Assembly: GCA_020831625.1 (NCBI GenBank)
Contig: JAFIGD010000051.1
Coordinates: 1 to 34,693, forward strand
Length of the DNA stretch: 34,693 nucleotides
Direction of reading: 5' to 3'
From: Verrucomicrobiota bacterium
GTDB lineage: Bacteria; Verrucomicrobiota; Kiritimatiellia; SS1-B-03-39; UBA6053
A program made the translations under genes and the position numbers. This document shows, piece by piece, positions 1-34,693 of this stretch. Within the stretch, counting starts at the first letter, position 1. Every line of letters starts with the position of its first letter. The notes under the pieces were generated by a model that worked only from the letters and a program-made list of their open reading frames with translations, was not told the origin of the DNA and did no database searches.

Positions 1-167
1 CGAGTGACGAATGACGAGTGACGAGTGACGAGTGACGAGTGACGAGTGACGAGTGACGAGTGACGAATGACGAGTGTGGAGTGACGAAAGACGAGTGCGA
101 GTGACGAATGACGAGTGACGAATGACGAGTGACGAATGACGAGTGACGAAAGACGAGTGACGAGTGT
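1..167. repeat. Heptanucleotide tandem repeat array (CGARTGA)n
   Basis: Twenty-four head-to-tail units of CGAGTGA or CGAATGA fill this stretch. Variants are CGAAAGA, CGAGTGT, GGAGTGA and one 6-base unit at 92-97. The array is cut by the window edge, so its full length is unknown. Units mostly alternate between the G and A forms after position 98, which suggests 14-bp higher-order duplication. It has no reading frame of interest, no unique spacers and no dyad typical of CRISPR. Heptamer microsatellites of this kind occur between genes in many bacteria. The array contains seven exact copies of GTGACGAA, the reverse complement of the putative operator half-site near 15165-15193. Confidence 0.95.
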
Positions 168-406
168 CGGGAAGGCAAGAGGGTAGCGCCGCCGCCGATG
201 GGACTCGGAATTTGAAGAGATGAGACCTGGCGGCGGGGGCGGTGGGGTATTGGGGGATGGGTTGATGGGAATTCCATCTGAACACCAAAACAGGACCCCA
301 TCACACCGGGTCACACATAAGAGGTCAGGAAGAGAGTTGAGAGCTTGCCACGCGGGACGCGTGGTGATGAAAGCTGTGATATTTTTAACCGCCGGTCATG
401 TTTGTC
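168..406. other. Non-coding spacer upstream of the kinase
   Basis: I see no convincing gene here. A 72-codon frame from 220 is Gly-rich at its start, has no ribosome-binding site and runs across the kinase promoter, so I treat it as chance. The stretch is rich in G runs (about 228-270) and holds one perfect palindrome, annotated separately. Its left edge is the heptamer array. Confidence 0.6.
348..364. repeat. Perfect 7-bp inverted repeat with 3-base loop
   Basis: CCACGCG, then GGA, then CGCGTGG forms a perfect 7-bp stem, extendable outward by G-T pairs and an A-T pair. No T-run follows, so it is not an intrinsic terminator. Its position between genes and its very GC-rich short stem resemble dispersed REP-like palindromes. 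It lies about 40 bp upstream of the kinase -35 box, so a protein-binding role is also possible. Confidence 0.7.
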
Positions 407-436
407 TTGTCGGTTTTGTTTGGGGTGTGCTATTCT
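407..436 (+). promoter_or_regulatory. Extended -10 promoter of the kinase gene, likely leaderless
   Basis: TTGTCG (407-412) and TATTCT (431-436) are separated by 18 bp, and TGC directly precedes the -10 hexamer, giving an extended -10 element. The expected transcription start, about 7 bases after the -10 box, falls at about 443, directly before the ATG at 444. No Shine-Dalgarno sequence lies in between. Confidence 0.6.
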
Positions 437-443
437 GATCCGA

Positions 444-1508
444 ATGAATATGTCAATTTCCTCCGCGCCGTCGTCCAGTCGGGGCTCTTCTTCCGCAAAG
501 CCGGGGGTGGAGCCGTGCTGGGCGTGCGGGACGAAGGTGCGGGTGAGCGGGATGAATCCGCTGGATTTCGCGGTGTGTCCGAACTGCGGGGAGCGGGTGC
601 TGGTGCCGACGGATTTGGATCAGTTCCGGCTGACGCGGTTTCTGGGGCAGGGGGCGATGGGTCGGGTGTATCTGGCGGTGGATCAGACCTTAAACCGTGA
701 GGTGGCGGTAAAGGTGTTGCGGCGGGCGTATTTTTCGAGTCCGAAGATGTGGGGTCAGTTGGAGAAGGAGGCGAAGGCGGCGGGGCGGGTGATGCATCCG
801 CGGGTGGTGCAGGTGTATCGTCTGGGAAAATCGGACAATCGTCCGTACATTGTGATGGAGTTGGTGAACCATCCGACGCTGGAGACGCTGATGAAGGCGG
901 GGCCGATTTCGCTGGACGCGATCCGCCGGATCGCGGTGGATTGCATGGAGGGCTTGCGGGCGGCGGAGGCGACAGGGCTGGTGCACGGAGATGTGAAGCC
1001 GGCGAATATACTGGTGGATGAGCGCAATCACGCGAAAATCGCGGATTTCGGTTTGGCGCGGTTTATCCACCGGGAGCAGTCGGTCGAGCGGTGGGGAACC
1101 CCGTACTACATGGCTCCGGAGAAAGCGAAGCAGGAGCAGGAGGATTTCCGGTCGGATTTATATTCGCTGGGGGCCACGATTTTCCATGTCATGGCGGGCC
1201 GGGCGCCGTTTGAGGGAAAAACGGGGGATGAAGTGATTGAGTTGGCGCTGCGGGATCCCACGCCGTATCTGTCGGATTTCCGCAAGGATTTGCCGAAGGT
1301 GTTTTGCAAGATCGTTTATAAAATGATGGAAAAAAATCCGGACGACCGGTTTGCGTCGTACGATGAGGCGATTGAGGCCTTGCGGGGGGGGCGTCCGATT
1401 CCGGAAACGCGGCGGGGCGTGCGGTCGCCTTTCTGGGCGCGGGTGCGGAGCTTTTTGGTGGAGTCGCCGGCGGAATCGGGAAAGAATCCGCGCCGCGCCG
1501 CCCGTTGA
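444..1508 (+). CDS. Zinc-ribbon Ser/Thr protein kinase (Hanks type)
   Basis: A 354-residue cytosolic protein kinase. Four cysteines (C25, C28, C45, C48) form a CxxC...CPNC zinc ribbon, followed by a kinase domain at about residues 60-345. Visible motifs are the Gly-rich loop LGQGAMGRVY, the VAVK lysine (K90), the catalytic loop HGDVKPAN (D183, N188), DFG at 201-203 and APE at 224-226. The usual HRD arginine is glycine, so it is a non-RD kinase that may not need activation-loop phosphorylation. There is no membrane segment or sensor domain after the kinase, only a basic tail of about 30 residues. I chose ATG 444 because it sits at the predicted transcription start and just before the Ser-rich linker and zinc ribbon; ATG 450 is an alternative. 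The frame is open upstream to 345 but crosses the promoter. It converges on the minus-strand pair with a 4-base gap. Its substrates cannot be told from sequence. Confidence 0.9.
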   Translation: MNMSISSAPSSSRGSSSAKPGVEPCWACGTKVRVSGMNPLDFAVCPNCGERVLVPTDLDQFRLTRFLGQGAMGRVYLAVDQTLNREVAVKVLRRAYFSSPKMWGQLEKEAKAAGRVMHPRVVQVYRLGKSDNRPYIVMELVNHPTLETLMKAGPISLDAIRRIAVDCMEGLRAAEATGLVHGDVKPANILVDERNHAKIADFGLARFIHREQSVERWGTPYYMAPEKAKQEQEDFRSDLYSLGATIFHVMAGRAPFEGKTGDEVIELALRDPTPYLSDFRKDLPKVFCKIVYKMMEKNPDDRFASYDEAIEALRGGRPIPETRRGVRSPFWARVRSFLVESPAESGKNPRRAAR

Positions 1509-1512
1509 GGGG

Positions 1513-1839
1513 TCACGACCTGGGGGCGACGACGGTTTCGGAGCGGTAGCGGCGGCGCGGGGCGGAGGACGCGGGATCGATGATTTCCACCGGTTCTCCG
1601 GTGCCGCGGATGAGTTTGCCTTCGGGCAGAAGCGTCCAGGATTGGCCTTCTTCCCGATAGTAGATCCGGTAGCCGATATTTTTTTCGGTGTTGAGGGTCA
1701 GGCGGACGCCTTGAAGATCGCGGGTGACGAGCAACCGGCTGGGTTGAAGGGCCGGATTCCGGTTTTCCTCCACCCGGACACAGGCGGAGAGGAGGAAAAT
1801 GAAGACCAGGAATAATCGCTTATTCGCCGGTTTCTTCAT
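1513..1839 (-). CDS. Small predicted lipoprotein with beta-sandwich-like tail
   Basis: A 108-residue protein with a lysine-rich start, a hydrophobic stretch and a lipobox LLSAC (C20), so it should be lipid-anchored in the envelope. Its last 60 residues (YRIYYRE, then QSW, LLPEG, GTGEP, IIDP and RYR) resemble the small beta-sandwich often found near the C-terminus of verrucomicrobial surface proteins. This resemblance is from memory. The start is set by the signal peptide; an in-frame ATG at 1887 would put 16 residues before it. It overlaps the end of the upstream minus-strand gene by 20 bases, so the two are probably translated from one message. Function unknown. Confidence 0.7.
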   Translation of the reverse strand: MKKPANKRLFLVFIFLLSACVRVEENRNPALQPSRLLVTRDLQGVRLTLNTEKNIGYRIYYREEGQSWTLLPEGKLIRGTGEPVEIIDPASSAPRRRYRSETVVAPRS

Positions 1840-2512
1840 CGGTATCGGTTCCGGTTTGAGCCCCGTCCCTGCCGGAAACCTGTTCAACGGGTTCGAGGGT
1901 GATAATGGGGCGGAGACCGGGTTCGGGCTCGGTGGGGGCGCGGCGGCGTCCGAAGGGACTGGTGGGCGGCGGCAGGTCGCTGGCCCGGTAGGTGTCGTAC
2001 CAGCTCAGATGCTCGGTGTCGCGGTTGAGGTCCTCGAGTTCGAGGACATAGCGGTTGGCGAGCCAGCGCCAGTCGCGGGGGCGGATGTCGAAGATCCGGC
2101 CGAGGGCGTTGATGATTTCGACGGGGTCATTGGTCTCGATGTTAAGAACCTCCCGGCGGCTCCAGTGGGTGGCCTGTTCTACAAGCCGTTCGACCCGGGG
2201 GGTGGGCTGACCGACAACAATGACGCGCAGGGGATCGCGGCGTAGAAAATTGCCGGACTGATAGGATTCCGCCGGCAGGCGCATCCATGCGGTTCCGTTC
2301 CAGGTGTGCAGGAAGGGCGTCTCCGCCGGGGCGGCGGTGTCGTAGCTGACGAGGAGAACCGGATTAAAGGTTTCAAAATCGCGCGCGATCTGGATCGCGC
2401 CGTGTTGTGCGGGAATCACAAGCACGGAAAAGTCGGTTTCCCGGGGCGCGCGGGCCTGGAGGGAAGCGACGAGGGTGAGTTGAAGGAGAAGTGAGATGGA
2501 CAGGGTACGCAT
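1820..2512 (-). CDS. Exported protein of unknown function
   Basis: A 230-residue protein with a clear signal peptide (basic MRT, leucine-rich core, probable cleavage after LQARA). The mature part has an N-terminal region of alternating hydrophobic strands (FSVLVIPA, VLLVSYD, PLRVIVVG), a WNGTAWMRLP segment and a helical NALGRIFDIRPRDWRWL stretch. The tail is Pro, Arg and acid rich (about 195-230) and probably disordered. It loosely resembles an unnamed secreted family I associate with Verrucomicrobiota. I cannot name a reaction. ATG 2512 is preferred over the in-frame 2572 because it begins the signal peptide. It is first in a two-gene minus-strand unit with the overlapping lipoprotein, and divergent from tpx. 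Confidence 0.7.
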   Translation of the reverse strand: MRTLSISLLLQLTLVASLQARAPRETDFSVLVIPAQHGAIQIARDFETFNPVLLVSYDTAAPAETPFLHTWNGTAWMRLPAESYQSGNFLRRDPLRVIVVGQPTPRVERLVEQATHWSRREVLNIETNDPVEIINALGRIFDIRPRDWRWLANRYVLELEDLNRDTEHLSWYDTYRASDLPPPTSPFGRRRAPTEPEPGLRPIITLEPVEQVSGRDGAQTGTDTDEETGE

Positions 2513-2601
2513 GTTGGGTTCCCGGTTGGGGTTAAAGTCGAAGATTCCAGTAATTTGCAAATGAAACACCAAAGTTCAAACGGAATCAACATCAATTCAA
2601 T

Positions 2602-2629
2602 TTGATTTTACGGGCGGAACCTGCATAGT
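2602..2629 (+). promoter_or_regulatory. Candidate sigma-70 promoter of tpx
   Basis: TTGATT (2602-2607) and CATAGT (2624-2629) with a 16-bp spacer each match four of six consensus bases. A short inverted repeat (ATCAA...TTGAT, 2591-2606) overlaps the -35 box and could be an operator. The AT-rich 2513-2600 segment must also hold the promoter for the minus-strand pair. Confidence 0.4.
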
Positions 2630-2673
2630 GAGTCTCTTCTCTCTAAAATCAACCCGACTCCAAGGAAATTCTC

Positions 2674-3174
2674 ATGGCGAAAATTACGTTTAAAGGCAGT
2701 CCCATTCATACCTGCGGTGAGCTTCCTGCCACAGGCTCCGCCGCTCCGGATTTTGTGCTGTGCGGCGGTGATCTCTCGGATGTCTCTCTGAGTGATTTCG
2801 CGGGAAAAACCGTGATTCTAAATATTGTTCCCAGTTTGGACACCGGGGTCTGTCAGGCTTCGGCCCGGCGCTTCAATGAGATCGCCAGCCGGGTGAAGGA
2901 TGTGAAAATCCTGAATGTGTCGCTGGATTTGCCTTTTGCCCAGGGGCGTTTCTGCGGTTCGGAAAACCTGAATGATGTGATCAATCTTTCGGCGTTCCGC
3001 TCTCCGGAATTCGGGAAAACATACGGCGTGGTCATCGAAGACGGTCCTTTGGCGGGGTTGTTTTCCCGGGCGGTGGTGCTGATCGGCGCGGACGGTAAGG
3101 TGCTCTACAAGGAGCAGGTTCCGGAAATCGCTCAGGAGCCGGCGTATGAAGCGGTTCTGAATCTATTGGGCTGA
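2674..3174 (+). CDS. tpx: Thiol peroxidase (Tpx-type atypical 2-Cys peroxiredoxin)
   Basis: A 166-residue protein, full length for Tpx (E. coli 168). It reduces hydrogen and alkyl peroxides using thioredoxin as electron donor. The active-site motif PSLDTGVCQ carries the peroxidatic cysteine C60, and the FCGSEN loop carries the resolving cysteine C94; both match the Tpx pattern in spacing. The N-terminal MAKITFKG hairpin and TCGELPATG are also typical of the family. AAGGAA at 2662-2667 is a good ribosome-binding site 6 bases from the ATG. The next gene starts 8 bases after the stop, so the two are probably cotranscribed, although a link between peroxide defence and that sensor is not obvious. 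Confidence 0.97.
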   Translation: MAKITFKGSPIHTCGELPATGSAAPDFVLCGGDLSDVSLSDFAGKTVILNIVPSLDTGVCQASARRFNEIASRVKDVKILNVSLDLPFAQGRFCGSENLNDVINLSAFRSPEFGKTYGVVIEDGPLAGLFSRAVVLIGADGKVLYKEQVPEIAQEPAYEAVLNLLG

Positions 3175-3182
3175 CTCCCGGG

Positions 3183-4160
3183 GTGAACATGTCTGAGGCT
3201 TCGGATCCGGTGCCCCCGTTTTTGGATGAAGGGGCCAAGGCGCTCGCCCTGGCCCGGTTTCATGCCGGGCTGGCGCATGATCTGAATAACCGTCTGACCA
3301 CAATTCTGGGAAATTTGCTTCTCTTCGAGAGTCTGTATCCGGATGAGAACGAGGCGTTGACGGACATGCGGTACGCGGCGGAACAGGCCTGTAATCTGGT
3401 TCGGCTGGTGCAGACCTTCAGCAAGCGGGAGCCGCTGCCGCCGCATCCGGTTTCTGTCAATGAGGTCGTCAGGACGCTGCACGATTTATTGCAGCGGCTG
3501 ACGGGGCCGAACTGTCGGGTGTCGGTGGCGCTGTCGGATCGGCCGGTGTATGTGAACGGCGATGAGGGCGCGCTGGAGCAGTTGCTGGTGGAACTGGCGG
3601 GTTGGAGCTTGCATGCCGGCGCGATTTGTTTTCGGGTGGCGGAAGAGGAGGATTGCGCGGTGATTTTCGGGGCGGGGGGCGGTGAGGTGAAGGTTGAAGA
3701 GCGAATTCAATCCCTGCTGGCATATTTTGGCGCGGGGCTGGAACGGGAGGTTTCGGGTTGGCGGATTCGGTTTCCGGCGTGTGAATTTGACGGGGGGGCG
3801 GTGCCCGAGCCTCCGCTTCCGGGCACGGGGCTGAGGGTGTTGCTTGCGGAGGGTGAGCCCTGTTTACGGCGTCACTTGAAGCGGACGTTGGAATCCGAAG
3901 GGTTCGCGGTGACGGATGCGGCGGATGTTATACAGGTGCGGAATTTGTTGGAGACGGACGGGACGTTTGATGTCGCGGCGCTGGATTCCCTTTTGCCGGG
4001 AGGGGGCGTGGACGGTTTGTTGTTGATGGATAATCTTCCCGCTGCGCGGGTGTGGATGACGCCATTCGAGGGCTGGAAAGCTCCCGGGGAGGATTCGATT
4101 CTTCCGAAGCCGTTTATGCCTTCCGCATTACACCGCGCTTTGATGCTTGCATCCGTTTAA
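3183..4160 (+). CDS. Hybrid sensor-kinase-like protein with degenerate ATPase and receiver
   Basis: A soluble 325-residue protein. An H-box (AHDLNNRLTTILGN, H32) begins a dimerisation helix pair at about 25-85, as in cytosolic hybrid kinases with an HDxNN motif. The following region (about 95-210) sits where the ATPase domain should be but lacks a clear N-box asparagine and a DxGxG box, so it may not bind ATP. Residues 220-325 form a receiver-like domain: LLAEGEP at the acid pocket, a phospho-acceptor candidate D268 in ALDSLLPGG, and K309 in PKPF. There is no sensor or membrane segment. It could be a phosphotransfer or scaffold protein. GTG 3183 gives the longest form; ATG 3189 is equally possible since GGGGTGA lies too close to either to decide. 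Confidence 0.7.
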   Translation: MNMSEASDPVPPFLDEGAKALALARFHAGLAHDLNNRLTTILGNLLLFESLYPDENEALTDMRYAAEQACNLVRLVQTFSKREPLPPHPVSVNEVVRTLHDLLQRLTGPNCRVSVALSDRPVYVNGDEGALEQLLVELAGWSLHAGAICFRVAEEEDCAVIFGAGGGEVKVEERIQSLLAYFGAGLEREVSGWRIRFPACEFDGGAVPEPPLPGTGLRVLLAEGEPCLRRHLKRTLESEGFAVTDAADVIQVRNLLETDGTFDVAALDSLLPGGGVDGLLLMDNLPAARVWMTPFEGWKAPGEDSILPKPFMPSALHRALMLASV

Positions 4161-4249
4161 AGAAGATCTATGACGCATTTTGCGCTTTTAAGGCCTCATT
4201 TTAATTCGTTTTGTCACTTTATGATTGTTTTTTAACGCTTTAACCTCCA
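4161..4249 (+). promoter_or_regulatory. Promoter region of the export operon with a possible LytTR half-site
   Basis: This AT-rich gap precedes the seven-gene operon. TATGAT (4220-4225) is a good -10 box, but no good -35 lies 16-18 bp upstream, as expected for an activated promoter. GTTTTGTCACT (4208-4218) differs at one base from GTTTCGTCACT at 15184-15194, the downstream half of the repeat in front of the giant gene. A much weaker copy (7 of 11) lies 21 bp further on. A tiny hairpin (CGCA-TTT-TGCG, 4174-4184) followed by CTTTTA could weakly terminate the upstream tpx unit. Confidence 0.35.
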
Positions 4250-5782
4250 ATGATTCGCGCCATGATCTATAAACATTCCTTATACGTTGTGCTCTCGTTT
4301 TTTGTTATCAATGCTTCAGCCGAAGTGTCGATTCTTGAATTAAGCCTGGCGGACAGCCGGGAGCTGGTGATACGCCAGAATTTGGAAATCGCGTCGCAAC
4401 GTTTGCAGTTACAGGGCGCGCAGGCCTTGTATGAGGGTGAAAAAAGAGCCTTTTGGGAGCCGGTGCTGGTGTTGTCGGGGCAGCGGGAGCGGAATGAGCG
4501 GGAAAACAACACCGAGCAGTTTATCAGTCAGGGTGTGGAGGATTTCGAGGAGACCAACTCGATCTATCAGCTGGCGGTGGAGCAGCCGATCGGAACGGGC
4601 GGGGACCTTCGGTTTTCGTATGTGCTCAGGAACCTGCAGAACAATCTGCGCGAACAGCGGGATCTCGAGGGGATTGAGCGGGAATACGAGGGGTTTATGG
4701 GGCTGGTGTTGACCCAGCCGCTTTTGCGGAACGCGGGGATGAATATGAGCCGGGCGATGATCCGGATGGCGCGGGAGGAATCAGAGGTGGCTTTTCAGGA
4801 ATGGCGGCGTCAGATGATGCAGGCGATTGGCTCGGCGGAGGCGGCGTACTGGGATTTGGAAATTGCGCAGCGGCGGGTGGCTTTGCGCGAGGCTTCGGTT
4901 CGGGTGGCCGAGCAGGTGCTGGAGGACAACCGGGCCCGTTTGGAGGCGGGACGCGGCGCGGAGGTGGAGGTGCAGCAGGCCGAGGCGGGTTTGGCGGTGC
5001 GTCAGACTCAGTTGCTGGAGGCGCGTCAGGCATTGGTGGAATCGTCGAACCGCCTGCGCACCTTCTTTTCGGAGTCCATTCGGGACCGCGGGCTTTTGAT
5101 CCGGGCTTCGGACAGCCCGGAACTGCGCGACATCACCGTGGATCCGCTGCCGCTGTTTGACGAGGCGCTGATGCTGCATCCGGATATTCTGATCCGGAAG
5201 CATCGGCGGGCCCAGCAGGAAATCCGGACGGAATACACCCGGAATCAGCAGCTGCCGGAAGTAAATTTGACCGGCAGCTACGGGTTTAACAGTCTGGGTG
5301 AAACCTCGTCGGACGCGGTTTCGGAGGCCTGGGGCGGGGATTTTGTTTCCTGGTCGGTCGGAATTCAGGTGCGGATGCCGCTGGGGGGCAACGCGAGGGG
5401 TCATGGAGAATATGAGGCGTCCCGTCTGCGCCTCCAGCAGGAGGAAACCGGACTGCGGGCCACGGAAATCGCGTTGATGAACCAGCTTTCGACCAGTGTG
5501 CGCCGGGTGGAAAACAATCTGGCGCAGGCCCGCAATTATCAGCGGGTGGCGGCGTTGAACGCCCAGCTGCTGGAAACGGAGCTGGCCCGGCTGGAGGCGG
5601 GGCAGAGCGACAGCCGCAAGGTGCTGGACACGGAAGAGCGGCTGACGGAGGCGCTGGAGGCGGAGGCCACCAGTGTCACCCGGTTTATGGTGGGACTGTT
5701 GGAACTGGATCTTTCTTCGGGCACTTTGCTGCGCACGCGGGATATGGACCCGATGCTGGCTGAATTGGATGGAGGTCAATAA
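4250..5782 (+). CDS. TolC-like outer membrane factor
   Basis: A 510-residue outer-membrane efflux/export channel subunit; such proteins trimerise to form a beta-barrel with a long periplasmic helical tunnel. A signal peptide (IYKHSLYVVLSFFVINASA) is followed by two related halves rich in long amphipathic helices. The segments around LADSRELVIRQNLEIASQRL and LFDEALMLHPDILIRKHRR are typical OMF repeat starts, and the AEAAYWDLEIAQRRVALREASV helix is also characteristic. Strand segments with alternating aromatics (for example DLRFSYVLRNLQ and VNLTGSYGFN) fit the barrel. ATG 4250 is taken as start; ATG 4262 begins the signal peptide equally well, and neither has a strong ribosome-binding site. It is the first gene of the operon, and two adaptors follow directly, as in type I secretion or tripartite efflux loci. 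Confidence 0.92.
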   Translation: MIRAMIYKHSLYVVLSFFVINASAEVSILELSLADSRELVIRQNLEIASQRLQLQGAQALYEGEKRAFWEPVLVLSGQRERNERENNTEQFISQGVEDFEETNSIYQLAVEQPIGTGGDLRFSYVLRNLQNNLREQRDLEGIEREYEGFMGLVLTQPLLRNAGMNMSRAMIRMAREESEVAFQEWRRQMMQAIGSAEAAYWDLEIAQRRVALREASVRVAEQVLEDNRARLEAGRGAEVEVQQAEAGLAVRQTQLLEARQALVESSNRLRTFFSESIRDRGLLIRASDSPELRDITVDPLPLFDEALMLHPDILIRKHRRAQQEIRTEYTRNQQLPEVNLTGSYGFNSLGETSSDAVSEAWGGDFVSWSVGIQVRMPLGGNARGHGEYEASRLRLQQEETGLRATEIALMNQLSTSVRRVENNLAQARNYQRVAALNAQLLETELARLEAGQSDSRKVLDTEERLTEALEAEATSVTRFMVGLLELDLSSGTLLRTRDMDPMLAELDGGQ

Positions 5783-5783
5783 T

Positions 5784-6602
5784 ATGAAGCGCATTACCGT
5801 GTTGAGGGTTTTGTCCGCGGGTTTTTTGTCCGCCGGGCTGGGTTTCGGAGAAGTCCGTTTCAGCGGCCTGGTGGAGCCGTACCGGGATGTGTTGCTGAGT
5901 TCCGAAGTGGCGGGGCGGATCGCGGAGATCGCCTTTCGCGAAGGGGACCGGGTTGAGGAGGGGGATCTGATTCTGCGTCTGGAGGACCGGGTGGAGGAAC
6001 TGGAGGTGCAGCGGCGTCAGGCGGTGTACAACAATCAGGCGGAACTGATGGCGGCGCGGGAGCGGCTGGCGCTTCTGCGGGACGAACTGGAGGCGACGCG
6101 CGCCCTGGCGGAGCGGACGGGATCGGTCAGCCGTGAGGAATTGAACCGCAAACAATTGGAGACGGTTCTGGGGCAGTTGGAGATTGACCGGCTGGAGCAG
6201 ACGCAGAGTCTGCAGCAGATTGAGTTGCGGATTGCACAGGAGCGGCTGGCGCAGAAGCGGATCATGGCCCCGTTTTCCGGGGTGGTGGCGCAGTTGCCGC
6301 TGGACGAGGGGGAGAGTGTGCAGCCGAATCAGCCGGCGATGCGTCTGGTGGAGGATGAGCGGGCGTTTCTGGTGGTGAATGTGCCCGCGGAACGCGCGCG
6401 GCGGCTGACACTGGGCGAGGAGGTTCAGTTGTTGTTTTTGATGGACGAAAACGTGTCCCGGCGCGGCGAAGTGGCCTTTTTGTCGCCGGTGGTGGATCCG
6501 GCCAGCGGCCTGCGCCGGGTGAAAATGGTGTTTGAGAATGCCGAGCCGAAAGTGGAGCCGGGGATTTCCGGATTCTGGCTGGCCGGGGGTGAGCATGAGT
6601 GA
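5784..6602 (+). CDS. HlyD/RND-type periplasmic adaptor
   Basis: A 272-residue membrane-fusion protein. After a signal-type N-terminus (MKRITVLRVLSAGFLSAG) come a first lipoyl half (about 25-70, EVAGRIAEIAFREGDRVEEGD), a coiled-coil hairpin (about 70-155), a second lipoyl half (IMAPFSGVVAQLPLDEGESV, about 160-185) and a short beta-barrel domain. It is short for the family and lacks most of the membrane-proximal domain. Adaptors of this class bridge an inner-membrane transporter and a TolC channel in the periplasm. GGAGGT at 5771-5776, seven bases before the ATG, is an excellent ribosome-binding site and lies inside the end of the TolC-like gene. The stop overlaps the next start within ATGAGTGA, indicating translational coupling. 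Confidence 0.92.
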   Translation: MKRITVLRVLSAGFLSAGLGFGEVRFSGLVEPYRDVLLSSEVAGRIAEIAFREGDRVEEGDLILRLEDRVEELEVQRRQAVYNNQAELMAARERLALLRDELEATRALAERTGSVSREELNRKQLETVLGQLEIDRLEQTQSLQQIELRIAQERLAQKRIMAPFSGVVAQLPLDEGESVQPNQPAMRLVEDERAFLVVNVPAERARRLTLGEEVQLLFLMDENVSRRGEVAFLSPVVDPASGLRRVKMVFENAEPKVEPGISGFWLAGGEHE

Positions 6603-8430
6603 GTTTATTTCGGAACCGCTGGGACAGCGGCTGGAGACGCTGCAGAAATTCTCCGGACCGCCGGCTTCGTTTTGGCTGGAGTTGTCGGGAACGGCCGCCG
6701 CCGCGGTAAACGGGCGGGTGGGCGCGGTGTTTGTGCGCACCACGGCGGGGAGTCCCTGGCAGTGTATCGGCATTTCGCCGAATGAACCGCTGGCGGAACG
6801 GCAGCAGGCGCTGCAGTTGTGTCCGGTGCAGGTGGCGGATGTGTGTGAGAAGGCCGGGGGACGGCTGAGCCAGTCGAGCCCCGGGGACCCGGCCATGCAG
6901 CTTTTGGCGGTGATGACACCGCTGCCCGGGTCGGACGGCCGGATTGTGGTCGCATCGGTGCGCTCCACCTTTGACACGGAGCGGGCGGAGGCGTTTCTGG
7001 ACCGGTTAACGGCGGTTTCCTCGGCGGCACCGGTGTATCAGGTGCAGCATGTCCTTAAACAGGCGCGCACGGATGTGGGCCAGTTTTCCAATGTGTTGGA
7101 CGTGCTGGCGCTGCTGAACGGTCAGGAAAAATTTGTGGCGGCGTCGATGTTGCTGGTGAACGAGCTGACGAACCGGCTGCGGGCGGACCGGGTGAGTCTG
7201 GGTTGGGAGCACAAGGGGTATGTGCGGGTCAAGGCGATCAGCCACATGGAGAAATTTGAGAAGAACATGGACGGGGTCCAGAGTCTTGAAACGGCGATGG
7301 AGGAGGCGTTTGAGCAGGACGCGGAGGTGGTATGGCCGGCGGCGGAGGATGCGGTGGTGGTGTCGCGGGATCACGGGCGTTTGGTGGAGGAGCAGACCTC
7401 CGGGCATGTGGTTTCGGTTCCGCTGCGCAAGGACGGCAAGCCGACGGCGGTGCTGACCCTGGAGCGGAAATCGTCTCCGTTTGATGAGAACGAGCTGCGC
7501 TGGCTTCGGTTGTGCGCGGACCAGATTGGGCCGCGTTTGGTGATTCTGGAGGAGAACAGTGTCTGGTTCGGCGCGCGGGCCTGGCGGAAATTCAAAACGT
7601 GGGCGGCCAAACTGGTGGGCGTGGAGCACACCGGCCCGAAGCTTTTGGCGATTGTGGGGGTGATGCTGGTCGCGTTTTTGTTGTTCGGGCGCTGGCCGCA
7701 CCGGGTGAACGGCACGTTTGAGCTGCAGGCCTCGCAGGCGCTGGTGCTTCCGGCGCCGTTTGAGGGCTTTTTGGATGAAATTCTGGTGGAAAAGGGTGAT
7801 CTGGTGGAGGCGGGAGCGGTGCTTCTGCGTCTGGACACCCGCGATCTGCTGATTGAAAAAGCGTCGGCGCTGGGGGATTTGAACCGGTCGCTGCGCGAGG
7901 CGGAGAAATCCCGGGCGGAGGGTTCGCTGGGTGAAATGCGGATGGCGGAGGCGATGGCCGCGCAGGCTCGGGCGCGTCTGGACCGCATGGAGGACCGGCT
8001 GGCCCGGTCGGAAATCCGGGCTCCGTTTTCCGGCGCGGTTGTGGAGGGCGATTTGCGGGAGCGGGCCGGCGCGCCGGTGCGCCAGGGGGAAATGCTCTTT
8101 CGACTGGCCCGCTGGGACACGATGCGGGTGCAGGCGACGATTGACGAGCGGGATATTGATTATATCGCGCCCGGCGCGGAGGTCCGCCTGATTTTCGCGA
8201 GCCGTCCGAACGAGCCCACCCCGGCGCGGGTGTTGCGGGTGGATCCGATGTCGTTTACGGATGACGGCGCCAATGTGTTTGTGGTGCATTGTGAAATTGA
8301 GGCGGAGGGGGACGCCTGGTGGCGGCCCGGCATGAGCGGCACCGCCCGGGTGGACGCCGGCAGGCGGGCGCCGATCTGGCTGCTCACCCGTCGCACGCTG
8401 GATTATTTCCGTCTTCGGTGGGGGTGGTAA
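6595..8430 (+). CDS. GAF domain - transmembrane - HlyD adaptor hybrid
   Basis: A 611-residue protein with an unusual order. Residues 1-150 are an unassigned cytosolic domain; about 178-315 form a GAF-like sensory fold (strand FVAASMLLVNELTNRLRADRVSLGW, ending in VSVPLRKDGKPTAVLTLERK). A single membrane helix follows (about 349-368, LLAIVGVMLVAFLLFGRW), then a lipoyl/coiled-coil/lipoyl HlyD module (about 378-600, with FEGFLDEILVEKGDLVEAG and IRAPFSGAVVEGDL). The helix would place GAF in the cytosol and the adaptor in the periplasm, so ligand binding inside could gate the conduit. ATG 6595 is chosen because GGGGGTGA precedes it; the frame is open further upstream inside the previous gene. It abuts the next gene with no gap. 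Confidence 0.88.
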   Translation: MSEFISEPLGQRLETLQKFSGPPASFWLELSGTAAAAVNGRVGAVFVRTTAGSPWQCIGISPNEPLAERQQALQLCPVQVADVCEKAGGRLSQSSPGDPAMQLLAVMTPLPGSDGRIVVASVRSTFDTERAEAFLDRLTAVSSAAPVYQVQHVLKQARTDVGQFSNVLDVLALLNGQEKFVAASMLLVNELTNRLRADRVSLGWEHKGYVRVKAISHMEKFEKNMDGVQSLETAMEEAFEQDAEVVWPAAEDAVVVSRDHGRLVEEQTSGHVVSVPLRKDGKPTAVLTLERKSSPFDENELRWLRLCADQIGPRLVILEENSVWFGARAWRKFKTWAAKLVGVEHTGPKLLAIVGVMLVAFLLFGRWPHRVNGTFELQASQALVLPAPFEGFLDEILVEKGDLVEAGAVLLRLDTRDLLIEKASALGDLNRSLREAEKSRAEGSLGEMRMAEAMAAQARARLDRMEDRLARSEIRAPFSGAVVEGDLRERAGAPVRQGEMLFRLARWDTMRVQATIDERDIDYIAPGAEVRLIFASRPNEPTPARVLRVDPMSFTDDGANVFVVHCEIEAEGDAWWRPGMSGTARVDAGRRAPIWLLTRRTLDYFRLRWGW

Positions 8431-10578
8431 ATGGCGTCCCAGATGTTCAGTGAGCATTGGTACCGCGTCCAGAATCAGAAGGTTGCGCTTCGTCCGGGGG
8501 TCCGCACCCGGCGGCAGATTTACCGGGGAGAGGTGTGGCGGGTGTTGTACGATCCGTTCAGTCATCAGTTTTTCCGGCTGCGCCCGGCGGCGTATGAATT
8601 TGTGGCCCGGCTGAGTCCGAAGCGGACGGTGGAGGAGGTATGGAACGAATGTCTGGAGCAGATGCCGGATGAGGCGCCCGGGCAGGGGGAGGTGATCCAG
8701 CTTTTGGCCCAGTTGTATCTTGCGAATCTGCTGCAGCTGGATTTGCCGCCGGACGCGCAGCAGTTTTTTGAACGGTACCGCAAGCGGAAAACCAAAGAGC
8801 GGATGTCGTATCTGTCCTACATCATGTTCGCGCGGTTTCCGCTGTTTGATCCGGATGATCTGCTGAACACACTGAAGCCGTACGCGAAGATGCTGTTCAG
8901 CAAAATCGGGGTGCTGGTCTGGTTTGTGGTGGTGGGGACGGCTTTGAAAACCGCGCTGGACAACGCCGGGGCGCTGATGGATCAAAGTCAGGGGATTCTG
9001 GCCCCCTCGAACCTGTTCCTGTTGTATGTGGGGCTGGTGTTTATCAAGCTGTTGCACGAGTTCGGTCACGGCATGGCCTGTAAGGTGTACGGCGGGGAAG
9101 TGCACACGATGGGGATCATGCTGATGATTTTCACGCCGATTCCGTATGTGGACGCGACCGCGAGCTGGGCGTTTCGGGAACGGCGGCGGCGGATGCTGGT
9201 GGGTGCGGGAGGCATGATTTTCGAGCTGTTCGCGGCGGCGATCGCCACGTTTGTGTGGGCGAACACCCAGCCGGGAACGCTGAACGCGCTGGCGTACAAT
9301 CTGATGTTTATCGCGTCGGTTTCGACGGTGCTGTTCAATGCGAACCCGCTGCTGCGGTACGACGGATATTATCTGCTGTCGGATTTGCTGGATATTCCCA
9401 ACCTGTATCAGCGGAGCACGCAGCAACTGCGGTATGTGTTTGAGGGCAAACTGCTCGGGAAGAAAAATCTCCGTCCGGCCAGTCCGTTCCGAAACGAACA
9501 GGTGACGCTGGCGGTGTACGGGGTGTTGAGCGGGCTGTACCGGTTGATTGTGTTCGGGGGCATTATCCTGTTTGTGAGCCGCCGCTTTCTGTTGGCGGGC
9601 ATCGTTATGGCTGCGATTTGTGTGACGACCTGGATCATCATGCCGGTGTTCAAGTTTGTGCATTATTTGCTGACGGATCCGAGTCTGGAGCGGAACCGGG
9701 GCCGCGCGATCGCGGTGTCTGTCGCGGGCGCGGCGGCGGTGGCGGCGCTGGTGGGCTGGGTTCCGTTCCCCTCCTCGTTTTCGGCTCCCGGCACCGTGGT
9801 GTCGTTTCCGTTCAGCGAGGTGACGGCCCGCACCGCCGGAAGTCTGGCGGAAGTGTCGATGCCGTCCTCTGAGGCGGTTGGGTTCGGCACGCCGCTGGTT
9901 CGCCTTGAGGATCCGGAATGGGGTTATTCTTTGCGGGGCGAACAGGCGGCCCTGGCGCACACGGACGCGCTGTATCGGCGCGCTCTGCACCGTTCCACCG
10001 CGGATTTGGATGTGATTGCGGCGCACCGCCGGGTAATGGAGGACCGTTTGGAGCGTTTGCAGGAGCACCGCCGCAATCAGAATGTTCAGGCGCCGTTGTC
10101 GGGAATCTGGGTGTCGGGGGCGCTGGAGAATCTGCAGGGCATGTGGGTGGAGCGTGGCAGCATTTTGGGATACGTGATTCATCCGCAAAACCGTTTGTTT
10201 GTGGCGGTGATTTCGCAGGACGAGGCCCGCTGGCTGTTTGACGAGGCGGGCGTTCGCCGGGCGCGGGTCCGGTTGCGCGGGTCCGCGCACGAACCGCTGG
10301 AGGCACCCGGCTGGCGGGTGATTCCGGCGGAGCAGCGGATGCTCCCTTCTCCAGCTCTGGGCTGGTACGGCGGCGGGGATGTGGCGGTCCGTCAGGACGC
10401 CCGCGAGGGAACCGAGGCGGCGAGAACCTTTTTTGAAGTGAGGATTCAGCTTCCGGAGTCGGAGGACGCGATGCTGCATCACGGCCGCACCGGACGGGTC
10501 CGCTTCCGGGTGGCGCCGGAAAGTCTGTGGACGCAGGCCAGCCGCCGGGTTCGTCAGATTCTGCGCAGGGAGAGATAA
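8431..10578 (+). CDS. PqqD-like / M50 metalloprotease / HlyD fusion protein
   Basis: A 715-residue polytopic protein. Residues about 10-115 resemble a PqqD-type winged-helix domain (FFRLRPAAYEFVARL, then TVEEVW, then LLAQLYLANLL); such domains bind leader peptides of ribosomal peptide precursors. About 150-445 is a site-2-protease-like membrane region with roughly six or seven helices. The zinc motif HEFGH (H209, E210, H213) and the distal NPLLRYDGYY motif (D311) are intact, so catalysis is plausible. A further helix leads to a periplasmic lipoyl/HlyD-like C-terminal part (about 450-710, with a helical hairpin and VQAPLSGIWVSG). ATG 8431 follows the upstream TAA directly, with GGGGGTGG as ribosome-binding site. 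M50 enzymes cut within membranes; the fused adaptor suggests that it sits in the export conduit and may handle the giant substrate. Confidence 0.88.
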   Translation: MASQMFSEHWYRVQNQKVALRPGVRTRRQIYRGEVWRVLYDPFSHQFFRLRPAAYEFVARLSPKRTVEEVWNECLEQMPDEAPGQGEVIQLLAQLYLANLLQLDLPPDAQQFFERYRKRKTKERMSYLSYIMFARFPLFDPDDLLNTLKPYAKMLFSKIGVLVWFVVVGTALKTALDNAGALMDQSQGILAPSNLFLLYVGLVFIKLLHEFGHGMACKVYGGEVHTMGIMLMIFTPIPYVDATASWAFRERRRRMLVGAGGMIFELFAAAIATFVWANTQPGTLNALAYNLMFIASVSTVLFNANPLLRYDGYYLLSDLLDIPNLYQRSTQQLRYVFEGKLLGKKNLRPASPFRNEQVTLAVYGVLSGLYRLIVFGGIILFVSRRFLLAGIVMAAICVTTWIIMPVFKFVHYLLTDPSLERNRGRAIAVSVAGAAAVAALVGWVPFPSSFSAPGTVVSFPFSEVTARTAGSLAEVSMPSSEAVGFGTPLVRLEDPEWGYSLRGEQAALAHTDALYRRALHRSTADLDVIAAHRRVMEDRLERLQEHRRNQNVQAPLSGIWVSGALENLQGMWVERGSILGYVIHPQNRLFVAVISQDEARWLFDEAGVRRARVRLRGSAHEPLEAPGWRVIPAEQRMLPSPALGWYGGGDVAVRQDAREGTEAARTFFEVRIQLPESEDAMLHHGRTGRVRFRVAPESLWTQASRRVRQILRRER

Positions 10579-10580
10579 GC

Positions 10581-12569
10581 GTGTCGTTTCCGGTGCCTTC
10601 GGTTGAATATCACGCGTTGACGGTCAAACGGCCCAAAGCGCTGCCCAAGGGGCTGGACGCGCTGGCGCACACCTGTGTGGGCGGCGCGGGGCGGCGGGGC
10701 AAGGTGTTGACGGCGCTTTGGGAGCAGGTCCGGCTTGTTGAGGGGCATGCGGATGAGCTCATGAATTTGTCGGACCGCCATTTGCGGGAGCGGCTGGAGG
10801 GATACCGGGATGAATTCCGGCGTCACCGGGCGGCAGTGCCGGAGTTGGTGGCCCCGGCCCTGGCGGCGGTGCGGGAGGCGGCGGCGCGGACGGTGGGGTT
10901 GCGGGCGTATCCGGTGCAGATTCTGGGCGCGCTGGCGATGCAGGAGGGCCGGCTGGCGGAAATGGCGACCGGGGAGGGCAAGACCCTGACCGCGGCGCTG
11001 GCGGCGGTGCTGGCGGGGTGGACGCATCTCCCCTGTCATATTTTAACGGTCAATGATTATCTAGCCCAACGCGACGCGGAGAATTATCGTCCGCTGTATC
11101 AGTTTTGCGGCTTGAAAGTCGACTTTGTGACCGGATTGATGGAGGCGGATCAGCGCCGGCGGGCCTATGGGGCGCACATTTGTTACACCACCAGTAAAGA
11201 GGTTTTGGCGGATTTTCTCAGGGACAGGCTGCAGTTGCAGCGGGTGGCGGATCCGCAGCGGCGTTTGATCCGTCAGTTGGCGCGGCCCAACCGGAGCGGC
11301 AGAGACAGTCTGGTGTTGCGCGGACTGCACACGGCGATTGTGGACGAGGCGGACAGTATTCTGATTGACGAGGCGGTGACGCCGCTGATTATCGCGCAGC
11401 CCCGGGCGAATCCCATGCTGGTGGAGGCCTGTGTCGCCGCCCGCGATCTGGTGAATCAACTGGAGCCCGGCACGCACTACACCGTGGATCACCGATACCG
11501 GGAAGTGAAACTGACGGAAGAGGGCAAGGAGCGTATTTCGGAGCTGGTGGAGGAATTGCCACCGATCTGGCGGGGTGTGGGGAGGAGTCAGGCGCTGCTT
11601 CAGCAGGCGATCACGGCGCGGGAGCTGTTTTTGAAAGGGCGGCAATACGTGGTCCAGGAGGATAAGATCATGATTGTCGACGAGTTCACCGGCCGGATTA
11701 TGCCGAACCGCTCCTGGAGTGAGGGTCTGCATCAAGCGATTGAATGCAAAGAGGGTCTGGAGATCACCGAGCCGAATGAAACCGTGGCCCGGATGAGTTT
11801 TCAGCGTTTTTTCCGGCTGTTTCCGAAGATTTGCGGCATGACCGGCACCGCGTGGGAGGCCCGGTTTCCGCTGTGGCGGATTTACGGACTGCCGGTGGTG
11901 CGGGTGCCGACAAACAAGCCGTGTGTCCGGGAGGTGTTGCCGGAGCGGATTTTCGCGACGCGGGAGGCAAAATGGGAGGCGGTGGCGGCAGAGGTTGCGC
12001 GGGTGCACGCGCAGGGGCGTCCGGTGCTGGTGGGAACCCGAAGTGTGGAGGCCAGTGAGCAGTTGGCGGTTCGGCTGGATGCGAAAGGGCTTGCGTACAA
12101 TTTGTTGAACGCGGTGCGGCACGCGGAGGAGGCGAGAATTATCGCCGAGGCGGGCCTGGAGGCGAAAATCACGATTGCGACCAATATGGCCGGGCGGGGC
12201 ACGGACATTAAACTGAGCCGGGAGGTTGCGGACGCGGGCGGGCTGCATGTGATCATGACCGAGCGGCACGAGGCGCGGCGGATCGACCGGCAGTTGTTCG
12301 GCCGGGCCGCGCGGCAGGGGGATCCGGGCAGCGCGCAGTCGTTTGTGTCTCTGGAGGACGAACTTTTCAAGCGGTTTGTGCCCGAGGCGGTTCGGAAATC
12401 GCTGGCCGGGGTTTCCGGCGGGGTGGCGCGGAAACCGTTTCTCGCCGCGCTGGACGCCGCGCAGCGGGCGGCGGAACGCCATGCCTTCCGGGGGTTGAAA
12501 TCTGTTCTGGGCACAGACACCTGGCTGGAGGAGTCGCTTTCGTTCGCGGAAGATGCGGGCAGGAGCTGA
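10581..12569 (+). CDS. Truncated SecA-like ATPase (accessory SecA)
   Basis: A 662-residue SecA relative; housekeeping SecA is about 850-900. Present are NBD1 with Walker A MATGEGKT (128-135) and DEADSILIDEA (255-265), a preprotein cross-linking domain between about 270 and 385, the VDEFTGRIMPNRSWSEGLHQ join (D367), and NBD2 with GRGTD (538-542) and GRAARQGD (574-581). The protein stops just after AQRAAERHAF, the start of the long scaffold helix. The helical wing, the two-helix finger and the zinc-binding tail of SecA are therefore absent. The GTG start has AGGGAGAG upstream; an in-frame ATG at 10527 lies inside the previous gene and is less likely. It is probably an energy source for the neighbouring export system and not the general secretion motor. 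No SecY partner is in the window. Confidence 0.93.
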   Translation: MSFPVPSVEYHALTVKRPKALPKGLDALAHTCVGGAGRRGKVLTALWEQVRLVEGHADELMNLSDRHLRERLEGYRDEFRRHRAAVPELVAPALAAVREAAARTVGLRAYPVQILGALAMQEGRLAEMATGEGKTLTAALAAVLAGWTHLPCHILTVNDYLAQRDAENYRPLYQFCGLKVDFVTGLMEADQRRRAYGAHICYTTSKEVLADFLRDRLQLQRVADPQRRLIRQLARPNRSGRDSLVLRGLHTAIVDEADSILIDEAVTPLIIAQPRANPMLVEACVAARDLVNQLEPGTHYTVDHRYREVKLTEEGKERISELVEELPPIWRGVGRSQALLQQAITARELFLKGRQYVVQEDKIMIVDEFTGRIMPNRSWSEGLHQAIECKEGLEITEPNETVARMSFQRFFRLFPKICGMTGTAWEARFPLWRIYGLPVVRVPTNKPCVREVLPERIFATREAKWEAVAAEVARVHAQGRPVLVGTRSVEASEQLAVRLDAKGLAYNLLNAVRHAEEARIIAEAGLEAKITIATNMAGRGTDIKLSREVADAGGLHVIMTERHEARRIDRQLFGRAARQGDPGSAQSFVSLEDELFKRFVPEAVRKSLAGVSGGVARKPFLAALDAAQRAAERHAFRGLKSVLGTDTWLEESLSFAEDAGRS

Positions 12570-12574
12570 CCGAC

Positions 12575-14395
12575 ATGAAGCGGCCGATCTGTTTTTCGGG
12601 GGGGGCGATTCGGATAATATTGTTTTTATGTGTTTTCGGCGCGCGCGCCGAGTCCGGCCCGGCCCTTGGGAGTCCGATGTTGTATTATTTGGATTCTACC
12701 GGGGCGTTGAATCTTGATGATGTGTTGGAGGGCTCCGGCACCGCAGATTTTTCGCCGGCGCCGTCTTCGATTCCCTCGTTCGGGTTTACCGGGGACCGCG
12801 TTTGGCTGCGGCTGGATCTTGGCGCGGAGGCGGACGCGGAGCGGATGCGGCTGTTTTCGCTGCGCACGGCGCGTTTAAGAGAGGTGGACTGGTATCTGGT
12901 TCAGGATCAGCGGTTGATTCAGCACCGCGCGGAGGGGATCGACCGGCCGCCGCCCGAAGACTTTCGGGGACGGTATCCGGCTTTTCTGGCGGAACTGCCC
13001 GCCGGGGACGCGGTCACGCTGTATGTGCGGGTTCGCTCCGACTCGTCCATTTGGCTGCCGCTGCACTGGGCGCCGCTGGGCGCGATGCTGGAAATGGACA
13101 TGCGCTGGAATTTTCTCGAGCAGGCGTTTCTGGGGTTCGGGTTTGCCATGGTGATCATCTCAATTTTGGTCAGTCTTGCCCATCCCGGCGGGGGGTTTGT
13201 TCGTCTGGCGGGGATCACCTTTTGTTTTCTGGGCTATCATCTGCTCTTTCACGGGTATTTGGATTGGTGGATCCCGGGGCTTCCGGCCTGGTTTCACCGG
13301 CATCTGCTGCTGGTGTGCGCCGCCGGGTCTTCCCTGTTTATGCTGCTGTTCACGCAGAAGTACTTCACGGATAAAGACGTCGGCAGGGTCAGCCGGTGGC
13401 TTTTGACCCGCAGCCCGCTGGTCTGTCTGCTCCTGGTTGTCATCCTTTCGGCGGTTCCGTTTCAGGCTGCGGCGCATTTGACTCTGCTGCTGGTCCTTTG
13501 GGCCTACGGTTTCGGACTGCTCCTGTCGGGCCGGATGTTGTATCGGTATCGGACGTTGGGTGATCTTTGTTTCACGCTGGCCTGGTTTTTAACTGCTTTG
13601 ACGATCGTCGCGTTCGCGCTGCAGATCCATTTTCCGGTCTCGGGTCCGCTGCATCCGCTGAACATCACCCGCATGCTGATTCCGATGATGTATTTGTTTT
13701 TTCTCGCGGCAAACCTGCGGCGGCAACGGAACCTCCTCGACGAAAAAGAACAGCTGCTGAAAGCGAGGCAGGCGGGCACCCGGGCGCACCTGGACGCATT
13801 GCGGTATCAGCTGAATCCTCATTTTCTGTTCAATGCGCTGAATTCGATTGAAGCGCTGGCCCTGGAGGATCCGGGAAAGATTCCGCTGTTGGTGAGGAGG
13901 CTGGCCACGGTGCTGCGTCTGCGGCTGAAGCCTTCAAAGGGCGGGTTGAACTCGTTGAAGGAGGAGTTGCACATGGTGCGGGCCTATCTGGACATTGAGA
14001 AAATACGCTTTGAAGAGCGTCTGGAGATTGAATGGAGACTTTCCGCGGAAAACCATGAGGTTCCGGTGCCGGAAATGATTTTGCAGCCGATGATCGAGAA
14101 CGCGGTCAAATACGGCATGATGATGAATGAGGAGATGAAAATCCGAATTGTGACGGCGGAGAGGGACGGGACGCTGTGTTTGCAGGTGTGGAACAAGGGG
14201 CGCCTGATCCGGAATCCCGCAGCCAATGAATCCGGGAACGGAATTGGCCTGAACAATTTACAGACCCGATTAAGGTTTCATTATGGGGAAAAGGCTGGTT
14301 TTATGTTGCGGGAAGGAAGCGGCTGGGTGATCGCCGAAGTCGAAATTCCTCTTTCTCTTAAACCCAATGAAAGCACTGCGGACTTTAATTATTGA
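12575..14395 (+). CDS. 7TM sensor histidine kinase of the LytS type
   Basis: A 606-residue membrane sensor. After a signal peptide comes a periplasmic domain (about 25-170) with the look of a 7TMR-DISMED2 jelly-roll (strands around GFTGDRVWLRLDL and GDAVTLYVRVRSDSSIWLPL), a fold thought to bind carbohydrates or similar ligands. Seven membrane helices follow (about 175-385), then a short coiled coil and the LytS-type kinase core: LRYQLNPHFLFNALNSIEAL with phospho-acceptor H416, the N-box IENAVKYG (N509) and the G-box NGIGLNN. AGGAG lies 9 bases before the ATG. Its last 29 bases overlap the response regulator gene, so the pair should be translationally coupled. Being last but one in the export operon suggests it senses an external or envelope signal and tunes the system. 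Confidence 0.93.
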   Translation: MKRPICFSGGAIRIILFLCVFGARAESGPALGSPMLYYLDSTGALNLDDVLEGSGTADFSPAPSSIPSFGFTGDRVWLRLDLGAEADAERMRLFSLRTARLREVDWYLVQDQRLIQHRAEGIDRPPPEDFRGRYPAFLAELPAGDAVTLYVRVRSDSSIWLPLHWAPLGAMLEMDMRWNFLEQAFLGFGFAMVIISILVSLAHPGGGFVRLAGITFCFLGYHLLFHGYLDWWIPGLPAWFHRHLLLVCAAGSSLFMLLFTQKYFTDKDVGRVSRWLLTRSPLVCLLLVVILSAVPFQAAAHLTLLLVLWAYGFGLLLSGRMLYRYRTLGDLCFTLAWFLTALTIVAFALQIHFPVSGPLHPLNITRMLIPMMYLFFLAANLRRQRNLLDEKEQLLKARQAGTRAHLDALRYQLNPHFLFNALNSIEALALEDPGKIPLLVRRLATVLRLRLKPSKGGLNSLKEELHMVRAYLDIEKIRFEERLEIEWRLSAENHEVPVPEMILQPMIENAVKYGMMMNEEMKIRIVTAERDGTLCLQVWNKGRLIRNPAANESGNGIGLNNLQTRLRFHYGEKAGFMLREGSGWVIAEVEIPLSLKPNESTADFNY

Positions 14396-15116
14396 TGATG
14401 AGCGTTTGGCACGCCGCGCCTGCCGACACCTTCTGGAGACCTGTGACACGGTGGAGGTGGTGGGAGAGGCCTCCAGTCTCTCGGAGGCCAAAAGGCTGAT
14501 TGACGCGCTTCGGCCCGATTTGATCCTTCTGGATATCGAAATGCCGGGCGGCAGGGGGATTGATTTGCTGGACAAGACGGCCCACAGGCCCCGGGTGATT
14601 CTGGTCACAGCCTACGAGGCGTATGCGCTCGAGGCCTTTGATCTGGATGTGGTGGATTATGTGCTGAAACCGATTGATCCCGACCGTCTCAGACGGGCCC
14701 TGGCGCGGGTGGCGTCCCGCGCCGGGCTCCATCGGAATGATGAAAAGGTCTCCCCCGACGGCGTGCCGGCGGAATCCGATGAACCCTGGTTGTCTCAGAT
14801 TGGTTCTGGAAACACCTTTGTGGACTGTGAACAGGTTCTGGCGGTGTTCGCGGACGGAAATTACACTCATGTCCTGTTTAAAAATCAGAAAGAGGAGTTT
14901 GTCCGGCAAAGCATGCGCCAATGGGAGGAGCAGTTGAACGAGGCGCACTTTCTTCGGTTGAACCGGAAAATGATCATTAATGTCCGCGAGATCAGCACCG
15001 TGAAGCTGGGCGCGCATGGGGCGCAGTTCACCTTGAACGGGTGTAAAACCCGCTTTTCCGTGGGAAGAAGCGGGGCTGTGAACTTGAAAAGGGTGCTGGA
15101 AAAAAGCGCGGTATAA
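14367..15116 (+). CDS. LytTR-family response regulator
   Basis: A 249-residue transcription factor. The receiver (1-120) has the acid pocket D10/D11, phospho-acceptor D56 in LLDIEMPG, T81 and K101 (VLKPID). A linker leads to a LytTR DNA-binding domain (about 145-245; ILAVFADGNYTHV-like strand written as VLAVFADGNYTHV, then RLNRKMIIN and the FSVGRSG region). LytTR proteins bind direct repeats spaced by about two helical turns, often next to a -35 box. Exactly such a repeat lies 49 bp past the stop, before the giant gene. The cognate kinase is the overlapping upstream gene. It ends the operon at a putative terminator. Confidence 0.95.
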   Translation: MKALRTLIIDDERLARRACRHLLETCDTVEVVGEASSLSEAKRLIDALRPDLILLDIEMPGGRGIDLLDKTAHRPRVILVTAYEAYALEAFDLDVVDYVLKPIDPDRLRRALARVASRAGLHRNDEKVSPDGVPAESDEPWLSQIGSGNTFVDCEQVLAVFADGNYTHVLFKNQKEEFVRQSMRQWEEQLNEAHFLRLNRKMIINVREISTVKLGAHGAQFTLNGCKTRFSVGRSGAVNLKRVLEKSAV

Positions 15117-15139
15117 CCCGCGCGGGGGTTTAATTTTTT
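15115..15139 (+). terminator. Putative intrinsic terminator of the export operon
   Basis: AACCC (15115-15119) pairs with GGGTT (15126-15130) around a GC-rich 6-base loop, followed by TAATTTTTT. The stem starts at the stop codon of the LytTR gene. The short stem makes it moderately strong at best. Confidence 0.5.
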
Positions 15140-15164
15140 GCATGGTTTCTGCTCTTTTGGTTTG

Positions 15165-15193
15165 TTCGTCACAAAATCGGGCTGTTTCGTCAC
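15165..15193 (+). promoter_or_regulatory. Putative LytTR operator: 21-bp-spaced direct repeat
   Basis: TTCGTCAC occurs exactly at 15165-15172 and again at 15186-15193, a centre-to-centre distance of 21 bp (two helical turns). LytTR regulators characteristically bind two such direct half-sites. The downstream copy ends about 8 bp before the inferred -35 position of the giant gene, where an activator would contact RNA polymerase. The LytTR gene is immediately upstream. The sequence does not closely match published LytTR consensus sites, so assignment rests on geometry and context. Confidence 0.55.
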
Positions 15194-15200
15194 TATTCCG

Positions 15201-15230
15201 TGGACCCTGTTTTCCATTTCATTCTACTAT
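15201..15230 (+). promoter_or_regulatory. Candidate activated promoter of the giant gene
   Basis: TACTAT (15225-15230) is a plausible -10 box. The matching -35 position (about 15201-15207, TGGACCC) is poor, which fits a promoter that needs an activator bound at the repeat just upstream. The leader would be about 39 bases and contain GGATGA (15264-15269) as ribosome-binding site 6 bases before ATG 15276. Confidence 0.4.
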
Positions 15231-15275
15231 GAAGCCACATTCGTGAAGAACGCTGTTCCTGACGGATGAATTTCT

Positions 15276-18200
15276 ATGAAAACCCCGGAACAACATCATG
15301 CATTTGATTTGGAGGCGCTTGAGCCCCGAATCATGTTAAGTGCCGAAGGAGCGGAACTCCTCGGCACTGGCGCGGCTGTTGTGGTGGAGACCATGACGCA
15401 TGACGGTGGCGGGGATGAGGTTTCGGAGATGGAGGATGTCGGGGAGGATATTCTGTATGCAGCATCGTATGAGGCGCTTTTTTCGGAGACCTATCCGGAG
15501 ATGCAGGCGATGTCCCCGACGGGGGGCGATGAGCTGTCCCTGCATGTCCCGCGGCAGGTGTATATGGGAACGCTTTTTCCCGGGGAGAGTCAAGAACCGG
15601 TGCTGTTAATGCCCGACGCAGTTCTTCTCGGGCAGGAGATCAGTCAGTTGACGGTTTCTTTGGAGTACGGGGCGAATCCTTCCGACGGCCATGATCAATT
15701 GAGCCTTGGCGGGCAGATTTCGGGAACGGATGCCGAATCCGGTATCAGTTGGGCCTATCACGCGGGCACCCTGACGTTGAGCGGCGCGGCGGAGGCCTCC
15801 GCGTATGAGGCGCTGTTGCGGACTGTGGAGTATGTTCATCAGCAGCCCGGCTCTGCGGAATTGGCGGCAAGGTCTGTTTTAGTGGAGGTGACCTATGAGG
15901 ACAGCTCCACGCTTGAGGATGATTTTGATCTTTATCTGGCGCATCTGGATGCCGGTATTGAGGAGGTGTTCGAGAATCTCGACGCGCTCTTCAGCGAATT
16001 GTATGAGCATTTTTTCACCGATCTCGGCCTGATCCAGGCGCCGAACACGACCCTGGTCTCTTCGGCGATACGGGAAAACACCGATTTCATTCCCTATGTC
16101 AACAGCACCCTGCGCGATCTGGTGTTTCCGCAGCGGTTTGTCCCGGTGGACGGGGACGGCAATGAGGTGGCCGAGGAGGATGCGGAGGACTTCGAGCAGC
16201 GCAATAATTTCGGGATCACCCTTCAGCCCTGGGATGTGGGGCGTTTGTTCGATTTCGGGGATCTGTTTCTTTTCAATCCGGATACCGGGGACGGGGTTTC
16301 CTATGACACTCTGGCCGATTTGGGTTCCGCCTTGAGCGCGCACCTCACCCAGATTGTCCAGACGGTTCTTCAGGCGGACAGCTATGAGGTTTCGGTGGCG
16401 TTTTCGCCGACGGAGGATTTCGCCGGGTTTGTCATGGAGGTGAACATCTCGGCCACAAAGGATGTGGACACGTTTTCGCTGGAGCTGGGTCTTTTAGAGG
16501 ATGATCTGGGGATCCGGCTGATCGACGATCTGGCCTTCGGCGCCGGGGGCGGGGTGGAACTGAATTATCGTCTGACCGTGGATCTGAGTGATCACGATTT
16601 CGACGGTTCGAGCATCGCCGACGGCAAAACACAACTGGTGTTTGATGATCTGCGGGGGACCGCCGGGTTTCAATTCGCGGATGAAACCGCCGCGGTTGAA
16701 GTGGGGCTTTTGCGCGGAACCGCTGTGGACATGAGCGGCCGTCTGTTCGCGTCGCTGCCGATGCAGTTCCAGGGCGGCATTCAGTCCCGGACGATTGGCG
16801 GCTGGCAGAAGAGTCATTTCGGAAATTTCGTGAACGACGGCGGCGAGATCCAGCTGGACATCCCGCTGCAGGCGGAACTGTTTGGTCATACGGTGACCGA
16901 ACCCGGCACCAAACTTTCGGTGTTTGTGGAGGATATTTTCGCCAACACGCCTCCGGTGTACACGGCGGCGGGCTATGAGCGCCTGCAGGCCTTCGCGCTT
17001 TTGGAGCCGGAGGATGTGATTCAGGCGATTTTGGACGCCGAGGATTTGTTCTCGCTGCTGCAACGGGGCGGGGAGGAGCTTTTCGGCATTCCGCTGCCCT
17101 TTTTGGAAAATCTCACGCTGGGCGAGGTGTTCAATTGGGCGCTGCTGTTTTCCAATGAGGTGGGGAACCACATTGATGTGAACGAAATCCTGTTGATTAC
17201 CCCCGGAAGCGACGCGATGGCGGATATCCGGACGGATCCGGGCTTCACAGCGGAATGGCTTTTTCCCTCATTGTTTCCGGAGGTCAGCACCGACGCGCTG
17301 CTGCGGAATGAAATGAAGTTGGCGTTTATTGTGAACGGGGATCTGGCCACCTACACGGAGATTGTGGTTCCGGCGAGCAGCGCCCGGAGCACGCTGGATG
17401 ATCTGGTCGCGGAGCTGAACGGGATCTTTAACGGGCTGGGGGGGCTGTTCGGGATCGCGGGCGGTGGAATCCGGGCCCTGAACGTTTCGGAATCGCTCGC
17501 GTTCTTCGCGCCGGCGGCGAAAGGGATCGAGTCCCTGCATTTGGTGCCGCATCCGGATGCGCCCGGGGATCTGGAGAAATTCGCGCTGATGAATGAGGCA
17601 CCTGCGTTCATGGAACAGGCGCAGGGAGGGGCCTGGACCTCAACCTTCACCCTGGATCCGTCGAATCCGCTGGTGGCGGACGCGGCGATCGCGGTCACGT
17701 TGAACGGACAGACGGAAGTCATCGCCCTCAGCCGGATCGCGGGGGAAAACGCCAACGCGATGCTGGTGCGTCTGGCGACGGCGATTCAGGCCGCGTTCGG
17801 CGCGGACAAGATCGCGCTGTTTGCGGTGCAGAAAAATTTGTCCGGGGAGCCGGAAGCGGTGACTCATCCGACCGGGCCGTTCCGGATCCGCCTGCAGGCG
17901 GTCAATCCCGATGACACCCTCGTGTTGAATCTTGTCAATGCCGCCGCTGCGGCGGGGGGGACCGCCCTGGGCTTTTTTGTCGGGGACAATGCGTCAACTC
18001 CCCGGCCGTCCGAGTTGAGAACCTTTCAGGATTTTGTGAACCCGGCCATCCTGAACCGCGTGCCGGATCTGTTCAAATACGATCCGGCCACAAACACGGT
18101 GTCTCTTGGATACTTCGAAGCACCCCGGCCCGGAATGAGTCTCCCCGCAGAGTTGGACCTCAATTTCTCTTTTGCCTCCGTCAGCCAGATCAACACATCG

Positions 18201-21200
18201 GGGAACCTCAGTCTCACGGTGGATTCGCAGCTCGGGTTCGGGTTTGTGATTGATTTTGTGCTGACCCCCAACGCTCCGATTACCTTCGACAGCGGTGAAT
18301 TCAGCGGCGGAGACAGTTTCGTGCTGTCGGACGACGCGGTCTTCACGGTGAATTTTGTCCTCGGCAACGAGTACGATGTGGTGGTCAGCCAATCCGACAC
18401 GGCGGGGAACACCTCGCTCCAGGATTTGGCCGGGGACATCAACACCGCGCTCCGCGCCGCAGTGAACACGGCCACCGGCATCACGTCGGACCTGACCGAG
18501 ACCACCTTTGTGGCCCGGGTCCATCTGAATGCGCTGCAGTTGACCAATGCCGTCCGGCTGACGGCGTTCAACGATCCGTTCAGCCTGTCGAACACCAACG
18601 GTGTGCTCGACGCGGACGCGCTGATCGGTTTTGAAGTCCAGGGCCGGAATTATCTGGTTTCGCTTCTGGCATCGGACACCGCCGGCTTCACGACCTTCGG
18701 GCAGCTGATCGAGTATTTCAACAGTCAGCTTGCCAACGCCTTTCTGGATACGGACGGGAACGGAGAGATCAGTACCGGGGATGTGGTGGTGAGTCTGACC
18801 GACAGTGTGTTCGCCAGCACCTACACGAATTCGGACGAGGCGTTCCACATTTTCACCACGGGCCCCCCACAGCCGCATTGGACCTTTACCGCGAACCTTT
18901 TTGCCGAGGACGGCGGGGTTTTTCAAACAGAACTGAAATTCGACGGTGCGCCGCAGGGCGGTCAAATCCGGCTCACCTCCACCGTGGAGGGTGTAGAAAC
19001 CCGTATTCGCGGATTTGACGGCATCGATTTGGATGCGGAAGCGGATCTGGTGTTCGGAGATCTGGAATACACCCTTCCCGTCGACGTGGAAGGCACCTTC
19101 CGGCTGGGCTTCAATGAACTGAGTTTCGGAGCCCTGGCGGCCTCAGGTGCGTTCACCGCCTCGGTCCGGGCCCGCAACGCCGGCGGCTTCACCACGGATG
19201 AACTGCTGTCCGACGCCGTGGAGACGCTGGACATCTTCATTGAAGGGTATCCGGCTGATTTCAAGCTTTCGCTGGTGGACCTGAGTTCGGCGGTGTCGAC
19301 GATTCATTCGTCGGCCAGTATTGAATTCTCGGTGGCGGATTTCCAGGCGCTGCGGGTGGAGAGCTTCCAGGATTTCGCCTTGCCGATACCGCTGTTCAAT
19401 CTTGAGACGGTAAACGGTGAGCCCACGGGGGTTCTCACGGAAGACACCACCGTCGTCTTCTATTATGAAGGAGACAAATACAGTGTCACCCTGACGGCGG
19501 CGGAAACCACGGGCAACACGTCCTATGCGGAACTGATCACCCAATTTAATGGCGCGTTGACGGAAGCGGACGTCAACGACATTGCCGCGGCCACCTTCGA
19601 TATTTCCGAGGCCTTCCGTTTCCGGGCTCAGGGCGGTCTGTTACAGACTCAGGTTTTGCGGTTGGTATCCAACCCCGACTATATGACGGTGGAGGTGCTT
19701 CCGGATTTGGGCGCATATGGCGCGATCGGAGCACAAACCGGATTTTCCACTCAGGCGGTGGTGGACGCGCTTCTGTTGGCGCTGAATTCTTTTGAAGCGG
19801 TGTTTTCCGATCCGGCGGGCGTATTTTCCCAGGCGCTTCCGATCATCAACACCCCGATGAATCAGCTTTGGCAACTTCCCGGCGATTTCGCGGCGCGGGT
19901 CATGAACCTGCAGAACAATCCGGCATCTTCCGCCGCCACCCTGCCGAACCGGATCGCGGAGGCTTTCGGCCTGAGCGTCAATGAGGTCCAGGTTATCTGG
20001 GATGAACTGAATCAGGCCTACCGGATCGAATTCGCTTTCCTCACCGGCACCGCCGTGCAAAGGCCTGTGGATATCAACCCCGCCTTTTTCGCGCAATTCG
20101 TTCCCGGTTCCGGCGACGGACTGGACCGTCTGATTGACGGCGCAAACCGTTCCCCGGCCACGTTCCAGGGAATCGTCACCTTTAATATTGCCATCGGGAT
20201 TGATCTGAGCGATCCCGCCGCGCCCCGGTATTTCCTGTATGAGCACGACGGCGGAGAGGAACTTGAACCGGAGAACGGAACCTCGATCTCCGTGGACTTC
20301 AACATTTTCGCGGACGGCATAGATTTCACCTCCAGCAAAAAAGCACTGGGACTCTTTATCCGGGACGGGATCGCGATCCTGGGTGGCGCGGCGCAGCAGG
20401 TCAATGGAGAGACGGTGTTCATCCAGCGGGAAAACCGGAACCGGACCCCCTATCTTCTGCACGGGCTGGTGAATGATTTCGCCAATATCACCCTGCGGCT
20501 GGGGAATGCCCAGGACGCCGGATCGGATGGAAAATTCTATCTTGGCGGCACTGCGGAGGGTTCGGAGCGCGATTTAACGCCGGGGGACTTCACCCACACC
20601 GCCACCGGATCCGTACAGGTTATCCTGCCCATCTACACGCCGACGGAAATGCTGAATCCGTTCAGCAACCGGCAGGTGTCGGGGATCACGCTGGTGAATC
20701 CAACAACGATGACCGCGCAGACCAACGCCACGGGCACGGTTGGCGGCAATGTGTTTGAACTGCGGATCCATGATTTCGGCCAATATATCGAGGACGCGCA
20801 GGCGTGGCCGACGTTGACCGGATCGGAGAAAGGCGCGGTGCAGGCGGCCGGCAATGTGGAGCTTTATGTGCCCGATCCGGTGGCGGATGCCGGGATTGAA
20901 ACCCCGACGTTGTTGGATTTGCTCCGCGATCCGGCACTGATTCTGGACGGGATTGATTTCTTCTTCGGGGTGATTCAGGCCGGACTCTCCGCGATCGGCA
21001 GTATACCCATTCCCATCGTCGGGGACGCCTTCCAGGGAGCCGCAAACACCGTGTTCGCCTTCCGGGACGGCTGGCTCCGGGACATGCGGAACCGTCTGCG
21101 TGGCGCGGGAGAGGCTTTTGGTCAACTCGTGAAAGACTCGATTTTCGAGTTGCTGGGACCGGGCGGCGCGGGAATTCTTCTGCAACGAAACGGGATTTCC

Positions 21201-24200
21201 GGTCTGGACGGCCAAGTTCAGGCGGAAAATCCGGACGACATTCTTTTTGACTGGCTGGATAAACACGGCAATTCCCTCACCGACATGGGCGGATTCGGCG
21301 CGCACGGCCTGGAATTCCAAATCCGGCTGGGACAGCTCCTGTTTGACACCGGCTTCTCCTCCGACCTGAATTTTGACGCCCTCGCGCCGGTGATCAACCT
21401 GGGAATGGACGGCGGGTTCGGCTTCGCGGTCGGCTGGGATTTGCAGATTGGTTTCGGGTTTAATGTGGATGACGGATTCTATATTCGGGTGGACGGGGAC
21501 CGGAATGAGCTGGAGGTCCGCGTGGAAGGCACGCTGCGCGGCGCGCAGGATCACTTTGAGGTGCGCGCTGTGAACGATCCGGATCTGCCCAATTTCCCGA
21601 ACGGGGTTTTCGGAACCGGGTACGCGATTTGGAACCGCCGCGATCAGGAATGGGTGCTTGGTCCGGCGAAGGGCGACGGCTCCCGCGATCCGATCCACGT
21701 GATCAATGTCAATAAGCAGGGGCAAATCGTGGACCCCTCGGAATGGCAGTCGAATCTAATTTTCGGCAGCGATCTGTTGGGCGGCTCCTCCTGCGGCTGT
21801 TCCGGCGGATTGATTGATTTGGATGAACCGGAGCTGTTCTGGGTGGTGGCCGCCTTTGATGATGACGCCGGGGAATGGGTGCCGGCGTATTTGGATACTC
21901 TGGGTCAATTCCGCGCCCAGGAAAACGGGAGTTTTGATCCCGGCCAGATGATTCTGTATGACCGCGCACAGCCGTTCAGTGCCTTCGGATCGCTTTTCTT
22001 CCTGAATCTGGAGGCGAACGATCAGATCCGCATCGGGCTGGATCCGCCCGGTGACGCGGACTACGCGTTCGGAATCGACAAAGATCAGAAATCCCCCAAT
22101 GACCGCAACGACGCGTCCAACGGCGTGCGGCGGAACAATCATCTGCCCAGCCGCGCCCGGGCCAGCATCGGGATCAACCTTTGGGATCCATCCTCGCAGT
22201 CGAGCAAAAATAATATTCAAGCCTCCACAGCGGTGAACACAAACTGGGTCGGGGTGGATTGGAACGGCGAGATTATCACTGAGCTGGGGCTGCCCTTCAC
22301 CGGCAAAAGTGAAAACGGGTTCCCGGTGGTCAGTTTCAACAATGTGTTTGACACCGACAACGGGGATCTTTGGTTCATCGTACATCTGTTGGATAAAGAC
22401 AACGCGAATGACATCCGTGATTACTTCAACAAACAACTTGAAGCGAAGGGATGGACGCTGGAGGTGGAGCGCCGCCCGGGCTTCAGCAGCAGCGGGATCG
22501 CTTATGAGCGGATTTCGATTGTGGACGGGGTCTGGTCCTATCTGGACAGCGATGACGAATGGCAGCCGGTGTTTGAAGAGGACTGGACCTTTTTCATCCG
22601 CGTTCCGGATGAATTCGGCGGGAGCACGTACGACTTGATCCGGGTGAAATACATCCAACTCGGCGATGACTATTACGATATCCTTGAAAACGGCACCGGC
22701 TGGTACATTGTCGATCCGGACTACAGCGGTGTCGCGGCAGGGGCGCAATTTGACACCGTCAATGGCCTGCTGAATCCCATTTTCCTGTTCGACGAGATCG
22801 AGGACGATTGGCTGGTGCCGCTGTTTATGCTGTTGTCCACCGATTACAGCCTGAACACGCTGGTCAGCGAAGGGAATATCAAAACCGACACGTTCCCGGG
22901 CCAGGGCGGAACCATGCCGCAGGGCGTGGGCAGCGATTTCACCAATCTGGTGCGCTGGGGATACTGGTTGCCGGTGCTTTCTCATAAATTCGACGCCAGT
23001 GAAAACATGATCACCTGGGAAGAGCTTCGCGGGAATGACTCCGCCAAGATCATCCAACTGGTGCTCCGCGCGGATATCATTGTGAATCTGTCTCTGGAGC
23101 TTTCGGTCAGTGACAACGCCGCCTTCCCGAAAATCAGAGCCGATTTGAATCTGGACTGGGGCATTGACGTCAATTTCCGTGACGAAAATCCCTTCGGCGA
23201 GGTCAACTGGTATCCACATGTGGGCATGAACAACATCCGGCTGGATATGGGGTCATTCCTGACCCAGTATCTGCGGCCGGTGCTGGAACAGATCGACGAG
23301 GGTCTTTCACCGATCCGTCCGGTGATCGAGGTGCTGACCGAACCGATTCCGGTGATCTCCGACATTGCCGGGCGCGACATCAGTCTTTCGAACCTGCTGT
23401 ATCAGTTCGGAGGTCCCAAAGGCCAGGCCATTGCCACCTTTATTGACGTGGTGCGTCTGGTGAGTGATTTAAGCGCGATGGTCGCCGCGCTTCCCGACGA
23501 CATGAATGTGTATCTGCCTATCGGCAATTTCTGGATTCCCTCCGGCAAAAACGGTTTGGAGGATGGGATCTTCTATGACAACAACGAGCTGACACCGCCC
23601 TCGTTCTCCCAGCAGAATCAGGCGTTGACCGGTGACAATGTGGAGGCTGCGGCCGGGGCGTTCGGCCTGTTGAACGATGCCAACAAAGCGAACCAGCCCA
23701 ACAACGGCATCACCAACAACAATAAAAAAGGCGGGTTCGCCTTCCCGATTTTCAGTGATCCGACGCAAGTATTCAGTCTGCTGATGGGTGGCGACGCGGT
23801 GTTGATCACGTACAGTCTTCCGCAAATTGACTTCAGTTTCAACAAGCGGATTCCGCTGATCAAGTTGGGACCCTTCCAGGCCGGGATGCGCTTCGGCTTC
23901 GAAATCACCGCGCAACTGCACTTCGGGTTCGACACCTACGGCGTTCGCAAAGCGATGGACACCGGCAATCCGCTCTGGGCGATCGACGGGCTGTATATCA
24001 GCGACCGTCAGAATGCGGACGGCACCGGGCGCGACATTCCGGAAGTGACGTTGCGGGCGACCATCGCCCTGTATGGCGGCATTGATGTGTACCTGGCCCG
24101 CGGCGGCATCGAGGGCGGATTCACCGTGGGCATTGATATTGACCTCAACGACCCCAACGACGACGGAAAAGTGCGCCCCTCCGAGTTGCTGGCCGTGGTG

Positions 24201-27200
24201 GAATGGACCGGAAATCCCCTGGACTGGTTTAACATCCGCATATACGGCGAGGTGTACGCCCGCTATTATTACAAGGTGATGATTCCGGTTCCGTACTTTT
24301 TTGGCATCAGGCGGGTCACACTCTATGAAGGCGGCAAAACGTTCGCCCATTTGACACTCTTTGATATTCAGTGGGAAGGCAGCAAAGGCCCGCCGATCCT
24401 GGGAGAGAAGATCAATTTTGTGACGCCCAAAGGCGATCTGGTTGAAAACGCGCTGCTCATCAACATGGGGCCCAATTCCGCAAACCGGATCACCAATGAC
24501 GATCCCTGGTACAGCCGGAGTGATTCCGCGATCATCGATGGCAACGAAAAATTTGTCATCACCAACTCCGGCTCCTCGGTTACGGTCACCCTGTATAACC
24601 GGACCGGAACCTCGGTCGTGCACAGCATGACGTTCCACAATGTCTCCATGGTGGTCGCTTACGCCGGAGAGGGCAATGACATTATCGACGCCACCGGGCT
24701 GAACGGGATGCCGGTTTATTTTGAAGGCTCGGACGGCAACAACCAGTTCACAGTCGGGTCGACGCATGAGACGAACGCCTCCTGGCTGATCGGCGGCGCC
24801 GGAAATGACACGCTGAATGTGATCAACGGCGGATACACCTACTTCAACGGCGTATCCGGAAGCAATGCCATTTCGCTGGGTCAGGGAAGCAGCACCGTCA
24901 ATGTGGTGCAGACCGGCCGGGATGAAGATGATGTCACTAGCGGAGGAAACGGAGCGGTGAACACCGTGAACGTCACCAACTCGTTCGGAAATATCAACCT
25001 ATCCGGCATGGCGCACAACAGTCAGGCAACCACGCTCGATTTCAGCCGCACCTTCTTCCCGCTCAGCGGTGAAATGAGCGGTGCAAACAGCTTCATCGAG
25101 GCCGGCGGGCGGAGCCGGATGATGTTCCACCTCGCCGCGATCACGGAAATCAAAGGCGGACAGAACCGCGATACCTTTACCTTCAGCCATCCGCAAACTC
25201 ACCAGAACGGCCTGATGCTACGCGGAGGACTCGGGAATGATGTCTTCACCTTTGTGTTGGGGGACTTCAGCCAATTCACGGCCGCGGGCATCACCATTGA
25301 CAATGATATCCTGCCGGCTTCTGAAGCCATCCTGGGCACGGTCGTACTGGACGACTGCGACGGGATCTTTGAAATCGGGCTGGCCTCATACACGGTCGGC
25401 AATCAGACATTCTTCCATTCCGGCACCGGATATCTGGTCGCGCCGGAGGTGCGGATCGTGGATCCAACCGGCACCGGAGCCCGGGCGATCGCCGGACTCA
25501 ACACCGACGGCACGATCTCCGGCATCGTGGTCACAAACCGCGGCAGCGGATACACAAATCCGACCATCGAACTCGTCAACCGCACCAGCTTTAACGACAC
25601 CGTCCGGTTTATTCTGGAGGACACAAGCGACTACAGTCAGGACATGACGCTGGAGCGAACCGGCGGGCAACAGGTTCTGACGTATGAAAACCGCGAGATC
25701 CGGATGGCGGATTCCGTGGAAAACATCACCATTGAAGCGCCGGGTGCCACGGTTGCGGCCGGGCAAGGCGGCGTGAGGCTCGAGGGGCGTTTCCAGCTCC
25801 GGGCCGAGCGCTTCATTCACACCGGGCCGATCACCGCCGACACGGTGATGATTGTGACCGATCAGGGATTCGCGGTGGATCATCCGATCGCGGCGATGAA
25901 TCACGGCAATATTTCGCTGGAAGTCCTCGGCCGCGGCGAGCGGGCGCTGGCCACACCGGTGATCAGCGGCAGTCAGGTCAGCGGGTACACGCTGGACTTC
26001 GGCGGCAGTCATTACAACTTCACGCCTCAGGTGGTGGTGCGCGGCGGCAGCTCCGGGGCCGGTTCTGGCGCGTTCGCGGAAGGCGTCGTCAACAGCAACG
26101 GTGAAGTCACCGGCTTCACCGTCCTGAAACAGGGCTATGGCTATTCCTCGATTCCGGTGCCGGACGCGTACGTGACCTCGCCGAGTTCCATTTATTTGAA
26201 CGCCAGTCTCAGCAGCTCCGCGCTGGGATCCCCGGCGGGTTACGGGGACGGCCGCGGCACGATCACACTCCGCACGCTGGAGGGCAGTGTGCTGACCAGT
26301 GCCGATGTGAATTTCCCGTCCACCTCGCAGATCACCTGGGAAAACGGGGATTTCCGTTTCCTGGGTGACCAGACGCTGGATGACATTCACACCGGCGGGT
26401 CCGGCGCCGAGGCGGTGGCGGTGCTGGATGATGACGGGCGCGTGATCGGGTTCAATATTCTCCAGGGCGGCAGCGGCTACACCTCCGACTATGCGCCCAC
26501 GGTCCGGATTCAGGGCGCGGCGGAGGCGACGGCGATTGTCGAAAACGGTCAGGTGGTCGGTTTCAACATCACCAACCCCGGCAACGGATACGCGGTGCCG
26601 CCGCTGGTGACCCTTGCCGCCAACGGCCTGTCCAAAGTCGCGGATGCGGGACAAACCAAACAGATCAAAGCCGCGAACGGATTTCTGGTCATCGACACGG
26701 ATTCGGGAATCGGAACGATTCACCGTCCGGTGCAGACCGACGTGCGGGTGTTTGTCGGCCGCGGTGCGCTGGAGGGCGACAGCAATCTGTATATCCTCGA
26801 AAACAACGGATTTGATATCGGATCGGTGGACGGCATCAACGGGGTGACCACGGAATCCTCGGACATTCATTTGGTGAGTTTCAGCGGGGACATCAATCTG
26901 GGCATGCCGGTGCAGCGGACCAACTCGTCCGGAGATCTGCTGTGGCAGGATCCGGACAAGACGATTCCGATTTATGAGACGTATCAGGAGGCGACCGTGA
27001 TCGGCGGACGGGAATTCCTGCCCGGGGATCTGGTGTATGTCGGCGGGAACCTGAACGCCAAGTCCGGGAACATTGTGCTGGTGGCCGACAACTTCAATGT
27101 GAACGCGGTCGTTTCCTCCACAGGAGCCATTCTGCTCAGTCTGCGGCCCGCGAATCCGACCGCGCCGCTCGGACTGGCCGGTTCCAGGGCGGTCGCGGAG

Positions 27201-30200
27201 GCGGTGCTGGATGCGGACGGGACCGTGATCGGGTTGAATCTGATCTGGCAGGGCCGCGGCTACACCGATGAACCGCTGGTGATCTTCAACGCGCCGGGCG
27301 ACCGCGCCTTCGCGGTGGCCAGTGCGCTCAACGGATCGGTCTCCGGCATTGAGATCACCTACGGCGGAAGTTTTTATGACAGCGCGCCGGTTATTACCCT
27401 CTCCGCGCCCAACCTGGCCGGCGGCACGCAGGCCACCGCGCAGGCTGTTGTCAGCAACGGCCAGGTCATCGGCATCGAAATCCTGAACGCCGGCAGCGGT
27501 TACACCGCCGCGCCCCGCGTGAACATCGCGCTCCCCGGCGATCAGGCCACTGCCAGGGCCCAGGTGCAGAACGGACGGGTGGTCGGGTTCTTTGATCTCA
27601 GCGGCGGCTCCAACTACAGCTTTGTGCCCCGGGTCACCATCGAACAGCCCTTCACCTTCGGCTTGGATCAGTTCGAAATTGATTTCTTCCAGGCCGGATT
27701 CGACAACTTCGAAGTCGGCCGCAAAGACGGGCGCAACCGGGTGGTGACCGCCACGCAGCAGTTCCAGGAAACCACGATTCTGCGCGGGGACGCCCACTTC
27801 TTCGAGAACACCTTTGTGGACGGCGACCTGATTGTCTACGGGTCCGGCAACACCTCCTATTTTGACACCGGAACCACCGAGGCCGATTCGATCAGCTTCA
27901 ACGACGCGCTGATCATCAATGCCGGGCAGACCCACACCTTCCGCGCCACCGCCGGCGGCATCCTTTTCCAACTGCCCGGCACCCTGAACGGTACTCTGCC
28001 CAATTCCTCCCTCAACCCGGCGAATCAGGAGAATGTGATTCTGGACGCCACCGGCAATATCCAGATTGTCGGCGCCATCGGCAACAACGCCAAGATTCAC
28101 AACCTTACGATTCTGAAGGGCGCGAACATCACCTTCAACGACACCATCACCCTGTCCGGTGATCTGATCATTGAACAAGGCGCCCAAATCACCTTTGAAC
28201 GCGATGTGCGGATCGACGGCAATCTGATCATCGGCAGCGCCGACGATCTCACGCAAATCGGCAGCGTCACCTTCACCCCCGGCGCCCGTTTGGATGTGCA
28301 GGGGAATATCGAAATTTACAGCAACGGCGCGGTCAACTTCCGCAACGATGTCGGCCAGGTTTATGAACCGGATTCCGTGGTGCTGGTTTCCAATGGCCAG
28401 GTGAATTTTGAAGGCCGGTTAACCGCGGTGGACGTGGACATTGCCGCCGGATCAGGCGCGGACCTGTACTTCAATCAGCAGGTGATTGTTCAGAACATGA
28501 CCGCCACCGCCGGAAACCTGATGCGTGTGGACAGCTCCATCCGCGTGGGCACCGGAGATTTATCGCTCACGGCCAACCGGATTGAACTGCGCGGCGGAGC
28601 CGGAAGTATCTTTAATCAGACCGGCACCGGGCTGATGTCCAGGGTGACCCTCAAGCCCTTCGATGTGAACCGCAACATGACGGTCGGAGAGCCTGCGCTC
28701 TTCTTTGGTCTGGAGGGGGACCGCCTCGACATTACCTACCGCGAAATCCGCGCGCTGGGCACGCAGTTTGCCGAAGTGATTTTCGGGGACATCGAGAACG
28801 GAACCGGAAAGGTCTTTGTTTCCGATTTGGGGATCACGAACAACAATCTTTTTGCGAGCCCGCCCTCCATTGTCAATCCCACGACCATTGTCGGGGGAGA
28901 TGTTCAGGTGGGATATGCAAACCGTCCGGATTTCTTTGATCCCGGTGTTGAGGACTTCACTTTCAACTCTCAGGTCAACGTCAGCAACAGCGCCGGCTTT
29001 ATCCGCTTCAAATCGCTGGTTCTTGATGTGCGCATCGACGCGGCGGTTAACACCGTCTTCCAGCGAAATGCCTGGGTCCGGATTGAGGCCGAGCGGAATA
29101 TTATCATCAATAAAGCGGTCTACGCCAACGACCGGATTTCCCTGACCGGCGGTTACAACGGCGGCATCGGCAATGTGACCGTCAACTCCGCCGGACCCGA
29201 CACCGGCACGCTCTGGACCACCAGCACCACCACGGCGAACCGGCGGATTGAAGTCTCCGCCGGCGTGGACAACGGCAATATTCTCTTCAACGATGATGTC
29301 GGCGGCGTCACGCTTTGGGCTGCCGGAGCCGACAGTGAAATTCTCCTGCGCGCCTCCTCCGGAACGGTTACCCAGAACAACGGCTTGATTCGCGGGCATC
29401 TCCTCGCCGCCACCGCCCTCGGCAATATCCGCTTCGATCTGACCGAGGTCGTCCGGGTGGACGGGGGAACAATCAGCGGCGATACCTACGCGGATGGCAA
29501 TCCGTTCACGATCAACGGAATCATTATTACCGGGGATCCCGATTTTATCGGCTCAGCCAATCTCCGCATGACCGAAACCGACAGTGTGATCCTGGTGAAC
29601 GTCCAGACCAACGGCGGCGATATCTTCATCGACAATCTGGTCGACAGTGCCGGCAACCTCGCACTCGGCACCCTGGGGGCTGTCCGCGGTGAAATCAGGC
29701 TCGTCGCTGACGGGGCGATCACCGATTTCCTTGCCGGTGACGAAATCATCAATCTGACCACCACCGGGATTGCGAACTTGACCGCAAAGACCGGGATCGG
29801 CGGGCCGGGTGATGAAGATATCGACACGAATATCGGCAGCCTGACCGCGCAGACCACCGTCTCCGGCGGCATCCATATCGACGAACGGGATGGCCTCCTG
29901 ATTGTCGGCCCGGTCACCACCGCAGGCAACGGTCCTATTATTTTGTCGGTCCGGGAGGGCAACCTGAACGTCGCCAACAATGTCGCCGCCAATGGTTCGG
30001 GCAACATCCTGTTGGAGGTCCTCCAGGGCGCCGCCAACATCGGATCTTCGGTCAGTTCGACCGAAGGCCATATCAGCATTACCGCGGAGGAATCCATTAA
30101 CCTTCTGCCCAATGGCTCGGTCAGCACCGGCGAACCGGGCACGGTCTTTATCCATTCCGCTGCCGGCAGGATCGTGATGAGCCAATTGACCTCGGTTACC

Positions 30201-33200
30201 GCCACCGGTTCCTCCGTTTACCTAACCACAACCGGTCTAACCGAGGGGGATATTATCCTCGCGGCCATCACTGCCGCCCGGGTCTCGGTTGTCTCCGCTA
30301 ATTTCTCCATCTTTACCGCACTGGTCTCCTCCGCCAATGTCACCGCAACCGATCTGCGTCTGGAAGCCGCCCGGGCGATCGGAACCGGCACCACCCCGAT
30401 CTACACCGCAACCACCCGTCTGGCCGCTTACGCCGGAGGAGCAAACCCGTCCTTTACCGGAATCTTTCTCCAACAAACCGGTGAGGTAACCGTCAGCCAA
30501 ATTGCCCCCGTCGAGGTGCAGATCGTCGACAGCGATAACCTGATGACCTCCGGCGGTGATGCCGGGGCTTTGGCAGACGTGCGCACCGGCAACCACGGAT
30601 CGATCGTTCTGGTGGCGACCGGTTCCGTCACCCTCAATGACGGCAATTTCAACGGCGCTTCGGTGGTTGCGGATCAATCCGGCAACATTATCATCCGCGC
30701 CGTTGGTGAAACCGCCGATCTCACGGTGAACGGCGCGGTTCTCTCGGAAACGGGCCATATCACGCTCCGGGCCGAGCGTGACATTGTTCAGAACGACGAC
30801 ATTACCACCGGCACTCCGGGCACGGTGTTGATCCTCGCCGAATCGGGAAGCTTCACCATGGACCGCGAGGTTGTCACCACCGCGACCGATTCTTCGGTAC
30901 TGGTTCGCTCTGAAGGGACTTCAACCCTCGGCCTTCTGGTTGGAAGCAGTGTTTCAGTCCGCTCTTTTGAAGGCTCCATCTTCAGCGCCGCAGACTCTGC
31001 GATGAATGTCACCGCGACCAATTTGCGTCTCGAAGCGAAGAATGCCATCGGGACCGAGGCCTCGCCACTTTTGACCACCGTGGATCACCTGACGGCCCGC
31101 GCCGACAGTGCCTCGGCCGACGATAAAGGCCTTTATATCCTCAACGCGGCCAGCGTCACCGTTCGCGATGTCGAAGTCACCGTCCAGGAAGTTCTCACCA
31201 ATGCCAACACCTCCGGCGTGACCGAAACCAGTCAGTCCGATCTGGTCACGGCAAACGAGGGTGACATTGTCCTGAGCACCGTTGATGGAACCATCACCCT
31301 GACCGATGCCAACGGCAGCGGGTCCGCCGTCACCGCGGCCGGCGGCGGAGACGTGATCCTGACCGCCAACGGCGCGGACCGGGATATCATCGCCGAAAAC
31401 GACGCCGATATCCTTGGCGGGACCGGGGACATCACCCTGACCGCCAACCGGAATATTGTTCTGAACGCGGGCACAGTTGATGTGATCACCGCCGGAGACG
31501 CGGAGATTTTCCTGACCGCCGCCAACGGATTCATTTACATGACCGACGGGTCAACGATCGTTTCTGAGGATGGCGGCATCACCCTCTTCGCCTACACGGA
31601 CATCGATGTCTCGCGGATCCAAAGCGATGCCGGTGATCTTTTCCTCCATGCCGACACCGGGGCGATTCGCGACAACACCGCCCTGGAGGATGCGAATTTG
31701 GTGACCGGCGGAACCGCGCACCTCAAGGCCGCCGCCGGCATCGGCTCCAATGCCGCCCCCGAACAGGATTTGAACACCCGGGTGGCCGGACTCACCGCGC
31801 TGAACACCACCTCCGGCGATATCATTCTTCAGGAGGAAACCGGATTCACGCTGACCGGCGATGACGACCTGACCGACGGCGGTGTGGTGAACAACGCCCC
31901 CGGCGGCGATATCCGCATCCTCACCCTGGCCAACCGGATTACCGTGGACGGCGAAGTGCGCACGTCCGCTGCAAATACCGGCACCGATTACGGTCACATC
32001 GCCCTGCGGGGAATCGCCGCAGGCACCGAACTGGTGGTCAACGCCGCCATCACCGCGACCAACGGACACATCACCCTGCGGGCTCATGACCGCATTGAAA
32101 TTTACGCGCCGGTGGAAGCGACCGGCATTGGCACCCTCTTTGTTTATGCGCCGGATGGGCAGGGTGAGATTTTCATTGAAAATAACGGCGTGGACACCTT
32201 TGGAGCCCTCATCACCGCAAACCAGAACATCTTGCTTGAAGCCGGTTTGAACGTACAGGTCGCGGGGGTGGATGCCGGGACCGCCGCAGTGGAAATCGCG
32301 GTACTCAACGGGTCGATCCAAAGCGGCAGTGCCGATGACATCACCGCGATGTCTTTGCGCCTTCGCGCCTTCTCCGGGATTGGTGCCGTGGGGGATCCTT
32401 TACGCACGCACACAACCTTCCTGTCCGCCTACACGGTCAGCGGGCCCATCCAAATCTCCAATTCGGGTTCGGTCACCATTGATACCGTGGGGACCATCGG
32501 CATCACGGAAGTGTTATATACGGACGGGCTGCTGCCGCGGCTGGCTGGCACCCCCGGCAGCGATCAAAGCCTCAGCGATATCCGCACCGACAGTGATGGA
32601 GATATTCTCATCGTCTCCGAAACCGGTTCGGTCACCATCAACGACGGAGTGAACGCGGACGGGATCGGGATTCAATCCGCCGGCGGCAGCATTGTTGTCG
32701 AAGCCGCGACATTTGTTCTTCAAGCGGCGGACATACTCACAAACGGCTCCGGAACGATTTCGGTCGAAGCCAAGGGCGGGGATGTCACGATGGTGGACGG
32801 AACCATCAGCCAGACCGAATTCGGCATGATTTCTTATACCGCATCCGGCGACATTTTCCTCTCCCTTCTTGAAAGCACTGCAGGCGGCGACTTATATGTG
32901 GATGCCGGAGACAGGATTCGTGACAACACTTTTCTCGAAGAGCCAAATCTTCGCACCACGGGGCTCGCCACGCTCCTGGCGGTCAACGGCATCGGCGATG
33001 TCGGTGTCGATGACATCAATCTTCATGTGGGATCTGTCCGGGGGCTTAACAGTCTCAGTGGCCGGATCGTTCTTCGTGAAGTCAATACCCTTGAAATTAC
33101 TCCGGGGGGGCTGATGACCCTGGGCGGAAACGGGGATATCATCGTGACCGTGGATGCCGGTCATTTAACCGTCAATGGACCGGTGACCGCTCACGGCTCC

Positions 33201-34693
33201 GGCAGCATTCTTCTGGAAACGCTGGGCGTTGATGCGGATATTCTCATCAACCAGAACATCACTTCCACCGAAGGGCACATCACCCTCCAGGCCGCCCGGA
33301 GTATTCTCATCGATGAGGGTGTCACCCTTTCGACCGAAACCTCAGGCACGATTTCCCTGGATGCCGTTCTCGGCTCTATCGCCATGGCCGCCACTGCCGC
33401 CGTGCTGGCGGTGGATTCCTCCGCCCGTCTTTCCGCCGGACAAAACATGGTCCTGGGTCAGGTAAACGCCGATGCCGTTTCCCTCATCGCCGGGGGCGAC
33501 CTGACCCGCGCGGTCGGCAGCCCGGTCAATGTGCAGGCCGACCAGCTCCGCATTCACGTGCAGGGCGGGGTGGCCACATCCGCTGAAAAACTCCTCACGG
33601 ATGTGAATCTGCTCAGCGCCCGCGCGGTGACCGGCGATCTCTTTATCCATAACCTCTCCGAACTGACGGTGGGAACCGTCACCGTTTCTGTGAGCGAATT
33701 CACGGACGCAGCCGGTTTCGTAACCGTCATTGATGCCGCCCAGTCCGGTCTGACCGCGGAAGCCGGCGATGTGGTGCTGGTTTCAGAGGATTCCGTCTCC
33801 CTCGGCCTGGTGGAGGGCGGTACCGTGACCCTCTTGGTGACCGGTGACGTGGTCCACCTGCCCGGCAGTGGCACCAACGTGATCGCGGACAGCCTCCGCG
33901 TCGTCGCCTCCGGGGACATCGGATCCGTAACCGAACCGCTGGAAATTGAAGTCGGCACCCTCGCCGCCACCGCCGAAAACATGTACATCCACGCGCTGGG
34001 CAATCTGCTGCTCGGAGTGGTGACCGACACCGAAGGCAGCGACAACGGGCTGATCGCCACAGGGGACATTGTCCTCAGCGTCACCGGTGATCTGTCCATG
34101 GGCCCGGCCAGCGGTATCCATGTGGACCTGAGCAGCGGCGGGGAAATCCTCAATGTCACCGGATCTCTGCTCAACATCACCGCAGAAGACCTCACGCTCA
34201 CCGCCGAAGGCCACATCGGCACCCTTGCCGACCCGATTCGGATCGATGCCGGCACCGTCCGCGGTCAAAGCGCCACCGGCAGTATCTATCTGGATGCGGC
34301 GGGTGACCTGCTGGTGGACAGTCTCACCGCCGTCAATGACATCATCCTGAATGTTGAAGACAGCCTCGGCAGCGCGCCGGGTGCCGTAACCAACCTCACC
34401 GCCAACCGTGTCCGCATCGTTGCCGGAGCGGACATCGGTCCGCTGACTGCCGATATCAACATTCTTGCCGCGCGCAGCGACACCGTCTTGGCGCATCTCA
34501 CCAATGCCGGTGCCCTCACCCTCGGCACGATCGAAGGTCTTCACGGTGTCACCGCCGAAACCGGCGTGACCCTCACGACGCTCTCCGGCCGCATTCTGGA
34601 CGGAGGGGATCTGAACGACGACGTAATTTCCAATGGCCCGGTCACCCTGACCGGCGCCGGCGGCCTCGGCACCACCGGTGCGGGAGCCCTGGA
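15276..34693 (+). CDS. Giant LEPR-xLL surface/secreted repeat protein (3' end beyond window)
   Basis: One open frame of at least 6472 codons with no stop; the C-terminus is outside the window. The start has GGATGA 6 bases upstream. Residues 15-22 read LEPRIMLS, the LEPR-xLL signature found at the N-terminus of very large bacterial proteins; no hydrophobic signal peptide is present. In order I see a unique acidic region, flagellar-IN-like modules (about 685-1430), a region of large globular or beta domains (about 1430-3120), RTX-like glycine loops (about 3130-3330), GSGYT-type repeats (about 3420-4130), then beta-strand repeats of filamentous-haemagglutinin type to the window end. EF-hand-like loops occur at D1158 (DTDGNGEIS) and D2959 (DPNDDGKVRPSE). 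I found only three cysteines (2173, 2175, 3361). It is most likely an adhesin, surface-layer or predation/attachment protein, and the probable substrate of the operon upstream. Confidence 0.9.
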   Translation, partial: MKTPEQHHAFDLEALEPRIMLSAEGAELLGTGAAVVVETMTHDGGGDEVSEMEDVGEDILYAASYEALFSETYPEMQAMSPTGGDELSLHVPRQVYMGTLFPGESQEPVLLMPDAVLLGQEISQLTVSLEYGANPSDGHDQLSLGGQISGTDAESGISWAYHAGTLTLSGAAEASAYEALLRTVEYVHQQPGSAELAARSVLVEVTYEDSSTLEDDFDLYLAHLDAGIEEVFENLDALFSELYEHFFTDLGLIQAPNTTLVSSAIRENTDFIPYVNSTLRDLVFPQRFVPVDGDGNEVAEEDAEDFEQRNNFGITLQPWDVGRLFDFGDLFLFNPDTGDGVSYDTLADLGSALSAHLTQIVQTVLQADSYEVSVAFSPTEDFAGFVMEVNISATKDVDTFSLELGLLEDDLGIRLIDDLAFGAGGGVELNYRLTVDLSDHDFDGSSIADGKTQLVFDDLRGTAGFQFADETAAVEVGLLRGTAVDMSGRLFASLPMQFQGGIQSRTIGGWQKSHFGNFVNDGGEIQLDIPLQAELFGHTVTEPGTKLSVFVEDIFANTPPVYTAAGYERLQAFALLEPEDVIQAILDAEDLFSLLQRGGEELFGIPLPFLENLTLGEVFNWALLFSNEVGNHIDVNEILLITPGSDAMADIRTDPGFTAEWLFPSLFPEVSTDALLRNEMKLAFIVNGDLATYTEIVVPASSARSTLDDLVAELNGIFNGLGGLFGIAGGGIRALNVSESLAFFAPAAKGIESLHLVPHPDAPGDLEKFALMNEAPAFMEQAQGGAWTSTFTLDPSNPLVADAAIAVTLNGQTEVIALSRIAGENANAMLVRLATAIQAAFGADKIALFAVQKNLSGEPEAVTHPTGPFRIRLQAVNPDDTLVLNLVNAAAAAGGTALGFFVGDNASTPRPSELRTFQDFVNPAILNRVPDLFKYDPATNTVSLGYFEAPRPGMSLPAELDLNFSFASVSQINTSGNLSLTVDSQLGFGFVIDFVLTPNAPITFDSGEFSGGDSFVLSDDAVFTVNFVLGNEYDVVVSQSDTAGNTSLQDLAGDINTALRAAVNTATGITSDLTETTFVARVHLNALQLTNAVRLTAFNDPFSLSNTNGVLDADALIGFEVQGRNYLVSLLASDTAGFTTFGQLIEYFNSQLANAFLDTDGNGEISTGDVVVSLTDSVFASTYTNSDEAFHIFTTGPPQPHWTFTANLFAEDGGVFQTELKFDGAPQGGQIRLTSTVEGVETRIRGFDGIDLDAEADLVFGDLEYTLPVDVEGTFRLGFNELSFGALAASGAFTASVRARNAGGFTTDELLSDAVETLDIFIEGYPADFKLSLVDLSSAVSTIHSSASIEFSVADFQALRVESFQDFALPIPLFNLETVNGEPTGVLTEDTTVVFYYEGDKYSVTLTAAETTGNTSYAELITQFNGALTEADVNDIAAATFDISEAFRFRAQGGLLQTQVLRLVSNPDYMTVEVLPDLGAYGAIGAQTGFSTQAVVDALLLALNSFEAVFSDPAGVFSQALPIINTPMNQLWQLPGDFAARVMNLQNNPASSAATLPNRIAEAFGLSVNEVQVIWDELNQAYRIEFAFLTGTAVQRPVDINPAFFAQFVPGSGDGLDRLIDGANRSPATFQGIVTFNIAIGIDLSDPAAPRYFLYEHDGGEELEPENGTSISVDFNIFADGIDFTSSKKALGLFIRDGIAILGGAAQQVNGETVFIQRENRNRTPYLLHGLVNDFANITLRLGNAQDAGSDGKFYLGGTAEGSERDLTPGDFTHTATGSVQVILPIYTPTEMLNPFSNRQVSGITLVNPTTMTAQTNATGTVGGNVFELRIHDFGQYIEDAQAWPTLTGSEKGAVQAAGNVELYVPDPVADAGIETPTLLDLLRDPALILDGIDFFFGVIQAGLSAIGSIPIPIVGDAFQGAANTVFAFRDGWLRDMRNRLRGAGEAFGQLVKDSIFELLGPGGAGILLQRNGISGLDGQVQAENPDDILFDWLDKHGNSLTDMGGFGAHGLEFQIRLGQLLFDTGFSSDLNFDALAPVINLGMDGGFGFAVGWDLQIGFGFNVDDGFYIRVDGDRNELEVRVEGTLRGAQDHFEVRAVNDPDLPNFPNGVFGTGYAIWNRRDQEWVLGPAKGDGSRDPIHVINVNKQGQIVDPSEWQSNLIFGSDLLGGSSCGCSGGLIDLDEPELFWVVAAFDDDAGEWVPAYLDTLGQFRAQENGSFDPGQMILYDRAQPFSAFGSLFFLNLEANDQIRIGLDPPGDADYAFGIDKDQKSPNDRNDASNGVRRNNHLPSRARASIGINLWDPSSQSSKNNIQASTAVNTNWVGVDWNGEIITELGLPFTGKSENGFPVVSFNNVFDTDNGDLWFIVHLLDKDNANDIRDYFNKQLEAKGWTLEVERRPGFSSSGIAYERISIVDGVWSYLDSDDEWQPVFEEDWTFFIRVPDEFGGSTYDLIRVKYIQLGDDYYDILENGTGWYIVDPDYSGVAAGAQFDTVNGLLNPIFLFDEIEDDWLVPLFMLLSTDYSLNTLVSEGNIKTDTFPGQGGTMPQGVGSDFTNLVRWGYWLPVLSHKFDASENMITWEELRGNDSAKIIQLVLRADIIVNLSLELSVSDNAAFPKIRADLNLDWGIDVNFRDENPFGEVNWYPHVGMNNIRLDMGSFLTQYLRPVLEQIDEGLSPIRPVIEVLTEPIPVISDIAGRDISLSNLLYQFGGPKGQAIATFIDVVRLVSDLSAMVAALPDDMNVYLPIGNFWIPSGKNGLEDGIFYDNNELTPPSFSQQNQALTGDNVEAAAGAFGLLNDANKANQPNNGITNNNKKGGFAFPIFSDPTQVFSLLMGGDAVLITYSLPQIDFSFNKRIPLIKLGPFQAGMRFGFEITAQLHFGFDTYGVRKAMDTGNPLWAIDGLYISDRQNADGTGRDIPEVTLRATIALYGGIDVYLARGGIEGGFTVGIDIDLNDPNDDGKVRPSELLAVVEWTGNPLDWFNIRIYGEVYARYYYKVMIPVPYFFGIRRVTLYEGGKTFAHLTLFDIQWEGSKGPPILGEKINFVTPKGDLVENALLINMGPNSANRITNDDPWYSRSDSAIIDGNEKFVITNSGSSVTVTLYNRTGTSVVHSMTFHNVSMVVAYAGEGNDIIDATGLNGMPVYFEGSDGNNQFTVGSTHETNASWLIGGAGNDTLNVINGGYTYFNGVSGSNAISLGQGSSTVNVVQTGRDEDDVTSGGNGAVNTVNVTNSFGNINLSGMAHNSQATTLDFSRTFFPLSGEMSGANSFIEAGGRSRMMFHLAAITEIKGGQNRDTFTFSHPQTHQNGLMLRGGLGNDVFTFVLGDFSQFTAAGITIDNDILPASEAILGTVVLDDCDGIFEIGLASYTVGNQTFFHSGTGYLVAPEVRIVDPTGTGARAIAGLNTDGTISGIVVTNRGSGYTNPTIELVNRTSFNDTVRFILEDTSDYSQDMTLERTGGQQVLTYENREIRMADSVENITIEAPGATVAAGQGGVRLEGRFQLRAERFIHTGPITADTVMIVTDQGFAVDHPIAAMNHGNISLEVLGRGERALATPVISGSQVSGYTLDFGGSHYNFTPQVVVRGGSSGAGSGAFAEGVVNSNGEVTGFTVLKQGYGYSSIPVPDAYVTSPSSIYLNASLSSSALGSPAGYGDGRGTITLRTLEGSVLTSADVNFPSTSQITWENGDFRFLGDQTLDDIHTGGSGAEAVAVLDDDGRVIGFNILQGGSGYTSDYAPTVRIQGAAEATAIVENGQVVGFNITNPGNGYAVPPLVTLAANGLSKVADAGQTKQIKAANGFLVIDTDSGIGTIHRPVQTDVRVFVGRGALEGDSNLYILENNGFDIGSVDGINGVTTESSDIHLVSFSGDINLGMPVQRTNSSGDLLWQDPDKTIPIYETYQEATVIGGREFLPGDLVYVGGNLNAKSGNIVLVADNFNVNAVVSSTGAILLSLRPANPTAPLGLAGSRAVAEAVLDADGTVIGLNLIWQGRGYTDEPLVIFNAPGDRAFAVASALNGSVSGIEITYGGSFYDSAPVITLSAPNLAGGTQATAQAVVSNGQVIGIEILNAGSGYTAAPRVNIALPGDQATARAQVQNGRVVGFFDLSGGSNYSFVPRVTIEQPFTFGLDQFEIDFFQAGFDNFEVGRKDGRNRVVTATQQFQETTILRGDAHFFENTFVDGDLIVYGSGNTSYFDTGTTEADSISFNDALIINAGQTHTFRATAGGILFQLPGTLNGTLPNSSLNPANQENVILDATGNIQIVGAIGNNAKIHNLTILKGANITFNDTITLSGDLIIEQGAQITFERDVRIDGNLIIGSADDLTQIGSVTFTPGARLDVQGNIEIYSNGAVNFRNDVGQVYEPDSVVLVSNGQVNFEGRLTAVDVDIAAGSGADLYFNQQVIVQNMTATAGNLMRVDSSIRVGTGDLSLTANRIELRGGAGSIFNQTGTGLMSRVTLKPFDVNRNMTVGEPALFFGLEGDRLDITYREIRALGTQFAEVIFGDIENGTGKVFVSDLGITNNNLFASPPSIVNPTTIVGGDVQVGYANRPDFFDPGVEDFTFNSQVNVSNSAGFIRFKSLVLDVRIDAAVNTVFQRNAWVRIEAERNIIINKAVYANDRISLTGGYNGGIGNVTVNSAGPDTGTLWTTSTTTANRRIEVSAGVDNGNILFNDDVGGVTLWAAGADSEILLRASSGTVTQNNGLIRGHLLAATALGNIRFDLTEVVRVDGGTISGDTYADGNPFTINGIIITGDPDFIGSANLRMTETDSVILVNVQTNGGDIFIDNLVDSAGNLALGTLGAVRGEIRLVADGAITDFLAGDEIINLTTTGIANLTAKTGIGGPGDEDIDTNIGSLTAQTTVSGGIHIDERDGLLIVGPVTTAGNGPIILSVREGNLNVANNVAANGSGNILLEVLQGAANIGSSVSSTEGHISITAEESINLLPNGSVSTGEPGTVFIHSAAGRIVMSQLTSVTATGSSVYLTTTGLTEGDIILAAITAARVSVVSANFSIFTALVSSANVTATDLRLEAARAIGTGTTPIYTATTRLAAYAGGANPSFTGIFLQQTGEVTVSQIAPVEVQIVDSDNLMTSGGDAGALADVRTGNHGSIVLVATGSVTLNDGNFNGASVVADQSGNIIIRAVGETADLTVNGAVLSETGHITLRAERDIVQNDDITTGTPGTVLILAESGSFTMDREVVTTATDSSVLVRSEGTSTLGLLVGSSVSVRSFEGSIFSAADSAMNVTATNLRLEAKNAIGTEASPLLTTVDHLTARADSASADDKGLYILNAASVTVRDVEVTVQEVLTNANTSGVTETSQSDLVTANEGDIVLSTVDGTITLTDANGSGSAVTAAGGGDVILTANGADRDIIAENDADILGGTGDITLTANRNIVLNAGTVDVITAGDAEIFLTAANGFIYMTDGSTIVSEDGGITLFAYTDIDVSRIQSDAGDLFLHADTGAIRDNTALEDANLVTGGTAHLKAAAGIGSNAAPEQDLNTRVAGLTALNTTSGDIILQEETGFTLTGDDDLTDGGVVNNAPGGDIRILTLANRITVDGEVRTSAANTGTDYGHIALRGIAAGTELVVNAAITATNGHITLRAHDRIEIYAPVEATGIGTLFVYAPDGQGEIFIENNGVDTFGALITANQNILLEAGLNVQVAGVDAGTAAVEIAVLNGSIQSGSADDITAMSLRLRAFSGIGAVGDPLRTHTTFLSAYTVSGPIQISNSGSVTIDTVGTIGITEVLYTDGLLPRLAGTPGSDQSLSDIRTDSDGDILIVSETGSVTINDGVNADGIGIQSAGGSIVVEAATFVLQAADILTNGSGTISVEAKGGDVTMVDGTISQTEFGMISYTASGDIFLSLLESTAGGDLYVDAGDRIRDNTFLEEPNLRTTGLATLLAVNGIGDVGVDDINLHVGSVRGLNSLSGRIVLREVNTLEITPGGLMTLGGNGDIIVTVDAGHLTVNGPVTAHGSGSILLETLGVDADILINQNITSTEGHITLQAARSILIDEGVTLSTETSGTISLDAVLGSIAMAATAAVLAVDSSARLSAGQNMVLGQVNADAVSLIAGGDLTRAVGSPVNVQADQLRIHVQGGVATSAEKLLTDVNLLSARAVTGDLFIHNLSELTVGTVTVSVSEFTDAAGFVTVIDAAQSGLTAEAGDVVLVSEDSVSLGLVEGGTVTLLVTGDVVHLPGSGTNVIADSLRVVASGDIGSVTEPLEIEVGTLAATAENMYIHALGNLLLGVVTDTEGSDNGLIATGDIVLSVTGDLSMGPASGIHVDLSSGGEILNVTGSLLNITAEDLTLTAEGHIGTLADPIRIDAGTVRGQSATGSIYLDAAGDLLVDSLTAVNDIILNVEDSLGSAPGAVTNLTANRVRIVAGADIGPLTADINILAARSDTVLAHLTNAGALTLGTIEGLHGVTAETGVTLTTLSGRILDGGDLNDDVISNGPVTLTGAGGLGTTGAGAL
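17330..19560 (+). repeat. Five flagellar-IN-like modules in the giant protein
   Basis: Five segments share a beta-hairpin followed by a helix with a pattern of the kind Y-x-V-x-L...T-x-G-N-T-S-x-x-L-x-x-x-x-N-x-x-L. They lie near 17330-17425, 17680-17820, 18329-18470, 18624-18740 and 19438-19560. The pattern resembles the IN motif of flagellin and hook-associated proteins, where it forms small beta-alpha insertions. The resemblance is by eye and the copies are diverged. Confidence 0.5.
24663..25260 (+). repeat. RTX-like glycine-rich calcium loops in the giant protein
   Basis: Loops of the GGxGNDxxx type appear as AGEGNDIID (residue 3130), GGAGNDTLN (3173), GGQNRDTFT (3294) and GGLGNDVFT (3317), with GSDGNNQF and SGSNAISLG variants between. 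RTX nonapeptides bind calcium and fold outside the cell, and they are a hallmark of substrates of TolC-dependent secretion. Here they are sparse and internal and do not form a C-terminal block. Confidence 0.6.
25510..27660 (+). repeat. GSGYT-type repeats in the giant protein
   Basis: Eight copies of a strand-turn motif written as VxGfxvxxxGsGYtxxPxVxI occur here, for example GIVVTNRGSGYTNPTIELV, then QGYGYSSIP, GGSGYTSDY, PGNGYAVPP, QGRGYTDEP, GGSFYDSAP, AGSGYTAAP and GGSNYSFVP. Four copies form a compact run at about 27190-27640 with a period near 45 residues; the rest are interrupted by longer beta segments. The last copies lose the Gly-Tyr core. Confidence 0.7.
29760..34480 (+). repeat. 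Filamentous-haemagglutinin-like beta repeats in the giant protein
   Basis: Ten degenerate copies of a unit with the core LRLxAxxxIGxxxxPLxTxVxxLxA lie near 29770, 30355, 31025, 31720, 32357, 32967, 33543, 33893, 34190 and 34408. Between them are strands of the types GDIILTA, GNILLE and GHITLRA. This pattern is typical of right-handed beta-helix filaments in large adhesins. Spacing is irregular (about 220-700 bases), so the units are diverged and not recently duplicated. The region continues past the window. Confidence 0.65.

Follow-up and report, generated by a model that had tools for sequence, protein, structure and literature searches.

A 34,693-nucleotide stretch of DNA from a Verrucomicrobiota bacterium (the window, which is the whole of contig JAFIGD010000051.1 in assembly GCA_020831625.1) encodes a 715-residue protein in which an RRE (PqqD-like) domain, an M50 site-2 protease and a membrane fusion protein are joined, together with a giant protein that begins with an LEPR-XLL leader. 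Across genomes, proteins of this architecture occur with giants that carry such leaders. On balance, we think it probable that the RRE captures an LExRxL[LF] leader, that the M50 centre then removes it and that a tripartite machine exports the giant.

The gene lies in a co-directional run on the + strand, comprising the genes for TolC, HlyD, GAF-HlyD, the M50 protein, a short SecA, a histidine kinase, a LytTR protein and the giant. The features are as follows.

4250 to 5782, + strand: TolC-family outer-membrane factor (Pfam OEP, 4e-38; TolC subfamily TIGR01844)
5784 to 6602, + strand: HlyD/RND-type periplasmic adaptor (TIGR01730, 2e-38, over the cut-off)
6595 to 8430, + strand: GAF-HlyD fusion protein (Pfam GAF, 5e-9; HlyD_D23, 3e-16)
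8431 to 10578, + strand: RRE (PqqD-like), M50 site-2 protease and membrane fusion protein in one chain, 715 aa
8503 to 8721, + strand: RRE/PqqD-like domain core, residues 25-97 (models; Foldseek RRE matches; Pfam PqqD weak)
9055 to 9069, + strand: HEFGH zinc-protease motif, residues 209-213 (H209, E210 and H213 invariant)
9343 to 9366, + strand: NPLLRYDG motif, residues 305-312, with the third zinc ligand D311 (invariant)
9766 to 10524, + strand: periplasmic adaptor (MexA/MacA-like) domain, residues 446-698 (Foldseek 1vf7, 6ta5 and 3fpp, E about 1e-11)
10581 to 12569, + strand: second, shortened SecA (SecA_DEAD, 8e-91)
12575 to 14395, + strand: 7TMR-DISM histidine kinase (profile match)
14367 to 15116, + strand: LytTR response regulator (profile match)
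15276 to 34691, + strand: giant LEPR-XLL protein, open at the window end (NF012209)
15303 to 15347, + strand: leader motif F-D-L-E-A-L-E-P-R-I-M-L-S-A-E, residues 10-24 (NF012209; logo of 48 N-termini)

Three genes probably start within longer listed open reading frames (ORFs): the HlyD adaptor at MKRITV (frame 5673-6602), the GAF-HlyD protein at MSEFIS (6532-8430) and the shortened SecA at a GTG codon at 10581 (10527-12569). The ATG of the M50 gene abuts the GAF-HlyD stop codon with no gap, and its frame runs unbroken to 715 aa; its coordinates are exact. In nearly all sister loci, the GAF-HlyD gene likewise lies immediately 5' of the M50 gene, and the TolC gene is kept in most. The histidine kinase and LytTR genes (12575-15116) separate the genes of the machine from that of the giant and could possibly provide dedicated regulation of the system. 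In addition, an antisense ORF of 1158 aa (7006-10482, - strand) lies opposite the GAF-HlyD and M50 genes, probably as a by-product of high-GC codon usage, and a Ser/Thr kinase gene (345-1508) lies at the contig's upstream edge.

With a second SecA and genes for M50-HlyD, GAF-HlyD and HlyD proteins, the locus corresponds to the secondary SecA_DEAD, type I-like locus described in 2015 (Kamneva et al., PMC4452313), which contains the same set, sometimes with TolC, and is similarly widespread across phyla. That paper proposed a role in secretion, called the broader biological role "completely unknown" and makes no mention of PqqD, LEPR or giant proteins. No ABC family was found among the scanned window proteins, which sets the locus apart from type I secretion, and the families identified there include no daptide biosynthetic genes.

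Computation established the domain identities of the 715-residue protein and the integrity of its active site. The full-length model (pLDDT 83) contains a beta-beta-beta-alpha-alpha-alpha domain at residues 25-97, membrane helices and the adaptor domain, and the order of strands and helices was retained when the N-terminal domain was modelled alone (54 sequences, pLDDT 84); both models give a winged-helix fold of three strands followed by three helices. When the isolated domain was searched with Foldseek, the best small-domain PDB matches were lasso-peptide B1 proteins whose structures include their leaders (6jx3, 5v1u and 5v1v). LynD (4v1t), an RRE solved with its leader, comes further down the list, which also holds the cyanobactin oxidase ThcOx and NO66; the latter has a related winged helix. 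The RRE matches have probabilities of 0.80 to 0.98 and E values of about 0.1 to 0.4 (0.05 to 0.4 over the list), none significant singly, and it is their consistency rather than any single E value that carries weight for the RRE reading of the modelled domain. A Foldseek search with the full-length protein is dominated by adaptor matches and gives no information on the RRE. Pfam PqqD (PF05402) matches residues 38-101 weakly (E = 0.016, under the gathering score) and is found in 12 of 29 homologues, at best with 4e-5. An earlier note on this DNA had read the N-terminal domain as PqqD-like, which the modelled fold bears out.

The HEFGH/RYDG protease that the same note had called intact is so: H209, E210, H213 and D311 are invariant in all 21 subfamily-A homologues and in all 29 after eight distant ones were added, and HExxH is present in every full-length member. 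Pfam M50 matches 29 of 29 homologues at E <= 1 (0.0029 for the window protein, under the gathering score), and HExxH, the downstream Asp motif and hydrophobic segments together identify an M50 site-2 protease. The C-terminal part had been described as a periplasmic lipoyl domain. Such a domain is present, as part of a larger MexA/MacA-like adaptor (E about 1e-11) with the barrel-sandwich, hairpin and beta-barrel of membrane fusion proteins; its Foldseek matches include MexA, AcrA and MacA, and the RND-type profile TIGR01730 covers residues 446-595. The nearest NCBIfam family is daptide_HExxH (NF041824, 2e-46), which aligns over residues 44-404, RRE part included. Its score of 158.9 bits, against a curated equivalog cut-off of 300, marks the window protein as a relative rather than a member.

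The giant protein of the window begins MKTPEQHHAFDLEALEPRIMLSAEG, has no signal peptide and is at least 6,472 aa long, running past the end of the window and contig. Giants of 5,000 to 20,000 residues that lack a signal peptide have a wide distribution among environmental bacteria; we know of no export route for them and of no partner for LEPR-XLL. NF012209 matches residues 12-26 of the window's giant at 20.7 bits (cut-off, 17). The consensus of 48 LEPR N-termini is F-x-[LV]-E-x-L-E-P-R-[ILV]-L-L-S-[AG]-[DE]-P, with the motif a median of 18 residues into the protein and conservation dropping on either side. F(-5) is conserved in 32 of 44 sequences and E(-2) in 46 of 48, though neither was in the search pattern. 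Only four of the 48 N-termini contain a signal-peptide-like hydrophobic stretch, in agreement with the earlier suggestion that LEPRIMLS stands in place of a signal peptide. A profile search of the window's genome returned one M50 of this type and three LEPR giants; one machine would therefore serve several substrates in trans. The two other giants lie on one contig (G000:C29, L170 and L171), with open frames of 4,871 and 18,189 aa (the window's giant came out at 6,474 or more residues in the same search), and no Pfam domain was found in their scanned stretches at E <= 0.01-0.05.

The coupling between reader and leader is genome-wide. Within the phylum, 22 of 289 genomes encode a subfamily-A M50 protein (defined at E < 1e-90), 22 encode LEPR-XLL and 20 encode both (Fisher 1.5e-26, with genomes treated as independent despite shared ancestry). 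The two LEPR genomes lacking subfamily A are G218, which has a related C-type M50 and a second SecA, and G119, with a weak match in a 636-aa frame. Similarly, among 300 Burkholderiales genomes, 32 contain the M50 (E <= 1e-60), 32 contain LEPR and 28 contain both; a single LEPR genome (G432, 23-residue frame) has no M50 at 1e-30. The LEPR matches in G119 and G432 are probably due to chance. In a set of named records mostly from outside the Verrucomicrobiota (Desulfobacterota, Nitrospirota, Elusimicrobia, Spirochaetes, Fibrobacteres, Planctomycetota, Proteobacteria and others), 40 of 50 M50-A genomes carry LEPR-XLL proteins, up to nine apiece. Exceptions exist on both sides: a reader occurs with no detected leader in G265, G086, G070, G222, G094 and 10 of the 50 named-record genomes, and a leader occurs with no matching reader in G064, as well as in G218 with its C-type protein. 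The bounds of the M50 subfamilies were set by score once the data had been inspected.

LEPR lies beside the M50 gene in only about 14 of 80 flanks of named loci; adjacency alone is therefore not the rule, and the genome-wide test was used instead. Where both were tabulated on the same contig, 7 of 10 subfamily-A pairs, 11 of 22 pairs of a second subfamily (B) and 11 of 13 Burkholderiales pairs are no more than 6 kb apart. A loose motif was poorly specific against permuted controls (19 against a mean of 6 for A, some permutations scoring higher), and the strict motif separated clearly from them (14 against about 1, and 19 against about 0.4). In its distribution the LEPR motif acts as a leader would, in line with the earlier note: it follows the RRE-M50 protease from phylum to phylum. 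The near-exclusive co-occurrence of RRE-M50 proteins with LE-x-R-x-L-L/F giants over many phyla suggests a tag with the role of a RiPP leader, predicted to admit the giants to an export machine of their own.

Subfamily B consists of distant M50 relatives (25-30% identity) that have no LEPR-XLL matches and whose neighbours begin MYQLEDRILFDGAA, MIYRLEDRVLFEAAAA and similar. An LEDR leader profile, LE[DE]R[IV]LF, was built from nine of these neighbours. It is found in 32 of the 289 genomes, namely, 30 of the 33 with subfamily B and 2 of the 256 others (Fisher 5e-35; with the seed genomes removed, 21 of 24 and 2e-26; shared ancestry ignored in both). Conversely, LEPR-XLL is found in no subfamily-B genome, and LEDR in one A genome alone, as a weak match. 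The type of tag follows the M50 subfamily. The repeat in another phylum and the second leader type reduce the effect of shared ancestry on the Fisher values and do not remove it. N-terminal leaders of the form LE[DEK]R[IV]LF[DE] were seen on giants at L163, L165, L175, L180, L205, L207 and L211. Two of these giants were scanned (L163 and L175): both contain DUF4347 and one contains Chlamydia polymorphic-membrane-protein (PMP) repeats, and their leader has no NCBIfam or Pfam match. Further tag variants occur near an M50 gene in G099, where frames at L182:1759 and L182:15271 start LEALEQRQLLAGG and IEALETRTLLAGAAD.

These pairings bear on the reading of the M50 protein as an envelope-stress protease that cuts GAF-HlyD or a regulator, its link to the LEPR giants being indirect. 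Site-2 proteases are classical signalling enzymes, and the locus has GAF, histidine kinase and LytTR genes close by. However, this M50 carries a fused RRE and MexA-like adaptor, co-occurs almost one to one with leader proteins and is matched by subfamily to the leader type, and we regard a signalling role of this kind as very improbable.

The subfamilies also differ in their SecA complement. The subfamily-B genomes tested have the housekeeping SecA alone, whereas A- and C-type genomes have a second SecA. Group C, a third M50 group accompanied by a second SecA (about 600 aa) of its own, was observed in G183:C1 (L174), G186 (L167) and G218 (L168 and L169), and G183 carries both an A and a C system. 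A second SecA is likewise lacking from clusters found in four genomes of one genus, g72 (G042, G054, G152 and G072). There, one or two small ORFs per genome (110-163 residues, with LESRELF, LEARELF or LESRHLF leaders) lie upstream of genes for GAF-HlyD, HlyD and the RRE-M50-adaptor protein. The clusters also encode a radical SAM protein and a PqqD that stands alone (matches up to 8e-11); the one radical SAM protein scanned falls in the YydG epimerase family (5e-32). Loci L176:2932-12008, L184, L199 and L200 hold such clusters. Judged by gene content, the g72 locus looks like a RiPP cluster with the same kind of tag and protease as the giants, and it is a candidate for an epipeptide-like class that would be exported via a Gram-negative-type conduit. 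As neither the B systems nor these RiPP-like clusters have a second SecA, the M50 protein and the adaptors are the constant partners of the tag, and the second SecA is optional.

The same data can be turned to the question of which component reads the leader. The second SecA, GAF-HlyD or HlyD might do so while the M50-RRE protein works on some other small peptide that has escaped notice: the normal targets of RREs are small RiPP precursors, g72 has such precursors, and GAF-HlyD and HlyD are as constant as the M50 protein, so that either could be the reader. However, SecA as the general receptor was rejected, since B systems have the housekeeping copy alone. Moreover, the small g72 precursors bear the same LExRxLF tag rather than another, and daptide systems keep an RRE-M50 protein and a similar leader without the SecA and adaptors of this locus. 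We consider a reader other than the RRE distinctly unlikely. Recognition of the leader by the RRE is a strongly supported inference.

The closest described relative is the daptide protease MpaP/DapP (PMC10036551; NF041824), an RRE-M50 leader peptidase in which the RRE is likewise N-terminal to an M50 site-2 protease and whose homology to the window protein spans both domains. Daptide systems differ in that they make small modified peptides in actinobacteria and bacilli, use separate ABC transporters and have neither SecA nor a giant substrate; the family model has no adaptor domain, whereas the window protein does. In the epipeptide system (YydF-G-H/EpeX-E-P; NF058609, TIGR04078), an M50 protease is thought to cut and export the peptide, and a YydG-family epimerase is shared with g72, where it accompanies the RRE-M50-adaptor protein. 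That system is Gram positive, however, and its YydH/LiaK model aligns with just the protease part of the window protein. Type I secretion and PCAT systems with a C39 peptidase resemble our proposal in having a leader-cutting protease fused to the exporter and a HlyD and TolC conduit. They differ in using an ABC ATPase, none of which was found in this locus, and a double-glycine leader or C-terminal signal; here the protease is a metalloprotease in the membrane and the leader is N-terminal LExR. The analogy to peptidase-containing ABC exporters drawn in the earlier note is therefore apt in logic, although the locus has no such exporter. The LEPR-XLL family (NF012209) names the motif alone and is scarcely mentioned in the literature searched.

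At the leader level, ELExMEAP, a recognition motif for daptide enzymes (PMC10036551), can be aligned on LExLEPR. Leaders of the YydF family, read from two plasmid records annotated as such, carry L[EQ]xKxLL[DN], a run similar to the LEPR leader though not significantly so. The comparison also took in the B. subtilis sequence. The similarity of the LEPR leader to both is statistically weak (shuffle fractions of about 0.03 to 0.1 for the better matches), a suggestive lead.

Cleavage is a separate matter from recognition. The homology to MpaP makes cleavage of the leader by the M50 centre plausible by analogy, and if the daptide cut site carried over, cleavage would fall after LEPR, which is a guess. 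The RRE might instead dock the giant at the adaptor complex, with the M50 centre acting elsewhere or cutting after export. The co-occurrence data, and with them all support for recognition, are silent on cleavage. Site-2 cleavage usually takes place in a transmembrane segment, and none is evident close to the giants' leader. On the other hand, the catalytic residues do not vary in any subfamily, even at about 25% identity, a constancy needless in a mere tether, and PMC10036551 describes the daptide relative as a leader peptidase. Recognition without cleavage is therefore unlikely in our estimation, though less so than a different reader.

In the scheme that we favour, leader-guided export with cleavage, the 8431-10578 protein would be the inner-membrane gate of an export machine for giants. 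Its cytosolic N-terminal RRE would bind the N-terminal leader LE-x-R-x-[LM]-[LF] of unfolded giants (LEPR-XLL in subfamily A), and the M50 centre would probably cut in the motif or close to it. The fused periplasmic adaptor, HlyD, GAF-HlyD and TolC would form the conduit. In A- and C-type systems, the shortened second SecA could plausibly act as the motor pushing the chain, and a single machine would handle several giants, whether their genes lie next to its own or elsewhere. We infer this sequence of binding, cleavage, export route and SecA drive from the gene content and the comparisons above.

Taken singly, the locus, the LEPR motif and the fusion of RRE to M50 had all been described before. 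The link between reader and leader appears to be new: no published connection of LEPR, M50 and RRE was found in a literature search that reached only a minority of subscription papers and bioRxiv preprints. The broader generalization, which we put at slightly less than an even chance, is that LE-x-R-x-L-[LF] serves as an export leader in general and that RRE-M50-adaptor proteins form a secretion class of their own, which admits proteins as long as about 20,000 residues through RiPP-style leader recognition. If so, a single leader-peptidase family would have branched into RiPP export on one side and the export of giants on the other, and leader and reader would have co-evolved in matched subtypes (LEPR with A, LEDR with B and LESR in one genus). 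Giants without a signal peptide gain a proposed address tag, receptor and protease, and a conserved locus whose role had been called completely unknown gains a proposed substrate. RREs, which read the leaders of small peptides, would thereby be seen to recognize those of proteins that rank among the largest in bacteria as well.
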